Shown here one piece after another: positions 1 through 64,000 of a DNA stretch of 64,000 bases. The position numbers were made by a program, and so were the translations under genes. This stretch comes from Rhodanobacter panaciterrae (GTDB lineage Bacteria > Pseudomonadota > Gammaproteobacteria > Xanthomonadales > Rhodanobacteraceae). The stretch is from contig NZ_BMXT01000001.1 in assembly GCF_014651895.1 (NCBI RefSeq), positions 62,001-126,000 on the forward strand. Direction: 5' to 3'. The first letter of the stretch is position 1; each line of letters opens with the position of its first letter. A model generated the notes under the pieces. That model did no database searches and was not told the DNA's origin. It worked only from the letters and a program-made list of their open reading frames with translations.

Positions 1-774
1 GTCGAGCACGAGCGCGGTGGCCGGTGCATCGGCGAGCGGCTGCTTCAGCGTGTAACGCTTCACGCGCAGCACGTTGCGTGTGCCGGGCTGGTGCACGTAA
101 CCCTCGATGTCCTGTTGCAGCGTCTGCCATGGGCCGGGTTGGCCGCTGCGCAGACCTTGTGCGTCGTAGTGGCGTTCGCGCACCAGCAGGCATGACTTGT
201 CCGGGATCAGCGGGTGATGGCACGGCGTCGTGTTGGATGCCACTTCCAGAAACATCGTCTCGCCGGGGCCATCGTAACGTGCCTCCGCTGTCGGCTTGCC
301 GGCGAACGTCAGCGACAGGCCGCTGTCGGCCGCCAGCGTGAGCAACGGTGTGTCGCCGGCCGTCGTCAGGATCAGTGTGGGTCGGCTTTGCAGCACAGCC
401 TTGATGGTGGACTCGCGCTGCATCAGGGTCGGCTCGGCGCAGGCCATCATGGTATGCAACAAAGACGTCGTGACGAGATGGCCCTCGACGATGGTGTAGC
501 CGCCGTGGATGCCATTGCAGGCGTTGCGCACGCTGATCGTGTCAGCGCTGAAATCGAGCTGCAGCGGTTGATCCGGCTTGTCGAGCAGTACGTCGAGGCG
601 CCGATTGTTGCCGTCGACGGCGTCGTGCAATTGCCAGTGGTAGCGCGCGAGGGTGATGGTGGATGTCGGCACGCTGGCGCTGGCTGCCATCGGCGCAGCC
701 GGATGCGTGGTCGATTCGGGTGCCGACATGCAGGCAGTGAGTGCGAGCGACAGCAGCAGTAGGCAGGCTTTCAT
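1..774 (-). CDS. META/DUF4377 domain lipoprotein (C-terminus beyond window)
   Basis: The frame is open from the ATG at 774 to the window edge (258 codons, no stop seen), so it is partial at its 3' end. It begins with a lipoprotein signal: a hydrophobic stretch, then LTAC with the lipidated Cys at residue 15, so the product is probably an outer-membrane or periplasmic lipoprotein. Residues of about 45-150 look like a META/HslJ domain (a CN...GGY motif, then a MAC motif before a conserved Glu). The visible C-terminal part (CLLVRE, then GPWQ and an I-x-GYV stretch) resembles DUF4377. AGGAGA sits a few bases before the ATG. META proteins are linked to heat-shock and envelope stress, but no molecular activity can be inferred here. 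Confidence 0.8.
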   Translation of the reverse strand, partial: MKACLLLLSLALTACMSAPESTTHPAAPMAASASVPTSTITLARYHWQLHDAVDGNNRRLDVLLDKPDQPLQLDFSADTISVRNACNGIHGGYTIVEGHLVTTSLLHTMMACAEPTLMQRESTIKAVLQSRPTLILTTAGDTPLLTLAADSGLSLTFAGKPTAEARYDGPGETMFLEVASNTTPCHHPLIPDKSCLLVRERHYDAQGLRSGQPGPWQTLQQDIEGYVHQPGTRNVLRVKRYTLKQPLADAPATALVLD

Positions 775-861
775 GATGGGTTCTCCTGAGAGGACGATTC
801 AACAATCTCGCACGTGAACATGGCTTGACGATGGCGTTGGCAAGGCGAGACGTGCATACAC

Positions 862-896
862 AAAAAAGCCGCGTCGAGCTTGCGCCGAACGCGGCA
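862..896 (-). terminator. Rho-independent terminator on the minus strand
   Basis: Read on the minus strand, a GCCGCGT / ACGCGGC stem with a 14-base loop is followed directly by six T residues. The nearest minus-strand gene upstream is trmO, which stops about 400 bases away, so the transcript ended here is unclear. It may be a long trmO 3' tail or an unannotated small RNA. Confidence 0.6.
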
Positions 897-1107
897 AATG
901 TTTGAACCGATCCACTGCCAGTGCATCGGGTGCCGCCAGCGGAGGGTTCCGACTGGCCCGGGCCAAGTTAGCGGTTGCCTGTCTCACGGACTGGGATGGC
1001 GTTTGGCCGGTGCCGGATTTCGCTCGTCACACGGCCTAGACGGCTCTGGCGGGCACGATGCGGTTCTTGTTGGCCAACACGGCACAACATCCCCATGAGA
1101 ACGTGCC

Positions 1108-1263
1108 ATGTTGATCACCATCCTGATTGTCGTCCTTGTCCTTGCACTCGTCGGCGGTCTGCCGACTTGGCCGCATTCCCGTTCGTGGGGTTACGGGCCG
1201 AGTGGCGGCATCGGCCTGATCCTGGTCATTCTGCTGGTGCTTTTTCTGCTCGGCCGGCTGTGA
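1108..1263 (+). CDS. DUF3309 small membrane protein (51 aa)
   Basis: A 51-residue frame begins at the ATG at 1108 and ends with TGA. It has two hydrophobic stretches: residues of about 2-16 (LITILIVVLVLALVGG) and about 33-50 (GLILVILLVLFLLGRL). Between them lies a short polar loop with the pattern LPTWPHSRSWGYGPSGG. This matches the small DUF3309 family, found widely in proteobacteria as about 50-residue hydrophobic proteins of unknown function. It stands alone, with the trmO gene convergent to it. Confidence 0.8.
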   Translation: MLITILIVVLVLALVGGLPTWPHSRSWGYGPSGGIGLILVILLVLFLLGRL

Positions 1264-1294
1264 GGCCGGTTCTGAGGCGATAACGAGCGCGCGC

Positions 1295-1831
1295 TCAATC
1301 CGCTGGCGTGACACGTGGCCGGCGTGGGCCCGGTGCGGAGTGCCGGCCCTGCGCCGCGTCGATCTCGTCGATCCAGCCCGCGCGCGAGATCGGAAACGCA
1401 TCGGCGTAGGGCACGTACGGCTTGATGTCGAGGATCGGTGTGCCGTCGAGCAAATCCATCCCGCGCACGCGTAGCGCATGTTCGCCGACCTCGACCAGCT
1501 CGACCGCGGACAGGCCGATCGCATTCGGCCGGTGCGGCGAACGGGTGGCCAGCACGCTGCGCTTGCCGCCACCGCGCGGTGGTCGTACCTCGGCCTTCCA
1601 GCCTTCGCTGCGATGGAACACGAACACCAGCCAGATGCGCTCGAAGCCGGCCAGGTCGCGAAATGCCGCGGTCGGAAAGTCCGCCGTGAACTGGATGATC
1701 GCCTCGGCCGCCGCGCCGGTCTCGGTGCCTTCGACCACGGTGGGCTGGTGCGGCGCGTCGATGCGCTGCGCATATGGCGAGCGTACGAACGCGATCGGGT
1801 GGCAGGAGAACGCGCTGGAGGTATCGTTCAT
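1295..1831 (-). CDS. trmO: tRNA (t6A37)-N6-methyltransferase TrmO (TsaA/YaeB family)
   Basis: This enzyme transfers a methyl group from S-adenosylmethionine to N6 of t6A at position 37 of tRNA-Thr. The family signature is clear: an N-terminal PIAFVRSPY, a central RPPRGGG, then ATRSPHRPNAIGLS, which shapes the SAM pocket of the beta-barrel fold, and DIKPYVPYADAF near the end. At 178 residues it lacks the C-terminal domain of the roughly 235-residue E. coli protein and corresponds to the short form common in other bacteria. The start at 1831 precedes the conserved N-terminus. The YciI gene is divergent. Confidence 0.9.
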   Translation of the reverse strand: MNDTSSAFSCHPIAFVRSPYAQRIDAPHQPTVVEGTETGAAAEAIIQFTADFPTAAFRDLAGFERIWLVFVFHRSEGWKAEVRPPRGGGKRSVLATRSPHRPNAIGLSAVELVEVGEHALRVRGMDLLDGTPILDIKPYVPYADAFPISRAGWIDEIDAAQGRHSAPGPRRPRVTPAD

Positions 1832-1917
1832 GGTGGTCAGCGTGGCGGGATGCCGGCATTATCCATCCTCCGCACACCTTCCCATGGCTTTATCCACCTT
1901 CCCCTGTCGAGGACGCC

Positions 1918-2292
1918 ATGAAATACCTGGTCATGATCTATTGCGACGACGCCTTGCTCAACGCGTTGCCGGACGGCGAGTTCGACACGATGATGCACGG
2001 CTGCTTCATGCATGCGGACGAATTGCAGGCGCAAGGCCATCTGCATGATTCGCAGCAGCTGGAGGCGCCAGCCACGGCGCGAACGCTGCGCATGCGCAAC
2101 GACCGCGTCAGCGTCGTCGACGGGCCGTTTGCCGAGACCAAGGAATACCTGGGCGGCTTCAACCTGATCGAGGCCGACAGCATGGACGAGGCGGTGCGGA
2201 TCGCCTCGGAGTTTCCGTGGTCGCGCACCGGTGCGATCGAGATCCGGCCGGTGCGCGACATGGCGGCGGTGCGCCGCCGGGTGGGCGCGTGA
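1918..2292 (+). CDS. YciI-like (DGPF domain) protein
   Basis: This 124-residue protein is a single ferredoxin-like alpha/beta domain of the YCII/DGPF type. It has a beta strand MKYLVMIYCDD, the DGPF signature (VVDGPFAETKEYLGGF) and a C-terminal IEIRPVRDM. The DGPF subgroup occurs widely, often beside ECF sigma factors, but none is adjacent here. The usual family role is unknown. The start was set at the ATG before MKYLV because the family begins there, and further upstream sequence overlaps the trmO promoter region. Confidence 0.85.
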   Translation: MKYLVMIYCDDALLNALPDGEFDTMMHGCFMHADELQAQGHLHDSQQLEAPATARTLRMRNDRVSVVDGPFAETKEYLGGFNLIEADSMDEAVRIASEFPWSRTGAIEIRPVRDMAAVRRRVGA

Positions 2293-2358
2293 TGATCGGC
2301 GCTTCCCCCGCGGCGGCGTACGCGCCACCATGCGACTCCTGCCTGTAGTGATCCACCC

Positions 2359-2892
2359 ATGAATTCATCCGACGACGAATATGAAGGCGAGCGCGAATTC
2401 GACGATGTCGATGAGGACTCGGTCGAGGCGAAGGTCTGGCAGCTGCTGCTGCTGATCAATCCCGGCGACGAGGAAACTGCGCTGCTGCAGTTCAACGACT
2501 ACCGCGAGGCGATGGCCGATGTTGACGCTGACGAGGTCGAGCCGATCGAGGTGATCGGTCGGGTGATCGACTGGCGCTCTGGTTTCATCGTGGGCACGCA
2601 CGACCTGCGCTCGCTGGTGCAGGCGATCGACGAACTGTCCTCACGCTGGAACCTGTCGGTCGACTGGAACGGCGATCCGGACGACGACGAGTTCTTCGAC
2701 GACCTGGATGCGGCCGAGTTATTCTCGATCGCCTACGACCGCCTGGCGGAGTTCGGCTACACGCTGTGGGCGTGGGAGACCGACGGCGACACCTACGCCG
2801 GCTTCATGACGCTGACCCGCGACGGCGAACCGTTGCGTGAACTGGCCACCACGTTAGGCATCAATCTGCGACTGGGTAGCGAAGTGAGCTGA
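2359..2892 (+). CDS. Acidic hypothetical protein (possibly DUF6630)
   Basis: This 177-residue cytoplasmic protein is strongly acidic. The first 25 residues are almost all Asp, Glu and Ser, and there is a second acidic run (DDDEFFDD) near residue 115. The body has a VWQLLLLINPGDEE start and WAWETDGDTYAGFM near the end. The overall pattern reminds me of the DUF6630 family, but I cannot confirm this. There is no signal peptide or membrane segment. It lies between the YciI-like gene and a convergent zinc-finger gene and shows no operon partner. Confidence 0.6.
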   Translation: MNSSDDEYEGEREFDDVDEDSVEAKVWQLLLLINPGDEETALLQFNDYREAMADVDADEVEPIEVIGRVIDWRSGFIVGTHDLRSLVQAIDELSSRWNLSVDWNGDPDDDEFFDDLDAAELFSIAYDRLAEFGYTLWAWETDGDTYAGFMTLTRDGEPLRELATTLGINLRLGSEVS

Positions 2893-2907
2893 GCCGCACT
2901 CCAACGC

Positions 2908-3216
2908 TCAGTAGTAGCGCGGGATCGGGCCAAGCTGCGGCGTCATGCGGTCACGCAGGTCGAACATCACTTCATCCACGTAGCACCAACCCCATCCTTC
3001 CGGCGGATCGTAGCCTTCGATGATCGGGTGCTTGGTGCTGTGAAAATGTTTGGTGGCGTGCCGGTTCGGCGAATCGTCGCAGCAGCCGACATGCCCGCAG
3101 GTGCGGCAGATGCGCAGGTGCAGCCAGACGTCGCCGGACTGCAGGCATTCCTCGCAACCGCGCGCGCTGGGTGTGACCTCCTGAATGCCTTCGAGATGGG
3201 TGCAATGCGTGGCCAT
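2908..3216 (-). CDS. UBP-type zinc finger protein
   Basis: This 102-residue protein is essentially one ZnF-UBP domain. Cys and His residues appear in the family order: THLEG, GCEECLQ, RICRTCGHVGCCDDSPNRHATKHFHSTKHP, then a YDPPEGWGWCYVDE tail. In eukaryotes this fold binds the ubiquitin C-terminus. Bacterial stand-alone versions have no established role. The start at 3216 has GGAG just upstream. Longer starts would run into the promoter of the divergent HAD gene. Confidence 0.88.
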   Translation of the reverse strand: MATHCTHLEGIQEVTPSARGCEECLQSGDVWLHLRICRTCGHVGCCDDSPNRHATKHFHSTKHPIIEGYDPPEGWGWCYVDEVMFDLRDRMTPQLGPIPRYY

Positions 3217-3340
3217 CGAAAGTCTCCGTCGGGATCCGCAAAGCCGGCCCATGAATGAGGGGCGAGCCGGGCGCTTATCATAGGCCGACTTTCGGTATCT
3301 GTTCCGGTACAGACCCCACCCAGGATGAAAGGTTGACGGC

Positions 3341-4054
3341 ATGCTGCAACTGATCGGTTTCGATGGCGACGACACGCTGTGGCATAGCGAGGGTTACTAC
3401 CGGCAGGCGAACGAGGAGTTCGCCACGATCGTCGGGCGCTACGTGGATCTCGGCGACCAGCAGGTGCACGACAGCATGCTGGCAACCGAGCAGCGCAACC
3501 TCAAGCTGTTCGGCTACGGCGCGAAAGGGATGGCGCTGTCGATGGTGGAGACCGCGATTGCGGTCAGTGCCGGCCGCATCACGGCAGCCGACATCCATCG
3601 GCTGATCGAGCTGGGCAAGGACGTGCTGCAGCACCCGGTGGAACTGCTGCCCGGCATTCGTGAGGCGGTCGAGGCGGTAGCGCAGCATCACGCGGTGGTG
3701 CTGATCACCAAGGGCGACCTGTTCCACCAGGAAAAGAAGGTCGCGCAATCAGGTCTGGCCGAGCTGTTCCGCCGCATCGAGATCGTCTCGGAGAAGAACG
3801 GCGACACTTACCGGCGCGTGCTGGCCGAGTTCAAGCTGCAGCCGGCGCAGTTCGCGATGGTCGGCAATTCGCTGCGTTCGGATATCGAGCCGGTGGTGAA
3901 GCTCGGCGGCTGGGGCATCCATCTGCCGTATCACGTGACCTGGGCGCATGAACTGGAGCACGATCTCGGCGACGACCATCCGCACGTGATCACGGTGGAA
4001 GCGCCATCGGCGATTCCGGCAGCCGTGGCGCAATTGCGCGAGCGGGCGGCTTGA
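3341..4054 (+). CDS. HAD-superfamily hydrolase
   Basis: This is a 237-residue cytoplasmic phosphatase of the haloacid dehalogenase type. Motif I is GFDGDDTLW near the N-terminus (nucleophile and acid/base Asp), motif II is VVLITKGD around residue 130, a Lys-bearing segment follows, and motif IV is GNSLRSDIEP. The alpha-helical insert between motifs I and II marks a C1-type cap, as in phosphoglycolate-phosphatase-like enzymes. The substrate cannot be told from sequence. It sits upstream of the quinone-reductase gene in the same direction, with about 60 bases between them. Confidence 0.85.
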   Translation: MLQLIGFDGDDTLWHSEGYYRQANEEFATIVGRYVDLGDQQVHDSMLATEQRNLKLFGYGAKGMALSMVETAIAVSAGRITAADIHRLIELGKDVLQHPVELLPGIREAVEAVAQHHAVVLITKGDLFHQEKKVAQSGLAELFRRIEIVSEKNGDTYRRVLAEFKLQPAQFAMVGNSLRSDIEPVVKLGGWGIHLPYHVTWAHELEHDLGDDHPHVITVEAPSAIPAAVAQLRERAA

Positions 4055-4115
4055 ATCGCGCGCGGCGCGTGAGCAGGTTTGATTAGAAGATTTCATTAAT
4101 TCGGAGCGCCACGCC

Positions 4116-5078
4116 ATGCATGCCTTGTTGTTTGAAAAATTCGGCGGTCCCGAGGTGTTGCACTGGGGCGAGCAACCCGATCCGGTTCCCGCGCCCGGCC
4201 AGGCGCTGGTGCGCATGCGCAGCGTCGGGCTCAATTTCGCGGACGTCTACCGGCGCAACGGCAACTATCACCTGAGCGGCACGGCGCCGTGGATCCTCGG
4301 CTACGAGGGCGCGGGCGTGATCGAGCAAGCAGCCGCAGGCGATTCGCTGTTTCCAGTCGGTACACGCGTCGGTTTTGCCGACATGCCGTACGCGAATGCG
4401 GAGCTGGTCGCGGTCGATCTCGACAAGCTGATTCCGCTGCCGGACGACATCACGTTCGATACCGCCGCGGCGACCCTGTTGCAGGGTCTGACCGCGCAGT
4501 ATCTGGTGACCGACAGCTATCGCGTACGCCGCAGCGATGTCGCAGTGGTGCATGCGGCGGCCGGCGGCGTGGGCCAGCTGCTGGTGCAGATGCTGAAGGC
4601 GCTGGGTGCGCGCGTGCTGGGCGTGGCGTCGAGTGCGGTGAAACGCGCCGCGGTGCTGACGGCCGGCGCGGATGCTGCGTGTGGTTACGACGAGCTATCC
4701 GTGCAAACGAAGCAACTGAGCGAAGGTCGCGGCGCCGACGTGGTCTACGACTCGGTCGGACGCACGCTGGGCGACAGTCTGGCCGCGGCACGTATCGGCG
4801 GCACCGTAGTGTTCTACGGCATGGCGGCGGGCGATCCCGATCCGGTGGATCCGCGCCTGCTGATGGATCGCTCGCTGACGCTGACCGGCGGCGATCTCTG
4901 GAACGTGCTGACCAGTGCGGCGATCCGGCGCGAGCGGGCGGCGGCGTTGTTCGCGCAGATCCGCGCCGGCCAGCTGCAGCCGAACATCGCCGCGCGCTTT
5001 CCGCTCAGCGACGGCGCGAAGGCGCATGCCTATCTGGAAAGTCGCGAAGCGATCGGCAAGGTGCTGCTGACGCTGTGA
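4116..5078 (+). CDS. qor: NADPH:quinone oxidoreductase (zinc-independent MDR family)
   Basis: This 320-residue medium-chain dehydrogenase/reductase has an N-terminal GroES-like domain (LNFADVYRRNGNY, YEGAGVIEQ) and a Rossmann domain with the nucleotide motif HAAAGGVGQLLVQ. The structural and catalytic zinc ligands of alcohol dehydrogenases are missing, and the length is typical of quinone reductase (crotonase-like Qor). It is expected to reduce quinones with NADPH in the cytoplasm. The start ATG at 4116 precedes the conserved N-terminal beta strand. The specific acceptor is unknown. Confidence 0.88.
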   Translation: MHALLFEKFGGPEVLHWGEQPDPVPAPGQALVRMRSVGLNFADVYRRNGNYHLSGTAPWILGYEGAGVIEQAAAGDSLFPVGTRVGFADMPYANAELVAVDLDKLIPLPDDITFDTAAATLLQGLTAQYLVTDSYRVRRSDVAVVHAAAGGVGQLLVQMLKALGARVLGVASSAVKRAAVLTAGADAACGYDELSVQTKQLSEGRGADVVYDSVGRTLGDSLAAARIGGTVVFYGMAAGDPDPVDPRLLMDRSLTLTGGDLWNVLTSAAIRRERAAALFAQIRAGQLQPNIAARFPLSDGAKAHAYLESREAIGKVLLTL

Positions 5079-5118
5079 GTTGCCACAGCTCGGCGCTCGA
5101 TATGCGCCGGACGCGGAA

Positions 5119-5397
5119 TTATTCCGGCTCGCTGCCCGGCTTGTCGTCGTCAAAACCGGTGTAGCCGTCCGGGAAGATCGGCGTGCCATCCTCTTCCAGT
5201 CCCAGCATGTCGGCAAGCGCCTTGGCGGCGGCGGTCTCGGCGATGGTCTTGTCGCGGAAGCTGCGGTTTTCGCAGATCGCGAAATACATCGGGAAGCCGC
5301 TCTTGCGCGGAGTCACCGCGAGATAGGCGGTGTAGCGCGAACCTTCGAGCGTGGCGCCGGAGCGGGCAAGGTAGTTGTCGAACTCGCGCTCGGCCAT
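5119..5397 (-). CDS. Hypothetical protein (92 aa)
   Basis: This is a small, soluble-looking protein with an acidic C-terminus (DGYTGFDDDKPGSEPE). There is no signal peptide, membrane segment or recognised motif. The middle (YTAYLAVTPRKSGFPMYFAICENRSFRDKT) reads like one alpha/beta domain. It is convergent with qor and lies downstream of the potassium-channel gene on the same strand, with a gap of about 60 bases. I do not recognise the family. Confidence 0.55.
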   Translation of the reverse strand: MAEREFDNYLARSGATLEGSRYTAYLAVTPRKSGFPMYFAICENRSFRDKTIAETAAAKALADMLGLEEDGTPIFPDGYTGFDDDKPGSEPE

Positions 5398-5455
5398 CGG
5401 TGGTCATCCGCTAGAGGGAAGCCACAGTGTATCGCCTGACAAGTACGGTGCAGCA

Positions 5456-6367
5456 TCAGCCGGACAGACTCGTATCCTCATCCAGCGGCAGCACGTCGTG
5501 AAAGACGCTGTAGTCGATGACGTTGACACCGCTATCGTCGACGTGGACGAGATCGAGGTAACGATGATTCCAGCGCAGCTCCTGGTGACCCCATTGCTGG
5601 CGCGCCAGCATGGATTGCGAGGTGGTCTCGTCGACGCCTTCGATACTCAGCAGGAAGGCCGACTGGGTACTTTCCAGGGTCTCGGGGGTTTCGCCGTAGA
5701 GCGGGCTGCTCTCATCGATCACATGCATCAGGCTCCAGCTCAGCACGAAGATCGGGTGACGATCGCGGACCAGTTGCAGATCGTGGATCTTGCGCAGCCT
5801 GAAACCCTCCGGCGACGTTTCTAGGCGCAGCAGATGCAATTGGGCCGAGGCTTCGGCGATCACGTTCTGGCGGGTGTTGGCGGCACGGATCATCAGGGTT
5901 TGCCGGCCGTCGATGACCCGCACGACCGGGTGGTTGGCGAAGATGATCTTCGCGCGTGGCCGCGAGAAGCGCGAAAAGATCAATCCGGTCATCACCGCGA
6001 TGCAGGCCATGCCGGTGAAGATTTCCACCGTGGCCACGACATGCGCGTAGACGGTCTGTGGATGCATGTCGCCGTAACCGACCGTGGCCAGGGTCTCCAC
6101 GCTGAAAAAGAACGCGCCGGCAAAACCATGCGGATACTGGTTCGCGATCGGCTGTGTGCCGAGCTGGTAGATCCCGGCAAAGATCGTGTTGAGCAGCAGG
6201 AAGGCTGCCGCGGCGAGGCTGAAGAACACCGGCCAGCGCATGATCAGCGCGCGATGATAGATATCGTCCCAGATGCGCCTCGACAGGCCCTGGCTGACGA
6301 AGGTCCGGCCGCCGATGTTGAGGGTGCGGGGCTTGTTGAGGAAGTTCGGCATCGGCTTGGCGCTCAT
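5456..6367 (-). CDS. KirBac-type inward-rectifier potassium channel
   Basis: This 303-residue protein has two transmembrane helices. Between them lie a pore helix and the selectivity filter ETLATVGYGDMHP, a canonical TVGYG potassium filter. After the second helix comes a cytoplasmic immunoglobulin-like domain typical of Kir channels (ANHPVVRVIDGRQTLMIRAAN, then LVRDRHPIFVLSWSLMHVIDE). An N-terminal slide helix (LSRRIWDDIYHRALIMRWP) precedes the first helix. The start at 6367 gives the usual KirBac N-terminus. The longer open frame upstream adds only basic sequence that overlaps the divergent CPXCG gene. Confidence 0.92.
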   Translation of the reverse strand: MSAKPMPNFLNKPRTLNIGGRTFVSQGLSRRIWDDIYHRALIMRWPVFFSLAAAAFLLLNTIFAGIYQLGTQPIANQYPHGFAGAFFFSVETLATVGYGDMHPQTVYAHVVATVEIFTGMACIAVMTGLIFSRFSRPRAKIIFANHPVVRVIDGRQTLMIRAANTRQNVIAEASAQLHLLRLETSPEGFRLRKIHDLQLVRDRHPIFVLSWSLMHVIDESSPLYGETPETLESTQSAFLLSIEGVDETTSQSMLARQQWGHQELRWNHRYLDLVHVDDSGVNVIDYSVFHDVLPLDEDTSLSG

Positions 6368-6500
6368 CGTCGGCGTGATACGCAAAGATGGATGCCGTCC
6401 ACGCTGAGGGCGGCAGTGCCGTCGATTGTAGCGCGCCGAACTGAGGCCCCGTGCCGCCAGTCTGTGGCAAGCTGGGTCATCCCTGCTTCGGTACACGCCC

Positions 6501-6689
6501 ATGCTCACGCCCTTCGACATCTCCTGCCCGTATTGCGGCGAACCGATCGAGATCCTGGTCGATGCCTCGGTCGGCGATCAGCACTACATCGAGGACTGCC
6601 AGGTCTGTTGCCGACCGATCACGCTGAGCGTCCGGATCGATGCGGACGGCGAGCCGCATGTGAGCGCGACATCCGAAAACGACGCCTGA
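6501..6689 (+). CDS. CPXCG-motif cysteine-rich protein
   Basis: This 62-residue protein carries two Cys pairs, CPYCGEP near the N-terminus and CQVCCRP in the middle, the layout of the small CPXCG family thought to bind zinc. The rest is acidic with alternating beta strands. The function of the family is not known. It is divergent from the potassium-channel gene and is followed about 45 bases later by the PIN-domain gene, so the two may be cotranscribed. Confidence 0.85.
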   Translation: MLTPFDISCPYCGEPIEILVDASVGDQHYIEDCQVCCRPITLSVRIDADGEPHVSATSENDA

Positions 6690-6735
6690 TGGAAGCGCCG
6701 GCACTCATGCATCGGTGCTACCCGGTGCTGCTGCG

Positions 6736-7224
6736 ATGACTCGCGCCGAGCTTCCGGTGCCGCGCATCGTGCTGGACACCAATGTGTGTCTGGACCTGTT
6801 CGTGTTCGGCGACTCGCTGTGCTCGCACGTGCTGGCGGCCATGCGCAGTGGGGCGGTGCAGGCGGTGACACGCGACGACTGCCGCGAGGAATGGCAGCGG
6901 GTGCTGCACTATCCGCAACTGCCGATCGACGATCGACAACGTCCGAGGTTCCGCGATGCTTTCGACGCGTTGATCCAGCTGCTGACGCCCGAAGCATCGA
7001 TGGTAGGCGAGGACGATCTTCCGCTGCCGCGCTGCGCCGACCCGGACGACCAGAAATTTCTGGAGCTGGCACTGGCGTCGGGTGCGCGTTGGCTACTCAG
7101 CAAGGACAAGGAACTGCTGAAGCTGGATCGCCGCACGCGCAGTGCCGGACTGTTTGCGATCCGCTTGCCGCAGTTGTGGTCGATCGCCGAGGTCCGATCG
7201 CTCCGAGCGCCTGAGCCCGGATGA
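6736..7224 (+). CDS. PIN-domain protein, putative toxin-type ribonuclease
   Basis: This protein is 162 residues from the ATG at 6736. The PIN active-site acids are in place: the first Asp in IVLDTNVCLDLF, an Asp/Glu group in TRDDCREEW, then CADPDDQKFLELA and a final LLSKDKELL. It fits the TIGR00305 'putative toxin component, PIN family' group. These proteins are metal-dependent nucleases by fold. No antitoxin-like gene is visible beside it, so a toxin role is not supported by context. A GTG at 6715 would add seven residues. Confidence 0.8.
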   Translation: MTRAELPVPRIVLDTNVCLDLFVFGDSLCSHVLAAMRSGAVQAVTRDDCREEWQRVLHYPQLPIDDRQRPRFRDAFDALIQLLTPEASMVGEDDLPLPRCADPDDQKFLELALASGARWLLSKDKELLKLDRRTRSAGLFAIRLPQLWSIAEVRSLRAPEPG

Positions 7225-7233
7225 CCCGCCGCT

Positions 7234-7887
7234 TCATTCTCGCCTCAGCTCACTTGCTTCGGTAATCGTGATGCCCTGCGTCAGCAGGGTGGTGCGGGTC
7301 GCTGCATCCGTATCCAGTGTCACCGGCCGACTGAGATCCCACAGCAGGTGGGCACGGAAGCCGAGTTCCACAGCATCCTGCGCGGTCCACAGCACGCAGA
7401 CGTCGCGCGCCAGTCCGCACACGAAGACCTCCTCCACGCCGCGTTCGCGCAACCAGCCGGCCAGGCCGGTACTGGGGCGCGCGCCAGCCGGGCCGTGGTT
7501 CTCGCGAAAACCGCTATAGGAATCCACGCCCGGATCACTGCCCTTGCGGATCACTGCATCGAGTGGCGACCAGTCGATGGCCGGATGCAGTTCGGCGCCG
7601 GGCGTGCCCTGCACGCAGTGATCAGGCCACAGTGTCTGCGGCTGGCCGTACAGGTCGATCTGTTCGAACGGTACCCGGCCTGGATGCGAGCTGGCGAACG
7701 AGATGTGTCCGCGCGGGTGCCAGTCCTGGGTCGCCAGCACATGGCGGAAGATGCGCGAGCGCAACAGCTCATCGATGCCTGGCACGATCGCGTCGCCCTC
7801 GTGGCAGGCCAAAGCGCCGCCGGGCATGAAGTCAGGCTGCACGTCGACGATGATCAATGCGGCGTGGGACGAGAGGATGTGGCTCAT
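7234..7887 (-). CDS. pncA: Nicotinamidase (isochorismatase-like hydrolase)
   Basis: This enzyme hydrolyses nicotinamide to nicotinate in NAD salvage. The catalytic triad can be read: Asp in LIIVDVQPDF, Lys in AVIRKGSDP and Cys in GLARDVCV. The metal site is also present as the pattern QDWHPRGHISFASSHP, plus the Asp after VDVQP. At 217 residues the length is normal for PncA. The start at 7887 gives the expected N-terminus just before the first beta strand, but no strong ribosome-binding site is seen there. Confidence 0.9.
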   Translation of the reverse strand: MSHILSSHAALIIVDVQPDFMPGGALACHEGDAIVPGIDELLRSRIFRHVLATQDWHPRGHISFASSHPGRVPFEQIDLYGQPQTLWPDHCVQGTPGAELHPAIDWSPLDAVIRKGSDPGVDSYSGFRENHGPAGARPSTGLAGWLRERGVEEVFVCGLARDVCVLWTAQDAVELGFRAHLLWDLSRPVTLDTDAATRTTLLTQGITITEASELRRE

Positions 7888-7997
7888 GCGGAGGTTCGCG
7901 GATGGGCAGACACTCGAGTCTAGCGCGCTGGCGTCACGAGCCGGATGAGCGAGCATGCATAATGCGCGGGACAACCATCGACGGATATCGCAGCACC

Positions 7998-8405
7998 ATG
8001 CATTACGACCAGAGCTGGATGGGCTACGGCATCATCGGCGGCATCGAGGCCGGGGTGATTTCCGCGCTGGCGGGCCTGCTGCTGTTCGGCGTGTTCCACT
8101 GGTTGGGGCGGCGCAACGGCTGGAGCTACGGTCCGCAGATCGGCTGGTCGTTCCTGCTGGCGACGGTGCTGACGGCCAGCGGCGATCTATGGGATCTGTT
8201 CTATTTCAATTACGCGCGCTTGCAGTCGCTGCAGTTGCTCAAGGCCAAGCTGGCACAGGTGCATGATCCGGACGGCATCGGCACGCGGGTGTTGTGCGAG
8301 TTGCTGGGTGTGGTGCTGGGCATCTATATCGGCTGGGTGTGGTGCAGTGGCAACGGGAGCCGGCGCGCCGGTAGCCAGGATAAAGACCAGGATAAACGGG
8401 GATAA
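7998..8405 (+). CDS. Hypothetical integral membrane protein
   Basis: This 135-residue protein has three likely membrane helices: residues of about 10-33 (IIGGIEAGVISALAGLLLFGVF), 46-66 (IGWSFLLATVLTASGDLWDL) and 97-115 (LLGVVLGIYIGWVWC). It ends in a short, highly charged tail (RRAGSQDKDQDKRG). I do not recognise the family. The start is the ATG that directly precedes the first hydrophilic turn. It is divergent from pncA and convergent with cls. Confidence 0.65.
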   Translation: MHYDQSWMGYGIIGGIEAGVISALAGLLLFGVFHWLGRRNGWSYGPQIGWSFLLATVLTASGDLWDLFYFNYARLQSLQLLKAKLAQVHDPDGIGTRVLCELLGVVLGIYIGWVWCSGNGSRRAGSQDKDQDKRG

Positions 8406-8459
8406 CCGCTGCCTTCGCTGGTCAGCATTACGGCTCCAGCGTGGTCTGGTCAGCATGGT

Positions 8460-9851
8460 CTACAGCAGCGGATCGAACAACCGCGCCACGTGCATCGCCA
8501 CCCGGCGCAGGTACGGTGCATCGCGGTATTCGCGCTCGTCCACGGCGGCGGCGTGACGAAAATCTTCGGTCAGCATCGCCGCCACGTCGGCGGCGAAGGC
8601 AGGATCGACGGCCAGTGCTGCAACCTCGAAGTTGAGCCGGAACGAGCGGCTGTCCAGGTTCATGCTGCCGATCGCGGCGGCGTCGCGGTCGATCAGCAGC
8701 GCTTTTTGATGCAGGAAACCGGGCTGGTAGCGGAACACGCGGATGCCGGCGCGCACCGCGTGATATGCATGCAGGGTGGAGGCGAGAAACACGGTGCGGT
8801 GATCCGGCCGCGAAGGAATCAACACGCGCACGTCGACCCCGCGCAGCACCGCCAGCTGCAACGCCGCCCGCACGGCGTGGTCGGGTACGTAGTACGGCGT
8901 GCTCAGCCACACGCGCTGTTGCGCCGCGTTGATCGCGGCGGCAAAAAACAGCGAGCCGGTTTCCTGCGGGTCGGCCGGACCGCTGGCGACGACCAGCGCA
9001 CTGGCATTGCCGTCACCGGACGGCGACGGCAGCAGCGGCGGCGGCGCGCCGGTGATCCATTGCCAGTCGTCGGCAAACAGTTGCTGCAGGTCGGCCACCA
9101 CCGCGCCGTGCAACTCCAGCTGGGTATCACGCCACGGCGCCAGCGGCGGCTTCAGGCCCAGGTATTCGTCGCCCACGTTGAGGCCGCCGACGAACGCGCG
9201 CGCGCCGTCCACCACCACGATTTTGCGATGGTTGCGAAAATTCAGCTGGAACCGGTTGCGCCAGCGATGCGTGGCAAAGCGGTGGATCGCCACGCCGCCG
9301 GCGCGCAGCGTGTCTACATAGTGCTGCGGCAACGCATGGCTGCCGATGCCGTCGAACAGCACGCAGACATGCACGCCGGCAGCCGCGCGTTCCAGCAGTA
9401 TCTGCTGCAGACGGCGACCGAGTGCGTCGTCGTGGATGATGAAAAACTGCACCAGCAGGCACTGCTCGGCGGCGGCCATCGCCGCCAGCATGACGTCGAA
9501 CGCGGCCTCGCCGTCGATCAGCAGGCGCAGTCGATGACCGCCACGGAATGGCCGCCCTTGCAGTGCGCTGATCGCGGCGAAGCGGGCGCAGCCGGGATCG
9601 ATGGCGTGTGTATCCGCCGCGGCCAGCACTGCGCGCGGCGACAGCGGGTGATGCCCCACGCGATAACCGAGGAAGCGGCTGGAGCCCAGATACAGATAAG
9701 GCAGCAAGGTCACATACGGCAGCAACAGCAGGCCGAGTGCCCAGCCGATCGCGCCCTGTGGTGTACGCGTATGCATCACGGCGTGCATCGCCGCGAACAT
9801 GCCGAGCAGATGCAGCAGGGCGATACCGAGGGTGAGTGCGCTGGCGGTCAT
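8460..9851 (-). CDS. cls: Cardiolipin synthase (phospholipase D family)
   Basis: This 463-residue membrane enzyme condenses phosphatidylglycerol to cardiolipin. Two N-terminal hydrophobic helices are followed by two HKD catalytic motifs, HRKIVVVDGARAFVGG in the middle and HQKALLIDRDAAAIGS in the C-terminal part. The first helix-loop contains the family pattern TPQGAIGWALGLLLLPYVTLLPYLYLG. The architecture and length match ClsA-type enzymes. The downstream reading direction is toward the small membrane-protein gene, so it is monocistronic or led by the flavoprotein gene 18 bases upstream. Confidence 0.92.
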   Translation of the reverse strand: MTASALTLGIALLHLLGMFAAMHAVMHTRTPQGAIGWALGLLLLPYVTLLPYLYLGSSRFLGYRVGHHPLSPRAVLAAADTHAIDPGCARFAAISALQGRPFRGGHRLRLLIDGEAAFDVMLAAMAAAEQCLLVQFFIIHDDALGRRLQQILLERAAAGVHVCVLFDGIGSHALPQHYVDTLRAGGVAIHRFATHRWRNRFQLNFRNHRKIVVVDGARAFVGGLNVGDEYLGLKPPLAPWRDTQLELHGAVVADLQQLFADDWQWITGAPPPLLPSPSGDGNASALVVASGPADPQETGSLFFAAAINAAQQRVWLSTPYYVPDHAVRAALQLAVLRGVDVRVLIPSRPDHRTVFLASTLHAYHAVRAGIRVFRYQPGFLHQKALLIDRDAAAIGSMNLDSRSFRLNFEVAALAVDPAFAADVAAMLTEDFRHAAAVDEREYRDAPYLRRVAMHVARLFDPLL

Positions 9852-9869
9852 CGCGGGCGCCGGTGACGG

Positions 9870-11237
9870 CTAGACGCCCAGCAGCCGATCAGCCAGATTG
9901 CGGGCCTGCTGGCGGATCTCCGGCATCGCGGTGGATTCCCACAAGGTGCCGCGTAGCAGACTGCCGATCGCGAACAGATGCGGCCAATCCTGGCCGCCAT
10001 GCTGGAGCCGTCCATCCGTGCCGGCCTGCACGCCGAGTCCGAGCGGATCGGCCGCGATGTGCGCATTGGTCAGCAGCTGGCTGATCAGTCGATGGCTGGT
10101 GCGGCGCACGTCGGTGTCCAGGCCGACGGTCTGGATCACCAGATCGGCGCCCAGCGTGTGCGTCTCGCCAGCGTGGCTCAGGTTCAGCTGCAGGCTGTCG
10201 CCGATGACGTTCACCGATTGCATGCGTCCGCGCTGGCGATGCAGGCGGCCGCTTTGCTCCAACGCGGCGATTGCGGCGTGTACCTGCGGCGGCATGCGGT
10301 GACGGACGCGTTCCCACGCCCAACGCGCATGACGCATGAAGCGCGCACGTTGCTCCAGCGACAGCTCGGCCCACAGGCCGGGCACATGCGGTCGCAGGCT
10401 GTCGACGACGGTGCGCCACTCATTGTCTTCCTGCACGATCGCCTCGCGCAGCAGGTGCATCCAGCGGTGGATCTCTGGCGCGTCGTGCATCGCCTCGATC
10501 AGTTCGGCGCTGTCGTCGGCGGGCGCGGCGGCCGCGTGCAGATGCGCCTCGGGCAGCAGGCCGTGGCGAGAGATCGCGATGAATTCGGTCTGCGGCCATT
10601 GCGCAGAGAGTTCGAGCAGGACGTCGACCGCGGTCAGCCCCAGCCCGATCAGCACCACCTTGCGTGGCGGCGGTTGCAACTGGCCCACCGTGGCCAACAG
10701 TTGCCACGGATCCACCACGTAACGACCGCTGGCCAGTGCGTCGGCACTGACGCCGGGCAGCGGCTGCGGCGGCAGCGCGCCGAGTGCCAGCACGGCAGCG
10801 TCCACGTGATGACTTTCCTCGCCGTGGATCACGGTGACGCCGTCGTGCTCGGGAACCAGTGCGTCGACCGCGAACGGAATGATGTTCACGTCATGTCCGT
10901 GCGCCTTGCCGTGCTGCAGAACGCGCGCCACTTCCGCCTCCAGATAGTCGCCGTAGCGGCGGCGCGGCAGGAAGTCGGTGCCGGCGATCGCCGGGTCGTC
11001 GCGCTGCACGAAATCCAGGAAGCCGCGTGGCTTGCCGGCGAACATGCTCATCGAGGCTGCCCGCACGTTCAGCAGATGGCGCTCCGACAGGGTGCCGTAG
11101 GCTACGCCGCGCGCGGGCGTGCCGCCGCCGGTATACCAGTCCAGATGCAGTGACTGCGGCGGCTGGCGCTCCAGCAACTCGCTGAGCAGCGTGGCGGCCG
11201 CGGCACCGCCGCCGATGATGGCGACCCGTCGAAACAT
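9870..11237 (-). CDS. FAD/NAD(P)-binding flavoprotein (NAD_binding_9 / YdhS-like)
   Basis: This 455-residue protein starts with an FAD-binding Rossmann motif (VAIIGGGAAAATLLSELL), followed by GGTPARGVAYGT and HLLNVRAASMSMFAG, hallmarks of the NAD_binding_9 family. A second nucleotide motif, VVLIGLGLTAVDVLLEL, lies near residue 185. The reaction is not known for the family. It lies 29 bases after the cysteine-dioxygenase-like gene and 18 bases before cls on the same strand, so the three may form one operon. A role in sulfur-amino-acid oxidation is suggested only by that pairing. Confidence 0.82.
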   Translation of the reverse strand: MFRRVAIIGGGAAAATLLSELLERQPPQSLHLDWYTGGGTPARGVAYGTLSERHLLNVRAASMSMFAGKPRGFLDFVQRDDPAIAGTDFLPRRRYGDYLEAEVARVLQHGKAHGHDVNIIPFAVDALVPEHDGVTVIHGEESHHVDAAVLALGALPPQPLPGVSADALASGRYVVDPWQLLATVGQLQPPPRKVVLIGLGLTAVDVLLELSAQWPQTEFIAISRHGLLPEAHLHAAAAPADDSAELIEAMHDAPEIHRWMHLLREAIVQEDNEWRTVVDSLRPHVPGLWAELSLEQRARFMRHARWAWERVRHRMPPQVHAAIAALEQSGRLHRQRGRMQSVNVIGDSLQLNLSHAGETHTLGADLVIQTVGLDTDVRRTSHRLISQLLTNAHIAADPLGLGVQAGTDGRLQHGGQDWPHLFAIGSLLRGTLWESTAMPEIRQQARNLADRLLGV

Positions 11238-11266
11238 GAAATTCCTTGTGTGTGGTGTCGTGCGGA

Positions 11267-11845
11267 TCAGCGCTGCAGGCGACCGGCGATCGCGCTGCGC
11301 TGCGGCTGTGCGATCCAGCGTCCGTCCGGTTCCGCCTGCTCGTACGCGAAGTACTGTGCCAGATCGCCACCATAAACGTGAAGCGTGAGCGCCGTATCGT
11401 GCCGGGACAGATTGCGGCAGCGGTGCGCGTGGTGCTGATCGCCTTCGAACCAGGTGCCGTCGCCCGGCCCGAGCCAGTCGCGCCCTTGCATACGCAAGTC
11501 GCCCGTGACGGGATCACGCGCATACGACTGCACTTCCAGCGCGCCATGCAGGGTCAACTCCAGACCCCACAGGCCGGCGTGATCGTGCACCGGGGTGAGG
11601 TGATTCGGCGGCCACGCCATCACCAGCACACTGAGTGCCGGCTTGCTGCGCTCGGCCAGCAGCCAGCGTTCGAAGCCGCGTTGGCGCGCGCGCAGCGGCG
11701 CCAGGCGTGCGGCCAGTGCCGTGGCATCCTGATGCACCACCTGACCCAGTTCACGTGCCATCGAGGCGAGATCGGGCTGCTCGACGGCGCCGTGTTCGAG
11801 CGCAATGGCGCGCAGGGTTTTCAAGGTGTTCGCGTGCTTGCCCAT
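11267..11845 (-). CDS. Cysteine dioxygenase-family cupin
   Basis: This 192-residue single-domain cupin has the iron-binding pattern of type I cysteine dioxygenases. Two His lie in the stretch LTPVHDHAGLWGLELTLHG and a third His about 50 residues later in the DQHHAHRCRN segment. It should oxidise cysteine or a related thiol (mercaptopropionate, cysteamine) to the sulfinate. Sequence alone does not separate these substrates. The start at 11845 is the first ATG before a helical N-terminus. It leads the probable operon with the flavoprotein. Confidence 0.82.
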   Translation of the reverse strand: MGKHANTLKTLRAIALEHGAVEQPDLASMARELGQVVHQDATALAARLAPLRARQRGFERWLLAERSKPALSVLVMAWPPNHLTPVHDHAGLWGLELTLHGALEVQSYARDPVTGDLRMQGRDWLGPGDGTWFEGDQHHAHRCRNLSRHDTALTLHVYGGDLAQYFAYEQAEPDGRWIAQPQRSAIAGRLQR

Positions 11846-11976
11846 GCGTGAAACCTGGCAGGGTGGATGGGCGTCAGTGGAGCATGCGTATCGTTAAAGA
11901 CGCGTAAGCCGGCGACGAATATTCGCCATGCTGGCGTGCCGCACCGGCATGCGGAGACAGAAGGTTGGCGTGGGGA

Positions 11977-12000
11977 GCCCGGCCGGAATACCGGCCGGGC
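11977..12000 (-). terminator. Strong hairpin downstream of tonB
   Basis: A perfect 10-bp inverted repeat, GCCCGGCCGG / CCGGCCGGGC, with a 4-base loop lies 16 bases past the tonB stop. No T-run follows on either strand, so intrinsic termination would be weak. It may instead protect the tonB mRNA 3' end. Confidence 0.5.
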
Positions 12001-12015
12001 TTGCTGGCGGATCGG

Positions 12016-12684
12016 TCAATCGCGCAACTGGAAATTCACCGGCACCCTGGCCCATGCACGCACTGCCTGCCCATTCACTATCGCAGGCTGGAAACGCCAA
12101 CCGGCGAGGACCTGGTCACGTGCGCTGCGGTCGAGCAGGGCATAGCCGCTGCCCTGTTCCACCGTCACCTGCATTGGCTTGCCGGTTTCATCCACCAGCA
12201 CCCTTAGCAGCACGGTGCCGTGCATGTGCTGTTGCCGCGCCTGTGCCGGGAAACGCAACGGCGCTACCTGATAGGCCAGGCTGGCTTCGACCGCAGGCGC
12301 CACCCCAGCGGTGCCGGGAGTGGTGTCGCTGGGTAGCAGCGTTGGTGGGCTGATCGGCGGCGCGGCGATATTGCCTTCCACGCTGGGCACGACGACCGGT
12401 GGGCTGACCGGTGTCGGTCGCACGTGCGCTTGCGGCAGTGTCGGTGGGTGCGGTAACGGCTTCAGCTCGACCGGCAGCGGTGGCGGAATCACGGCTGGGC
12501 GCTCGATGATCCGGATCAGTGACGCGGGAGTCAGCTGGCTGACCACGGCAAACTGCGCCGGAGTGACCGGTCGTGTGGCAATCACGATGACGGCCAGGTT
12601 GAGTGCAATCGCGGCGCTGAGAGCAGCGATGCGTGCACTGTCGGGGTGTGCGCGATGAGCAACGGCCAGGCTTGCGGACGACAT
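12016..12684 (-). CDS. tonB: Energy transducer TonB
   Basis: This 222-residue protein has one N-terminal membrane anchor (residues of about 19-37), a Pro-rich periplasmic spacer (PPPLPVELKPLPHPP onward) and a C-terminal TonB domain of about 80 residues. The domain includes YPxxA-like LRFPAQARQQHMHGTVLLRVLVDETGKP and ends GWRFQPAIVNGQAVRAWARVPVNFQL. It couples the proton-motive force to outer-membrane transporters. No exbB or exbD gene is adjacent, so it is a stand-alone TonB, of which these bacteria usually have several. Confidence 0.9.
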   Translation of the reverse strand: MSSASLAVAHRAHPDSARIAALSAAIALNLAVIVIATRPVTPAQFAVVSQLTPASLIRIIERPAVIPPPLPVELKPLPHPPTLPQAHVRPTPVSPPVVVPSVEGNIAAPPISPPTLLPSDTTPGTAGVAPAVEASLAYQVAPLRFPAQARQQHMHGTVLLRVLVDETGKPMQVTVEQGSGYALLDRSARDQVLAGWRFQPAIVNGQAVRAWARVPVNFQLRD

Positions 12685-12966
12685 GGCGACCTCCTGACAT
12701 CGGTGGGGATGTTGCGGCAGTCACGCTGCGTGAGCAGGGGGATCGTGCTGCCGCGACTGCAGCGTATGCCTGTCCGGCGATCTTGCGCAAGTAGACGGCT
12801 GGATGGCCATGTTTGACGGGCCGTTGTCCGTGGATCGGGCAGGTTGTGAGGAGCGACGATGAGTTTGATCAAATGAGCGGCTGGGGCGGTAGTAGGCAAG
12901 CGTCGACCTGCCCGCTAAGGTAGTCGGGGCGCTGTCGGGCGCCGGTGCGTTGCCAGGAGTTCCTCC

Positions 12967-13635
12967 ATGTCCGTCACATCCGGTGTGCTGACCCCGCGCT
13001 ACAGCTTTGGCGATGAACTGGCCAGCAGTGTCATTCACGGCATCGGCATCGTGCTCAGCATCGCCGGGCTGGCCACGCTGGTGGCGTTTGCGGCGTTGCA
13101 TGGCAATGCGCTCACCGTGGTGGCCTGCGCGGTGTTCGGCAGCTCGCTGGTGCTGCTGTATACCGCTTCGACGCTGTACCACTCGATTTCCGTCGCCGCC
13201 GCCAAGCCGGCCTTGCGCGCGCTCGATCACATCGCGATCTATGTGCTGATCGCCGGTACCTATACCCCGTTCACCCTGATCGCGCTGCCCGGCGCCTGGG
13301 GCTGGAGCCTGTTCGTGGCGGTGTGGACGCTGGCGCTGATCGGCAGTGCGCTGGAGCTGGGCCTGTTCAAGCGATATCACAAGCTGGCCGTGCTGCTGTA
13401 CGTGGGCATGGGCTGGATCGGCATGATCGCGTTCAAACCGCTGAGCGAGCACCTGCAGACCGGCGGCATGCTGTTGCTGATCGGCGGCGGCGTCGCCTAT
13501 ACGCTGGGCGTGCCGTTCTATCTGTGGCGACGGCTGCCGTATCACCACGCGCTGTGGCATGTGTTCGTGCTGGCCGGCAGCGTGCTGCATTTCCTCGCCG
13601 TGCTGCTGTACGTGATTCCCGACGCGCAGGCATGA
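12967..13635 (+). CDS. trhA: Hemolysin III family membrane protein (TrhA/YqfA)
   Basis: This 222-residue protein has seven predicted membrane helices. The PAQR/hemolysin III signatures are present: the E-x-x-x-S-x-x-x-H start (DELASSVIHGIGI), the STLYHS motif with the conserved His, ALDHIAIYVLIAGTYTPF, and a C-terminal HHALWHVFVLAGSVLHF. The family is linked to membrane-energetics homeostasis in E. coli, although early work called members hemolysins. It begins at 12967 with AGGAG upstream and overlaps the TfoX-like gene by four bases. Confidence 0.9.
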   Translation: MSVTSGVLTPRYSFGDELASSVIHGIGIVLSIAGLATLVAFAALHGNALTVVACAVFGSSLVLLYTASTLYHSISVAAAKPALRALDHIAIYVLIAGTYTPFTLIALPGAWGWSLFVAVWTLALIGSALELGLFKRYHKLAVLLYVGMGWIGMIAFKPLSEHLQTGGMLLLIGGGVAYTLGVPFYLWRRLPYHHALWHVFVLAGSVLHFLAVLLYVIPDAQA

Positions 13636-14009
13636 GCATGCCGGCCGCACTCGACGTCATGCGTGGCGAGCTAGAAGATGCGGCCGCGCATCTGGGCAAG
13701 CTGCACGATCTGCGCTTCAAGCCGATGTTTGGCGGGCTGATGGCCTGGCTCGACGAAAAGCCATGTGCATGGCTGACGCCGAGCGGGTTGGCGTTGAAGC
13801 TGGCGGCTGCTGATCAGTCGGCGTTGTTGCAGCTAGCCGGCGCGTCGCGGCTGATCGCCATGCCGGGGGCGGCGCCGAGCCGACACTACATCGTGCTGCC
13901 TGCTGCACTCAGTCGCGATACCGTGCAACTCGCCAGCTGGCTGGCCAAGCATGCCGAGGGTGCGGTGAGCCGACGTTCCGCAGCATCGTCGCCACGGCGT
14001 CGCCGCTGA
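13632..14009 (+). CDS. TfoX/Sxy N-terminal-domain protein
   Basis: This 125-residue protein is a single TfoX N-terminal domain. It has a helical start, the RFKPMFGGLMAWLDEKPCAWL stretch with the conserved FGG turn, then LALKLA and MPGAAPSRHYIVLP. Full-length Sxy/TfoX regulates competence genes together with CRP. This short form lacks the C-terminal helix-hairpin domain and its role is unknown. The ATG overlaps the trhA stop (ATGA), so translation is coupled to trhA. Confidence 0.8.
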   Translation: MSMPAALDVMRGELEDAAAHLGKLHDLRFKPMFGGLMAWLDEKPCAWLTPSGLALKLAAADQSALLQLAGASRLIAMPGAAPSRHYIVLPAALSRDTVQLASWLAKHAEGAVSRRSAASSPRRRR

Positions 14010-14034
14010 GACCACACCATCGTCGCGTGGACGG

Positions 14035-15807
14035 TCAGTGCTTCTGCTGGGCCGGCACGAATTGCGTGCGCACCGCCGCGGCCAGCTGTGCCGGCGGCAG
14101 CAGGCCCTGGCCGATTACGAAGTCGTTGAACTCCATGCGGTTGAACTTCGGCCCGAGTGTGAGCTCGGTTTCCAGGCGCAGTTGCTGGATCCGCATGTAG
14201 CCGTAGAAATACGAGGCGGCCTGGCCTGGACTGTTGAAGGTGTAGCGGTCGATCTCCTCGCGCGCCATCGGCTCGGACAGGCCGACGTCGTGCATCAGCA
14301 CTTCCATTGCACGCTCCTTGCTGATCAGGCCGAGGTTGAGCATCGGATCGAGGTAAGCCCGCGCGGCACGCATCATGCGGTGCTGCAGGGCTATGAACTG
14401 ACCAGCCGGGGGTTCATACGGCAGCATCTCGGATTCCGAATACAACGCCCAGCCTTCCACGTTGACGCTGTTGAACGCGAACAGGCTGCGCGCCAGCGAT
14501 ACGCCGCGCTCGAGCATCGCGGCGAATTGCAGCTCATGGCCGGGGCGGCCTTCGTGCGAGGTGAGCGTCCACGCCGCCGCCTTGAAAGTGAAATCGTCGT
14601 AGCTCTGCTTGCTGTCGCCCTTGCTCGCCGGCTGACCGGTGCTCAACACGAACGTGCCCTGCTCGCCGTGATTGTTGATGAACGGCGGCGGGTCCATGTG
14701 CGGCGCGGGAATCTGCGCGTTCTCGGCATCCGATGCCAGTCGCATCGCCATCTTGCGCTGGGGCAGGGTGATGATGTGCTCGCGACGGATGATCGCCTCG
14801 ATCTGGCCGAGCACGTCGTGGTACCACGGCAGCACCTGGTCCTTCGGCAACTGCTGTTTCTTCAGCGCCTTCAGCACATCGCGGTAGTCGGTAGCGTCGA
14901 TACCCTCGGCCTTGGCCACCACCGGCGCCAGCATCTGCATTGCCCCGCGCATCTCGACGAATTCCAGCTCGGCCTGCTTCATCAATTCCTGCGGCGGAAT
15001 GTCGATGCCGACCTGTTTGAGGGTGTAGGCATACAGTGGCTCGGGCATGCGGAAGTCGGTGCGTGCATGCGGCAGCACGGTGCTGCGCGTCCAGCTGTCG
15101 TAATCCTTCAACTGCTGCGCGAGCGTATCGAGCGCGGCCTTGCCTTCGGCATTGTCCAGCTTGTACTTGGCGAACAGCTGGCGAATGCCGTCGACGTAAT
15201 GCGAGGTGTTGTCCAGTTGCTGTTCGATCTGGCCTTTGTAGGGGCCGAGCAGGGCCTTGTTGCCCAGCCGCTCGGTGGTCTGCGCCTCGGCAAGCTGGGT
15301 GATTGGCATGCAGCCGGGCGTCTTGCCGATGTAGCACTGCAGGCGGGCCAGTGCAGACGGTCGACGTTTGGCATCGACGTCGTCCTTCAGCAATGCAAAC
15401 TCGCCACCGAAGATTAGCTGACCGACATCCTGGAAGGGCAGCAGGTATTTTGCGTTGAGGTCGATACCCTCGATTTGTTGCGCGGTGGCATCGATCATGA
15501 TGTGCAGGTCCTGCTGCACGTTGGCGTCCTTCTCGGTCGCCAGCATATTTTCCAGCTTGCCTTTGGCATCCACCAGCGCTGCGCGCGAACGTGCGTCTAT
15601 GCCGGGCTTGAGGTCGGCGACCTTGTCATCGTAGCCGGCGATACCGATCTGCGAGGCGAATTCCGGGCTGAAGCGGGCCAGCGTATCGAGCATCACCTGG
15701 GCATCTACATTGCTGCGTGCAACCCAGGCGGACGGCGCGGTGGCCTGTGCATGGACCGAGCCGGCAGCCAGCGTGGTTGCCATGGCGAAGGCAAGATATT
15801 TGGACAT
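14035..15807 (-). CDS. DUF885 putative metallopeptidase, exported
   Basis: This 590-residue protein starts with a signal peptide (residues 1-21, ending GSVHA). DUF885 proteins are zinc-peptidase-like. The expected motif is visible as SHEGRPGHELQFAAM in the C-terminal third, together with a downstream EGWALYSE motif supplying a further acidic ligand. Known members are annotated as dipeptidyl or carboxypeptidase-like enzymes of the periplasm. The start at 15807 was chosen because it gives the signal peptide. The open frame runs 16 codons further upstream. Confidence 0.88.
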   Translation of the reverse strand: MSKYLAFAMATTLAAGSVHAQATAPSAWVARSNVDAQVMLDTLARFSPEFASQIGIAGYDDKVADLKPGIDARSRAALVDAKGKLENMLATEKDANVQQDLHIMIDATAQQIEGIDLNAKYLLPFQDVGQLIFGGEFALLKDDVDAKRRPSALARLQCYIGKTPGCMPITQLAEAQTTERLGNKALLGPYKGQIEQQLDNTSHYVDGIRQLFAKYKLDNAEGKAALDTLAQQLKDYDSWTRSTVLPHARTDFRMPEPLYAYTLKQVGIDIPPQELMKQAELEFVEMRGAMQMLAPVVAKAEGIDATDYRDVLKALKKQQLPKDQVLPWYHDVLGQIEAIIRREHIITLPQRKMAMRLASDAENAQIPAPHMDPPPFINNHGEQGTFVLSTGQPASKGDSKQSYDDFTFKAAAWTLTSHEGRPGHELQFAAMLERGVSLARSLFAFNSVNVEGWALYSESEMLPYEPPAGQFIALQHRMMRAARAYLDPMLNLGLISKERAMEVLMHDVGLSEPMAREEIDRYTFNSPGQAASYFYGYMRIQQLRLETELTLGPKFNRMEFNDFVIGQGLLPPAQLAAAVRTQFVPAQQKH

Positions 15808-15882
15808 GGGTGGGATCCCGGTGAGGTGGCTCAGCCTAGGTGAGGCCACCGGCATTGCACCATGTGCCGAAGGTCGTGGTGA

Positions 15883-16368
15883 TCAGCCGAGCAGCATCGC
15901 CAGCCCGAACAGACCGACCATCACGAACGAAAGCACCAGCTTGATCAGCGTGCCGAACAATAATCCCAGCCAGGTGCCGACGCCGACGTGCGCCGAACGC
16001 AGCACGCTGGTGCCCGACGCCAACTCACCGCAGAGCGCACCGAGGAACGGCCCGAACAGCAGGCCCGGGATGCCGAAAAACATTCCGACCAAGGTCCCCA
16101 GGCTGGCACCCCACAGGGCCAGGTTGCTGGCACCGACACGTTTGGCGCCGAGCGTACTGGCGACGAAATCGACGATCACGCCCACCGCACCCAGGGTGCC
16201 GATGATCAGCAGCCACCACAGGCCGAGATGGCGGTAATCGTCCACGGCGGCGACCAGCCAGATGCCGCCGAAGATCATCGGGATGCCCGGCAGGCTGGGC
16301 AGCACGGCACCGGCAAGTCCGCCGACGATCAGCAAGGCGGCGAGCGCATACAGCGCGATATCCATCAT
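15883..16368 (-). CDS. DUF456 family membrane protein
   Basis: This 161-residue protein has four or five hydrophobic segments and the Gly-rich pattern of DUF456: AVLPSLPGIPMIFGG near the N-terminus, then GASLGTLVGMFFGIPGLLFGPFLGALCGELASG in the middle. The function is unknown. It lies between the DUF885 gene and the ferredoxin reductase gene, all on the minus strand but with gaps of 75-105 bases. Two adjacent ATG codons are possible, and the first (16368) was used. Confidence 0.85.
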   Translation of the reverse strand: MMDIALYALAALLIVGGLAGAVLPSLPGIPMIFGGIWLVAAVDDYRHLGLWWLLIIGTLGAVGVIVDFVASTLGAKRVGASNLALWGASLGTLVGMFFGIPGLLFGPFLGALCGELASGTSVLRSAHVGVGTWLGLLFGTLIKLVLSFVMVGLFGLAMLLG

Positions 16369-16472
16369 GGGCGTTCCGCCGCAGCATCGAGGTGAGTGGA
16401 GCCCGCAGCATTTCAGGAGTTTGCCTGGCGCGCCAGTACAGCGACGGCATCGCACTTGTCAGGCGGCTGCTT

Positions 16473-17240
16473 TCACTTCTCCACGAACGCCCGCTCGATC
16501 ACGTAATCGCCCGGCTCGCGCGTGCGCGGCGAGGCCTGGAAGCCGCGGCCATCGAGCAGGGTGCACAAGTCGTCCAGCATCACCGGGCTGCCGCACAGCA
16601 TCACGCGGTCGGTTTCAGGATTCAGTGGCGGCAGGCCAATCGCCTCGCTCATCACGCCATCGACGATCGCGTCGGTGATGCGGCCGCGATGGCGGAACGG
16701 TTCGCGCGTCACCGTGGGGTAGTAGATCAGTTTCTCGCGCACCAGTTCGCCAAGGTATTCGTGCCGCGGCAGCTCGTGTTCGAGGTAGTCGGCGTAGGCG
16801 AGGTCGTTGATGTGGCGCACGCCGTGGGCCAGCACGATCTTGTCGAAGCGTGCGTAGGTGTCCGGGTCGCGGATGATGCTCATGAACGGTGCCAGCCCGG
16901 TGCCGGTACCAAGCAGGTAGAGATGTTTGCCGGGCTTGAGATCATTCAGCACCAGCGTGCCGGTGGGTTTGCGCGTGACGATCAGCGGATCGCCCGGTTG
17001 CAGATGTTGCAGGCGCGAGGTGAGCGGGCCGTTGGCGACCTTGATCGAGAAGAACTCCAGGTGTTCCTCCCAGTTCGCGCTGGCGATCGAATACGCGCGC
17101 ATCAGCGGACGGCCTTCCGTTTCCAGCCCGATCATCACGAACTGGCCGCTGTCGAAACGGAAGCCCGGATCGCGTGTGGTGCGGAAGCTGAAGAGCGTGT
17201 CGTTCCAGTGCTGCACGTCGATCACGTACTCGGTCGCCAT
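16473..17240 (-). CDS. fpr: Ferredoxin--NADP(+) reductase
   Basis: This flavoenzyme transfers electrons between NADPH and ferredoxin or flavodoxin. It is 255 residues long. The FAD-binding RAYSIASANWEEHLEFF (RxYS motif) comes first, then the GTGTGLAPFMSIIRDP nucleotide-binding turn and a C-terminal MLCGSPVMLDDL. A Tyr or Trp does not end the protein; instead a short tail VIERAFVEK is present, as in bacterial subclass enzymes. The ATG at 17249 would add three residues and has a GAGA sequence at a better distance, so the start is uncertain by three codons. Confidence 0.92.
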   Translation of the reverse strand: MATEYVIDVQHWNDTLFSFRTTRDPGFRFDSGQFVMIGLETEGRPLMRAYSIASANWEEHLEFFSIKVANGPLTSRLQHLQPGDPLIVTRKPTGTLVLNDLKPGKHLYLLGTGTGLAPFMSIIRDPDTYARFDKIVLAHGVRHINDLAYADYLEHELPRHEYLGELVREKLIYYPTVTREPFRHRGRITDAIVDGVMSEAIGLPPLNPETDRVMLCGSPVMLDDLCTLLDGRGFQASPRTREPGDYVIERAFVEK

Positions 17241-17249
17241 TGCCACCAT

Positions 17250-17745
17250 GGTGGTTGTCTCGATGTTTCGGGTCAGGGGTCGGCACCACGCACGCTGTAG
17301 CGATGCCTGCGCAGGGGAGTGATGGACTGCGGGGCCTGACACATGCTGCCGGTGGCGCAGGGCCGCGTCGGCATTTTACGCGATCCGGCACGCCGGGTGC
17401 CTGCACGGGATCTTTGTCGGTTTCCGCTGAGAACGTTCTACGGCATCCAGGGGGTGATCATTACCGCATTGATCACATGGGCTGGCGGGGTAATGCGCCG
17501 CGCTTCGCTCCGGATGGAACGATCGAGTAAATCCTGAGCCGTTTGGTCAGCCGGCGATTCGAATGGCCGGGGTCAAGAGGTGCGCTGCTGCATGCCTGGG
17601 GCAGGATTTTCCGTCGCGCAGCGTGGCGGGCACGGCGCGGAGAATGGTTGCCAGTGCAATGCGGATGCTTTGCCACAGGAGGTGCGGTCGCAACATGTCG
17701 CACAGGCAGGCCGCCGTTCCATCGGCGACCTGCCGCCAATGATCG
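17250..17745. other. Intergenic region between fpr and the DUF2334 gene
   Basis: About 495 bases without a convincing gene. It holds an inverted repeat at 17454-17476 (GTGATCA, 9 bases, TGATCAC), which resembles a Crp/Fnr-family operator with an unusual spacer. A hairpin at 17704-17734 (GGCAGG / CCTGCC with an inner CGCCG / CGGCG) probably marks the 3' end of the DUF2334 transcript. Small open frames here lack ribosome-binding sites and family motifs. Confidence 0.5.
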
Positions 17746-19542
17746 TCAGCCTTGCTTGACGGTGTTCGCTGGCACGAAGGTATAACCCATCGTCTGCAGG
17801 CCCACGACGATCTGCTTCAGGTAGCTGATATCCAGGTAAGGATGGAAGAAGAAGCTCATTACACCGTCGGTAATCACCGTATTGCATTGCGCACTGGCCA
17901 AGATGTCGGCCGGAAAGCGCGGCGGATTGTGATTGGACGCGAGCAGCTCGACGTTGCCCAGGTTTTCCGGGATCACGTTGGAGCCGTAGATGTCGCGCAC
18001 GAGGTATGGGAAGAACTGGCCGTAGATGCGGGTGTAGTCCGGGGTGCCGGTGCCGCAGTTGCCATTCGGGCACCAGCCAACCGCATAGAGGCCGCGGTCA
18101 TAACGTGTGCCGAACATCTGCTGGAACACCTGGTAGTCCACGGCGGATGCGGCGTAGTGCGGCGGTTCGAAGATGGTCGGTGCCGACAAGCCGGCGGCGG
18201 CAAACACTGCTAGGCCGGAGTTGATACGACCGGATGCCCACAGGCCGGTGTCCTGCGGTGGGGGAGTGTCGTAGATGACATAGTTGTCGCTGCTGATATG
18301 CGACAGATAGAACTCGAAATCGTCCGCGCTCACTCCAGAGTAGGGATTGGCGACGTTCGAGTACTGGTGGGTGTAGCCATGCATGATCAGCGTGCCGCCT
18401 TTGGATTGCATGTACTTCAGCGCCGATACGATGCCTTTGACCTTGTTCAGGGGGACCGACATCGGTACGCCGTTGTTGTAGTAGCCGTTGGGATCGAGAT
18501 ACAGCGGGATCACTGCGACGCTGAAGGGTACGTGCACGCTGTACAGATAATCGGCGATCGCGCGTAGTGAATTCGGGTCATCCTCGGAGTTGACATCCTC
18601 GATCCGTACCAGCGCGCGCTTGCGTGCCTGCATGGCTGGATTGGAGACATTGCCGACCATGTCGATGGCGGCAAGGTAGCGATCGCTCATGCCGACATAG
18701 CTGAAGGGTACTTCGCCGATATAGGTGAGATTGCCCGAGCGGGTAGCCCAGTTGGAAACCACGCCGGTGTCCGAGGCAGTGCCGGTCGCGATGGCTTGCG
18801 CTTTGGTGGGGTCGGAGATCACCGTCTCCAGCAGACCCGAAGGTACCGCCAGCGGATCGCGCGTCAGTGTCACACCCTTGTAGGTCACACTAAGCGTGTT
18901 GCCGAAATCGAAGTAGCCGGGAGTCCAGCCGTACTGAGCGGTGAAGTTGCTGGCGCGCGCTGACAGCTGCCAGATATTGTCGTTCAGCCACAGCACCGGC
19001 TTGGTCGTGGCGAGTATGTCGTCCAGAAGCGCAGTGGGCAGCGGCTCTCCGTAGGTCGAGCCGACATAGATCAGGCCGGTATAACCGGCCAGTTCACCCG
19101 ACGTGTAATTTACAGCGGGCTGCAGGGTGTACTTGCTGCCATGCGAGACCAGGTTGCCGGCTTGTACACCATAGGCCTCACCCAGCCAGCCCCACGCGCC
19201 GGTAGTGTCGTAAAGCACCAGGGTGTTCTGGTTTGGATTTGCTCCCGGTGCACCGGGGTAGTGGTTCGATGGGGTTGCTGCCTGTTGCAGCGTCGACTTC
19301 ACCCGACTGGCTGCCGTCGAGAGGGTGGTCAGCGATCCCTTCGTCGGCAGTGTTGCGCTCGGCGGTGGTGGTGGCGCGGGAAGCATGCGGTGATCAGCAG
19401 GCCGTACGGCCGACACGGGCGCAAAGGCTGGCTGCGTTGCACTGGCGGCGGGCATCGAGCTGGCTGCTGCAACCAATACAAGTACTGCACTGGCGACGAG
19501 GGATTTGAGAGTCGACAGCCCGATAAGCGTTGACCTGGTCAT
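17746..19542 (-). CDS. Secreted DUF2334 (polysaccharide-deacetylase-like) protein
   Basis: This 598-residue exported protein begins with a signal peptide (residues of about 1-35), then a Pro-rich linker (APPPPPPSA near residue 60). A Rossmann-like part follows around residues 105-300. The DUF2334 core shows the metal-binding pattern of NodB-type carbohydrate esterases: RIEDVNSED at 313-321 and HGYTHQY at 388-394. The family is deacetylase-like by fold, and its activity is inferred. It is divergent from the wecB-nfrB-nfrA operon across a shared control region, which suggests it modifies the same polysaccharide in the periplasm or outside the cell. Confidence 0.85.
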   Translation of the reverse strand: MTRSTLIGLSTLKSLVASAVLVLVAAASSMPAASATQPAFAPVSAVRPADHRMLPAPPPPPSATLPTKGSLTTLSTAASRVKSTLQQAATPSNHYPGAPGANPNQNTLVLYDTTGAWGWLGEAYGVQAGNLVSHGSKYTLQPAVNYTSGELAGYTGLIYVGSTYGEPLPTALLDDILATTKPVLWLNDNIWQLSARASNFTAQYGWTPGYFDFGNTLSVTYKGVTLTRDPLAVPSGLLETVISDPTKAQAIATGTASDTGVVSNWATRSGNLTYIGEVPFSYVGMSDRYLAAIDMVGNVSNPAMQARKRALVRIEDVNSEDDPNSLRAIADYLYSVHVPFSVAVIPLYLDPNGYYNNGVPMSVPLNKVKGIVSALKYMQSKGGTLIMHGYTHQYSNVANPYSGVSADDFEFYLSHISSDNYVIYDTPPPQDTGLWASGRINSGLAVFAAAGLSAPTIFEPPHYAASAVDYQVFQQMFGTRYDRGLYAVGWCPNGNCGTGTPDYTRIYGQFFPYLVRDIYGSNVIPENLGNVELLASNHNPPRFPADILASAQCNTVITDGVMSFFFHPYLDISYLKQIVVGLQTMGYTFVPANTVKQG

Positions 19543-19689
19543 GGGGAATCCTCACTGCATTGTTGGGATTGGCGCGCAGTTACCGCGCGCATTGCTGTAA
19601 AAAACGCAATACACATCCCGAATGCCCAGGCCCCTGTCCCGTGAAAGGGACGCCTCGCCGTCCGTTGGCAAGCCTGCTTGCGACCGGAT

Positions 19690-19880
19690 TGCCCGGTCTC
19701 CTGTTTCATATTATAAATATAAAAATATGTCAATATCAACAACGCAAATATTCACCAATAATTATCGTTAATTTAACGTTGAGTTGGCAATATAGAACAT
19801 CAAGGCAGAATTTTTCGACTGCCGATACCGGCTGGACCACAGGTACTCCCTCCCCGCCCAATCGAGGCGCCTGCGGCTAG
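19690..19880. promoter_or_regulatory. AT-rich divergent control region of the nfr-like locus
   Basis: The stretch 19705-19800 is very AT-rich inside GC-rich DNA. A palindrome, CGTTAA-T-TTAACG, lies at 19766-19778. A possible plus-strand -10 element TATAGA is at 19791-19796, and a poor -35 (TTAATT, 19768-19773) overlaps the palindrome. A weak, activator- or repressor-controlled promoter for wecB is the simplest reading. Further down, at about 19680-19697, a GACCGG / CCGGTC hairpin lies in the leader of the divergent DUF2334 gene. All promoter calls are by eye. Confidence 0.45.
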
Positions 19881-19965
19881 CTGTTTGCAACTGAAACGAC
19901 AGGGGAAGGGCAGGATGCCCGTGGGGCAGGATTGTGTCGTCGTCCTGCGTGGGGGGAGGGAGCGC

Positions 19966-21078
19966 ATGCAGGATGTCCTGATCATCTGCGGCACGCGTCC
20001 GGAAATCATCAAGCTGGCGCCGCTGTATCACAGCCTGCGCGCCAGTGGGTGGGCGCAACCGCGCTGGTTGCATACCGGGCAACACGACGAGATGGCGCGT
20101 CAGATGCTTGCCTGTTTCGGCATTGTTCCCGACGTTTGGCTCGAGCGCGGTGGCGATGGGTTGAGCGAATTCAGTACGCGCTGCCGCACCCTGCTCGACA
20201 TGGTTATTTCAAGCGGAACATGGTCGCTGGTGGTGGTGCAGGGCGATACCGAGAGCGCCTTCCTCGGTGCGTTATGCGGTTTCTATCACCACGTTCCCGT
20301 TGCGCACGTCGAAGCCGGTCTGCGTACTTATGATCTGGAGCGGCCATTCCCCGAGGAAGGCCTGCGCCAGATGATCAGCCGCATCACCCGATTCCATTTC
20401 GCACCGACCGAGCGCGCTGCGCTGGCGCTGCGTGATGAGGCGATTGCGCTGGAGCGCATCTTCGTCACCGGCAATACCGTGATCGACGCGCAACACTGGG
20501 TGGTGCGGCACCACCGGATACAGCGTCGTGTGGAAAGTCGCGGTCACCTGTTGGTCACCGCGCATCGCCGTGAGAACTGGGGTAGCGACCTGCGCGAGAT
20601 CTGCTATGCGATCGCCGATGTCGCGAGTCGCCACCCGGAGTTGCAAGTGCTGTTTCCGGTACATCTCAATCCGGTGGTGGGTCAGCCTGTGCGCGCCATC
20701 CTCGGCGAGCTGGCCAACGTGCATCTCAGCCCCCCGTTCGACTATCTGGAGATGCAGCAGGCATTGATCGACTCCTGGCTGGTACTGACCGATTCCGGCG
20801 GCCTGCAGGAAGAAGCGCCCACCTTTGGCGTGCCGCTGCTGGTGCTGCGTACGGAAACCGAGCGGCCGGAGGCGATCGAGGCGGGCTGCGCCCGACTGGC
20901 CGGCACACAACGCGTGTCCATCGTGAGGCAGATCGAGGAGCTCTGGTCGGACCCGGCCGCGTACCAGTCGATGGCGCGCGCAGGCAATCCGTTCGGTGAT
21001 GGCCAAGCCAGCGTTCGGATCGTCAATCTGCTGCAGAACGCGTTGGCGTGCGACGAGCGCCTGCGTGCGGTGATTTAG
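19966..21078 (+). CDS. wecB: UDP-N-acetylglucosamine 2-epimerase (non-hydrolysing)
   Basis: This 370-residue cytoplasmic enzyme interconverts UDP-GlcNAc and UDP-ManNAc. The family landmarks are all readable: ICGTRPEIIKLAPLY at the N-terminus, GQHDE, VVQGDTESA, VAHVEAGLRTYDLERPFPEE, TAHRREN, FPVHLNP, LTDSGGLQEEAP and ETERPEA. The ATG at 19966 follows a strong GGGGGAGGG site. An earlier TTG in frame is not credible. No UDP-ManNAc dehydrogenase (wecC) is nearby, so ManNAc rather than ManNAcA is the likely product sugar. It is the first gene of the nfr-like operon and lies 19 bases before nfrB. Confidence 0.93.
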   Translation: MQDVLIICGTRPEIIKLAPLYHSLRASGWAQPRWLHTGQHDEMARQMLACFGIVPDVWLERGGDGLSEFSTRCRTLLDMVISSGTWSLVVVQGDTESAFLGALCGFYHHVPVAHVEAGLRTYDLERPFPEEGLRQMISRITRFHFAPTERAALALRDEAIALERIFVTGNTVIDAQHWVVRHHRIQRRVESRGHLLVTAHRRENWGSDLREICYAIADVASRHPELQVLFPVHLNPVVGQPVRAILGELANVHLSPPFDYLEMQQALIDSWLVLTDSGGLQEEAPTFGVPLLVLRTETERPEAIEAGCARLAGTQRVSIVRQIEELWSDPAAYQSMARAGNPFGDGQASVRIVNLLQNALACDERLRAVI

Positions 21079-21097
21079 CTAGCGAAGGAGACGCAAC

Positions 21098-23335
21098 ATG
21101 TGGTGGCTGGATGCATTCTCGACCTATCTCTACGGACTGAGCGTGGTCGTCACCGCGATCGCCATGCTGATGCTGGTCAGTGGGCTGGACGATTTGTTTA
21201 TCGACATCGTTTATTGGTCGCATCGGCTGTGGAAGTCGCTGTTCATCTACCGCAGGTACGAGCACACCGACTACCAGGAGCTGTACGGACCGGCTGAGAA
21301 GCCTCTGGCAATCATGGTGCCTGCCTGGCATGAAACCGGCGTGATCGGTCATATGGCCGAGCTGGTCGCGACGACGCTGGACTACGAGAACTATCACATT
21401 TTCGTCGGCACCTATCCGAACGATCCGGATACCCAGCGCGACGTCGACGAGGTGTGCGCGCGTTTTCCCAATGTGCACAAGGTCGTATGTGCGCGGCCGG
21501 GGCCGACCAGCAAGGCCGACTGCCTCAACAATGTGCTGGACGCGATCCTGCAGTTCGAGCGGCGCGCCCATATGACGTTCGAAGGCTTCATCCTGCACGA
21601 TGCCGAAGACGTCGTGTGTGAGCATGAGCTGCGGCTGTTCAACTATCTGGTTGGCCGCAAGGATCTGATCCAGATTCCGGTCTACCCGTTCGCGCGGCAG
21701 TGGAACAACTTCACCAGCCTGCATTACCTGGACGAGTTCGCGGAACTTCACGGCAAGGACGTGCCTGTACGCGAAACGCTGGCGGGGCAGGTGCCCAGCG
21801 CCGGTGTCGGTACCTGCTTCAGTCGGCGCGCCGTGCTCACGTTGATAGAGGCGGGCAACGGCATAGCGTTCGACGTGCAGAGTCTGACCGAGGATTACGA
21901 CATCGGTCTGCGCCTGAAGGCCTGGGGCATGGAGGAGATCTTCGTGCGCTTCCCGGTGCTGCGCCATCGGCGCCACCCTGAAGGTGAGAGCTGCCTGGGT
22001 CAGAGCTGGCGCGAGTCCAATGTGATCTGCGTGCGCGAATACTTCCCCGATCGCCTGATGACGGCGGTACGGCAGAAGTCGCGCTGGATCATCGGCATCG
22101 TCTACCAGGGCTACCGCACCCACGGTTGGAAACAGGGCCCGGTGCTCAATTACTTTCTGTGGCGTGATCGCAAGGGCGCGATCAACAACTTCGTCAGTTT
22201 TTCCGCGATGCTGATCCTGCTGCAGCTGATCTTGATCTGGCTGCTCCAGCAGGTGTGGACGGACGCGCCGCGCTTCGTCTCGATCTTCGAGGGGCGAGTG
22301 TGGTTCGACTACATACTGACGGCGAACATCGTGCTGATGGGCAACCGCATGCTGCAGCGGATCATCTTCGTGTCCGGCTACTACGGCGTGAAACAGGGGT
22401 TGCTGTCGATACCGCGGTTGTTGTGGGGCAACCTGATCAATTTCCTCGCCAACTGGCGTGCGATCCGCCAGATCATCAAGTGCGGCGATCCACGTCGCGT
22501 GGCCTGGGACAAGACGACCCACGACTTTCCCAGCATCAGCGGCGACAACCATGCCAAGCGCTCGCTCGAAGAGATACTCGTCGCGAACGGCATGGCATCG
22601 GAGCAGGCGTTGCACGAAGCGGAATTGCACCGTATCGACGGTCTGCAACTGGGCAGCTCGATGGTCCATGAAGGCCGGATCACGGCTGCGCAACTGGCCT
22701 GCTCGATCGCCGAACAGATCGGCGTAAGTTGCGAGTCGGTGGATCCGACCGGGTTGCCGCGCGATCTGCTGGGGGTGCTTCCGGCGCGCACGGCGCTGCA
22801 CTACGCGATACTGCCGCTGCGCCACGAAGGCCGCACGCTGGTTCTCGCCAGCGAGTGCTACATCGACCCGGTGTCGTTGGCCGCGATCGCGCGCCAACTC
22901 GGCCGGCCGGTGCGTTATGTGATCGCGCACAAGGGCCAGGTCACCGTCGGTCTGCGACGCTGGTACGCACACGCGTGCGACCACGATCGCGACCCGCACC
23001 ATTTGCTCGACATCGCGGCACGCAGCGGGCACCTTCATGGCAACCGCGTGGCGCTTGTGTGGGACAGCTATGTGTCGCGCCAGGTCATGCTGGGCGAGAT
23101 CCTGGTCGCGCAAGGTCACCTGGATGAAGTGGCATTCAGGTCATTGCTGTTGAGCCATGCGCGCAATCCTCAGCCACTGGGTGAATTCCTGGTCGAGCGG
23201 GGTGCGATCAGCCGCGAAATACTGGATCGCATGCTGGTTCTTCAGGCTGCACTGCAGCCAAGCATCGCCAATCTCCTGTTGAGGGAGGTCGCGGTGTCGG
23301 CGCAGCTGGCGACGCCGACGGAACAAGCGGCATGA
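21098..23335 (+). CDS. nfrB: NfrB-type inner-membrane glycosyltransferase with MshEN modules
   Basis: This 745-residue protein is a processive-looking family 2 glycosyltransferase fused to c-di-GMP-binding modules. Helices lie near residues 10-38, 366-385 and 403-455. Catalytic motifs are HDAED (167-171), LTEDYD (263-268) and QKSRW (326-330), as in membrane glycan synthases. After residue 488 comes an MshEN-like domain (SLEEILVANGMASEQAL, then LGSSMVHEGRITAAQL). A second pair of the same motif follows at 664-718 (LGEILVAQGHLDEVAF, LGEFLVERGAISREIL). In E. coli, NfrB is needed for phage N4 adsorption and was reported to make a secreted glycan under c-di-GMP control. Its stop overlaps the nfrA start. 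Confidence 0.92.
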   Translation: MWWLDAFSTYLYGLSVVVTAIAMLMLVSGLDDLFIDIVYWSHRLWKSLFIYRRYEHTDYQELYGPAEKPLAIMVPAWHETGVIGHMAELVATTLDYENYHIFVGTYPNDPDTQRDVDEVCARFPNVHKVVCARPGPTSKADCLNNVLDAILQFERRAHMTFEGFILHDAEDVVCEHELRLFNYLVGRKDLIQIPVYPFARQWNNFTSLHYLDEFAELHGKDVPVRETLAGQVPSAGVGTCFSRRAVLTLIEAGNGIAFDVQSLTEDYDIGLRLKAWGMEEIFVRFPVLRHRRHPEGESCLGQSWRESNVICVREYFPDRLMTAVRQKSRWIIGIVYQGYRTHGWKQGPVLNYFLWRDRKGAINNFVSFSAMLILLQLILIWLLQQVWTDAPRFVSIFEGRVWFDYILTANIVLMGNRMLQRIIFVSGYYGVKQGLLSIPRLLWGNLINFLANWRAIRQIIKCGDPRRVAWDKTTHDFPSISGDNHAKRSLEEILVANGMASEQALHEAELHRIDGLQLGSSMVHEGRITAAQLACSIAEQIGVSCESVDPTGLPRDLLGVLPARTALHYAILPLRHEGRTLVLASECYIDPVSLAAIARQLGRPVRYVIAHKGQVTVGLRRWYAHACDHDRDPHHLLDIAARSGHLHGNRVALVWDSYVSRQVMLGEILVAQGHLDEVAFRSLLLSHARNPQPLGEFLVERGAISREILDRMLVLQAALQPSIANLLLREVAVSAQLATPTEQAA

Positions 23336-26247
23336 AACGGTCATGGCCGAGCCGATGTGCCATGGCGCTGTTCGTGATGGCACCTGCGTGGCCGCTCCAT
23401 GCGGCAGGCCAGGAACCGGTCGCCGACAGCAGCCGCTACCGGCAGTTCATGGTCTATCCGCATCGTCAGGCCGGTTATGCGGCCATGCGTGCCGGCGATG
23501 AGCGCGTCGCGATGGCGGAGTTCATGCGCGCACGCGCGCTGGCACCGCAGAGTATCGACACCGCCCTGGATCTGGTCGAGGCCTATCGGCATTTCGGTCA
23601 CGCGGCGCAAGCGCAGAAGTTGCTGGACGAACAACATCGCTACACGCCGAACGATCCACGCCTGCGAGCCGCTCAATCCGTTGCCGCGCCATCGGCGGTG
23701 GACTGCAGTCGCGACGGCAGGCCGGTATGCCGCGCCCAGCGCGGCTTCGACGACTTGCAGGCGGGCAATCTGGCCAAGGCGCAGGCAGAACTCGATGCCC
23801 CGGATTTCGCGCGCAGTCCCGAAGGCCGTTCCTTGCGTCATGCACTGGTTCAGCGCGCGATTTACCTCGGCGACCGTCAGCGCGCCGACGCGCAACTGGC
23901 TGAGCTGGATGCCAACGACAAGCTCAGTGCCGATGAGCGCAGCCAATGGTTCAATCTGCTGCTTCAGCTCGGCAAGCTGGATGCGGCGCGTCAGCTGCAA
24001 TCGCGTGGCGGGCTGGATGCGCCGGCGCAGGACCTGGCCATGGCTCAGGCCATCGCCAACCACAGCGATCGCAAAGGGCTGGCCGCCTACATGGCGTCCC
24101 GCCAACCTGCATTCACCACCGAAAAAGACGAGCGGCAATGGGTGAATCTGCTCGCGTCGGTGGCGCACGATCGACCGGAGCTGTTGGCCCGTTATGCCTC
24201 GCGCTATCCCGCCAACGCGGTGTTGCAGGCGCGGCTTTCGGTGCCGTTGGCGATGGCGCGCGGCGACAGCGCGATGGCGCAACGCATGTTGTCGCGCTTG
24301 CCGGATGGCAGCTTTCGCGAGGATCGTTTCAGCCTGGATCTGCAGCAAGGTCGGTATGCCGAAGCCAGCCAGCAGGCCGAGCTACTGATCGCCCAGCCGG
24401 AGGGCTACCGTCTGCTCGATCCGCTCAGCTACCGCTTGATGGAGGCCGGTGCGCGTGGTGAGGCAAAACAACTGCTGTTGGCGGCGTACCCGTTTGCCGG
24501 CAACCCGGGTTCGGCGGCCCTGTTCTCTCGCCTGGCGGTGCTGGCTGGCGAGCAGCCGGCGTTGTTTTCATCCGATGATCGCGTACGCCTGCGGCGGCCG
24601 CTGGAAAGCGTGCCGCTGCGCATGGCGCAGGTCGCCATCCTTGGCGCGTTGCACGATTGCGATGGCATCCGCCAGGTGATGATTGACCTCTCACCGAACT
24701 ATTCCGCCGAACAGTGGCGGCAGCTCGGCGATTGCTACGGCAACGACCGGCCCGGTCTTGCCGAATACGCTTACGCCGAGGCCAACAAGCGCAAGCCTGA
24801 CAGCGACACCACTCGGGCATTGGCCTATCAGGCCTATAGTGCGCAGGACTATGCAACGGCCTTGCAGGTCTGGCGTTCGATACCGGTGGTGCACATGCAG
24901 TCGGCCGATTTGCTGGCCGCCGCGACCACCGCGCTCACCGTCGACGACCCGGCCGTCGCGCGCTCCTGGCTGGATACGTATGCAGCGCAGGGCGGCCAAC
25001 GGGATCACACGTATTGGTGGTTGCGCGCGCAAGCCGACGATCCGCGTGATCCGGCGCTGGCCCGTGCGGATCTGGAAAACGCCGTGGCCATGCATCCCGA
25101 TCCGCGTTATTACGCGCGCCTGGCGGCTTTGCAAAGTCAGGCCGGCGAGGCGCAGCAGGCGCTGGTTTCATTGCAGCGTGCCAGTGCGCTCGCGCCCAAC
25201 GACAGCAAGCTGGCTGCCGCGTTGGGCTACGCCTACCTGCAAGTCGGTGCGCCGGACAAGGCGATGGTGCAGTTCGAGCGCGCGCACCAGGCCAACCCGG
25301 ACGACCCGGCTTTGACCCGGCAATTGCTGTACGTGCATCAGCAGCTTGGCGACAGCGCACAGGCGCGCACGTATGCAGCGCTGGCGATCGACCAGCTCGG
25401 TCCCATCGACGCCCCCGGCACCGGGAGCAGCGACAGCACGGCGCAGGAAGACGAGGACCAGCAGCGCTATACCCTGCGGCGCCTGCACGAAGATCTCGGC
25501 CGCCAGTGGCGCTTCAATGCCGACATGACCCTGGGCGATACGGTGTCCTCGGCGGCCAACACGGCGGCGCCGGGCGTTTCCTATCGCAGCTATCTGCAAC
25601 TCGAAGCGCAATACCGCTTTGATCCGCATCTCACCGGCGGCGATGCCAATACGCTGGCCGCCTACGCACGCGTGTTCGCCGGTAGCGGAGCCAGCGGCTC
25701 GGTGTGGCCGATGCATGCGCCAATGCTGGGCGTGGGCCTGCACTGGAAACCGCTTCTTTCGCAGAACGTTGTGTTGTCGATCGAGCAGCAAACACCCGTC
25801 GGCAACAGCCGCGACACCCGCAACGACACCATGCTGCGAGCCAGCGGATCGTGGTCCTTCAGTCCACGGCTGAGCGACGACTGGCACGCGACCGGACCAA
25901 GTTGGTTCACCCAGAACTTCTACGTCGACATCGCCCGCTATCTGCGTGCGAGGCAGACCGTGTTCACGGTGGACTACCAGCTGGGCTGGCAGCGCAAACT
26001 GATCGACGGCCAGACCATTGAGCCCTATGCCCATGTGCAATACACCGGCATCGACCGTGCGCATGGCGCGGGCTATGCGCGTGACGCACGCCTCGGCGTC
26101 GGCCTGCAGTGGAACCTGTGGTACGGCGAAACCCGCTACGACGCCTACCCGCACCGCTTCAGCATCGCGGTGGAAGGGCAGCACGCCTTCACCAGTTATC
26201 TGCACGAGAACAATGCGGTGTTCCTGATCGCGAGGACGCAGTGGTGA
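23332..26247 (+). CDS. nfrA: NfrA-type TPR/beta-barrel outer-membrane protein (phage N4 adsorption protein A family)
   Basis: This 971-residue protein has a signal peptide (residues of about 1-25, ending PLHAAG) and a long helical region to about residue 690 built of TPR-like repeats (for example GYAAMRAGDERVAMAEFMRA and ALGYAYLQVGAPDKAMVQFE). Its C-terminal part is rich in amphipathic beta strands and ends FLIARTQW, an aromatic C-terminus typical of outer-membrane barrels. E. coli NfrA (about 990 residues) is the outer-membrane receptor for phage N4 and the likely export pore for the NfrB glycan. The ATG overlaps the nfrB TGA by four bases, so the two are translationally coupled. Confidence 0.9.
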   Translation: MKRSWPSRCAMALFVMAPAWPLHAAGQEPVADSSRYRQFMVYPHRQAGYAAMRAGDERVAMAEFMRARALAPQSIDTALDLVEAYRHFGHAAQAQKLLDEQHRYTPNDPRLRAAQSVAAPSAVDCSRDGRPVCRAQRGFDDLQAGNLAKAQAELDAPDFARSPEGRSLRHALVQRAIYLGDRQRADAQLAELDANDKLSADERSQWFNLLLQLGKLDAARQLQSRGGLDAPAQDLAMAQAIANHSDRKGLAAYMASRQPAFTTEKDERQWVNLLASVAHDRPELLARYASRYPANAVLQARLSVPLAMARGDSAMAQRMLSRLPDGSFREDRFSLDLQQGRYAEASQQAELLIAQPEGYRLLDPLSYRLMEAGARGEAKQLLLAAYPFAGNPGSAALFSRLAVLAGEQPALFSSDDRVRLRRPLESVPLRMAQVAILGALHDCDGIRQVMIDLSPNYSAEQWRQLGDCYGNDRPGLAEYAYAEANKRKPDSDTTRALAYQAYSAQDYATALQVWRSIPVVHMQSADLLAAATTALTVDDPAVARSWLDTYAAQGGQRDHTYWWLRAQADDPRDPALARADLENAVAMHPDPRYYARLAALQSQAGEAQQALVSLQRASALAPNDSKLAAALGYAYLQVGAPDKAMVQFERAHQANPDDPALTRQLLYVHQQLGDSAQARTYAALAIDQLGPIDAPGTGSSDSTAQEDEDQQRYTLRRLHEDLGRQWRFNADMTLGDTVSSAANTAAPGVSYRSYLQLEAQYRFDPHLTGGDANTLAAYARVFAGSGASGSVWPMHAPMLGVGLHWKPLLSQNVVLSIEQQTPVGNSRDTRNDTMLRASGSWSFSPRLSDDWHATGPSWFTQNFYVDIARYLRARQTVFTVDYQLGWQRKLIDGQTIEPYAHVQYTGIDRAHGAGYARDARLGVGLQWNLWYGETRYDAYPHRFSIAVEGQHAFTSYLHENNAVFLIARTQW

Positions 26248-27167
26248 GGTCTGCGCTGTGCTGGCTGATAGCACTGCTGTTGTGGGTGCCATGGTTGGCC
26301 GGTGCGACCACGGCGATCTTCTACCAGCCGCAGCTGCGCGACCGCGAGGTCGCGCAGGCGCAATGGCCATCGGTGTTTGCACAAGTGCGCGCGCGTGGCT
26401 TCGATACGCTGGTGGTGCAGTGGACCCAGGACGGCGATGCGTTCGGCGACCCTGCCGGACATGCATGGTTGCTGCAGCGGGTACACGAGGCACACGCTGC
26501 CGGTTTGCGTATCGTGCTGGGGCTCTACAACGATCCTGCGTTCTTTCATCGGCTGGAAGTGGAGGCGTTGCAAAAAACGCAGCTGGCAGTGCCGGACGAC
26601 TACCTGCCCGGGCTGTTACGCCACAACGCCGAGGTCGCCCGACGCTGGGGCGCCGACCTTGGCGGCGAAGCGATTGCTGGCTGGTATTTGCCGATCGAGA
26701 TCGACGACATGCACTGGCGCAGTCCTGCCGCGCGCAAGCAGTTGGAGCATTACCTTGCCGCGGAGCGGCGCCAACTGGATGGCATCGCACAACGGCCGGT
26801 CTACGTAACCTCGTTCTTCAGAGGCAATATGACGCCATCGCGCTATGCCGAGCTGCTCAGCGACGTTCAGCGCAGTGGCGTGCGTGTCTGGGTGCAGGAC
26901 GGCGCGGGTATCGCGAGTGCCGAGGGTCTGGAGGGCGGCGTGCGTGCGCTGTATCTCGGGGCGGTAAGCCAGTGTGCGAGTCCGCATGTGCACGGGATTA
27001 TCTACGAAATCTTCCGCCAGACCGGCAAGGACGCGGCGTTCACTGCTGCGGCTTTGCCTGCTGTCGAAGCGAGTGCGGCATTGGCGCAACGAACCCCGTG
27101 TGGGGGCGACAGTGTCTTCTTCGAGCTGGGTTACCTGCCTGAGATGGCGGGAGTGTTGCGGCGCTAG
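26244..27167 (+). CDS. DUF4434 exported protein
   Basis: This 307-residue protein begins with GTG at 26244, overlapping the nfrA stop as GTGA. That start yields an export signal (residues of about 4-20, ending WLAGA). DUF4434 proteins have a TIM-barrel-like fold related to glycoside hydrolases. Visible blocks include TAIFYQPQLRD, FDTLVVQWTQDGDAF, LRIVLGLYNDPAFF, IAGWYLPIEIDDMHW and RVWVQDGAG. The acidic IEIDD pair could be catalytic. As the last gene of the operon it may trim or process the exported glycan. E. coli carries a third nfr gene, ybcH, in a similar position, but I cannot confirm homology. Confidence 0.8.
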   Translation: MRSALCWLIALLLWVPWLAGATTAIFYQPQLRDREVAQAQWPSVFAQVRARGFDTLVVQWTQDGDAFGDPAGHAWLLQRVHEAHAAGLRIVLGLYNDPAFFHRLEVEALQKTQLAVPDDYLPGLLRHNAEVARRWGADLGGEAIAGWYLPIEIDDMHWRSPAARKQLEHYLAAERRQLDGIAQRPVYVTSFFRGNMTPSRYAELLSDVQRSGVRVWVQDGAGIASAEGLEGGVRALYLGAVSQCASPHVHGIIYEIFRQTGKDAAFTAAALPAVEASAALAQRTPCGGDSVFFELGYLPEMAGVLRR

Positions 27168-27177
27168 CCACGAAAGA

Positions 27178-27210
27178 AAAAAAGCGCCTCCATCAGGAGG
27201 CGCTTTTCTA
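27178..27210. terminator. Bidirectional rho-independent terminator
   Basis: An 11-bp stem, AAAGCGCCTCC / GGAGGCGCTTT, with a 4-base loop is flanked by an A-run on its left and a T-run on its right. It therefore can terminate the nfr-like operon (+) and the convergent glycoside-hydrolase gene (-). Confidence 0.9.
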
Positions 27211-27265
27211 TTTTCAAGAGCGATTGCGCAAGGTAACCGATCTATCGCATGGAGCGGTCGCTGGT

Positions 27266-28243
27266 TTACTGCGGCACTTTCAGCGGAGCAATCGTCTGAT
27301 TGAGTGTGGTCCAGTACGCCTTGGTGTACGGAACCATTTGCTCGGCGTAATTCCACCAGAAGAAACCACCGACAAACCGCGGGTTCTTGATGGTGTTGAC
27401 CATCGGGTAGTACGTCTTGATCAGGTTGGTCTGCACCGACGTGGGCGCGCTGGTGCTCGACGTGCCGATCTCGCCGAAGCCGAGCCTGGCGTTCGGGAAG
27501 ATGCTCCCCAGTGCGCTGAAATCGGTCTCCCACGAGGGCGACAGTCCCGGGCAATCCTGGTACGGGTAATAGCTGAAGAATGCGTAGTCGGCGCCCAGGC
27601 GCACCGCGGCGGGCAGGAAGGTGGTGGGCCAGGTCTTCCAGTAATCCTGCGACTTCTCCCAGCAATTGGTGCCCTTGCTGTCGTCGTTGTAATAGAGCGT
27701 GATGGCTGTCTTGCCGCCAACGCCCTTCACGATCGTGTTGGCAGCGGCGACCATCTGCCCGATGGCAGTCTCCTGGGCGTTGACCGTGGTGTTGTTGCCG
27801 TTCGGATTCGGTCGCAGCCATTCGCCATTGATCTCGTTGGCGATCTCCCACACGTCGACCGTACCGTTCAGGCCGTAGACCAGTTCCTTGGTGCGCGCCG
27901 TATAGGTGTTGATGTCAGTCGGGAAGTAGTACGAGTCCATGATCTCGCCCATCACGTTGGCCACCGTGTGCAGCTTGACCAGCGCGGGGTAGTACTCGGC
28001 GGCGGTGGTGCCTGGGTCGAACACCACGCGGACCGTGGGCTTGTACGGCAGCTTGGTCAGCGACGTGACGATCGCATTGATGTTGGACAGGTCATCCAGG
28101 GTGACGCCGTAGATCGGTGCCTTGAGCGTTGTCGCTGCCTGCGCATGCGCGTTCGAAGCGAGCGGTGCGGCGGCGGCATAGAGCGCGATGGATGCGGCAA
28201 GTGGAGCCAGAAAGGTCTTTGCGACGGTTGCAAGATTTGTCAT
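27266..28243 (-). CDS. Secreted glycoside hydrolase, clan GH-A-like
   Basis: This 325-residue exported protein has a signal peptide to about residue 34 (SNAHA). The rest reads as a TIM barrel. The candidate acid/base Glu is in WEIANEING (E137, an NE motif at the end of strand 4) and the candidate nucleophile is in GFGEIG (E258), the two-glutamate spacing of clan GH-A. FFWWNYAE near the C-terminus fits an aromatic substrate-binding strand. I cannot place it in a numbered family. It is convergent with the nfr-like operon and shares its terminator, which suggests it acts on the same or a related polysaccharide. Confidence 0.72.
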   Translation of the reverse strand: MTNLATVAKTFLAPLAASIALYAAAAPLASNAHAQAATTLKAPIYGVTLDDLSNINAIVTSLTKLPYKPTVRVVFDPGTTAAEYYPALVKLHTVANVMGEIMDSYYFPTDINTYTARTKELVYGLNGTVDVWEIANEINGEWLRPNPNGNNTTVNAQETAIGQMVAAANTIVKGVGGKTAITLYYNDDSKGTNCWEKSQDYWKTWPTTFLPAAVRLGADYAFFSYYPYQDCPGLSPSWETDFSALGSIFPNARLGFGEIGTSSTSAPTSVQTNLIKTYYPMVNTIKNPRFVGGFFWWNYAEQMVPYTKAYWTTLNQTIAPLKVPQ

Positions 28244-29012
28244 CGATTGAAATTCTCGTACTTGGGCGATCCTTTACCCGGTCTAGGAGTAGTTGCGGTG
28301 ACGCAAGTGGTTTGCCACGGCATGAAGACGGCGCCGTGGAAAAGCCTGCGGAATGGGTTTTGCCCGTGCGGGTCCGAGCACTAATGGAAATCGTCCATAA
28401 ACGGCGGCCTTCCCCTGCAGCAAGGCAAAGGAGTGGCAATGGAGCTACCGTTGGGAATACCAGCGAAGATGGCGAATACTGCGTGGACAGCCGAACCATG
28501 TCGGACCATCCATCAGCACAACCGATCGAGCCAGCCTTTATGGAACAAGACTGAGGGTACTGGCCCAGAGAAACCGTACCTGGACATCACTGGCGCGGCG
28601 AGTCTAGCGAATCGATCTTCAGGAAGATCAAAATTTGGTTAGTTCATGCCAACTTGCAGGGAAAAGCCTGCGCTTTTGTGACGCAGTTGACAGGTGAGTG
28701 GTTTGTCAACACGGGTCCATTCGTCGAATGCAGTGGGCGCCACGGCGCCCACCAATGCCAGGCTGGTAGCATTCCTTTCAGGAGGAGCTCGTTGCCCGGC
28801 GGTGGTCTTGCTGAGGAAGTTTCCGTAAATCAGTGGTGTGCGAACCTGCATCCGCCCGCCCTTGTCCCGCCGGACAAGCGTCGCCATCAAGTGTGCCGAC
28901 CCGTGTGCCGAACGGCATGCTGCCGAGGATGCGCAGTGACGCAGTCGGAAATTAATGGACGTGAAATGCATGACCTGGCGTTGTGCCACGTCGAGCGCAG
29001 ACTTTGAAAAAC
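28244..29012. other. Long intergenic region before dusA
   Basis: About 770 bases with no confident gene. A perfect hairpin, GTGGGCGC / GCGCCCAC with a CACG loop, lies at 28736-28755. A minus-strand frame at 28639-29034 has 131 codons, but I see no family motif and no ribosome-binding site. The glycoside-hydrolase leader (28280-28400) contains nested inverted repeats such as TTGCG / CGCAA and CCACGG / CCGTGG on the minus strand. The region may be a decayed gene plus regulatory leaders. Confidence 0.4.
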
Positions 29013-29996
29013 GTGCATAACTCATTGAACACACAAGACTATAAAGTGTGCGTCGCGCCGATGATGGACTGGACCGATCGGCATTGCCGCTACTTCCATC
29101 GGCTGCTGTCGCCGCGGGCGCGGCTGTATACCGAAATGGTGACCAGTGCGGCGTTGGTGCGCGGCAAGCAGATGCGCTTGCTGGAACATAGTCAGCAGGA
29201 GCATCCGCTGGTACTGCAACTGGGCGGCAGCGACCCGCAGGAACTGGCGCAGGCGGCGCGTTTTGGCGCCGAGGCGGGCTATGACGAGATCAACCTCAAC
29301 GTGGGTTGTCCGTCGGATCGGGTGCAATCGGGCCGTTTCGGTGCCTGCCTGATGTACGAGCCCACGTTGGTCGGTGATTGCGTGAAGGCGATGCGCGATG
29401 CGGTCAGCATCCCCGTCACGGTGAAGTGCCGTATTGGCGTGGACGACCAGGACGACTACGCCGGCCTGCAGCACTTCACCGAGATCATGCTGGACGCCGG
29501 CGTCGAGGTACTGATGGTGCATGCGCGCAAGGCATGGCTCAAAGGACTGTCGCCGAAGGAGAACCGCGAGATTCCGCCGCTGGATTACGAGCGGGTCTAT
29601 CGGCTCAAGCGCGAGTTTCCGCAGCTGGTGGTGGTGATCAATGGCGGCATCACCACGGTCGAACAGGTGCAGGCGCATCTCGCGCAGCTGGATGGCGTGA
29701 TGCTGGGTCGCGCGGCGTACCACGATCCGTACCTGCTGGCGCAGGTCGAGACGGCGCTGTACGGCGAGCCGCTGCCGCAGCGCGACGACGTGCTGCGGCA
29801 TATGCAACCTTATGTCGAGGCCGAGCTGGCGCGCGGCACCGCGCTCAAGCACATCAGCCGGCACTTGCTGGGCTTGTATCAAGGCGAACCGGGCGCGCGC
29901 GCGTTCCGCCGCACGATCAGCGAAGGGGCGCATCTGCCGGGGGCGGGCTGGGGTCTGCTCGAACAGGCGTTGCTGCCAAGTTCGGCAGCGGCGTGA
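29013..29996 (+). CDS. dusA: tRNA-dihydrouridine(20/20a) synthase DusA
   Basis: This 327-residue FMN enzyme reduces uridine 20 and 20a in the tRNA D-loop with NADPH. The DusA-specific N-terminus VAPMMDWTDRHCRYFHR is present, the catalytic Cys is in NVGCPSDRVQSGRFGACLM, and HARKAWLKGLSPKENRE, VVVINGGI and VMLGRAAYHDP complete the barrel. The start is uncertain: GTG at 29013 fits the family N-terminus best, while a GTG at 28983 would add ten residues, and no strong ribosome-binding site is seen for either. Confidence 0.93.
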   Translation: MHNSLNTQDYKVCVAPMMDWTDRHCRYFHRLLSPRARLYTEMVTSAALVRGKQMRLLEHSQQEHPLVLQLGGSDPQELAQAARFGAEAGYDEINLNVGCPSDRVQSGRFGACLMYEPTLVGDCVKAMRDAVSIPVTVKCRIGVDDQDDYAGLQHFTEIMLDAGVEVLMVHARKAWLKGLSPKENREIPPLDYERVYRLKREFPQLVVVINGGITTVEQVQAHLAQLDGVMLGRAAYHDPYLLAQVETALYGEPLPQRDDVLRHMQPYVEAELARGTALKHISRHLLGLYQGEPGARAFRRTISEGAHLPGAGWGLLEQALLPSSAAA

Positions 29997-30079
29997 CAGC
30001 AGACGGTCATCCGGTCAGTATTCAGCCCTGATTGCCTAGGCTAGACGGCATGGCAGGTGCCGGGCGGAATCTTCGACGC

Positions 30080-30403
30080 ATGACAACGCACAAAAACTTC
30101 ATCCCTGCTCTGCTGATATGGCTGCTCATGGGTGCCGTGGCAACGGCTTCGGCGCAATCGGCCGGGCCGACACTGACGCTGGATCAGGCGGTGGCCAAGG
30201 TGCAGCAGGATACCGGTGGCCGAGTATTGTCGGCCGAGCCGCACCGGGTGGATCGCAAGCTGAAATACCTCATCAAGGTGCTCACGCCGGACGGGCATGT
30301 GCAGAGGTTGGTGGTTTCGTCCGAAGCGAGCAAGAATCCCGCTTCCAGTCAGTCAACCAAGAATCCGCCCGCGAAACGCGCGGGCAGCAAGGAGAAACAC
30401 TGA
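30080..30403 (+). CDS. PepSY-domain periplasmic protein
   Basis: This 107-residue protein has a signal peptide (LLIWLLMGAVATASAQ) followed by a compact PepSY domain: LTLDQAVAKVQQDTGGRVLSAEPH, then KYLIKVLTPDGHVQRLVV. The tail is basic and low-complexity. Such proteins often precede PhoP/PhoQ-like pairs and may modulate the sensor in the periplasm, but that is an inference. Its stop overlaps the response-regulator start (TGATG), so it is the first gene of that operon. Confidence 0.85.
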   Translation: MTTHKNFIPALLIWLLMGAVATASAQSAGPTLTLDQAVAKVQQDTGGRVLSAEPHRVDRKLKYLIKVLTPDGHVQRLVVSSEASKNPASSQSTKNPPAKRAGSKEKH

Positions 30404-31095
30404 TGCGCATCCTGTTGGTGGAGGACGAGGCGCCGTTGCGCGAGACGCTGGCGGCACGCCTGAAGCGGGACGGTTTTGCGGTCGATGCAGCGCAGGATGG
30501 CGAGGAGGGCATCTACCTCGGCCGCGAGGTGCCGTTCGACCTCGCGATCATCGATCTGGGCCTGCCCAAGATGTCCGGCATGGATCTGGTCAAGGCCCTG
30601 CGCGAGGCCGGCCAGCGTTATCCGATCCTGATCCTGACCGCACGCGGCAGTTGGCAGGACAAGGTCGAGGGGCTGAAGTACGGCGCCGACGACTACCTGG
30701 TCAAGCCGTTCCATGTGGAGGAGTTGCTGGCCCGGATCAACGCGCTGGTGCGCCGCGCCAGCGGCTGGTCGAAGCCGATCCTGGCCTGCGGCATGATCAA
30801 GCTGGACACCACCGCGCAAACCGTGACGGTGGAAGGCAAGCTGGTCGACCTCACCAGCTACGAATACAAGGTGCTGGAATACCTGATGCTGCACGCCGGC
30901 GAGCTGGTCTCCAAGGCCGACCTCACCGAGCATATCTACCAGCAGGATTTCGATCGCGATTCCAACGTGCTTGAAGTGTTCATCGGCCGCCTGCGCCGCA
31001 AGCTCGATCCGGAAGGCACCCTCAAACCCATCGAGACGGTACGTGGACGCGGATACCGCTTTGCCATCCCGCGCACCGACGGCGACGACGAATGA
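30403..31095 (+). CDS. OmpR/PhoP-family response regulator
   Basis: This 230-residue DNA-binding regulator has a receiver domain with acidic pocket ED near residues 7-9, phospho-acceptor D51 in IIDLGLPK, Thr in LILTARG and Lys in DDYLVKPFH. A winged-helix DNA-binding domain follows from about residue 130 (LTSYEYKVLEYLMLH, SNVLEVFIGRLRRKLD, ETVRGRGYRF). The receiver and output domains are closest in style to PhoP of xanthomonads. The partner kinase follows immediately. Confidence 0.92.
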   Translation: MRILLVEDEAPLRETLAARLKRDGFAVDAAQDGEEGIYLGREVPFDLAIIDLGLPKMSGMDLVKALREAGQRYPILILTARGSWQDKVEGLKYGADDYLVKPFHVEELLARINALVRRASGWSKPILACGMIKLDTTAQTVTVEGKLVDLTSYEYKVLEYLMLHAGELVSKADLTEHIYQQDFDRDSNVLEVFIGRLRRKLDPEGTLKPIETVRGRGYRFAIPRTDGDDE

Positions 31096-31123
31096 ACCGG
31101 AATCGCCGCGCCGTCCGCTTTCA

Positions 31124-32491
31124 TTGGCGGCGCGCGCGGCGATTGCCACCGGTTTCGTGCTGGCCGGCTTCCTCGGCCTGGTCGGGTTGACCCTGTCGCA
31201 GGCGAACAAGCAACGCGCGCTGAGCGCGTTGCATGATCGGCTGCAGAACTTCGCTATTGCGTACATCACCAATACCGAAGTCAATCGCTATGGCAACAAA
31301 CTGCTGCCGCCCTCCGCCGACACGCTGCCCGACCCGAATTTTCTGCATCCCGGTTCCGGCTTGTACGCGGTGGCCGTGGGTGACTATGGGTATCACTGGG
31401 AGTCGTCGTCGGCGGTCGGCCGCGATTTCAGTTTCCTGAAGCCGCTGGAGCCAGGTCAGAGCCTGTTCGTCGGCCCGGTCGATACGCGCATGGGCCGGCT
31501 GTACTACTACAGCTACGGCGTGGCGCTCGATACCGATGAGAAGGGCAAGTCGGTGCGACTCACCATGACAGTGGCGCAGACCGAGTATCAGTTCGAGGAC
31601 CAGAACGCGGTGTTCCGGCACTCGCTGGTGATCTGGCTGTCGATCCTCGGCGTAATGCTGATCGTGCTGCAGTTGCTGCTGCTGCGCTGGAGCCTGACCC
31701 CGCTGCGCAAGGTGGCCAGCGACATGAGCCGGGTCGAAAGTGGTGACAGCGAGCAACTGGACAGCCAGTACCCGCTGGAACTGACCGGCCTGACCGAACG
31801 CATCAACGCCTTCATCACCAGCGAGCGCGAGCAGCGCACGCGTTATCGACACACCCTGGCCGATCTGGCACACAGCTTGAAGACGCCGCTGGCGGTGATC
31901 CGCTCGCAGCTGGAATCGACCACCGGCGACGAGCCGGCGCGGCGCAGCAGCGTGCTGGACCAGGTGCGGCGGATGAACGAGCTGGTCGCCTACCAGCTCT
32001 CGCGCGCCGCCACCTCCGGCCGGCAGACCTTCGCCAGCGCGGTGCCGATCGCCGGTCATGCCGAGGATCTGGTGCAGAGTCTGGAGAAGGTCTATGCGAC
32101 CAAAAATGTGCTGTGCGAATTCGACATCGAGGACGGTGCGGTGTTCTACGGCGAGCAGGGCGACCTGCTGGAGCTGATGGGCAACCTGCTGGAGAACGCG
32201 TTCAAGTGGGCCGGTCACCGCGTGCTGCTGGTGGTGAAGATGCGGCCGCAACCCGGCCGGCAGCGACCGGGTCTGAGTCTGAGCGTGGAAGACGATGGTC
32301 CGGGCATCGCCGCGGAGAAGATCGAGAAGGTATTGCAGCGTGGCGTGCGCGGCGACGAACGGGTGCAGGGCCATGGCATCGGCCTGTCAATCGTGCAGGA
32401 CATCGTGCATGCCTATCAGGGCGAGCTGGTGGTCGATCGTTCGCCGGAATTTGGCGGTGCCCGCTTCAGCGTGAGCCTGGCAGCGAGCTGA
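31124..32491 (+). CDS. PhoQ-like sensor histidine kinase (start uncertain)
   Basis: From the TTG at 31124 the protein is about 455 residues. It has an N-terminal membrane helix (ATGFVLAGFLGLVGLTL), a periplasmic sensor of about 155 residues, a second helix (VIWLSILGVMLIVLQLLLL), HAMP, the H-box LADLAHSLKTPLAVI, the N-box MGNLLENAFKWA and G-boxes EDDGPGI and GHGIGLSIV. No ATG in this frame lies near the expected start. The ATG at 31092, overlapping the regulator stop, is in a different frame and would need a single-base shift to join this protein. Either TTG is used or a small indel exists. Confidence 0.82.
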   Translation: MAARAAIATGFVLAGFLGLVGLTLSQANKQRALSALHDRLQNFAIAYITNTEVNRYGNKLLPPSADTLPDPNFLHPGSGLYAVAVGDYGYHWESSSAVGRDFSFLKPLEPGQSLFVGPVDTRMGRLYYYSYGVALDTDEKGKSVRLTMTVAQTEYQFEDQNAVFRHSLVIWLSILGVMLIVLQLLLLRWSLTPLRKVASDMSRVESGDSEQLDSQYPLELTGLTERINAFITSEREQRTRYRHTLADLAHSLKTPLAVIRSQLESTTGDEPARRSSVLDQVRRMNELVAYQLSRAATSGRQTFASAVPIAGHAEDLVQSLEKVYATKNVLCEFDIEDGAVFYGEQGDLLELMGNLLENAFKWAGHRVLLVVKMRPQPGRQRPGLSLSVEDDGPGIAAEKIEKVLQRGVRGDERVQGHGIGLSIVQDIVHAYQGELVVDRSPEFGGARFSVSLAAS

Positions 32492-32507
32492 GTTGCTTCT
32501 CGAACGA

Positions 32508-33302
32508 TCAGCGCGAACCGCAGAAGCCAAGCGACTCGCGACCCGCGGCTGGTGAGCGGCCATAGAACGCTTGCAGCAGATCGGCGACCGCCGGTTCCGC
32601 CTCGCGCAGCAGCGCTGGCTGCGAGTAGTGCAGTTCGCTGACCACGGCGAAATATTCGCTGGCGCTTTCGGTGGCGTAATGATCGATCGGGCTGTCGTGG
32701 CTGTGCGGCGGTGCGCTGGCCAGTCGGTCATAGGCGAGCTGGAATTGTTCGATCCAGCGCCGCCGCGGAATGTCGACTAGCGGCGGTACGCCGTCGGGTG
32801 GGCCGTCCAGCATGTCCAGCTTGTGCGCCATCTCGTGCACGACCACGTTGTAGCCGTCCCACGGCTGTTCGAGGTCCAGTTGCACATCGGCCAGCGACAG
32901 TACCAGCGGGCCGTGTTCCCACGCTTCGCCGATCCGCGCCTCATCGCCTACGGTGACGACACCGGTGTGGTCATCGTGATGGCTGCGGCGTACCTTGAAC
33001 TCGCCTGGGTAGATCAGTATCTCGCGCCAGCCACGCAGGCTGGCGGCGCCTTGCTGCAAGGCGGGCAGACAGGCCTGCATGGCAATCACCAAGCGCCAGT
33101 AATCGTCGAGTACGGCGCCGGCCAGTGCATGAAAGTTTTTGCGGGCGAGGAACAGCGTGGCCAGTCGGCGCAACTGATCTTGCCGTTCGGAATCCAGTCG
33201 GCGCGCCAGTGGGCAGCCAGTCAGTGCGCGCCGCCATAGAGAGTCGGCAATCGGCGCAGGTTCGAAACGAGCCCGCAGCGAATGCCACCAACGCCCGGGC
33301 AT
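32508..33302 (-). CDS. mtfA: MtfA-like zinc-dependent peptidase (M90)
   Basis: This 264-residue cytoplasmic protein carries the M90 zinc motif VVHEMAHKLDMLDG (HExxH) and the downstream Glu in the ATESASEYFAV segment. An N-terminal helical part precedes WREILIYPGEF and RIGEAWEHGPLVLSLADV, as in MtfA. In E. coli, MtfA binds the Mlc repressor and so affects glucose PTS expression. Whether that holds here is not known. It is convergent with the kinase gene and is followed by a small secreted-protein gene on the same side. Confidence 0.88.
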   Translation of the reverse strand: MPGRWWHSLRARFEPAPIADSLWRRALTGCPLARRLDSERQDQLRRLATLFLARKNFHALAGAVLDDYWRLVIAMQACLPALQQGAASLRGWREILIYPGEFKVRRSHHDDHTGVVTVGDEARIGEAWEHGPLVLSLADVQLDLEQPWDGYNVVVHEMAHKLDMLDGPPDGVPPLVDIPRRRWIEQFQLAYDRLASAPPHSHDSPIDHYATESASEYFAVVSELHYSQPALLREAEPAVADLLQAFYGRSPAAGRESLGFCGSR

Positions 33303-33313
33303 GACGCCGAGTG

Positions 33314-33631
33314 CTACTGGATTGATCCAGGCAGCAACGATTGCCAGCCCAGATGCGGCCGGCGGGTTGGCGCCGGTGCGGAGGAGCCGCCGCCGGAGCG
33401 ATCGCTGCTATTGCTGGACGTGCTGCTTGAGTTGTTGCTGGTCGACGGGCATTCGCGATTCAGCCCCAGCGCATCACCGCCGCTGCTGGTGTTGCTGTCG
33501 CGCGGACTGGCATTGTCGATCGTCGCGTGTGGGGAACTGTCCACGTCCTGGGTTTCCAGACTCGCCGCGGCGGCACTGCCGATTCCGGCAATGCACAAGG
33601 CGCAACCGATAAACCAAAGGGTGGCACGCAT
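33314..33631 (-). CDS. Small Ser-rich exported protein
   Basis: This 105-residue protein has a clear signal peptide (MRATLWFIGCALCIAGIGSA) and a mature part rich in Ser, Asn and Gly (SSNSSDRSGGGSS). It ends in a conserved-looking GWQSLLPGSI. I do not recognise a named family. GGGAG precedes the ATG at a good distance, which supports the start. It is 11 bases upstream of mtfA on the same strand, so the two are likely cotranscribed. Confidence 0.6.
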   Translation of the reverse strand: MRATLWFIGCALCIAGIGSAAAASLETQDVDSSPHATIDNASPRDSNTSSGGDALGLNRECPSTSNNSSSTSSNSSDRSGGGSSAPAPTRRPHLGWQSLLPGSIQ

Positions 33632-33834
33632 GGCGATCGAACTCCCTGACCCGCAAGCGAAGACTTGGATCGTCTCAGAAACACTGGCGCCGTGCCAGTG
33701 CTGCCGTTTTTGACAGTCGCTGCGCGCCGCATGGCAGGCCAGCCGGGCTAAAATCCGACGATGTCCATCCTGTCCCGCTACCTCTTTCCTCATCCCCATC
33801 GGTTGGTGATGGCCTCTGCGTTTGGGGCTGGCTG

Positions 33835-34827
33835 ATGCAGCCCGCGCAGTTGCTGGCGATGCTTGCCGCGGGTGAGCCGCTTCCCGGCGCCGGTCTCGCC
33901 GCGCAGGCGGGGGTGACCCGCGCGGCCATCTGGAAACAGGTCGAGGCCTTGCGCACTCGTGGCGTGCCGATCGAGGCACGTGGCGCAGCCGGGTATCGAC
34001 TGCCATGGCCGTTGCAGATGCTGGACGCCACGCAGATCCGTGCCGCCTTGCCGGCATCCATGCTGCGTTCGCTGGGCGCGCTGGAAGTGCATTGGGAGCT
34101 GGATTCCACTTCCAGCGAACTGCAGCGCCGCGGCGCCACCGCCAAGGATTTCAGCATCGTGCTGGCCGAAACCCAGACTGCCGGGCGCGGCCGGCGTGGC
34201 CGCGAATGGCTGTCACCGCCGGGAATGAACCTGTATCTGTCCTGCCTCAAGCGCTTCGAGCAGGGCTTTGCTGCCTTGAGTGGCCTGTCGCTGGCGCTGG
34301 GCGTGATCGTGCTGCGCGCGCTGGAGAATCTCGGCATCGACGGAGCTGGCCTGAAATGGCCGAACGACGTGCTGGCCATCGCCACAGGTGAACGTCCAGG
34401 CGGCAAGCTGAGCGGCATCCTGGTCGAACTCAGTGGCGAATATCAGGGGCCGTGCGCGGCAATCATCGGCATCGGCCTCAACCTGCGACTGACCCCGGCG
34501 TTGCACGCCCAAGCCGGCCAGCCGGCCTGCGATCTGGCCACGCTGGCCGGCGGCGCGCCACCGGACCGCAACCGTGCCGCCGCTGTGCTGATCGAGGCGC
34601 TGGTCGAGGGCCTGCGGCAATTCGAGCGTGACGGTTTCGCCGGCTTCGTCGACGACTATGCGCGGCATGATCTGCTGTGCGATCAACCTTTGCAGCTGAG
34701 TGGCGTACACGGCGCGTTCGATGCCATCGGCGCTGGCGTGGATGCGCGTGGCGCGCTGCGGGTGCGCATGGCCGATGGCAGTGTGCGCCAGATCGACAGC
34801 GCGGATGTCACGGTGCGCCGCGCATGA
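33835..34827 (+). CDS. birA: Bifunctional biotin ligase/biotin operon repressor BirA
   Basis: This 330-residue protein begins with a winged-helix DNA-binding domain (residues of about 4-60, GLAAQAGVTRAAIWKQVEALR). The biotin-protein ligase domain has the GRGRRGREWLSPPG biotinyl-AMP loop, KWPNDVL, GILVEL and GIGLNL. It attaches biotin to AccB and represses biotin genes. The gene starts in TGATG, immediately after a 24-codon open frame that overlaps it, and overlaps coaX by four bases (ATGA). Confidence 0.93.
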   Translation: MQPAQLLAMLAAGEPLPGAGLAAQAGVTRAAIWKQVEALRTRGVPIEARGAAGYRLPWPLQMLDATQIRAALPASMLRSLGALEVHWELDSTSSELQRRGATAKDFSIVLAETQTAGRGRRGREWLSPPGMNLYLSCLKRFEQGFAALSGLSLALGVIVLRALENLGIDGAGLKWPNDVLAIATGERPGGKLSGILVELSGEYQGPCAAIIGIGLNLRLTPALHAQAGQPACDLATLAGGAPPDRNRAAAVLIEALVEGLRQFERDGFAGFVDDYARHDLLCDQPLQLSGVHGAFDAIGAGVDARGALRVRMADGSVRQIDSADVTVRRA

Positions 34828-35564
34828 GGCTGCTGCTCGACATGGGCAATACGCGGCTGAAGTGGGCCCTGCAGGTGCAACCAGTCGGATGGTTGGCGCG
34901 TGGCGCAGTCGACTGGCAGCAGGACATGACAGCGGCGCTGGAATTAGCTTGGGCCGACCTGCCACGGCCAGTGACGGTGCTCGCGGCTTCGGTCGTCGAC
35001 ACCATGCGCGAGGCAGAGGTAGCAAGCGTCATCGAACGCTTGTTTGCCTGCGCGCCAAGCTGGCTGCGCACGCCAGCCATTGCCTGCGGCGTGCGCAACG
35101 TGTATGCCGAGCCGCAACGGCTCGGCGTGGATCGCTTCCTGGCAATGGTCGCGGCACATGCCGAAGGTTACGCGCCCTGTGTCGTGGCCGGTGCAGGCAC
35201 CGCACTCACGCTCGACGCGTTGGCCGCCGATGGTCAGCATCTGGGCGGCCTGATCGCGCCGGGCCCGCAACTGATGCAGCAATCGCTGCTGAACGCGACC
35301 GCCCGTGTACGCCCGGAACGGCCCGGCGACATTCTGGAGTTGGCCGACAACACCGCCGATGCGGTGGCCTCGGGCTGCTGGCAGGCGGCGGCCGCGCTGG
35401 TCGAGCGCTTTGCCACACGGATGGCGCCGCGACTCGGTGTCACGCCGACGCTTATCCTTGGTGGCGGCGATGCAGCGCGCCTGGCGTCGCTGTTGTCGCT
35501 ACCAGTCCGGCTGAGCCAGGACGGTGTACTGCGTGGTCTGGCGGTGTGGGCCAACACACCATGA
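34824..35564 (+). CDS. coaX: Type III pantothenate kinase CoaX
   Basis: This 246-residue enzyme makes the first committed step of coenzyme A synthesis from pantothenate. The ASKHA-fold phosphate motif MRLLLDMGNTRLKWA opens the protein, GVDRFLAMVAAHA follows near residue 105, and VVAGAGTALTLDAL and GGLIAPGPQLMQQSL are in order. The length is normal. The ATG overlaps the birA stop, the usual arrangement in xanthomonads, and the SPOR-domain gene follows within about 50 bases. Confidence 0.93.
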   Translation: MRLLLDMGNTRLKWALQVQPVGWLARGAVDWQQDMTAALELAWADLPRPVTVLAASVVDTMREAEVASVIERLFACAPSWLRTPAIACGVRNVYAEPQRLGVDRFLAMVAAHAEGYAPCVVAGAGTALTLDALAADGQHLGGLIAPGPQLMQQSLLNATARVRPERPGDILELADNTADAVASGCWQAAAALVERFATRMAPRLGVTPTLILGGGDAARLASLLSLPVRLSQDGVLRGLAVWANTP

Positions 35565-35616
35565 CGACGGTGCTGTCCATCTAGAATGGCGGCTGCTGCC
35601 GGTTGCTGGGGGTTCG

Positions 35617-36294
35617 ATGTTTCTGCGTTTGCTGTTTGTGCTTTTGAGCGCGCTCAATATTGCAGTGGGCGCGTGGTTGCTGCTGGGGCAGCCGTATGCC
35701 CGCGGCGGCCGTCCCAGCGATCCGGGGGTGACGGAATTGCGTCTGCTGTCGGAATTGCCGCAAACCGCGCCGGCGGCCTCGACGTCGGCGACAGTGGCCG
35801 CACCGGCAGCGGATCCGACAACGACACCACGCGTGCTCAGCTACAGCTGCGTGGCGCTGGGACCGTTCGCCACCCCGCAGGATCTGCGCAATGCGCGCCA
35901 GGCGCTCACCGCGCAGGCTACCCGCATGCGCTCGCGCCAGGAGCAGGCCAGTCAGACCAGTGGCTGGTGGGTGTATCTGCCAGCCGCCGGCAGCCGCGCA
36001 CAAGCACTGGAGCAGGCGCGGCAGCTTGGCGCGCATCAGATCGGCGATTACTTCGTGGTCAGTTCCGGCGATCAGCCCAATACCATTTCGCTGGGCCTGT
36101 TCAAGGATCCGGCGAATGCGCGCAAGCGTCGCGATGAAATCGTCGCCGCCGGCTTCCCTGCCCGCATGAGCGAGCGCAGTGAAAGCGTGCCCGAGTACTG
36201 GCTGGATCTGGTGGTTGCCGACAGCAGCCGCTTCGACTGGCGCAGCCGCGTCCGTGTCAGCGGCATTGGTTCACACAGCACCGGCTGTTTTTGA
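35617..36294 (+). CDS. SPOR-domain membrane protein
   Basis: This 225-residue protein has an N-terminal membrane anchor (residues 1-22, FLRLLFVLLSALNIAVGAWLLL) and an Ala/Thr/Pro-rich linker. Its C-terminal SPOR-like domain contains CVALGPFATPQDLRNARQAL and SLGLFKDPANARKRRDEIVAAGF. SPOR domains bind denuded peptidoglycan at the division site. The gene commonly follows birA-coaX in this group. A GGGGG stretch precedes the ATG. Confidence 0.88.
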   Translation: MFLRLLFVLLSALNIAVGAWLLLGQPYARGGRPSDPGVTELRLLSELPQTAPAASTSATVAAPAADPTTTPRVLSYSCVALGPFATPQDLRNARQALTAQATRMRSRQEQASQTSGWWVYLPAAGSRAQALEQARQLGAHQIGDYFVVSSGDQPNTISLGLFKDPANARKRRDEIVAAGFPARMSERSESVPEYWLDLVVADSSRFDWRSRVRVSGIGSHSTGCF

Positions 36295-36333
36295 GCACGC
36301 GGCCCTGCGGCCCTGCTAGAATCCCCGACCTTC

Positions 36334-36409
36334 GCCGGCATAGCTCAGTTGGTAGAGCAACTGATTTGTAATCAGTAGGTCCCCAGTTCGAATCCGGGTG
36401 CCGGCACCA
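36334..36409 (+). tRNA. tRNA-Thr (anticodon UGU)
   Basis: A complete 76-base cloverleaf: acceptor stem GCCGGCA pairing with TGCCGGC, D-arm GCTCAGTTGGTAGAGC, anticodon stem ACTGA/TCAGT around the loop TTTGTAA (anticodon TGT), T-arm with TTCGAATC, and a genomically encoded CCA. It follows the SPOR-domain gene by 39 bases. Confidence 0.97.
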
Positions 36410-36424
36410 TGTAGTCACGCGCTT

Positions 36425-36454
36425 AGGCCGTCCTTCGGGTCGGCCTTTGTCGTT
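36425..36454 (+). terminator. Terminator of tRNA-Thr
   Basis: A hairpin AGGCCG / CGGCCT with a CC-TTC-GG inner turn starts 16 bases after the tRNA and is followed by TTTGTCGTTTT, a moderate U-rich tract. Confidence 0.7.
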
Positions 36455-36598
36455 TTGGGGCAGGTCGGACACGGGATCGGACCGATGCGTCATCGTCTGC
36501 CATGTCTGAACCGTTCCCAAGACACTTAACGCCATTATCGCGATCCATATACTTCGAATTGTTCACGCTCAAATCCTCTGAAGGTGCGAGGACACATC

Positions 36599-36850
36599 AT
36601 GGGAATGCTTTACGTGGTGCAGGGTTTTTGCGAGATGGGTGGGGATGTCATTCCCGATAAACCTATCCTTCACGGCATGGAACAGTTGGCGCGCACGCGC
36701 GGCGAGATGCTGGCCGGACAACGCGATGGCGTGCTGGTGTATGCGCAAGAAGCGGATATTGATCGCGGCGAATATTCGGAGCCGGTCATTCTCGCGAAGT
36801 ACGGCTTGGTGCCGCATCCGGAACAACAAAGCCTCTGTCAGATGGGCTAA
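36599..36850 (+). CDS. Hypothetical protein (83 aa)
   Basis: This 83-residue frame has GAGGA six bases before its ATG, a better start signal than most small frames here. The protein is soluble and mildly acidic (MGMLYVVQGFCEMGGDVIPD at the start, YAQEADIDRGEYSEPVILAKY later). I recognise no family. It stands alone in the gene-poor stretch after the tRNA and may be a strain-specific or newly arrived gene. Confidence 0.5.
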   Translation: MGMLYVVQGFCEMGGDVIPDKPILHGMEQLARTRGEMLAGQRDGVLVYAQEADIDRGEYSEPVILAKYGLVPHPEQQSLCQMG

Positions 36851-37873
36851 CGCCATACCGGAGTCAGTGCCCGTAACGCGTGCTGCCTAGCGGTGGTCCG
36901 GGCATCGATCCCGTATCGACGCCACGCAGCCGCCGGGATTGTTTCCAGCCCACCTCGGTCGCATGGTCTGTCTGCGAACCTGTTGCGCACAAAGTTCATG
37001 CCAGGCTGCGGTAAGATTTCCGAATGGAAAAAGATTCTAAATAGAAAAAATTATGTGCACGCGGCGTGAAAGCTTGTAGGATCGACTCAACGGCTGCACA
37101 GGGGCAGTCGGGAGTAATGACATGCAAACGCTTCTTGCACATTCCGCCTTCTGGCGTGGAGTGTCGCTGTTTGCAGGGATGCTGGTGGCAAAAATCGCGC
37201 GTGATTCGAAACCCATGGTTGCGCCGGTTCGTCGTGACGAACTGGTGTCTTGGAGTTCGGGTGCGCGCTCGCGCCGCGAAGATGAGTTGGCGCGTAGTTG
37301 TCGGGATGAAGTCCACTAAACGAGCGCCTTGATTCCGGTGCGTGTTGTCGCAAATAGCGATAGCCGGGGCCGTGCGCTTCGATCTGCCGAGATCAGCTTT
37401 GTCCTGTGTTGGGCGGGAGAGTGGTCATGTGCATCGTGCCGATACTTCGTGTCGGTAGTCGGTGCGTATCCATGCTATTCGCCCTCTCGGCTCGTGCCCG
37501 GATCTGGGAACCTGCGGTCAACAGCAGGTCGAGCACGGTTGCGCGACGAGAATCATCGATCCCGATCGGAATATGGTTCCTGCTGGTTTTGAACGTGCGA
37601 ATCGCGAGGTGATTGGCGCGATTCGACAGCCGCCTGCTGACGGAGCATGACGCTGTGCGAGAGGCTGCGTAACGGCGTAGGCCAGGCCATTCCGGTAAAC
37701 TTCGGCCAATTCGTGACGCTGCATGTCGCGAATATCTTTCTCGCACGGACGCCGGCGATTCGCCTGGGAGCGGTGGCTTGAAGTCACCTTTCACTGGCCG
37801 CCGCACCGACATCGACGGCGCGTGACGGCTGTGGCCGTGCCCGTCGGCGTGCCACAGCCAGGTAAACAGCGAT
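36851..37873. other. Gene-poor region after tRNA-Thr
   Basis: About 1 kb with no confident gene apart from one doubtful small frame (37122-37319). The part around 37015-37060 is AT-rich and includes an inverted TTCC-gaat-GGAA followed by an A-run, so a terminator or promoter may lie there. GC is lower than in flanking genes. No integrase, no repeated tRNA end and no transposase motif is visible. Confidence 0.4.
37122..37319 (+). CDS. Possible small protein (65 aa)
   Basis: The frame starts with ATG at 37122, preceded by GGGAG eight bases upstream. The product would have one hydrophobic stretch (FWRGVSLFAGMLVA) and a basic, Arg-rich tail. No family is recognised, and codon use does not clearly favour coding, so it could be chance. 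Confidence 0.25.
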   Translation: MQTLLAHSAFWRGVSLFAGMLVAKIARDSKPMVAPVRRDELVSWSSGARSRREDELARSCRDEVH

Positions 37874-38788
37874 ATGAGCAGACAGACCATTTCACTGATC
37901 GGCGCGCCGACTGACATCGGTGCCGGCCATCGCGGTGCCGCGATGGGACCGGAGGCGCTGCGGGTGGCCAATCTGGCGGAAAAGCTGGAGCGCCGAGGAC
38001 TGACCGTGGTTGACCGCGGCAATCTGCAGGGGCCGCTCAATCCGTGGCAGCCGCCTGTGCATGGCTATCGTCATCTGGATGAAGTGGTGGCATGGAATAC
38101 GGCCGTCTATACGGCTGTTCATCAGGAGCTTCAGGCGGGTCGTTTGCCGATCCTGCTGGGTGGCGATCATTGCCTGGCGATCGGCTCGGTCTCGGCGGTG
38201 GCCCGCCATTGCCACGACGAGGGGAAGCAGCTGCGCGTGCTGTGGCTGGATGCGCATACCGATTTCAACACGGCGCAGGCTACGCCGACCGGGAATATCC
38301 ACGGCATGCCGGTGGCTTGCCTGTGCGGTACTGGTCCAGCCGAGCTCACCACTCTCAGCGGTCACGCGCCGGCGACTACGCCGGATGTGTTCCGCTACAT
38401 CGGCATCCGCTCGGTCGACGAAGGCGAGAAGCGGTTGGTACGCGGGGCGAACATGCAGGTGCACGACATGCGCCGTATCGACGAGGTCGGCATCAAGCGC
38501 GTGATGGAGGAGGCGCTGGCAGGCATCGACGAGAACACCCATCTGCATGTGAGTTTTGATGTCGACTTCCTCGATCCCAGCATCGCGCCGGGCGTCGGCA
38601 CCACCGTGCGCGGCGGCCCGAATTACCGCGAGGCGCAGCTGTGCATGGAGATGATCGCGGATACCGGGCGGATGGCGTCGCTGGATATCGTCGAGTTGAA
38701 TCCGGCGTATGACAAGCGCAACCAGACTGCGAAGTTGGCGGTGGATCTGGTCGAGTCGCTGTTCGGCAAGTCCACGCTGATTCGCTGA
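37874..38788 (+). CDS. rocF: Arginase
   Basis: This 304-residue manganese enzyme hydrolyses arginine to ornithine and urea. The binuclear metal ligands are present in GGDHCLAIG (His), LDAHTDFN (Asp, His, Asp) and SFDVDFLDP (Asp, Asp). The substrate loop after DAHTDFN continues TAQATPTGNIHGMP, as in true arginases rather than agmatinases. The length is standard. It stands alone and is followed by a strong terminator. Confidence 0.93.
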   Translation: MSRQTISLIGAPTDIGAGHRGAAMGPEALRVANLAEKLERRGLTVVDRGNLQGPLNPWQPPVHGYRHLDEVVAWNTAVYTAVHQELQAGRLPILLGGDHCLAIGSVSAVARHCHDEGKQLRVLWLDAHTDFNTAQATPTGNIHGMPVACLCGTGPAELTTLSGHAPATTPDVFRYIGIRSVDEGEKRLVRGANMQVHDMRRIDEVGIKRVMEEALAGIDENTHLHVSFDVDFLDPSIAPGVGTTVRGGPNYREAQLCMEMIADTGRMASLDIVELNPAYDKRNQTAKLAVDLVESLFGKSTLIR

Positions 38789-38819
38789 GCCAGGCTGACC
38801 TGAAGCCGGCTGGCGTGAT

Positions 38820-38850
38820 AACGGCGCGCCCCGGAAAGGGGCGCGCCGTT
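38820..38850. terminator. Hairpin terminator between rocF and the YegP-like gene
   Basis: A perfect 13-bp stem (AACGGCGCGCCCC / GGGGCGCGCCGTT) with a 5-base loop lies between two convergent genes. It lacks a long T-run but is very stable, and probably serves both. Confidence 0.7.
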
Positions 38851-38854
38851 GCGC

Positions 38855-39184
38855 TCACTCCTCAACGAGCTTGGCGTCCGGCGCGTTCGCCATCACCGAG
38901 GCGATACCCGCATCGCGCGAGTGCTCGCTTTCATACATTTCGCTGCTGCCGATGACCTGATGGTTGGCGGCCTTGAGATTGAAGTGGAATTTGCCGTTGA
39001 CCGAGGTCTTCTTCTCGTAGTGCGCCGCATTGGCTGCGTTCTTGCGCACCGACTCGATGCCATTGTGCGCACCGGACTTGTCCTTGTAGCCCTCGCTCTT
39101 GAGGATGATCTCGCCATTGCCGGCCTTCAGATTGAAGTAGGTCTCGCCGTTCTTGCCAGTGAATACCGTGAACTTGCCACTCAT
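38855..39184 (-). CDS. YegP-like DUF1508 protein
   Basis: This 109-residue protein is two DUF1508 repeats: KFTVFTGKNGETYFNLKAGN with IILKSEGY, then KFHFNLKAANHQVIGSSEMY. Each repeat is a beta-hairpin plus helix. E. coli YegP has the same layout and an unknown role. AAGGAGA precedes the ATG. The neighbouring trpS encodes a C-terminal extension of the same pattern, described in a separate entry. Confidence 0.9.
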   Translation of the reverse strand: MSGKFTVFTGKNGETYFNLKAGNGEIILKSEGYKDKSGAHNGIESVRKNAANAAHYEKKTSVNGKFHFNLKAANHQVIGSSEMYESEHSRDAGIASVMANAPDAKLVEE

Positions 39185-39402
39185 GGCTGAATCTCCTTTG
39201 CGAACGATCATGGGTCGGCAGAATCTGAACCGGCAGACGTGATTTTTTTGGCAAGGGACAGCACCAGTCGTGGCGAAGTGAGCCGGCCCGCCTGTTTTCG
39301 CGAGGAGCAACCCGACGGTCGAAACCCTTGCCGCGGAAGGGCTGGCTGGTCGAGGTGCCGCGCGGGATGTCGTAGACTGGCGTTTTACTTGCGCGACGCA
39401 GC

Positions 39403-40767
39403 ATGAATACCCGAGTCCTGACCGGCATCACCACCACCGGCACGCCGCATCTTGGCAATTACGTGGGTGCGATTCGCCCCGCCGTCGAAGCCAGTCGGCG
39501 CGACGACGTCGATGCGTTCTATTTCATGGCCGATTACCACGCGCTGATCAAGAGCGACGACGCGGCGCGGATCGAACGTTCGCGACTGGAGATCGCCGCC
39601 ACGTGGTTGGCAGCCGGGCTCGATCCGGCACGGGTCACGTTTTATCGCCAGTCGGACATTCCGGAAATTCCGGAGTTGACCTGGTTTCTCACCTGCGTCG
39701 CGTCCAAGGGCATGCTCAATCGCGCGCATGCGTACAAGGCGGCGGTGGACCGGAATACAGAAACCGGCGAGGACGCCGATGCCGGCATCACCGCCGGCCT
39801 GTACATGTATCCGGTGCTGATGGCGGCCGACATTCTCGCGTTCGACGCGCACAAGGTGCCGGTCGGGCGCGACCAGATCCAGCACATCGAGATGGCGCGC
39901 GATCTTGGCCAGCGCTTCAACCATATCCACGGCCGCGAGTTCTTCGTGCTGCCGGAGGCGCTGATCGAGGAACAGGTGGCCACGCTGCCGGGTCTTGACG
40001 GGCGCAAGATGTCGAAGAGCTACGACAACACCATCCCGCTGTTCGCCGGCGGCAAGAAGCAGCTTCGCGAAACGATCATGCGCATCGTCACCGACTCGCG
40101 CCTGCCGGGTGAGGCGAAGGATCCCGACAACTCCGCGTTGTTCACGATCTTTCGTGCCTTCGCCTGCGAGACCGAAACTTCTGCATTCCGTCAGGCGCTG
40201 ATCGACGGCCTCGGCTGGGGCGAGGCGAAGCAGGTGCTGTACGAACGGATCGAGTCCGATGTGGCGCCGATGCGCGAACGCTACGAGGCGTTCATGGCCG
40301 ACCCGGCAGCGATCGAGGCGATCCTGCAGCAGGGTGCGCAGAAGGCACGCGCGATCGCCACGCCGAAAATCGTCGCTTTGCGCGATGCGCTGGGTCTGCG
40401 TTCGGCCACTGCGGTGACAACGACGACAGGCCAGCCGAAGGCGACGCCGAAGCAGGGCAAAATGCCGCGCTTCGCCAGTTTCCGCGACGCCGATGGTAAC
40501 TTCCGTTTTCGCCTGTTCTCCGCGGACGGCGAGGAGTTGCTGCTGTCGATGCCGTTCACCGATCCGAAAGCGGCCGGTGCGCTGCAGAAGCGCCTCAAGA
40601 CGCTGGGTGCGGCCGCTGCCGTGGTGCAGGCCCAGTCATCAGGCATGGCCTTGGTGCTGGATGGCGAGCCGGTTGCCAGCACGCCCGAGCACCGCGACGA
40701 ATCGGCACGCAACGACGCCCTCGCGCGACTGCATGAGGCACTGGATCAACTCGCCGCGCAGGAATGA
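39403..40767 (+). CDS. trpS: Tryptophan--tRNA ligase with C-terminal YegP-like extension
   Basis: This 454-residue class I synthetase charges tRNA-Trp. The HIGH-type motif is GTPHLGNY (13-20) and the KMSKS motif is exact at 202-206. The catalytic and anticodon-binding parts end near residue 335, where typical TrpS proteins end. A linker of Thr, Lys and Pro follows, then a domain of about 90 residues. Its first half (FRDADGNFRFRLFSADGEELLLS) and second half (GMALVLDGEPVAS) both follow the DUF1508 repeat pattern of the neighbouring YegP-like protein. Confidence 0.93.
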   Translation: MNTRVLTGITTTGTPHLGNYVGAIRPAVEASRRDDVDAFYFMADYHALIKSDDAARIERSRLEIAATWLAAGLDPARVTFYRQSDIPEIPELTWFLTCVASKGMLNRAHAYKAAVDRNTETGEDADAGITAGLYMYPVLMAADILAFDAHKVPVGRDQIQHIEMARDLGQRFNHIHGREFFVLPEALIEEQVATLPGLDGRKMSKSYDNTIPLFAGGKKQLRETIMRIVTDSRLPGEAKDPDNSALFTIFRAFACETETSAFRQALIDGLGWGEAKQVLYERIESDVAPMRERYEAFMADPAAIEAILQQGAQKARAIATPKIVALRDALGLRSATAVTTTTGQPKATPKQGKMPRFASFRDADGNFRFRLFSADGEELLLSMPFTDPKAAGALQKRLKTLGAAAAVVQAQSSGMALVLDGEPVASTPEHRDESARNDALARLHEALDQLAAQE

Positions 40768-40795
40768 TGCGTCGCGATTCATGAGTGATTGACCG

Positions 40796-41119
40796 ATGCG
40801 TTACCTCGCCATCCTGCTGCTTGCGCCGTGGCTGCTGATTCTGTGCTGGGCCTATTGGGCCTATCCGAAGAGTCTGCCGCGCACGTCGGGCCGCCGCGTG
40901 CTGGATGTCGCCGCCTTGCTGCTGGCGCTGATTGCCGCCGCGCAGTGTGCGGTGATCGGTTTCGACATGGCCGAATTGCCGGTGGTCGACGGCTTCGGGC
41001 GCTCCAGCGGCGCGATCTGGCAACAGGTGCTGCCCGCGTTGTACGGCTACGGCGCATTCACTGCTGTACTGGTGCTGGCGATGTTGCTGCGCCATGTGAT
41101 CTGGGGACGTCGCCGCTGA
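40796..41119 (+). CDS. Hypothetical three-helix membrane protein
   Basis: This 107-residue protein has helices at residues of about 2-21 (LAILLLAPWLLILCWAYWA), 36-55 (VLDVAALLLALIAAAQCAVI) and 80-100 (LYGYGAFTAVLVLAMLLR). It ends in a basic WGRRR. I recognise no family. It follows trpS by 28 bases and may be cotranscribed with it. Confidence 0.65.
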   Translation: MRYLAILLLAPWLLILCWAYWAYPKSLPRTSGRRVLDVAALLLALIAAAQCAVIGFDMAELPVVDGFGRSSGAIWQQVLPALYGYGAFTAVLVLAMLLRHVIWGRRR

Positions 41120-41202
41120 CTCTCTGCCCGATGGCAGTAGTGCCGTGTCGACGACGCTATTGCGCGTGAAGCAGTAGCCGTCAATCACGGCGAGCAGCGA
41201 CC

Positions 41203-41230
41203 AGCCACAAGTCATGCGTGACTTATGGCT
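41203..41230. repeat. Inverted repeat upstream of the DUF5916 gene
   Basis: Arms of 12 bases (AGCCACAAGTCA / TGACTTATGGCT) with one mismatch and a TGCG loop. No T-run follows. It may be an operator, an attenuator or the 3' end of the preceding small gene's mRNA. Confidence 0.4.
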
Positions 41231-41338
41231 GTCGATGACAGCTAAACGCAAAGTGCAATCTATGCATCCATATGACGCGGCGAATTCATCGCCACGTGGC
41301 GCAATCCTGCGCAGCATTATCTGGAAATCCCCCACGAC

Positions 41339-43567
41339 ATGCGCATGGCATGCCTGCTGTTTGTGATCTTTGCGCTGCCATCGGCGTCTGCATGGGCTGT
41401 CGATATCGACGGCCACATCAAGCCCGATGAATGGAAGGGCGCGCGCCACATCACCGATTTCCGCCAGACCCAGCCGCTCAGCGGCAAGCCGGGCTCCCTG
41501 CATACCGAGGCGTGGATCCTGGCCACGCCGGAAGGCCTCGCCGTGGCCTTTCGCTGCGAGCAGCCGGCGGATGTGCCGCGCACGCGACAGCGCGTGCAGC
41601 GCGACTTCGAGGATCAGGTCGATCGCGTCAACCTGATGGTCGACTTCGATGGCGATGGACGCACTGGCTACGACTTCGTGGTCAGCTCGACCGGCGGCAT
41701 CAATGACGCCGTGGTCACCAACGAAAACAATTTCAACAAGGACTGGGACGGCAATTGGCAGCATGCGGTCAGCGAGGACGCCGCCGGCTGGAGTGTCGAG
41801 ATCCTGATCCCGTGGTACATCGCGCCGATGCATACGGCCCGCGACGGCAAGCGTACGCTCGGTGTGTATCTCGATCGCGTCGTCGGCACGACCGGCGAAC
41901 GCGTGGCGTGGCCGGCCGCCAGCTTCACGCGCCCGCGCTTCCTGTCCGAGTTCAGCCGGGTCGAAGTGCCGCAGTACAGCCAGTCGCTGCTGGCGATCAC
42001 GCCGTACGTGTCCGGCCTGTATGACAACGTGCGTGGTCGCAGCCACTTGCAGGAAGGCGCCGACCTCCTGTGGAAGCCGAACGGCCAGTTCCAGTTGACC
42101 GCGGCGCTGAATCCGGACTTTGGGCAGGTCGAAAGCGATGACCTGGTAGTCAACTTCGGCGCTACCGAGACCTACGTCGCCGACAAGCGACCGTTCTTCA
42201 CCGAGAACCAGGGCATCTTCGATTTCAGTCTGCTCGACGACAACAGCCAGCTCGTCTATACCCGGCGCGTCGGTGGCCCATCCGACGATGGCCATGGCGC
42301 CGCCGACATCAATGCCGCGATCAAGCTCAATGGCAGCGTCGGCACCACTAGCTACGGCGTGATGGCGGCGGACGAGGATGGCGAGGCGGGCCGGTTCTTC
42401 GGTGCTGCCCGGGTGACCCACGACTTCGGCGACCAGAGCCTGGGCATGCTGCTGACCCGCGTCGATCGGCCGTGGCTGGACCGCGAGGCGACCGTACTCG
42501 GCGTCGATCACCATTGGCGGCCGACGCCGCAGTGGACCATCGCGACCAACGTGATCGCCAGCGACATCCTGCAGTACGGCACGCATACGCGTGACAGCGG
42601 GGCGACTCTGGTGGCCAATTATGAGATGGGCGGCGGCTGGCGCCAGCAGTGGCTGGGCATGCATTTCGGCGATCAGCTGCAGGTCAATGACTTCGGCTAC
42701 CTGTCGCGCAACAACTTCAACTATGGCCACTGGGAAGTGCGCAAGCGCTTTACCGACTTGCCGGCCGACTCGGCGTACAGCTCGCATGATTTGCAGTTCC
42801 GCATCGATGCGCTGGACAACGATCACGGCCTGCGCCTGCGTCGCCAGTTGCGCATCGGCGACCTCAGCAACCTGCGCAACGGCGCCACCGACCAGGTGCA
42901 GTTCAACTTCAACAGCGCCGGCTGGGACGACCTGCTGACCCGCGGTCACGGCGCGCTTTTCCTGCCGCCTTCGGTGGACCTTGCGTACGAGCGGATCAGC
43001 CCGCGCCATGGCGACTGGGCGTTCAAGCTGGATGCGGAGGTCGTCAGTGGCGGTCTCAGCGGCAATCGCCAGATCGGCTACAACGTCAAACTCCTGCCGA
43101 CGTACTTCATTAGCGACGCCTTCAGCGTGTATGCCGGCCCGTACTACGAGCACGTACCGGACTGGCTGGTGTGGCAGCACGACAACCTTATCGGCCGCTT
43201 CAACGAGCACAGCCTGGAACTCGACGCCGGCTTCGACTGGAACATTGACAGCCGCCAGGAGCTGCGGCTCAAACTGCAGGCGATCGGACTGGATGCACGC
43301 ACGCGTGGCGGCTATCGCGTCGGCGGCAACGGGCGCGCCGTCGCCACGGATGACCCGGTCGATGACTTCAGCGTGCGCAATCTCGGCCTGCAGATCCGTT
43401 ATCGCTACGAACTGGCACCGCTGTCCTATCTGTATGTGGTCTACGGTCGCGGCGGCTATGCGCAGGACGACTTTGCGCACAGCACGACCGACGTGTTCAA
43501 CAACAGCTTCGCGCTGCGCGACGACGAACAGTTACTGGTCAAGGTCAGCTACCGCTTCGATATCTAG
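41339..43567 (+). CDS. DUF5916 outer-membrane protein with CBM9-like domain
   Basis: This 742-residue protein has a signal peptide (residues 1-20, ending SAWA). A CBM9-like sugar-binding domain follows (DGHIKPDEWKGARHITDF, then VNLMVDFDGDGRTGYDFVVSS and WSVEILIPWYIAP). The long C-terminal part is DUF5916 and reads as a beta barrel (FFTENQGIFDFSL, ending VKVSYRFDI). Members are thought to be outer-membrane proteins tied to carbohydrate or peptide handling, with no proven function. It is monocistronic, with a gap of about 220 bases upstream. Confidence 0.85.
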   Translation: MRMACLLFVIFALPSASAWAVDIDGHIKPDEWKGARHITDFRQTQPLSGKPGSLHTEAWILATPEGLAVAFRCEQPADVPRTRQRVQRDFEDQVDRVNLMVDFDGDGRTGYDFVVSSTGGINDAVVTNENNFNKDWDGNWQHAVSEDAAGWSVEILIPWYIAPMHTARDGKRTLGVYLDRVVGTTGERVAWPAASFTRPRFLSEFSRVEVPQYSQSLLAITPYVSGLYDNVRGRSHLQEGADLLWKPNGQFQLTAALNPDFGQVESDDLVVNFGATETYVADKRPFFTENQGIFDFSLLDDNSQLVYTRRVGGPSDDGHGAADINAAIKLNGSVGTTSYGVMAADEDGEAGRFFGAARVTHDFGDQSLGMLLTRVDRPWLDREATVLGVDHHWRPTPQWTIATNVIASDILQYGTHTRDSGATLVANYEMGGGWRQQWLGMHFGDQLQVNDFGYLSRNNFNYGHWEVRKRFTDLPADSAYSSHDLQFRIDALDNDHGLRLRRQLRIGDLSNLRNGATDQVQFNFNSAGWDDLLTRGHGALFLPPSVDLAYERISPRHGDWAFKLDAEVVSGGLSGNRQIGYNVKLLPTYFISDAFSVYAGPYYEHVPDWLVWQHDNLIGRFNEHSLELDAGFDWNIDSRQELRLKLQAIGLDARTRGGYRVGGNGRAVATDDPVDDFSVRNLGLQIRYRYELAPLSYLYVVYGRGGYAQDDFAHSTTDVFNNSFALRDDEQLLVKVSYRFDI

Positions 43568-43570
43568 AGT

Positions 43571-43954
43571 TCAGTCCCAACGATTGAGGTGCGGCCCGAA
43601 CGCCGCGCGCTGCGGCTGCACCACGCAGAAGCGATGGCCGCTGGGTGCCTCCATCACCCACCAGCGATCGCGCACTAGTGCAACACGGTGAGCGCCGAGC
43701 TTTTCCAGTCGGGCCACCTCCGCGTCCAGGTCGTCGGTCTCGATATCCAGATGCACGCGGCTGGCGTGGTCCACTTTCTGCAGCAGGATGATCGGCTCGT
43801 CCGCGGCGGTCTGCAGTTCGGCGTACCTGCCATCGCCATCCTGGTCGGCACTGGCGACCGGTTTGCCGAGCGCGTGGCTCCAGAACGCGGTAGCCACGTC
43901 GAGATGGTCGATGTCGCAATCGATGACGATGGTGCTGAGCCGACTGTGATGCAT
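43571..43954 (-). CDS. VOC-family (glyoxalase-like) protein
   Basis: This 127-residue protein is one vicinal-oxygen-chelate domain with paired beta-alpha-beta-beta-beta modules: LSTIVIDCDIDHLDVATAFWSHALGK, then VHLDIETDDLDAEVARLEKLGA and RWWVMEAPSGHRFCVVQP. The metal-binding residues of true glyoxalase I are only partly retained, so its activity is unknown. It is convergent with the DUF5916 gene, three bases away, and divergent from the peptidase-like gene. Confidence 0.85.
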   Translation of the reverse strand: MHHSRLSTIVIDCDIDHLDVATAFWSHALGKPVASADQDGDGRYAELQTAADEPIILLQKVDHASRVHLDIETDDLDAEVARLEKLGAHRVALVRDRWWVMEAPSGHRFCVVQPQRAAFGPHLNRWD

Positions 43955-44031
43955 GGGACACCTCCGCGGATAATCGAAGTGGCTGTTCTACGCCGAAGCG
44001 CGTGAACCGGTGCAGTGCGAGAATACCCGGC

Positions 44032-44550
44032 ATGATCCCGCTCAAATATCTCCAGGCCTACCCGACCACCTTGCAGGACAAGGTGCGCGAGCTGATTGCG
44101 CAGGAGCGCCTCGGCGAGCATCTGGCCAAGCGCTATCCGGAACGCCATCCGGTGCAGAGCGACAAGGCGCTGTATGCCTACACGATGGATCTTAAACAGC
44201 AGCATCTGAAGAACGCGCCGGGCATCGACAAAGTGCTGTACGACAGCAAGCTCGACGTGGTGCGCAATGCGCTGGGCCTGCACACTGCGATCTCGCGCGT
44301 GCAGGGCGGCAAGCTCAAGGCGAAGAAGGAAATCCGGGTGGCCGCGTTGTTCAAGGCGGCCGCGCCGGAGTTCCTGCAGATGATCGTGGTGCACGAACTG
44401 GCGCACCTGAAGGAATACGATCACAACAAGGCGTTCTACCAGCTGTGCCAGTACATGTTGCCGGACTACCATCAACTCGAGTTCGATCTGCGCGTGTATC
44501 TGACCTGGCGCGAGTTGCCGACAACGGCCAATGCAGACAATCGGGACTGA
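44032..44550 (+). CDS. YgjP/M48-like metallopeptidase-domain protein
   Basis: This 172-residue cytoplasmic protein contains the zinc motif MIVVHELAHLKEYDHNKAFYQL, a HExxH followed by a third His, in the pattern of YgjP-like (DUF45) proteins. The N-terminal half is basic and helical. The family is peptidase-like, but substrates are unknown. The ATG at 44032 was preferred over a GTG ten codons upstream because it begins the conserved part. The DUF6348-like gene starts two bases after its stop. Confidence 0.8.
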   Translation: MIPLKYLQAYPTTLQDKVRELIAQERLGEHLAKRYPERHPVQSDKALYAYTMDLKQQHLKNAPGIDKVLYDSKLDVVRNALGLHTAISRVQGGKLKAKKEIRVAALFKAAAPEFLQMIVVHELAHLKEYDHNKAFYQLCQYMLPDYHQLEFDLRVYLTWRELPTTANADNRD

Positions 44551-44552
44551 CG

Positions 44553-45206
44553 ATGAATAGTGCGGCACTACAGAAATACCTGCTGCGGCTGTTCGAGCGG
44601 CACGATGTCGAACTGGATGCGGACGAGGACGGCTGGCTGGTCACCGATGACGATTTTCCCGCGATCCGTGCCGAGTGGCATGAGGGCATTGCAGGCGAGC
44701 CGGGTCGTCTCGATATCGACGTGGTGCTGAGCGAGGAGCGTCGCATCGAGGAGAGCTTCGCCGGTATCGGTGGTGGTGACGCCGGTTGTCGCGATGCCCT
44801 GCACGCATTCGAGCAGAATGCGTTCCACATCTTGCTGGCGGCCTGCTGGTACGTCACCGACGAGCGCAAGATGCAGATTGCCGCGTGGGATATCGGCGTG
44901 CGTACCTGGGACGTATTCGTCGGTCCGTTCAACGTGCGTGGCACGACCGCTGATGCCGTGAGCATTCCGGCCGAGGCGTTGGCGGCGATCGAGGCTGCGG
45001 TGAAACGCGAAGCGCTGACGCCCGAGCTGCACTGGCTGCGCCTGGTGCACAGCCATACTGCTGCCGGGGACGACTCGCGCAGCGAGGCGTTGCTCGACAA
45101 CGAGTTGTGGACGGCCGGGACCTTGGCGCTGACCGCGGTGGCGTGGCCGCAGGCTGGCGACTACAGCGCGCGCTGTTTCATGTTGCTGGACGTGCGCGAT
45201 TACTGA
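44553..45206 (+). CDS. DUF6348-like hypothetical protein
   Basis: This 217-residue soluble acidic protein has the stretches RLDIDVVLSEERRIEESFAGIG and ALHAFEQNAFHILLAACW, which look like DUF6348 to me. It has no signal or membrane segment. Two bases separate it from the preceding peptidase-like gene, so they form a two-gene operon. The function is unknown. The family assignment is by pattern only. Confidence 0.65.
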   Translation: MNSAALQKYLLRLFERHDVELDADEDGWLVTDDDFPAIRAEWHEGIAGEPGRLDIDVVLSEERRIEESFAGIGGGDAGCRDALHAFEQNAFHILLAACWYVTDERKMQIAAWDIGVRTWDVFVGPFNVRGTTADAVSIPAEALAAIEAAVKREALTPELHWLRLVHSHTAAGDDSRSEALLDNELWTAGTLALTAVAWPQAGDYSARCFMLLDVRDY

Positions 45207-45220
45207 TCGCTAGTGAAAGA

Positions 45221-45256
45221 AACAAACAGGGCGCCCGAGGGCGCCCTGTTTGTTTT
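45221..45256. terminator. Strong bidirectional terminator
   Basis: A perfect inverted repeat with 16-base arms (first arm 45221-45236, AACAAACAGGGCGCCC) is followed by a T-rich tract on the right and preceded by an A-rich tract on the left. It separates convergent operons: the DUF6348-like gene (+) and bkdB (-). Confidence 0.9.
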
Positions 45257-45271
45257 ACATGTGCAGCCAGC

Positions 45272-46666
45272 TCAGTTCGGCAGCGCCAGATCGTCGAGCA
45301 TCGCCTTGAGGAAGCGCGCGGCTTCACCGCCGGTGGCGGCACGATGATCGAAGGTCAGCGACAGCGGCATGCGGCGATGCACTTCGATGCCGCCGATCAC
45401 CGCGACCACGTCGTGGCTGAGCTTGCCGGCGCCGACGATGGCGACGGTCGGCGGCACCACGACGGGCGTGGCGTAGCGGCCGGCGAACATGCCGAAGTTG
45501 GACAGACTGATGGTGTAGCCGGACAGCTCCGACGCCGGGATGGAACGATCCTCGACCTGCGTGCGCAGGCGCTTGATCGCAGCGCGGATGCCGGCACCGT
45601 CGAGCACGTCGGCGTTGCGCAGCGCCGGCACGAACAGGCCGTCGTCGGTATCCACCGCGATGCCGATGTCGACATGCGGATGCAGGGTACGGGTGAGGTT
45701 CTTGCCGTCGAACCACGCGTTCAAGCCCGGCACCGTCTTGCAGGCAAACACGATCGCGCGGATCAGGCGCGCGGTGATGTCCTGCTTGCCGATCCAGGCA
45801 TGCAGGTCGGCGTCGTCGACGAGGGTGGTCGGCACGACCTGCGCGTGGGCGTCGGCCATCACGCGGGCCATGTTGCGACGTACGCCCTTCAGTTGTTCCG
45901 GCTGGCCGCTGGCCTGCTGCGACGGCGGTGCGGTGCGCACCGGTTTGCCGGCGAGCGACACCGGTGTACGGGCGGCTTCAGGCTGCGGCAGTTCGGGCGC
46001 AAGATGGCGACCGGCGGAGGCGGGCACACTGCGGGGCACACTGCGTGCCGGCGCAGCACCGAGCGCAGCCGAACCGTTGGCGGCGGCGTCCTTCACATCC
46101 TTCATGGTGACCACGCCATCGGCGCCGCTCGGGCGCACGCGGGTCAGGTCGACCTTGAGCTTCTTCGCCAGCGCGCGCACCGCGGGCACGGCCTTCACGC
46201 CGCCGATGTTGGCGGCCTGTTCGACGTGCACATGACTGCCGCTGACCATCGCGCCGACCACGGTGCCTTCGTCTTCGCGTGCCGCGGCAGTCTCTTCGAC
46301 TTCGCCACCCTCATCCGAAGCGACCACCTTGTGGCTGTCGTCCGTGGCTGGGCTGCCGACACTTTTCTTCGGGCCATGCTGGTGGCCCGTGTCCTGCGAT
46401 TCGGCGCGCTGCTTGGCGTTCGCATCCGGCTCGAACTCGGCCAGCGCGGAACCGGTCTCGATGATGTCGCCGGCGGCGCCGTGCAGCTTGGTCACTTTGC
46501 CGGTGTACGGCGAGGGCACGTCGACGACCGCCTTGGCGGTTTCCATCGAGCACAGCGGGGCGTCGAGCTTGATGCTGTCGCCCACCTTCACGTGCCACTC
46601 GACGATGGTCGCGTCGGGCAGGCCTTCGCCGAGGTCGGGCAGGTAGAACGTCTTGATATCAGCCAT
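45272..46666 (-). CDS. bkdB: Branched-chain 2-oxo acid dehydrogenase E2 (dihydrolipoyl transacylase)
   Basis: This 464-residue E2 core protein carries an N-terminal lipoyl domain with the lipoylated Lys in METAKAVVDV (K45), a linker, a peripheral-subunit-binding domain (VPAVRALAKKLKVDLTRVRPSG) and the acyltransferase domain. It passes acyl groups from E1 to CoA in valine, leucine and isoleucine breakdown. The active-site motif reads FDHRAATGGEAA, where most E2 proteins have HxxxDG, so the usual Asp is Thr here. It is the last gene of the bkd operon and is separated from E1beta by a palindromic repeat region. Confidence 0.9.
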   Translation of the reverse strand: MADIKTFYLPDLGEGLPDATIVEWHVKVGDSIKLDAPLCSMETAKAVVDVPSPYTGKVTKLHGAAGDIIETGSALAEFEPDANAKQRAESQDTGHQHGPKKSVGSPATDDSHKVVASDEGGEVEETAAAREDEGTVVGAMVSGSHVHVEQAANIGGVKAVPAVRALAKKLKVDLTRVRPSGADGVVTMKDVKDAAANGSAALGAAPARSVPRSVPASAGRHLAPELPQPEAARTPVSLAGKPVRTAPPSQQASGQPEQLKGVRRNMARVMADAHAQVVPTTLVDDADLHAWIGKQDITARLIRAIVFACKTVPGLNAWFDGKNLTRTLHPHVDIGIAVDTDDGLFVPALRNADVLDGAGIRAAIKRLRTQVEDRSIPASELSGYTISLSNFGMFAGRYATPVVVPPTVAIVGAGKLSHDVVAVIGGIEVHRRMPLSLTFDHRAATGGEAARFLKAMLDDLALPN

Positions 46667-46701
46667 GAGCAGATTTCCAGGTATGAGTTGTCCGGTTTGC
46701 T

Positions 46702-46805
46702 CCCTCCCCTGCATGCAGGGGAGGGCTGGGGTGGGGTGCTCTTTGCCTGAGTTTCAGATCAAGAGCTTTACCCCCTCCCGGCCTCCCCCTGCAAGCAGGG
46801 GGAGG
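46702..46805. repeat. Pair of REP-like palindromes between bkdA2 and bkdB
   Basis: Two C/T-rich palindromes lie about 55 bases apart. 46702-46725 is a perfect 24-base palindrome centred on TGCATGCA. 46782-46805 has CCTCCCCCTGC / GCAGGGGGAGG arms and a 2-base centre. The CCTCCCCTG core shared by both, and the position inside an operon, are typical of REP-type elements of xanthomonads. They could also tune E1-to-E2 mRNA ratios. Confidence 0.7.
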
Positions 46806-46813
46806 AGCGAGAC

Positions 46814-47794
46814 TTAGCTTGCCGCTAGCGTACGCTTCGCCGCGTCGACGACGCGCTCCACGCTCGGCATGTATTTCATTTCCAGGCGAAACAGCGGGAT
46901 GTGCGTGTCGAAACCAGTGACACGCTCGACCGGCGCGAGCAGGTCGTACATGCACTCCTCGGCCAAGCGGGCAGCGATCTCCGCGCCGAAGCCGGCGGTC
47001 TTGGGTGCTTCGTGCACGATCACGCAGCGGCCGGTCTTCTGCACCGATTCGGCAATGGTGTCGAAGTCCAGCGGGGTCAGCGTGGCGACGTCGATCACTT
47101 CGGCGCTGATGCCCTGGCTGGCCAGTTCGTCGGCAGCTTCCAGCGCCTCCTTCACCTGCGCGCCCCAGGTCACCAGGGTCACGTCGGTGCCGTCGCGCAG
47201 CACGAAGCACACGTCCAGCGGCAACGCCTCGCCGTCGTCCGGCACTTCTTCCTTGTACTGGCGATAGATGCGCTTCGGCTCGAAGAACATCACCGGATCC
47301 GGATCGCGGATCGCCGCCAGCAGCAGGCCGTAGGCGCGCGCCGGCGACGAGGGCATCACCACGCGCAGGCCGGGGATATTGGTGAACAGGTGCTCGTTCG
47401 CCTCGGAGTGATGCTCCGGCGCGCGGATGCCGCCACCCCACGGCGCGCGGAACACCGCCGGCACGGTGAGGCGGCCGCGGGTGCGGTTGCGCATGCGTGC
47501 GGCGTGGCAGGCGATCTGCTCCATCATCGGATAGATGAAGCCTTCGAACTGCGCCTCGGCGACCGGCTTCATGCCCTGCACGGCGAGACCGACGGTGACG
47601 CCGGCAATGGTGGTTTCGTCCAGCGGCGTGTCGAGCACGCGCAGCTCGCCGAATTTCTCCTGCAGGCCCTGGGTGGCGCGGAACACGCCACCGTTGAGGC
47701 CGACGTCCTCGCCCAGCACCATGACGCTGTCGTCGTGGGCCATCTCATAGGCGAGTGCCTGGGTGACTGCTTCGATGAGAGTGATTTGTGCCAT
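46814..47794 (-). CDS. bkdA2: Branched-chain 2-oxo acid dehydrogenase E1 beta subunit
   Basis: This 326-residue subunit works with BkdA1 to decarboxylate branched-chain 2-oxo acids with thiamine diphosphate. Family landmarks are MVLGEDVGLNGGVFRATQGL, RVLDTPLDETTIAGVTVG, a C-terminal transketolase domain (GTDVTLVTWGAQVKEALEAA) and APVERVTGFDTHIP. It lies three bases after bkdA1 and is followed by a REP-like pair before bkdB. Confidence 0.93.
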   Translation of the reverse strand: MAQITLIEAVTQALAYEMAHDDSVMVLGEDVGLNGGVFRATQGLQEKFGELRVLDTPLDETTIAGVTVGLAVQGMKPVAEAQFEGFIYPMMEQIACHAARMRNRTRGRLTVPAVFRAPWGGGIRAPEHHSEANEHLFTNIPGLRVVMPSSPARAYGLLLAAIRDPDPVMFFEPKRIYRQYKEEVPDDGEALPLDVCFVLRDGTDVTLVTWGAQVKEALEAADELASQGISAEVIDVATLTPLDFDTIAESVQKTGRCVIVHEAPKTAGFGAEIAARLAEECMYDLLAPVERVTGFDTHIPLFRLEMKYMPSVERVVDAAKRTLAAS

Positions 47795-47797
47795 GAC

Positions 47798-48883
47798 TCA
47801 ATGACCCTTGGTTTCAAGCGAGAGGACGTAATCGCGCTGCTTGGCGAGATCGGCGGGGACTTCGGCGAAGATGTAGTCGAACATCGCCGAGACCGGCTGG
47901 GTCTTGGTTTCGAGGTAGGCGTTCACCTCGTTGTCCATCCACTCGTCGCACTCGGCCTTCCAGGCCTCTTCCTTCGCGTCGTCCCACACGCCCTTGGCCA
48001 CCAGCCAGTTGCGCAGGCGCTTCATCGGCTCCTTTTCCCAGCCGTCCTTCACTTCCTGCTCGCCGCGGTAACGGCGTGCGTCGTCGGCGGTGGTGTGGTC
48101 GCCGAGGCGATAGGTCACCGCCTCGATCACGCTGCCACCCTTGCCGCTGCGCGCGCGCTCCAGCGCGTCTTCCATCGCCTTGCGTACGGCGATGATGTCG
48201 TTGCCGTCGACCTGGATCGAGAACAGGCCGGCGGCGATGCCTTTCTGTGCCAGCGTGGGCGCGCCGGACTGGATCTTGCGCGGCACCGAGATCGCCCACT
48301 GGTTGTTGACGATCACCGCCACCAGCGGCAGGTTCTGCGCGCCGGCGATGTTGATGGCACCGTAGAAGTCGCCCTTGGACGAGCCGCCGTCGCCGATCGT
48401 GCACACCGCCACGCGCTTCTCGCCGCGGATCTTGAACGCCAGCGCGGAACCCGCGGCATGCAGGCACTGCGTGGCGATCGGCACCGACCAGGCGAAATCG
48501 TGGCGTGCCGGCTCCTTCTGGTAGTCGTTGCCGCGCTCGTCGCCACCCCAGTACATGTAGACCTCGCGCGGCTGCACGCCGCGATACAGCTGGGCGCCGT
48601 ATTCGCGATAGCTTGGCGCATATACATCTTCGGGTCGCATCGCGCTGCCGATGCCGACATGCGCGGCTTCGTGGCCGAGGCAGCTGGCATAGGTGCCGAG
48701 CTTGCCGGTGCGCTGCAGCGCGATCGACTTGGCGTCGAACACGCGGGTCGACAGCATCAGCTTGTACAGCTCGACCATGTGGCCGAGGTCCTTGGCGAAC
48801 TCGGGCAGATCGTCACGGACCTGCTTGCCCTCGGCATCGAGGTATTGCAGGTATTCGATTTCAAACTTGGCGGCGATGGTCAC
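47798..48883 (-). CDS. bkdA1: Branched-chain 2-oxo acid dehydrogenase E1 alpha subunit
   Basis: This 361-residue subunit binds thiamine diphosphate through GDGGSSKGDFYGAINIAGAQNLP, the standard GDG...N motif. LGHEAAHVGIGSAMRPEDVYAPSYREYG and YRLGDHTTADDARRYR (the phosphorylation-loop region) are also characteristic. It opens the operon bkdA1-bkdA2-bkdB, which feeds branched acyl-CoA into fatty-acid synthesis and amino-acid catabolism. It is divergent from kynA. An E3 gene is not in the window. Confidence 0.93.
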   Translation of the reverse strand: MTIAAKFEIEYLQYLDAEGKQVRDDLPEFAKDLGHMVELYKLMLSTRVFDAKSIALQRTGKLGTYASCLGHEAAHVGIGSAMRPEDVYAPSYREYGAQLYRGVQPREVYMYWGGDERGNDYQKEPARHDFAWSVPIATQCLHAAGSALAFKIRGEKRVAVCTIGDGGSSKGDFYGAINIAGAQNLPLVAVIVNNQWAISVPRKIQSGAPTLAQKGIAAGLFSIQVDGNDIIAVRKAMEDALERARSGKGGSVIEAVTYRLGDHTTADDARRYRGEQEVKDGWEKEPMKRLRNWLVAKGVWDDAKEEAWKAECDEWMDNEVNAYLETKTQPVSAMFDYIFAEVPADLAKQRDYVLSLETKGH

Positions 48884-48991
48884 GACTCGCTCCGGGGTGA
48901 GGAAGAGAGGGGGTAAGCAGGGAACACGACATTTTACCGGGAGTCGGTGAAGGCCGTATGTCCGGATAAGACCGCGCTTGATAACAGGCGA

Positions 48992-49024
48992 GCATGTTGC
49001 ACTGCAAGGTACGGTGCAGCATGC
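48992..49024. promoter_or_regulatory. Inverted repeat between divergent bkdA1 and kynA
   Basis: The arms GCATGTTGCAC (48992-49002) and GTGCAGCATGC (49014-49024) pair over 11 positions with one G-T wobble, around an 11-base spacer. Lying in the roughly 200-base divergent gap, it is a candidate operator or leader hairpin. A TGCA-rich core is visible, but no known regulator site was identified with certainty. Confidence 0.4.
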
Positions 49025-49090
49025 GGGGGCGTACGGGGTGGCTTGCGACAGCCGCTAAAATGACCGTCTTTTGCCGGACTGCCTAGCAGC

Positions 49091-49939
49091 ATGAGCGAGA
49101 ACCAGCGCGATATCGAAGCCGGCATCCAGACCGACCTCAACGGTCAGATGACCTACGGTGGTTACCTGCATCTGGACACGTTGCTGTCTGCGCAGCAGCC
49201 GCTGAGCCAGCCGCCGCATCACGACGAGATGCTGTTCATCGTGCAGCATCAGGTGTCCGAGTTGTGGATGAAGCTGCTGATCCATGAGCTGAAGGCAGCT
49301 GTGGCGCATCTGCAGGTCGACGACATCGACGCCTGCCTGAAGATCCTTGCGCGGGTGAAGCAGGTGCAGCGCCAGCTGTTCGAGCAGTGGGCGGTGCTGG
49401 AGACATTGACGCCATCGGAGTACTTGGAGTTTCGCGGCGTGCTGGGGCCGTCGTCCGGCTTCCAGTCGCTGCAGTACCGGCAGATCGAGTTTCTGCTCGG
49501 CAACAAGAACGCCGGCATGCTCAAGGTGTTCGCCCACGATCCGGCCGCGCAGGCCGAGCTGCGCGCGGTGCTGGAAGCGCCCAGCCTGTACGACGAATTC
49601 CTGCGCTACCTGGCGCGGCGTGGTCATGCGGTGCCGGCCGAACTGCTGCAGCGCGACTGGAGCCAGGCGTATCAGCGCAGCGAGGCGCTGCTGCCGGTGC
49701 TCAAGCGCATCTACGAGGGGCGCGCGGATTTCTGGCCGGAATATCACATGTGCGAGCAGCTGGTGGACGTGGAAGGGAGTTTTCAGCTGTGGCGTTTCCG
49801 TCACATGAAAACGGTGGAGCGGATCATCGGCCATCGTCGCGGCACCGGTGGTTCGTCTGGCGTGAGCTTTTTGAAGAAGGCGCTCGATCTGGAGTTCTTC
49901 CCCGAGCTGCTGGACGTGCGCACCGTGCTGGGCAGCTGA
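49091..49939 (+). CDS. kynA: Tryptophan 2,3-dioxygenase
   Basis: This 282-residue heme enzyme opens the indole ring of L-tryptophan to N-formylkynurenine. The characteristic blocks are [50 protein letters not shown], and near the C-terminus [22 protein letters not shown], which includes the proximal heme His. The length is normal. kynB and kynU are not adjacent. The start at 49091 precedes the conserved helical N-terminus. Confidence 0.94.
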
Positions 49940-49946
49940 CACTTTC

Positions 49947-50028
49947 GTAGGAGCCCGCTGGCGGGCGATGCTCTTGATCTGAGTCTCCAATCCCAAAGCA
50001 AAAGCATCGCCCGCGAGCGGGCTCCTAC
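49947..50028. repeat. REP doublet (REPIN-like inverted pair)
   Basis: Two 26-base arms, 49947-49972 and 50003-50028, are inverted copies with one mismatch. Each also folds alone as a GCCCGC / GCGGGC hairpin starting GTAGGAGC. This is the layout of REP doublets mobilised by RAYT transposases in pseudomonads and xanthomonads. It fills the gap between kynA and the first POT transporter. Confidence 0.85.
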
Positions 50029-50051
50029 AAATGACACCTTGAGGGGAATCC

Positions 50052-51551
50052 ATGAACCAGGCTGTCGAGACAAGCGCCGCACCGAGCTATCCGCAGATGC
50101 TCGGCCATCCGCGTCCGTTGTGGATGCTGTTCATGACCGAGTTCTGGGAGCGCTTCGCGTTCTACAGTGTGAGCTGGGCGCTGGCGCTGTACATCGTGGC
50201 GCATTTCTACAACGGCGACGCCTCCGGCCAGGCCTGGGCCAGCAGCATCTTCGGTGCGTATACCGCACTCATCTACGCCTCCAGCATCTTCGGCGGCTAT
50301 GTGGCGGACAAGGTCATCGGCTACCAGCGCTCGATCCTGCTCGGTGCGCTGGTGATGGCGCTCGGCTTGTTCGTCGTCATGCTGCCGAGTCGCGAAATCT
50401 TCCTGGTCGGCCTGGCGATGGTGATCGTCGGCAACGGACTGTTCAAACCGAACATCTCCACCATGGTCGGGCAGCTGTATGGACGGGATGACCCGCGTCG
50501 CGATCGCGGCTTCACCTTGTTCTACATGGGCATCAACGGCGGTGCGTTGCTGGCGCCGCTGCTGACCGGCTGGATGGCCGGTTATTTCACCGACACGCCG
50601 ATGCAGCAGAACTACCGGATCGTGTTCGGCGCTGCCGGCGTCGGCATGCTGCTTAGCCTGCTGTGGTTCTGGTTCGGACGACGCGGACTGCAGGGCGTAG
50701 GTCGGCCAGCGCCGGAGGCTGCCGGCCGGATGCGCGTGGTGTGGGTGTTGCTGGGCATGATCGTCGCGGTGCCGCTGGTGTATCTGCTGCTGGCGTTTGT
50801 CACCACCGGACTGTCATGGATGCTGGGCGTGCTGTTCGCCGGCGTGGCCGTGATGCTGCTGGTCGAGGCAGTCCGGCACGGGCGGGTACAGGTGGATCGC
50901 GTGGTGGCGATGCTGATCATCTTCGCCTTCAATATCCTGTTCTGGATGTTCTATTTCCAGCTCGGCACGTCATTCAATTTCCTGGCGGAGAACCTGGTCG
51001 ACCGGCAGATGTTCGGCGGCTGGACATTCCCGGTCGGCTGGTTCCAGTCGGTGAGTCCGCTGGCGATCATCGTGCTGGCACCGGTCGTCACCGTGGTCTG
51101 GAGTCTTCTGGCGGCGCGCAAAAACGAGCCGTCGATCCCGCGCAAGTTCGGCCTCGGCCTGGTCTTCAACGGACTGGGTTTCGCGGTGCTGATGTATGCC
51201 TTGTCGCGACTGCTCGGTGCGTCTGGGCTGATTCCGTTCTGGCCGCTGGTGCTGTGCTACGTGCTGCAGACCGTGGGCGAGCTGTGCCTGTCACCGATCG
51301 GGCTATCGATGGTGACCAAACTGGCGCCGCCGCGGCTGGTCGGTCTGGCGATGGGTGGCTGGTTCCTGTCGCTGGCGGTGGGCGGCAACCTGTCCGGCCT
51401 GCTCGCCGGACATATCAGTGGCGACAGCGGTATGACCGCCGCCTCGGCATTGAGCGGCTTCACTTTCAGCTTCTGGCTGCTGGCCGGCTCGGGTGTGCTG
51501 TTGTTGCTGATCTCGCCGTTGATCAACAAGCTGATGCACGGCGTGCGCTGA
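50052..51551 (+). CDS. POT-family peptide/H+ symporter (copy 1)
   Basis: This 499-residue protein has about 14 membrane helices and the proton-dependent oligopeptide transporter signatures. These are the helix-1 FWERFAFYSVSWALALYIV (ExxERF-type), GGYVADKVIGYQRSILLGA, GNGLFKPNISTMVGQLY and the PTR2 motif FTLFYMGINGGALLAPLL. It imports di- and tripeptides with protons. It is strongly similar to copy 2 at 54762 across its whole length. In helix 1, Ser replaces the Gly that follows Tyr in copy 2 (FYSV versus FYGM). Confidence 0.9.
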   Translation: MNQAVETSAAPSYPQMLGHPRPLWMLFMTEFWERFAFYSVSWALALYIVAHFYNGDASGQAWASSIFGAYTALIYASSIFGGYVADKVIGYQRSILLGALVMALGLFVVMLPSREIFLVGLAMVIVGNGLFKPNISTMVGQLYGRDDPRRDRGFTLFYMGINGGALLAPLLTGWMAGYFTDTPMQQNYRIVFGAAGVGMLLSLLWFWFGRRGLQGVGRPAPEAAGRMRVVWVLLGMIVAVPLVYLLLAFVTTGLSWMLGVLFAGVAVMLLVEAVRHGRVQVDRVVAMLIIFAFNILFWMFYFQLGTSFNFLAENLVDRQMFGGWTFPVGWFQSVSPLAIIVLAPVVTVVWSLLAARKNEPSIPRKFGLGLVFNGLGFAVLMYALSRLLGASGLIPFWPLVLCYVLQTVGELCLSPIGLSMVTKLAPPRLVGLAMGGWFLSLAVGGNLSGLLAGHISGDSGMTAASALSGFTFSFWLLAGSGVLLLLISPLINKLMHGVR

Positions 51552-51658
51552 CGCTTTGTACGATTCATCGTAAGTTTTTGCTGTTGTCGGGGTGGTTCAA
51601 ACAGCAGAAGATGCTGTGCGGCTTGATTTCACAACGGTCGTTCCTCAGGGGGACAAAC

Positions 51659-53857
51659 ATGGCATCAAATTTCGGGGCGCGATTGCGTCCTTGCGTGCAG
51701 TTGCGTGTGTCGAAAGCATGGAGGGTCATTGTCGCAACGCTGTTATTCGGGTGCCTGGTGAATTTCGCCCATGCGGCACCCGCGCGTTACCAGGTGATCA
51801 TGCAGTTTCCGAATGCCGACGGACTGGGTGCGGCGGGTTTTGGTTTTGCCATCGCACCCAACGGCACTATGTACGGCACGTTTGGGTCTGGGGGTGGGAT
51901 GTACGGCTTAGGCGGTATTTATTCGGTGAGCCCATCAGGCGTATTTACCGATGTTCACGACATGGGCCTGTACGAAGGGTCCCAGCAACTTCCAGGTGGT
52001 AGTCGTGCCAGCGTCCCCTTCGTTCAATCGGTTGGTTTGACGAGCGACGGTAGCGTGTATGGGACGACTTATGCCGGAGGCCCGTATACCGATCCCGTAA
52101 ATGGCCCGCAGCCGCAGGGTACGATATTCAAGCTTTCCCCGGATGGCCAGTTCACTACATTGCATACGTTTTACGGCAACACCCTTAGCACGAGCGATGG
52201 GGCGACGCCGATGGGTGTGACGCTCGGACCGGACGGCAACTACTACGGATTCACGCTGTACGGGGGAGGCACCAACGGTTCCAACGGCGGAACTATCTTT
52301 CAGTTAACGCCGGGTGGTCAGGAAAAAATCATCTACAGTCTTTATGGCCCTGGCAACAACGCGACGAGTTTTTTGGTGGGCTCGGATGGCAACATTTATG
52401 GATCCCTGCTGGCTGGATCACAACTGACCTACAACGGGGCACCACTTACCGCCGACGTGCTGTTCAAGCTCACAGTGGACGGCAACCTGTCGGTGATCCA
52501 CCAATTTGCTAGCGCGGTCGATGGCACCAGGGTGAGCCACCTGATTCAGGGTGTGGATGGAAACTTCTACGGAACTACGACGGGTGGCGGTGCGAACGGG
52601 TTCGGGACGGTCTTCGAGCTCGATCAAACGGGCACGTTTTCCGTCCTGCATTCATTCGACAATACCGTAAAGCAGGAAGGCTTTTCCGCCGGTCCGTTGG
52701 TGCAAGGCACGGACGGAAATCTATATGGTTCAACCACTCTCGGTAGCCTGAATGGCTTGGGTGCCGTATACAAGCTGGCTCCCGACGGCGTGTTCACTCT
52801 CCTGCAGAAAATTGACGGCACGGCGGCCAACGGCGGGTCCCCTTCCACCATCGTTCAATCCGGGCCGCGGACGTTCTATGGTACGGCGGGCGGGGGGCTC
52901 ACAACGCCTAATCCATCGGGGGTCTACAAGCTGGTTGTGCCCGTGCATGATGACGTCACCGCAGTCGGTCGAGCTAGTGTGCTGGCCAGTGGCCCGGGTG
53001 TTTTTTCGACGACGCTCATTACTACAGCCGGTGCAACCCAAGGCGCGTCGCTGGCGATTGCAGCCGGTTATTACCCGGCTGCAATCGGCGACTTCAATGG
53101 TGACGGCGTGACGGATATCGTATGGACCAGCGCCAACAATGATCTGTACATCTGGTTTGGCAGTGCCAGTGGATACACATCGAAATACGCCGGCACTTAT
53201 CCGGTCGGTTGGAGTGTAGTAGGCGCGGGCGATATCGATGGCGATGGCAAGGACGATCTGCTGTGGGTCGACAACCACGCACACGAATTCGCCTACTGGG
53301 TTATGGATGGCACCACGCGCACTGGCTATCGGATCTTCAACATCACGCCAGGTTATTACCCAGCGGCTATCGGTGACTTCAATGGCGATGGCAAGTCGGA
53401 CGTGTTGTGGACCAGTGCGAACAACGATCTTTACATGTGGCTCAGCACCGGCAGTGGCTTCACTTCGAAATACATCACCACGTATCCAGCCAGTTGGAAG
53501 GTAGTGGGACGTGGTGATCTCGATGGCGACGGCCGCGACGATCTCGTCTGGCAGACCAAAGACGGTGTTAGCTGGGGTTATTGGCTGATGAACGGTGCAT
53601 CCATCGAAAAAATTGTCAGTCTGAGTGTGCCCGTGCAAGTTGCCGGCTACACCATTGCTGCAACTTCAGACTACAACGGAGATGGCGTTGCCGACATCGT
53701 CTGGTCGAACGGGAGCGATCTCGTGCTGTGGTCAAATCTGGGACAGTGTTCCGTCATGGTGGTATGTACATTCAGCGCCTCCACCGGTCCGATCTCGGTT
53801 CCGGCGGGAGAGGCCATTTTCAATAGCGGTATCCCGTTGTCAGTAACCACTCAGTGA
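51659..53857 (+). CDS. Secreted GloVer-repeat / FG-GAP-repeat protein
   Basis: This 732-residue exported protein has a signal sequence (residues of about 20-39, ending NFAHAA). Its N-terminal two thirds are GloVer (Gloeo_Verruco) repeats, such as VQGTDGNLYGSTTLGSLNG and IQGVDGNFYGTTTGGGANG, a beta-propeller-like fold. The C-terminal 230 residues hold FG-GAP/VCBS-like calcium-binding repeats (IGDFNGDGVTDIVWTSANND, IGDFNGDGKSDVLW, DYNGDGVADIVW). Such proteins are adhesins or surface proteins by association. AGGGGG precedes the ATG. It lies between two transporter copies and has no functional tie to them. Confidence 0.85.
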   Translation: MASNFGARLRPCVQLRVSKAWRVIVATLLFGCLVNFAHAAPARYQVIMQFPNADGLGAAGFGFAIAPNGTMYGTFGSGGGMYGLGGIYSVSPSGVFTDVHDMGLYEGSQQLPGGSRASVPFVQSVGLTSDGSVYGTTYAGGPYTDPVNGPQPQGTIFKLSPDGQFTTLHTFYGNTLSTSDGATPMGVTLGPDGNYYGFTLYGGGTNGSNGGTIFQLTPGGQEKIIYSLYGPGNNATSFLVGSDGNIYGSLLAGSQLTYNGAPLTADVLFKLTVDGNLSVIHQFASAVDGTRVSHLIQGVDGNFYGTTTGGGANGFGTVFELDQTGTFSVLHSFDNTVKQEGFSAGPLVQGTDGNLYGSTTLGSLNGLGAVYKLAPDGVFTLLQKIDGTAANGGSPSTIVQSGPRTFYGTAGGGLTTPNPSGVYKLVVPVHDDVTAVGRASVLASGPGVFSTTLITTAGATQGASLAIAAGYYPAAIGDFNGDGVTDIVWTSANNDLYIWFGSASGYTSKYAGTYPVGWSVVGAGDIDGDGKDDLLWVDNHAHEFAYWVMDGTTRTGYRIFNITPGYYPAAIGDFNGDGKSDVLWTSANNDLYMWLSTGSGFTSKYITTYPASWKVVGRGDLDGDGRDDLVWQTKDGVSWGYWLMNGASIEKIVSLSVPVQVAGYTIAATSDYNGDGVADIVWSNGSDLVLWSNLGQCSVMVVCTFSASTGPISVPAGEAIFNSGIPLSVTTQ

Positions 53858-53878
53858 CATCAGTGACATCAGTGACAG
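53852..53878 (+). repeat. Tandem 9-base repeat at the 3' end of the GloVer gene
   Basis: The unit CAGTGACAT occurs at 53852-53860 and 53861-53869, and a third, slightly altered unit follows. The repeat is a multiple of three, so the TGA stop is repeated in frame. Confidence 0.8.
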
Positions 53879-53953
53879 GCATGATTCGGGGAAAGAAGTT
53901 CGGATTGAGTTCTCAATATCAATGGTGGTCTTGATCGAATTTTCAGGTGGAAG

Positions 53954-53986
53954 AAAAGGGCAGCCAAAGTTGGCTGCCCTTTTTGT
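53954..53986 (+). terminator. Rho-independent terminator
   Basis: Arms AAAAGGGCAGCCAA and TTGGCTGCCCTTTT with a 2-base centre are followed by more T residues. It lies about 100 bases after the GloVer-repeat gene and ends its transcript. Confidence 0.9.
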
Positions 53987-53998
53987 ATCCATATCGGC

Positions 53999-54352
53999 AT
54001 GTTTCAGCGCTTTATCGGTAGCAATTTGCCGAGGATGCGACGCAGTCAGTTGCGATTTCTTTCGTTGAGATTCTCAAGCACTTCGCGCTCACGCGTTATC
54101 GGCGCTACTCGTCGTTCATGGTCCGGCCCACCTCGGTCAGACCGAGGATCGAGCACTACATGTTGCCGTGGGTGATTCGATGGCGGGCTCGGCTTCGACC
54201 AGTTCGCCGAGACGTGGCTCACCGCAACCTTGCCTATCGCGGTGCGCTCGGCGCGCCTCGCGGGCCGATAGATCGTTGAAGCGGGCCAGCATAGCCATTA
54301 CCCACGATTCGGTCGCTGAGATGTCGCAGCGGTGCCGATGTACGCCTTGCAC
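53999..54352 (-). pseudogene. Decayed MarR-family regulator gene
   Basis: The minus-strand sequence aligns along its length with the intact marR at 56333-56803. For example, a translated piece reads ISATESWVMAMLARFNDLSA, against ISVTEWRVMAVLARFDGLSA in the intact protein. Frameshifts and stops break the C-terminal half, and the N-terminal part is lost. The plus-strand order (end of regulator, then regulator body) is retained, so it is an inactivated copy, probably of the regulator once paired with POT copy 1. Confidence 0.8.
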
Positions 54353-54390
54353 TTGCTCGATAGCCGTGGATTGATCCCGTTTGGGCCGAT

Positions 54391-54567
54391 AGAGCTGTGC
54401 TAGGTTGTCTGTCGCCGATCGGTCTGTCGATGGTGACCAAGCTAGCACCATCGCGGCTAGTCGGCCTGGCGATGGGCGGCAACCTGTCCGGTCTGCTGGC
54501 CGACTCCGGCGTGCTGTTGTTGCTAATCTCGCCACTGATCAACATGCTGATGCACGGCGTGCGCTGA
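54391..54567 (+). pseudogene. 3' remnant of a further POT transporter
   Basis: The sequence still encodes PIGLSMVTKLAPSRLVGLAM and ends ISPLINMLMHGVR before a TGA, as in both intact transporters. It has lost the whole front of the gene and two internal blocks: the WFLSLAVG segment, lost between short GGTGGC-like repeats, and the region around GHISGDSG. It is followed by a weakened copy of the hairpin that ends copy 2. It adjoins the decayed marR on its left. Confidence 0.8.
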
Positions 54568-54761
54568 TTCGGGAGGTTGGCAGCGGCACATGAAGGGGCG
54601 GTCCTCGGGTCGCCCTTCTGCATTCATGCCGGGCGCGTTCCGTGCGGGAGCGACGCGTCGTTGTTGCAGTGCATTTGACGGCAGCGGTGGTCAGCGGTTA
54701 CACCTTCCGCAAGAATTTACGTATCCGCACGTGACGTGCCGACCCGCCAGCAGGGAAACCC

Positions 54762-56270
54762 ATGAGCCAAGCCACCGACACGACGCCGCGCGCCGTGCCC
54801 GATTATCCGCAGCTGCTTGGCCATCCGCGCCCGTTGTGGATGCTGTTCATGGCCGAGTTCTGGGAGCGCTTCGCGTTCTACGGCATGCGCTGGGCGTTGA
54901 CGCTGTACATCGTGGCGCAGTTCTTCAATGGCGACAGCGCCGGCCAGGCCTCCGCCAGTCGGACCTATGGCGCGTACCTGGCGCTGGTGTACGCCACCGC
55001 CGTATTTGGCGGTTATGTGGCGGACAAGATCATCGGCTACCAGCGCTCGATCCTGCTCGGCGCGGTGGTGATGGCGGCCGGTCTGTTCATGGTGATGGTG
55101 CCAAACCAGCAGATCTTCATGCTCGGGCTGGCCACGATCATCGTTGGCAACGGCCTGTTCAAGCCGAATATTTCCTCGATGGTCGGGCAGTTGTATGCGC
55201 CGGGTGATTCGCGTCGTGACCGTGGTTTCACCCTGTTCTACATGGGCATCAATGCCGGTGCGCTGATCGCGCCGGTGCTGACCAGCATGCTGGCGACCAA
55301 GGTGTTCGGCACGCCCGGCCACCAGAACTACCACGTGGTGTTCGCCGCTTCGGGCGTCGGCATGCTGATCAGCCTGGTGTGGTTCTGGTTCGGTCGGCGC
55401 CAGCTCGGTCGCGTCGGCATGCCGGCGCCGGAGATCGCCAACCCGATGCGCGTGGTCTACGTCGCGCTCGGTGTGCTGGTGGCGATTCCGCTGGTCTACC
55501 TGCTGATGGCCAAGGCCGGCGCCGTGGTCCTGCAGTGGCTGCTCACCGCGCTGTTCCTCGGCGTGGGCGTGATGCTGGTGGTCGAGGCGATCCGCACCGG
55601 TCGGGTGCAGATCCAGCGGGTGATCGCGATGCTGATCATCTTCACCTTCAACGTGCTGTTCTGGATGTTCTTCGAGCAGGCCGGCAGCTCGTTCAACTTC
55701 CTTGCGCAGCACATCGTCGATCGCCAGATGTTTGGTGGCTGGGAGTTCCCGATCGGCTGGTTCCAGTCGGTCAATCCGGTCGCCATCGTGCTGCTGGCGC
55801 CGCTGGTGACCCTGGTGTGGGCGTGGCTGGACAAGCGTCGCATCGAACCGTCGATTCCGCGCAAGTTCGGGCTCGGCCTGATCGGCAACGCGCTGGGTTT
55901 CGCAGTACTGATGTACGCCCTGTCCAGCCTGGTCGGTGACAACGGCATGATTCCGCTGTGGCCGCTGGTGCTGTGCTACGTGCTGCAGACCGCCGGCGAG
56001 CTTTGCCTGTCGCCGATCGGCCTGTCGATGGTGACCAAGCTGGCACCGGTGCGGCTGGTCGGACTCGGCATGGGCGGCTGGTTCCTGTCCACCGCCATCG
56101 GCAACAACCTGGCCGGCCTGTTCGCCGGACATGTCAGTGGCGAGAGCGGGATGACCGTGGACTCGGCGTTGTCCGGCTACACCATGGGTTTCTGGATCCT
56201 GCTGGGTGGCGGCATCCTGCTGTTCCTGATCGCGCCGTTGATCAACAAGCTGATGCACGGCATACGTTGA
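54762..56270 (+). CDS. POT-family peptide/H+ symporter (copy 2)
   Basis: This 502-residue protein has about 14 membrane helices. Helix 1 has EFWERFAFYGMRWALTLYIV with the full ERF-x-x-YG pattern. GGYVADKIIGYQRSILLGA, GNGLFKPNISSMVGQLY and FTLFYMGINAGALIAPVL follow. It is expected to import di- and tripeptides with protons. It is a close paralogue of copy 1 (50052-51551), and the intact marR is convergent to it. AGGGAAA lies just before the ATG. Confidence 0.9.
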   Translation: MSQATDTTPRAVPDYPQLLGHPRPLWMLFMAEFWERFAFYGMRWALTLYIVAQFFNGDSAGQASASRTYGAYLALVYATAVFGGYVADKIIGYQRSILLGAVVMAAGLFMVMVPNQQIFMLGLATIIVGNGLFKPNISSMVGQLYAPGDSRRDRGFTLFYMGINAGALIAPVLTSMLATKVFGTPGHQNYHVVFAASGVGMLISLVWFWFGRRQLGRVGMPAPEIANPMRVVYVALGVLVAIPLVYLLMAKAGAVVLQWLLTALFLGVGVMLVVEAIRTGRVQIQRVIAMLIIFTFNVLFWMFFEQAGSSFNFLAQHIVDRQMFGGWEFPIGWFQSVNPVAIVLLAPLVTLVWAWLDKRRIEPSIPRKFGLGLIGNALGFAVLMYALSSLVGDNGMIPLWPLVLCYVLQTAGELCLSPIGLSMVTKLAPVRLVGLGMGGWFLSTAIGNNLAGLFAGHVSGESGMTVDSALSGYTMGFWILLGGGILLFLIAPLINKLMHGIR

Positions 56271-56292
56271 TCCAGTCGAGTTGATTCGCCAT

Positions 56293-56326
56293 GAAGGAGG
56301 GCGGCCATGGGCCGCCCTTCCTGTTG
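56293..56326. terminator. Terminator between POT copy 2 and marR
   Basis: A stem built around GGGCGGCC / GGCCGCCC with a short centre is flanked by GAAGG / CCTTCC. It serves the convergent transporter (+) and marR (-). A degenerate version follows the transporter remnant at about 54590-54620. Confidence 0.75.
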
Positions 56327-56332
56327 CGGCAT

Positions 56333-56803
56333 TCAGGGCTTCGCCGGTTGCAGTTTGTCGAGGATGCGTTCCAGCCAGGCACGTTCCTCGGCGTCGAGCT
56401 TCGCCAGCACTTCGCGTTCGCGCGCACGCGCCATCGGCGCGACTTCGTCGTGCATGGCCCAGCCTGTTTCGGTCAGGCCCAGCACCGAACGGCGCTTGTC
56501 GTCGTCGTGGATCGCCCGGCTGACCCGGCCGGCCGCGACCAGCCGCGCCAGCGCACGGCTCACCGCCACCTTGTCCATCGCGGTGCGTTCGGCCACTTCG
56601 CGAGCGGACAGTCCGTCGAAGCGGGCCAGCACGGCCATCACCCGCCATTCGGTCACCGAGATGTCGTAGCGGCGCTGGTAATCGTCGGCAATCGTCTGAC
56701 TGATCGTGTTGGACAGGATCGACAGCCGATACGGCAGGAAATGTTCCAGCTGCAGCGGAGCGTGCTCGGCGGTGGCGGGGGCAGGCTGACGTTTGGCGGG
56801 CAT
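56333..56803 (-). CDS. MarR-family transcriptional regulator
   Basis: This 156-residue winged-helix regulator has the MarR pattern: ISVTEWRVMAVLARFDGLSAREVAERTAMDKVAVSRAL (helix-turn-helix) then the wing DDDKRRSVLGLTETG. It is divergent from hppD. An operator-like palindrome lies between them, so it is a good candidate to control hppD-hmgA-fahA, perhaps with homogentisate as ligand. The start at 56803 has AAGGA upstream. An ATG at 56833 adds ten residues but sits inside the palindrome. Confidence 0.88.
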   Translation of the reverse strand: MPAKRQPAPATAEHAPLQLEHFLPYRLSILSNTISQTIADDYQRRYDISVTEWRVMAVLARFDGLSAREVAERTAMDKVAVSRALARLVAAGRVSRAIHDDDKRRSVLGLTETGWAMHDEVAPMARAREREVLAKLDAEERAWLERILDKLQPAKP

Positions 56804-56826
56804 TGCGGCGGTGTTCCTTGCAAATG

Positions 56827-56840
56827 GTTTCATATGAAAC
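56827..56840. promoter_or_regulatory. Palindromic operator candidate between marR and hppD
   Basis: GTTTCATATGAAAC is a perfect 14-base palindrome next to TATAAC (56841-56846), a possible hppD -10 element. Its size and symmetry fit a MarR-dimer site in the divergent gap. Confidence 0.6.
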
Positions 56841-56912
56841 TATAACGTACGATTATCCGGATGGTGGCACGCTCAGGCACTGCCATCGTGCACCGACAGA
56901 CAGGAGAGCGCC

Positions 56913-58007
56913 ATGAACGCCCAGCCGAACCTTGGCATGCAGGTCACCACGTTCGAGAACCCGATGGGTATCGACGGTTTCGAATTCGTCGAGTTCGCCG
57001 CGCCGGCCGGTCGCGCCGATGAGTTGCATGATCTGTTCAAGCGGATGGGTTTCAGCGCGGTGCTCAAGCACAAGACGCGCGCGATCACCGTATACCGGCA
57101 GAACGGCGTGAACTTCCTCGTCAACGAGACTCCGGATTCGTTCGCTGCCGATTTCGCCGACAAGCACGGCCCCAGCGCCTGCGGTTTTGCGATCCGCTTC
57201 AAGAAGCCATCCGACGAAGTGCTGGCCACGGTCCTCGGCAACGGCGGCGAAGCGGTGACCGACAAGGCCGACAGCAAGGCGGTGAACGCGCCGGTGGTCA
57301 AGGGCATCGGCGACTGCATGCTGTACCTGATCGACCGGTACGGCAGCGCCGGCAGCATCTACGATGCCGACTACGCGCCGATCGAAGGTGCGGATCAAAA
57401 CCCGCAAGGTTTCGGTCTGACCTTCATCGATCACCTCACCCACAACCTCTACTTCGGCAACATGCAGAAGTGGTCGGACTACTACGAGAAGCTGTTCAAT
57501 TTCCGCGAGATCCGCTACTTCGACATCAAGGGCGTCAAGACCGGCCTGGTGTCGAAGGCGATGACCGCGCCAGACGGCGTCGTGCGCATTCCGCTCAATG
57601 AGTCGAACGACCCGAAGAGCCAGATCAACGAATACCTCGACGCGTACCACGGCGAAGGCATCCAGCACATCGCCTGCTTCACCGACGACATCTACACCAC
57701 GGTGGAAAAGATGCGCGCGGCGGGCGTGGAGTTCCTCGATACACCGGACGCGTATTTCGAAGTAATCGACGTGCGCGTGCCGAACCACGGCGAGGACGTG
57801 GCGCGGCTGGCGAAGAACAAGATACTGATCGACGCCGACCTGGAGACCAAGCAGCGCAAGCTGCTGCAGATCTTCACCCAGAACGCGATCGGCCCGATCT
57901 TCTTCGAGATCATCCAGCGCAAGGGCAACGAAGGTTTCGGCGAAGGCAATTTCCAGGCGCTGTTCGAGTCGATCGAGCGCGACCAGATGAAGCGCGGCTT
58001 CCTGTAA
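56913..58007 (+). CDS. hppD: 4-hydroxyphenylpyruvate dioxygenase
   Basis: This 364-residue non-heme iron enzyme converts 4-hydroxyphenylpyruvate to homogentisate in tyrosine breakdown. Iron ligands sit in IDHLTHN (His), GIQHIAC (His) and FFEIIQRKG (Glu). The C-terminal GNEGFGEGNFQALFESIERDQ is a standard HPPD tail. It starts the hppD-hmgA-fahA operon, and the next gene begins 12 bases on. Regulation by the divergent MarR is likely. Confidence 0.95.
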   Translation: MNAQPNLGMQVTTFENPMGIDGFEFVEFAAPAGRADELHDLFKRMGFSAVLKHKTRAITVYRQNGVNFLVNETPDSFAADFADKHGPSACGFAIRFKKPSDEVLATVLGNGGEAVTDKADSKAVNAPVVKGIGDCMLYLIDRYGSAGSIYDADYAPIEGADQNPQGFGLTFIDHLTHNLYFGNMQKWSDYYEKLFNFREIRYFDIKGVKTGLVSKAMTAPDGVVRIPLNESNDPKSQINEYLDAYHGEGIQHIACFTDDIYTTVEKMRAAGVEFLDTPDAYFEVIDVRVPNHGEDVARLAKNKILIDADLETKQRKLLQIFTQNAIGPIFFEIIQRKGNEGFGEGNFQALFESIERDQMKRGFL

Positions 58008-58019
58008 GGATCTGTCCTC

Positions 58020-59327
58020 ATGGCGACGATCGTCAGCAACGGTTACCAATCCGGCTTCGGCAACGAGTTCGCGAGCGAGGCGATCGCTGGCGTGCTTCCG
58101 GTAGGGCAAAACTCGCCGCAGCGGGTCGCGCACGGTCTCTACGCGGAGCAGCTGTCCGGCACCGCATTCACCGCACCGCGGCACAGCAACCGGCGCAGCT
58201 GGCTGTACCGGATCCGTCCGGCGGCAGTGCATGAGCCGTTTCAGTCGTTGGCGCATGCCACGTTCCATAACCGTTTCGACGAAGCGCCGGCGACGCCGAA
58301 CCAGCTGCGCTGGAATCCGCCGCCGATGCCGTCGCAGCCGACGGATTTCGTCGATGGCCTAGTCACGCTGGCAGGCAATGGCGGCCCGGCCGAGCAGGCC
58401 GGCGTGGGTATCCACGTCTATACGGCGAATCGCTCGATGCAGGGGCGGTTTTTCTACGACGCCGATGGCGAGCTGCTGGTCGTGCCGCAGCAAGGTGCCT
58501 TGCGCCTGGCCACCGAGCTGGGCGTGCTGGACGTCGAGCCGCAGGAGATCGCGGTGATCCCGCGCGGTGTGCGTTTCCGCGTGGAGCTGCTGGGTGATGA
58601 GGCTCGCGGCTACATCTGCGAGAACTTTGGCGCGCTGCTGCGCTTGCCGGACCTGGGCCCGATCGGCTCGAACTGTCTGGCTAACGCTCGCGATTTCCTC
58701 ACCCCGCACGCGGCGTACGAGGATGTCGAGGGTGCGTTCGAGCTGATCGCGAAGTTCCAGGGTATGTTGTGGTCAGCGAAGATCGGTCACTCACCACTGG
58801 ATGTGGTCGCCTGGCACGGCAACTACGCGCCGTACAAGTACGACCTGCGCCGCTTCAACACGATAGGCTCGATCAGTTTCGATCATCCCGATCCGTCGAT
58901 CTTCACCGTGCTGACCTCGCCCAGCGAGCAGGAAGGCACGGCGAACGTGGATCTGGCGATCTTCCCGCCGCGCTGGCTGGTGGCGCAGCATACGTTCCGG
59001 CCGCCGTGGTTCCATCGCAACGTGGCCAGCGAGTTCATGGGCTTGATCACCGGCGTATACGACGCCAAGGCCGAAGGCTTCCTGCCCGGCGGCGCGTCGC
59101 TGCACAATTGCATGAGCGGGCACGGTCCGGATGCGGCCACGTTCGAGAAGGCGTCCAACGCCGACCTGTCGAAACCGGACGTGATCGGCGGCACGATGGC
59201 CTTCATGTTCGAGACGCGCAAGGTGATCCGGCCCACGCAACAGGCGCTGGATTCGGTGCAGTTGCAGGACAATTATCACGAATGCTGGCAGGGCATCCGC
59301 AAGCACTTCGATCCGTCGCAGGCGTAA
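58020..59327 (+). CDS. hmgA: Homogentisate 1,2-dioxygenase
   Basis: This 435-residue cupin-type enzyme opens the aromatic ring of homogentisate to maleylacetoacetate. It starts [14 protein letters not shown] and has the metal-binding [16 protein letters not shown] (His, Glu) and the final CMSGHGPDA (His). The length is normal for bacterial HmgA. It is the second gene of the tyrosine operon, and the fumarylacetoacetase gene follows after 30 bases. Confidence 0.95.
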
Positions 59328-59357
59328 GCCGCCGCACCGTTCTGTCTGGAGAAACGC

Positions 59358-60344
59358 ATGAAGCTGGGAAGTCTGAAGGAAGGCGGCCGCGACGGTACGC
59401 TGATCGTGGTCAGCCGTGATCTGACGAAGGCCGTGAAGGCCAGCGCCATCGCGCCGACCTTGCAGGTCGCGCTGGACGACTGGTCCAACAGCGCGCCGCG
59501 ACTTAACGCGCTGTCGGACGAATTGAACGAAGGCAAGGCCAGCGGCGCGTTCGCGCTGGACATGACGGCACTCGCCTCGCCGCTGCCGCGCGCGTACGAA
59601 TTCGTCGACGGCTCGGCCTACCTGCCGCATGTCGAGCGCGTGCGTCGCGCGCGTGGTGCCGAGGTGCCGAAGTCGTTCTACACCGATCCGCTGATGTACC
59701 AGGCGACCAGCGCCGGTTTTCTCGGTCCGCGCGATCCGGTGGTGGTGCCGAGTGAGGACTACGGCATCGACCTGGAGGCTGAAGTGATCGTGATCACCGA
59801 CGACGTGCCGATGGCGGTGACACCGGCGCAGGCGTCGGAGCACATCCAGCTGATCGGCCTGATCAACGACGTCAGCCTGCGCGGATTGATCCCGAAAGAA
59901 CTGGCCAAGGGCTTCGGCTTTCTGCAATCCAAACCGCGTTCGGCGCTGTCGCCGGTGCTGGTGACACCGGATGAACTGGGCGACGCGTGGCAGGGCGACA
60001 AGCTGCATCTGCCGATGCGCACCTGGTTGAACGGCGCATGGTTCGGCGAGGCCGAGTGCGGTGTCGATATGCAGTTCAGCTTTGCCGAGCTGGTCGCCCA
60101 CGTGGCAAAGACGCGTCCGTTGACGGCCGGCAGCATCGTCGGTTCCGGCACCATCGCCAACGAGGACACCGGCAAGGGCGCGTCATGCCTGGCCGAGCAG
60201 CGCACGGTGGAAACCTTGCGCGACGGCCAGCCGAGTACACCGTTCCTGAAGTTCGGTGACCACCTGAAGATCGACATCACCGATGCTGCTGGTGCTTCGA
60301 TCTTTGGTTCGATCGAGCAGCAGATCGCGCCGTATCGGGGCTGA
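59358..60344 (+). CDS. fahA: Fumarylacetoacetate hydrolase family protein
   Basis: This 328-residue protein has the FAH-fold metal site: DYGIDLEAEVIVIT (Glu), ITDDVPM, then LIGLINDVSLRGLIPKELAKGFGFLQSKPRSA. SIVGSGTIANEDTGKGASCLAEQR closes the active-site region. In this operon position it should cleave fumarylacetoacetate. Maleylacetoacetate isomerase (maiA) is not adjacent, so it must be elsewhere or bypassed. The stop is followed by a gap of about 95 bases. Confidence 0.9.
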   Translation: MKLGSLKEGGRDGTLIVVSRDLTKAVKASAIAPTLQVALDDWSNSAPRLNALSDELNEGKASGAFALDMTALASPLPRAYEFVDGSAYLPHVERVRRARGAEVPKSFYTDPLMYQATSAGFLGPRDPVVVPSEDYGIDLEAEVIVITDDVPMAVTPAQASEHIQLIGLINDVSLRGLIPKELAKGFGFLQSKPRSALSPVLVTPDELGDAWQGDKLHLPMRTWLNGAWFGEAECGVDMQFSFAELVAHVAKTRPLTAGSIVGSGTIANEDTGKGASCLAEQRTVETLRDGQPSTPFLKFGDHLKIDITDAAGASIFGSIEQQIAPYRG

Positions 60345-60440
60345 TAGCGTTGCTGACAGGGTCTGCATTGGCCCTGTCACACACACGCCTGTGACAACTC
60401 GCGCTTTGACCCGCTGGCCGTGACACGGCACCATCCGGGC

Positions 60441-61202
60441 ATGCGATCCAGCGTCCCGCCATTCCAACTTGCCGAGTTGCCCAGCTCGATTGCCGACGAC
60501 GGCGATGAGACGCGTTTCTGCGGTACCTGCGCGTTCTCCAGTGCCTGCATCGCGGCAGGTTACGACAAGCCCGAGCTGGCCGAACTGCAGTGCCTGGTCG
60601 AGCATGTCGGGCCGTTCTGCGCGGGCGAACACATCTTCCGCACCGGTGATCCGTTCCGCGCGATCTTCGCTGTGCGCGGCGGCACCGTGAAAACCCGCAT
60701 GGTCGACAAGGACGGTCGCGAGCAGGTGCTCGGCTTCTACTTGCCCGGCGAAGTGATCGGCCTCAACGCGATCTATCCCGAGCGTTTCCCGTGCGATGCA
60801 GTGGCGCTGGATACAGCGTTCTTCTGCCGCTTCTCGTTTCCCGCGATGAGCGCGCTGGCCTCGCGCGTGCCGGCGGTGCAGCAGCATCTGTTCCGCATGC
60901 TCAGCAAGGAACTGGGCAGTGCGTCGCTGCTGGCCGGCGACCATAGTGCCGATGAGCGGGTGGCCGCGTTCCTGATGGACCTGGCCAGCCGCTACGCCGC
61001 GCGCGGCTTTTCCGCCACGCATTTCCACCTCAGCATGTCGCGTGGTGACATCGCGAACTACCTGCGGCTTGCCGCCGAAACGGTTAGCCGCGTGCTCAGC
61101 CGCTTCCGGGCGCAGAAGCTGATCCAGATCGAAGGGCGTGAATTGCATTTGCTGGATGTGCCGGGTCTGCGCGCGATCGGGCAGGCGTTGTTGCCGGATT
61201 GA
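60441..61202 (+). CDS. anr: Fnr/Anr-type oxygen-responsive regulator
   Basis: This 253-residue Crp-family regulator carries the Fnr iron-sulfur ligands near the N-terminus: Cys 27, 30 and 36 in FCGTCAFSSAC, plus Cys 118 in ERFPCDAV. A cyclic-nucleotide-binding-like beta roll and a helix-turn-helix (SRGDIANYLRLAAETVSRVLSRF) follow. The E-x-x-SR recognition helix should read TTGAT-N4-ATCAA boxes, which are present upstream of the two following genes. The ATG at 60441 was chosen, and a GTG at 60420 would add seven residues. Confidence 0.92.
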   Translation: MRSSVPPFQLAELPSSIADDGDETRFCGTCAFSSACIAAGYDKPELAELQCLVEHVGPFCAGEHIFRTGDPFRAIFAVRGGTVKTRMVDKDGREQVLGFYLPGEVIGLNAIYPERFPCDAVALDTAFFCRFSFPAMSALASRVPAVQQHLFRMLSKELGSASLLAGDHSADERVAAFLMDLASRYAARGFSATHFHLSMSRGDIANYLRLAAETVSRVLSRFRAQKLIQIEGRELHLLDVPGLRAIGQALLPD

Positions 61203-61236
61203 TGCCGCCGCTGCTGAGCGGATTCACCAGCGTGAT

Positions 61237-61250
61237 TTGACCCAGATCAT
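61237..61250. promoter_or_regulatory. Fnr/Anr-box candidate upstream of nnrS
   Basis: TTGACCCAGATCAT matches the Fnr consensus TTGAT-N4-ATCAA at 8 of 10 fixed positions. It lies about 62 bases before the nnrS ATG. Confidence 0.6.
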
Positions 61251-61311
61251 GGCCGCCGCTCAGGGCGGCACGCATCATGGCGGATCGTTCCCACTCGGTC
61301 TGGCTCGCGTC

Positions 61312-62559
61312 ATGTCTGAATCATCGACTGCAAAGGCCAAACCGGCCACGTTCGCGGAGTTGCCGGCGCTGCTGACGTCGGCGCCGCATCGGCTGCTGTT
61401 TCTGGCCGGTTCCGTCGCGGTGCTGCTCAGCATGGCGTGGTGGGCGTTGGAGCTGACCTGGATGCGTTTCGGGCTGGGCAGTTGGCCGCAGCCGTCGATA
61501 CCGCCGGGCTGGGCGCATGCGATGTTGATCCAGTACGGCATGTTTCCGCTATTCATGTTTGGCTTTCTGTTGACCGTGTTTCCGCGCTGGTTGCATCGGC
61601 GGGCGTTGCCGCGGGCGTGCTATGTGCCGGTGGCCGGCTGCGTGTTCGGCGGTTACGTGCTGGCGAACGTGGGCCTGCTCGATCTGCCGTGGTTGCTCAA
61701 GCTCGGTTTTGTCGTGATGCTGGCCGGCTACCTGATCGGCGGCTGGACGCTGGCGACGGTGCTGCGTGCGTCCGAGGATCGTGATGATCACGCGCGCTCG
61801 TGCCTGCTCGCGCTGGGGTTCGGCACGCTGGGCCTGCTCGCGTTTCTGGTCTATCTGTTTGGCGGCCCGGTGGCGTGCGCGATGCTGGCGATCCGGCTGG
61901 GCACGTTCGGTCTCTTGTTGCCGATCTTCTTCACGGTGACGCACCGCATGCTGCCGTTCTTCAGCGGCAATGTGGCGAAGGACTACGTAGTGGTGCGTCC
62001 GCGCTGGAGCCTGACGCTGGTGTGGGTGCTGCTGTTGACGCACGCGCTGCTGGACTGGCGCGGTGCGCTGGGCTGGCTGTGGCTGGTGGATATTCCGCTG
62101 GCGCTGGTGTTCGGTTGGCACGCGCTGGCGTGGCAACCATGGAAGGCGCGGCGGCCGGGTTTGCTGGCGGTGCTGCATCTGGCGTTTGCGTGGTTGCCGC
62201 TGGCGTTCGTGCTGTTTGCGGTGCAGGACGTGATTTACGCGATCAACGGCCAGCAGCTGCTCGGTCGCGCGCCGTTGCATGCCTTGGCGATCGGCTATTT
62301 CGGTTCGATGCTAGTGGCGATGGTTACGCGCGTGACCCAGGGTCATTCGGGTCGGCCGCTGCAGATGGGTGCGGTGGCGTGGCTGTGCTTCGGCTTGCTG
62401 CAGATCGTGGTGCTGCTGCGTATCCGTGCCGAGCTGGGCGGTGATGTTTACTGGTGGCTGGCGATCGCAGCGTACGGTTGGCTGCTGGCGTTCCTGCCGT
62501 GGGTGCTGCGTTCGGTGTGGATTTATCTGACCCCGCGGGTAGACGGCAAGCCGGGTTGA
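61312..62559 (+). CDS. nnrS: NnrS family membrane protein
   Basis: This 415-residue heme/copper membrane protein has about 12 hydrophobic helices. The family pattern includes HRLLFLAGSVAVLLSMAWWAL, HAMLIQYGMFPLFMFGFLLT, FFTVTHRMLPFFSGNV and HALAIGYFGSMLVAMVTRVTQGHSG. NnrS relieves nitrosative stress in several proteobacteria. The start at 61312 lies downstream of an Fnr-like box. A more upstream ATG would overlap that box and is unlikely. Confidence 0.92.
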   Translation: MSESSTAKAKPATFAELPALLTSAPHRLLFLAGSVAVLLSMAWWALELTWMRFGLGSWPQPSIPPGWAHAMLIQYGMFPLFMFGFLLTVFPRWLHRRALPRACYVPVAGCVFGGYVLANVGLLDLPWLLKLGFVVMLAGYLIGGWTLATVLRASEDRDDHARSCLLALGFGTLGLLAFLVYLFGGPVACAMLAIRLGTFGLLLPIFFTVTHRMLPFFSGNVAKDYVVVRPRWSLTLVWVLLLTHALLDWRGALGWLWLVDIPLALVFGWHALAWQPWKARRPGLLAVLHLAFAWLPLAFVLFAVQDVIYAINGQQLLGRAPLHALAIGYFGSMLVAMVTRVTQGHSGRPLQMGAVAWLCFGLLQIVVLLRIRAELGGDVYWWLAIAAYGWLLAFLPWVLRSVWIYLTPRVDGKPG

Positions 62560-62582
62560 GGCGCCAGCGTAGCCATGCGCAC

Positions 62583-62596
62583 CTGATCCAAATCAG
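62583..62596. promoter_or_regulatory. Fnr/Anr-box candidate upstream of the CopD-like gene
   Basis: CTGATCCAAATCAG is a nearly perfect Fnr-like dyad (TGAT-N4-ATCA core exact). It lies 57 bases before the ATG of the following gene. Confidence 0.65.
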
Positions 62597-62652
62597 CGCG
62601 TCTACCAATGATGACATGCAGACTTCGCTGATGACGTCCCGGGAGAATGCGC

Positions 62653-63090
62653 ATGGCTGCTTGGTATCCGTGGATCGTGTTGCTGCACCTGTCCTGCGTG
62701 ATCGTGTTTGTTGGCGCAGTGGCGTTCGAGGTATTGGTGGTCGAGTCGCTGCACAAGCACTTCGATGCCGCCATCATGCATCGCATCGAGCAGGCGGTGA
62801 TCGCGCAGGTGCGCCGGTTCATGCCGGTGGTGGTGATCGTGCTGTTCGTCAGCGGCGGCCTCCTGTTTGATATCCGTTGCGATGGTTTCGGCTGCGTCGG
62901 CTCGCGCTTCGGCAACCTGTTGCTGCTGAAGGTGCTGCTGGCGTTCGGCGTGCTTGGTGTGTTCGTCAATGCGATGTGGGCGTCACGGCGTGGCAGCATG
63001 GACGTCTGCCGGTTCCGGCACACCCACCGCATCGTGCTGGTCCTGATGATCGGGATCGTCTTTCTGGCCAAGACCATGTTCTACTTGTAG
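62653..63090 (+). CDS. CopD-like four-helix membrane protein
   Basis: This 145-residue protein has four hydrophobic helices. His residues lie at helix ends, as in CopD-like or heme-binding proteins: [31 protein letters not shown], then [39 protein letters not shown] and [21 protein letters not shown]. The role is unknown. GGGAGA precedes the ATG at 62653 by six bases. Tpx follows after 26 bases, so the two may share the Fnr-boxed promoter. Confidence 0.72.
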
Positions 63091-63116
63091 GCCGTTTTTT
63101 CCTCACGAGGTGCAAC

Positions 63117-63617
63117 ATGTCCAACGTCACGCTCAAGGGTCAGCCGATCCGCATCAACGGCCAGTTTCCGGTGGTGGGTACGCCGGCGCCGGCGTTCACC
63201 CTGGTCGGCGGCGACCTGTCCGATGTCACGCTGTCGAATTTTTCCGGCAAGCGCAAGGTGCTGAACATTTTCCCCAGCGTCGATACGCCGACCTGTGCCA
63301 TGTCGGTGCGCCATTTCAACGAATCGGCGAGCCAGCTCGACAACACCGTGGTGCTGTGCATCTCGGCCGACCTGCCGTTTGCGCAGGCGCGCTTCTGTGG
63401 CGCCGAAGGGCTGAAGCAGGTCATCAACCTGTCGCTGATGCGCGGTCACCAGTTCCTCAACGACTACGGCGTGGCGATCGTCAGCGGCCCGCTGGCCGGC
63501 CTGGCCGCGCGTGCAGTCGTGGTGCTGGACGAACACGACAAGGTGATCCACGCCGAACTGGTCGGCGAGATCGCGCATGAGCCGAACTACGACGCGGCGC
63601 TGAAAGCGCTGGCGTGA
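63117..63617 (+). CDS. tpx: Thiol peroxidase Tpx
   Basis: This 166-residue periplasmic or cytoplasmic peroxiredoxin reduces peroxides with thioredoxin. The peroxidatic Cys is C60 in [16 protein letters not shown], and the resolving Cys is C94 in ARFCGAEG, the normal Tpx spacing. Arg and Thr around the active site are kept. GAGG lies before the ATG. Confidence 0.94.
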
Positions 63618-63620
63618 TGG

Positions 63621-63655
63621 CGCAGGAGCGCACTCGGTGCGCTCCTGCGGAGCTT
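63621..63655. terminator. Hairpin terminator between tpx and the hemoglobin gene
   Basis: Arms CGCAGGAGCGCAC and GTGCGCTCCTGCG (13 bp) with a 3-base loop are followed by GGAGCTTTTC. It separates convergent genes. Confidence 0.75.
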
Positions 63656-63658
63656 TTC

Positions 63659-64000
63659 TCAGCGGCTGATGCCCACGATCGGCACGCCGAACGGGTGTGC
63701 CTGCGGACGCAGGCCGAGTCCGAGCTTGAGGCTCTGGCCGATGCGCTGGGCATATTCCAGCATCTGCGCAGCATGGGCTTCGTTCAGCTCCTCCGCACAG
63801 GTTTCGCGCCATAGCGTGAGCCAATGATCGAAGTGTTCGGCGCGGATCGGATGCGGCCGATGCGCCGCCATCGGGTTGCCGCGATAGCTGCTTGCACGCA
63901 ATGCCACCGAGGCCCAGAACGAGGTCAGCAGGTGCTTGTGTTCGTCCCAGTCATGCACGGCCGCGTTGAACACCGGGCCGAGTTCCGGATCGAGCCGCAC
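63659..64000 (-). CDS. Group III truncated hemoglobin (N-terminus beyond window)
   Basis: The frame is open to the window edge, so the N-terminal part is missing. The visible 113 residues match the C-terminal two thirds of a group III (P-type) truncated globin. They include DPELGPVFNAAVHDWDEHKHLLTSFWASVAL and the heme-proximal region AHRPHPIRAEHFDHWLTLWRET. Such globins occur with nitrogen-oxide or oxygen-stress genes. It is convergent with tpx and lies in the Anr-linked block. Confidence 0.82.
   Translation of the reverse strand: MRLDPELGPVFNAAVHDWDEHKHLLTSFWASVALRASSYRGNPMAAHRPHPIRAEHFDHWLTLWRETCAEELNEAHAAQMLEYAQRIGQSLKLGLGLRPQAHPFGVPIVGISR

What the first reader, a model, noticed from the sequence alone, without database searches (positions are those of the whole stretch)
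17746..28243. An extended Nfr-type c-di-GMP-controlled exopolysaccharide locus with added secreted enzymes
Seen: wecB, nfrB, nfrA and a DUF4434 gene are translationally coupled (nfrB/nfrA overlap ATGA, nfrA/DUF4434 overlap GTGA). They are flanked by a divergent secreted DUF2334 protein with NodB-like metal motifs and a convergent secreted GH-A-like hydrolase. Known, from memory: in E. coli, NfrA, NfrB and WecB are needed for phage N4 adsorption, and NfrB was reported to make a c-di-GMP-dependent ManNAc-containing glycan. Inference: this cluster makes a poly-ManNAc-type glycan that is deacetylated, trimmed or cleaved by the three extra secreted enzymes, none of which I know to be assigned to the pathway. 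The wecC gene is absent, which favours ManNAc over ManNAcA.
Basis: partly seen in the sequence, partly recalled or inferred. Interest (0 to 1): 0.85.

Follow-up and report, generated by a model that had tools for sequence, protein, structure and literature searches.

The report
Extended Nfr exopolysaccharide locus with deacetylase
This soil-bacterium relative of the E. coli Nfr sugar-coat machinery carries two further secreted proteins, a predicted deacetylase and a predicted sugar-chain cutter, which travel with the machinery in several distant bacterial groups and probably reshape the sugar chain that it makes.

Summary
The genes are as described. The core wecB-nfrB-nfrA-ybcH is known: NfrB, NfrA and the DUF4434 protein are 62, 38 and 42% identical to E. 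coli NfrB, NfrA and YbcH, and YbcH is a published member of that operon, so not an extra. New are the DUF2334 and GH-A-like proteins.

In 137 sampled genomes of the family, NfrB, DUF2334 and GH occur in the same 15; 122 show none. In 3 of 15 the GH is on another contig. The three genes also lie together in five Ralstonia-group loci, one Myxococcales MAG and one Holophagaceae MAG. In most actinobacterial loci DUF2334 sits near wecB and another GT2.

DUF2334 models as a CE4-like enzyme with invariant Glu-Asp and HxxxH; the GH as a barrel with an invariant Glu pair, nearest GH26.

Best reading: a beta-linked ManNAc polymer is de-N-acetylated by DUF2334 and cut by the GH, as in PNAG or Pel systems. 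Chemistry is untested. The first MshEN glycine is lost in 16 of 17 clade NfrBs, so c-di-GMP control is unproven. Searches found no paper linking DUF2334 to Nfr.

The parts
17746..19542 (-). DUF2334 protein, 598 aa, signal-peptide-like N-terminus (by eye), N-terminal domain of no assigned family (about 105-305) and CE4/NodB-like domain (Pfam match 309-579); predicted polysaccharide deacetylase
   Evidence: PF10096 E 4.1e-56; model pLDDT 84.9, Foldseek top hits CE4-type deacetylases; invariant E315 D316 H388 H392 P461 H462 in 46-row alignment A2, H567 in at least 90%
19543..19965 (.). 423-bp divergent intergenic region between DUF2334 and wecB; promoter-like site on - strand 19739-19710 (11 of 12)
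   Evidence: 4 promoter-like sites in the 12.5-kb region against 2.9 expected, so weak
19966..21078 (+). wecB, UDP-GlcNAc 2-epimerase (UDP-ManNAc supply)
   Evidence: TIGR00236 393.5 bits; PF02350
21098..23335 (+). nfrB, processive GT2 synthase with MshEN-type C-terminus
   Evidence: 62% identity to E. coli NfrB over 737 aa, catalytic D168, TED (D266), QxxRW conserved; MshEN PF05157 37.8 bits
23332..26247 (+). nfrA, TPR outer-membrane export porin; ATGA overlap with nfrB
   Evidence: NfrA_C 143.9 bits; 38% identity to E. coli NfrA
26244..27167 (+). ybcH (DUF4434), signal-peptide-like N-terminus (by eye), GTGA overlap with nfrA; glycosidase-like TIM-barrel clan (recalled), with invariant E152 and E255
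   Evidence: PF14488 94 bits; 41.5% identity to E. coli YbcH; invariants in 25 rows, 19 of them distinct genomes
27178..27209 (.). two-way intrinsic terminator between convergent ybcH and GH genes
   Evidence: 12-14 bp stem with T-rich tails on both strands
27266..28243 (-). Secreted-looking clan GH-A-like glycoside hydrolase, 325 aa; predicted acid/base E137 (WExxNE), nucleophile E258
   Evidence: invariant in 17-row alignment A1 incl. Ralstonia-group and Myxococcales rows; model pLDDT 83.5, 8 barrel strands; best PDB fold GH26 2bv9 E 2.2e-7

Best explanation
A synthase-dependent exopolysaccharide locus of the Nfr/NGR type with its own polymer-processing enzymes. WecB makes UDP-ManNAc; NfrB, an inverting processive GT2 enzyme, polymerises it into a beta-linked ManNAc-containing chain while passing it through the inner membrane; NfrA's TPR domain and porin carry it across the outer membrane. 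The secreted DUF2334 protein removes part of the N-acetyl groups, giving positively charged mannosamine units, and the GH-A-like enzyme cuts the chain (length control, release, or clearing of the periplasm). YbcH is an inner-membrane-anchored or periplasmic helper, possibly a second barrel hydrolase. Shown here: gene content, homology, predicted folds, conserved catalytic residues and co-occurrence of DUF2334 and GH with NfrB. Inferred: the sugar, the linkage, both enzyme activities, and activation by c-di-GMP through MshEN motifs.
For: Core homology to E. coli nfrBA-ybcH. The same 15 of 137 sampled genomes of the family hold NfrB, DUF2334 and GH, 122 hold none at the thresholds used; the same 7 genomes of 220 sampled from the order. 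GH on another contig in 3 of the 15 (G067, G607, G590) yet still present; in all three it lies at least 29 kb from the contig ends, so adjacency alone does not explain it. Other lineages: NfrB-NfrA-WecB-DUF2334-GH on one strand in 5 of 5 Ralstonia-group loci; in L122 DUF2334 and GH overlap by GTGA or lie 2 bases apart, depending on the GH start; GH-DUF2334-NfrB in one Myxococcales MAG (L108/L166); GH divergent from DUF2334-NfrB in one Holophagaceae MAG (L169). Of the best 80 DUF2334 loci (190 relatives found), 67 have WecB and 71 an NfrB (26) or the actinobacterial GT2 (45) in the stretch held. CE4-like fold and motifs; GH-A barrel with Glu pair, GH26 nearest. Chemical fit (recalled knowledge, not tested): in beta-ManNAc the acetamido group is cis to the leaving group, so neighbouring-group catalysis is not possible and a Glu nucleophile is expected. 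PMC8669469 (passages) reports wecB-like genes beside nfrB wherever no other wecB pathway exists.
Against: No enzyme activity, glycan structure or mutant is available. E315 stands where CE4-type enzymes have the Asp base (Agd3 D377, PelADA D262), so activity could differ or be lost. GH fold matches are weak (best TM 0.57/0.64, 13% identity). E. coli makes NGR with no such gene beside the operon and is not among the 7 of 14 control genomes that ring for DUF2334 (the GH was not searched in E. coli). Ten of the 17 NfrB genomes of the order sample (38-47% identity) have neither protein, among them two NfrB-NfrA-YbcH loci (L043, L044). Nine of the 80 DUF2334 loci show neither WecB nor synthase (four of them on stretches under 14 kb, two being second copies). 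The GH was hit in only 15 of 43 DUF2334 genomes searched, three of those weakly. In two of three Myxococcales MAGs, and for extra copies in the two Ralstonia-group genomes looked at and in a Holophagaceae MAG, the GH lies away from Nfr genes.
Confidence: 0.68

Rival explanations
1. The DUF2334 and GH proteins are pathway parts but with other chemistry: DUF2334 is an O-deacetylase, a deacetylase of another residue, or a binding/export scaffold with a dead site, and the GH is a periplasmic clean-up enzyme.
For: Glu instead of Asp at the CE4 base position in all 46 rows; no PDB sequence match for P0001 or P0005; no Pfam family over cut-off for P0005; a CE4 pseudoenzyme (BA3943, 7bkf) and its mutants are among the fold hits.
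Against: Metal-site D316, H388 and H392 are invariant and H567 nearly so over 46 sequences from several phyla, which is unlike a decayed site; the GH Glu pair is invariant in 17 rows.
Confidence: 0.2
2. The polymer is not poly-ManNAc: NfrB of this clade uses another sugar nucleotide, or ManNAc is one of two sugars, and DUF2334/GH act on that other polymer.
For: The NGR structure is unsolved in E. coli too (PMC8669472, PMC8669469, passages); the own genome has a second wecB.
Against: wecB is in the operon and lies in the stretch in 67 of 80 DUF2334 loci, including Rhodanobacteraceae, Ralstonia-group and Actinobacteria; E. coli wecB and wecC mutants shift motility in opposite ways (PMC8669469).
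Confidence: 0.15
3. DUF2334 and GH are unrelated secreted enzymes (chitin or peptidoglycan turnover) that happen to be co-transferred with nfr as a block.
For: By gene direction and the terminator they are separate transcription units in the window, and presence in the family is patchy, as expected for a block that moves.
Against: GH retained though on another contig in 3 of 15 genomes; different gene orders in four lineages, with DUF2334 and GH directly joined in Ralstonia-group L122.
Confidence: 0.05

Closest known systems
E. coli nfrBA-ybcH / NGR pathway with WecB (NfrC)
   Same: NfrB GT2-MshEN synthase, NfrA porin, YbcH; WecB supplies UDP-ManNAc; gene order nfrB-nfrA-ybcH
   Different: No DUF2334 or GH gene beside the E. 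coli operon; E. coli wecB is in the ECA operon; first MshEN Gly kept in E. coli
PNAG system PgaABCD, with PgaB (deacetylase domain plus hydrolase domain; title and start of abstract of PMC5933820 seen in listing)
   Same: Deacetylase and hydrolase acting on an amino-sugar polymer; GT2 synthase and TPR porin (recalled)
   Different: Deacetylase and hydrolase are one protein; the sugar is GlcNAc; no epimerase (recalled)
Pel (PelA, CE21), B. cereus PelADA (CE26) and fungal Agd3 (CE18)
   Same: Metal-dependent de-N-acetylases with additional domains, metal Asp-His-His and His acid (PMC13254593, PMC7229062, passages)
   Different: GalNAc-containing polymers; Agd3 and PelADA not among the 50 Foldseek hits shown; no sequence match to PDB
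GH26 and other clan GH-A families
   Same: TIM barrel, Asn-Glu after beta-4, Glu on beta-7 (clan features recalled)
   Different: 13% identity, no family model over cut-off; substrate unknown
Achromobacter and Simplicispira nfr clusters with acetyltransferase genes
   Same: Nfr loci with added polymer-modification genes (PMC8669472, PMC8669469, passages)
   Different: In what was read they add acetylation, not DUF2334/GH; their loci were not examined here

Membership tests
Nfr/NGR exopolysaccharide system | NfrB GT2 with DxD, TED, QxxRW | tested here: met
   D168, D266, Q326-R329-W330 aligned; NF008411 score is just under its cut-off (1122.7 of 1170)
Nfr/NGR exopolysaccharide system | NfrA TPR plus NfrA_C porin, adjacent and overlapping | tested here: met
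   the full-length model NF007302 is under its cut-off (643 of 1223)
Nfr/NGR exopolysaccharide system | WecB available | tested here: met
   19 bases upstream of nfrB
Nfr/NGR exopolysaccharide system | c-di-GMP-binding MshEN motifs | tested here: inconclusive
   first Gly is Glu here; motif 2 Gly519 and a second pair at E. coli positions 664 and 693 are Gly
Nfr/NGR exopolysaccharide system | ManNAc-containing surface glycan | not testable with these tools
   needs glycan analysis; only proposed in E. coli as well
CE4-like (NodB) polysaccharide deacetylases | NodB-type barrel | tested here: met
   the first 36 of 50 listed hits (66 at E<=0.001) are CE4-type proteins, counting ArnD and three entries of a CE4 pseudoenzyme; TMt up to 0.73, 8-15% identity
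CE4-like (NodB) polysaccharide deacetylases | Metal triad Asp-His-His and C-terminal His | tested here: met
   D316, H388, H392 invariant, H567 in at least 90% of 46 rows; metal binding itself not tested
CE4 proper | Asp-Asp in motif 1 (base plus metal) | tested here: not met
   E315-D316 in all 46 rows
CE18 (Agd3) / CE26 (PelADA) | Sequence or fold match to Agd3 or PelADA | tested here: inconclusive
   no PDB sequence match at E<=1; neither among the 50 fold hits shown, but more hits exist and the PelADA entry may postdate the library
Clan GH-A | 8-strand barrel, Asn-Glu after beta-4, Glu on beta-7 | tested here: met
   features recalled
GH26 | Family-level sequence similarity | tested here: not met
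   no Pfam or NCBIfam match above cut-off, no PDB sequence match at E<=5

The most novel reading that the evidence does not exclude
Nfr-type loci of several phyla make a so far undescribed class of cationic exopolysaccharide, a partly de-N-acetylated beta-mannosaminan, matured by a new carbohydrate esterase family (long DUF2334) and a new GH-A family of endo-beta-(N-acetyl)mannosaminidases. Host deacetylation could also alter a phage receptor, since WecB-dependent phages that use NGR carry glycan deacetylase tailspikes (PMC8669472, passage). The monoderm form is GT2-wecB-DUF2334 in Actinobacteria.
Probability: 0.35. Interest if true: 0.8.

Novelty: new variant of a known kind. Interest (0 to 1): 0.62.

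Why it matters
NGR is a broadly used phage receptor whose structure and function are unsolved (PMC8669472, PMC11990801, passages). Two conserved partner enzymes would give direct handles: a deacetylase predicts the charge and modification of the polymer, and a hydrolase, if specific, would be a tool to detect, digest and sequence the glycan. It would also give a first function to a DUF2334 subfamily and extend wecB-linked polymer synthesis with a dedicated deacetylase to Actinobacteria, Myxococcales and Holophagaceae.

Tried and rejected
c-di-GMP riboswitch or other RNA leader: in the locus no Rfam family reached E 1 except two far under their gathering scores, at the terminator, judged chance; in the whole window only the tRNA passed gathering. 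Shared promoter motif: divergent intergenic regions of 16 genomes were aligned; the part printed shows little conservation; GH upstream stretches of 12 genomes were cut out but not analysed. PDB sequence searches for DUF2334, GH and YbcH: no hit. Agd3/CE18 kinship considered, not supported so far. Class-level NfrB survey: 7 of 369 genomes at E<=1e-60, too sparse for neighbourhood counts. Mantel tests show congruent distances of NfrB, WecB, GH and DUF2334 in 13 Rhodanobacteraceae (r 0.76-0.95, 0 of 999 permutations in each of six pairs), but shared descent alone gives this, so it is not counted as proof.
Full report
WHERE. The window is 64 kb of a 3.46-Mb, 12-contig, 99.9% complete genome. It is in the same genus as handle G145, whose contig C6 equals in length and gene place NZ_FRCH01000005.1 of Rhodanobacter sp. 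OK091. So the organism is a Rhodanobacter-like member of the Rhodanobacteraceae; the name is an inference from that match.

OBSERVATION. All six genes exist as described. wecB starts most likely at ATG 19966. nfrB and nfrA overlap by ATGA, nfrA and the DUF4434 gene by GTGA; wecB and nfrB are 19 bases apart. The DUF2334 gene is divergent from wecB across 423 bp. The GH gene is convergent with the DUF4434 gene, with a strong two-way terminator between them (27178-27209). By gene direction and spacing there are three transcription units: wecB-nfrB-nfrA-ybcH, DUF2334, and GH.

THE CORE IS KNOWN. BLASTP to E. coli K-12 gives 62% (NfrB), 38% (NfrA) and 41.5% (YbcH) identity. NfrB keeps the catalytic Asp residues, TED and QxxRW. 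All three score under the cut-offs of the NCBIfam full-length models drawn around the E. coli-type proteins (1122.7 of 1170, 643 of 1223, 272 of 344), as fits diverged orthologues. PMC8669469 (passages read) describes nfrB-nfrA-ybcH as an operon, YbcH as a probably inner-membrane-anchored periplasmic protein, dispensable for N4 infection and only partly needed for the motility effect, and reports wecB-like genes beside nfrB wherever no other wecB pathway exists. PMC8669472 (passages read) proposes NGR as a ManNAc polymer and reports Achromobacter nfr clusters with O-acetyltransferase and BcsB genes. So DUF4434 is not an unassigned extra; DUF2334 and the GH are.

CO-OCCURRENCE. In a sample of 220 genomes of the order, NfrB (E<=1e-100) occurs in 17; seven of these, all in the window's family, are at 71-100% identity. 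Exactly those seven hold the DUF2334 protein and exactly those seven hold the GH (both E<=1e-8). The other ten NfrB genomes (38-47% identity) have neither. In 137 sampled genomes of the family: NfrB in 15, DUF2334 in 15, GH in 15, the same 15 handles, in 6 of 26 genera; 122 genomes have none at these thresholds. In the window's own genus seven listed genomes lack all three. DUF2334 lies 1.5-1.8 kb from nfrB in all 15; wecB lies between in the seven whose stretch was fetched. Related genomes are not independent, so no probability is given; patchy genera and the GH copies elsewhere speak against simple hitch-hiking.

OTHER LINEAGES. A pattern-based scan of the GTDB genome collection with the DUF2334 protein found 190 relatives; the best 80 were kept, so what follows describes those 80. 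Profile searches in these stretches found WecB in 67, NfrB (over 400 bits) in 26 and an actinobacterial GT2 (over 100 bits, profile built from the Actinoplanes-type neighbours) in 45, one or the other synthase in 71; nine had neither synthase nor WecB, four of them on stretches under 14 kb and two being second copies in genomes that also have a linked copy (L053, L125). The GT2 next to wecB in L076 matches PF13641/PF13632. In the five Ralstonia-group loci (four labelled Ralstonia, one 'Burkholderiaceae bacterium 26') the order is NfrB-NfrA-WecB-DUF2334-GH on one strand. In L122, the only one read at base level, nfrB and nfrA overlap by ATGA, and the GH starts at a GTG inside the DUF2334 stop or at an ATG 2 bases after it. 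In a Myxococcales MAG (L108/L166) the order is GH-DUF2334-NfrB on one strand; in a Holophagaceae MAG (L169) the GH is divergent from DUF2334-NfrB with WecB nearby. A GH profile search in 43 genomes (from 45 of the 80 loci; 2 not held) hit 15: three Rhodanobacteraceae, five Ralstonia-group, three Myxococcales MAGs, one Holophagaceae MAG and three weak actinobacterial-type hits (83-94 bits); the other 28, mostly Actinobacteria but also Sorangium, a second Holophagaceae MAG and a Limisphaerales MAG, had none. Against tight linkage: in the other two Myxococcales MAGs, for second copies in the two Ralstonia-group genomes looked at, and for a second Holophagaceae copy, no Nfr gene lies within the 17-19.5 kb fetched. 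The GH thus goes mainly with diderm, NfrB-type systems, but not always beside them.

WHAT THE TWO PROTEINS LOOK LIKE. DUF2334: AlphaFold model mean pLDDT 84.9; the first 36 of 50 listed fold hits are CE4-type proteins, counting ArnD and three entries of a CE4 pseudoenzyme (best E 5.1e-7, TMt up to 0.73, 8-15% identity), presumably aligned to the C-terminal domain, which is also where Pfam places DUF2334 (309-579); the N-terminal domain (about 105-305) has no assigned family. Invariant in 46 sequences: R313, E315, D316, H388, H392, R439, P461, H462; H567 in at least 90%. This fits a metal site D-H-H with a C-terminal His acid, but the residue before the metal Asp, where CE4-type enzymes have an Asp base, is Glu. 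GH: model mean pLDDT 83.5 with eight barrel strands; invariant E137 in WExxNE after strand 4 and E258 on strand 7 in 17 rows; best fold GH26 lichenase 2bv9, E 2.2e-7, TM 0.57/0.64, 13% identity; other barrels, also non-glycosidases, follow closely. Neither has a sequence relative in the PDB. Both have signal-peptide-like N-termini by eye. YbcH keeps E152 and E255 in all 25 rows (19 distinct genomes), so it too could be a barrel hydrolase; its fold was not modelled.

MECHANISM. From recalled knowledge: GT2 synthases invert, so UDP-alpha-ManNAc gives beta-linked ManNAc. In beta-ManNAc the acetamido group is cis to the leaving group, so it cannot act as the nucleophile; a retaining enzyme then needs its own Glu, which is what the GH-A pair offers. 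A deacetylase plus a hydrolase is usual equipment of PNAG and Pel systems (PgaB, title and start of abstract; PelA and PelADA). The reading is therefore: synthesis by NfrB, partial de-N-acetylation by DUF2334, cutting by the GH, export by NfrA. None of these activities has been shown here.

c-di-GMP. In E. coli G491L abolished and G519S partly abolished N4 killing (PMC8669472). The Gly491 position is Asp/Glu in 16 of 17 distinct clade NfrBs (G115 keeps Gly) and Gly519 is kept in 15 of 17, while a second motif pair (E. coli positions 664 and 693; Ala and Gly in E. coli) is Gly-Gly in all 17 (22 clade rows, five genomes present twice). NCBIfam's c-di-GMP motif model matches the window NfrB in two stretches. 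Binding may have moved to the second pair, or been weakened; this is a guess.

LITERATURE. DUF2334 with polysaccharide: 0 papers; DUF2334 alone: 1, a marine metagenome study, listing only; DUF4434: 0; nfrB with deacetylase: 4, two of them on nfrB of E. coli (passages read) and two from other fields, listing only; wecB, nfrA and glycoside hydrolase: 0; N-acetylmannosamine, exopolysaccharide, deacetylase and c-di-GMP: 8, listing only except PMC8669472; N4 glycan receptor: 5, listing, passages of PMC11990801, PMC10743462, PMC8669472 and PMC8669469. The library holds open-licence papers only, so absence from it is weak evidence.

VERDICT. New variant of a known kind.

Noticed in passing
window 21098-23335 (NfrB residues 486-537 and about 660-710): First MshEN motif glycine (E. 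coli Gly491) is Asp/Glu in 16 of 17 clade NfrBs while a second C-terminal motif pair is Gly-Gly in all 17; the c-di-GMP site may have shifted.
   Followed up: partly
L037:3177-6885 (G184); G630:C5:155412-157187; L053: Extra copies of the DUF2334 gene: a tandem pair beside nfr in one genome, second copies away from nfr in two others.
   Followed up: no
L161:8763-9758 and L162:8513-9508: Two Ralstonia-group genomes carry a second GH copy with no Nfr gene within 19 kb, scoring higher to the GH profile (475 and 495 bits) than the copies in their Nfr loci (407 and 402).
   Followed up: partly
window 50052-51551, 54762-56270 and 54405-54567: Two POT-family peptide transporter paralogues in direct order (74-83% DNA identity in four blocks) plus a short stretch resembling the end of a further copy.
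   Followed up: no
window about 51640-53857 (+): Secreted-looking protein with four repeats of FG-GAP/VCBS appearance in a lower-GC stretch between the two transporters; family name recalled, not searched.
   Followed up: no
window 6715-7224: PIN_3 domain protein, 67 bits; no partner antitoxin looked for.
   Followed up: no
L076:7262-11455: Actinobacterial GT2-wecB-DUF2334 clusters, a possible monoderm form of the pathway, in most of the actinobacterial loci.
   Followed up: partly
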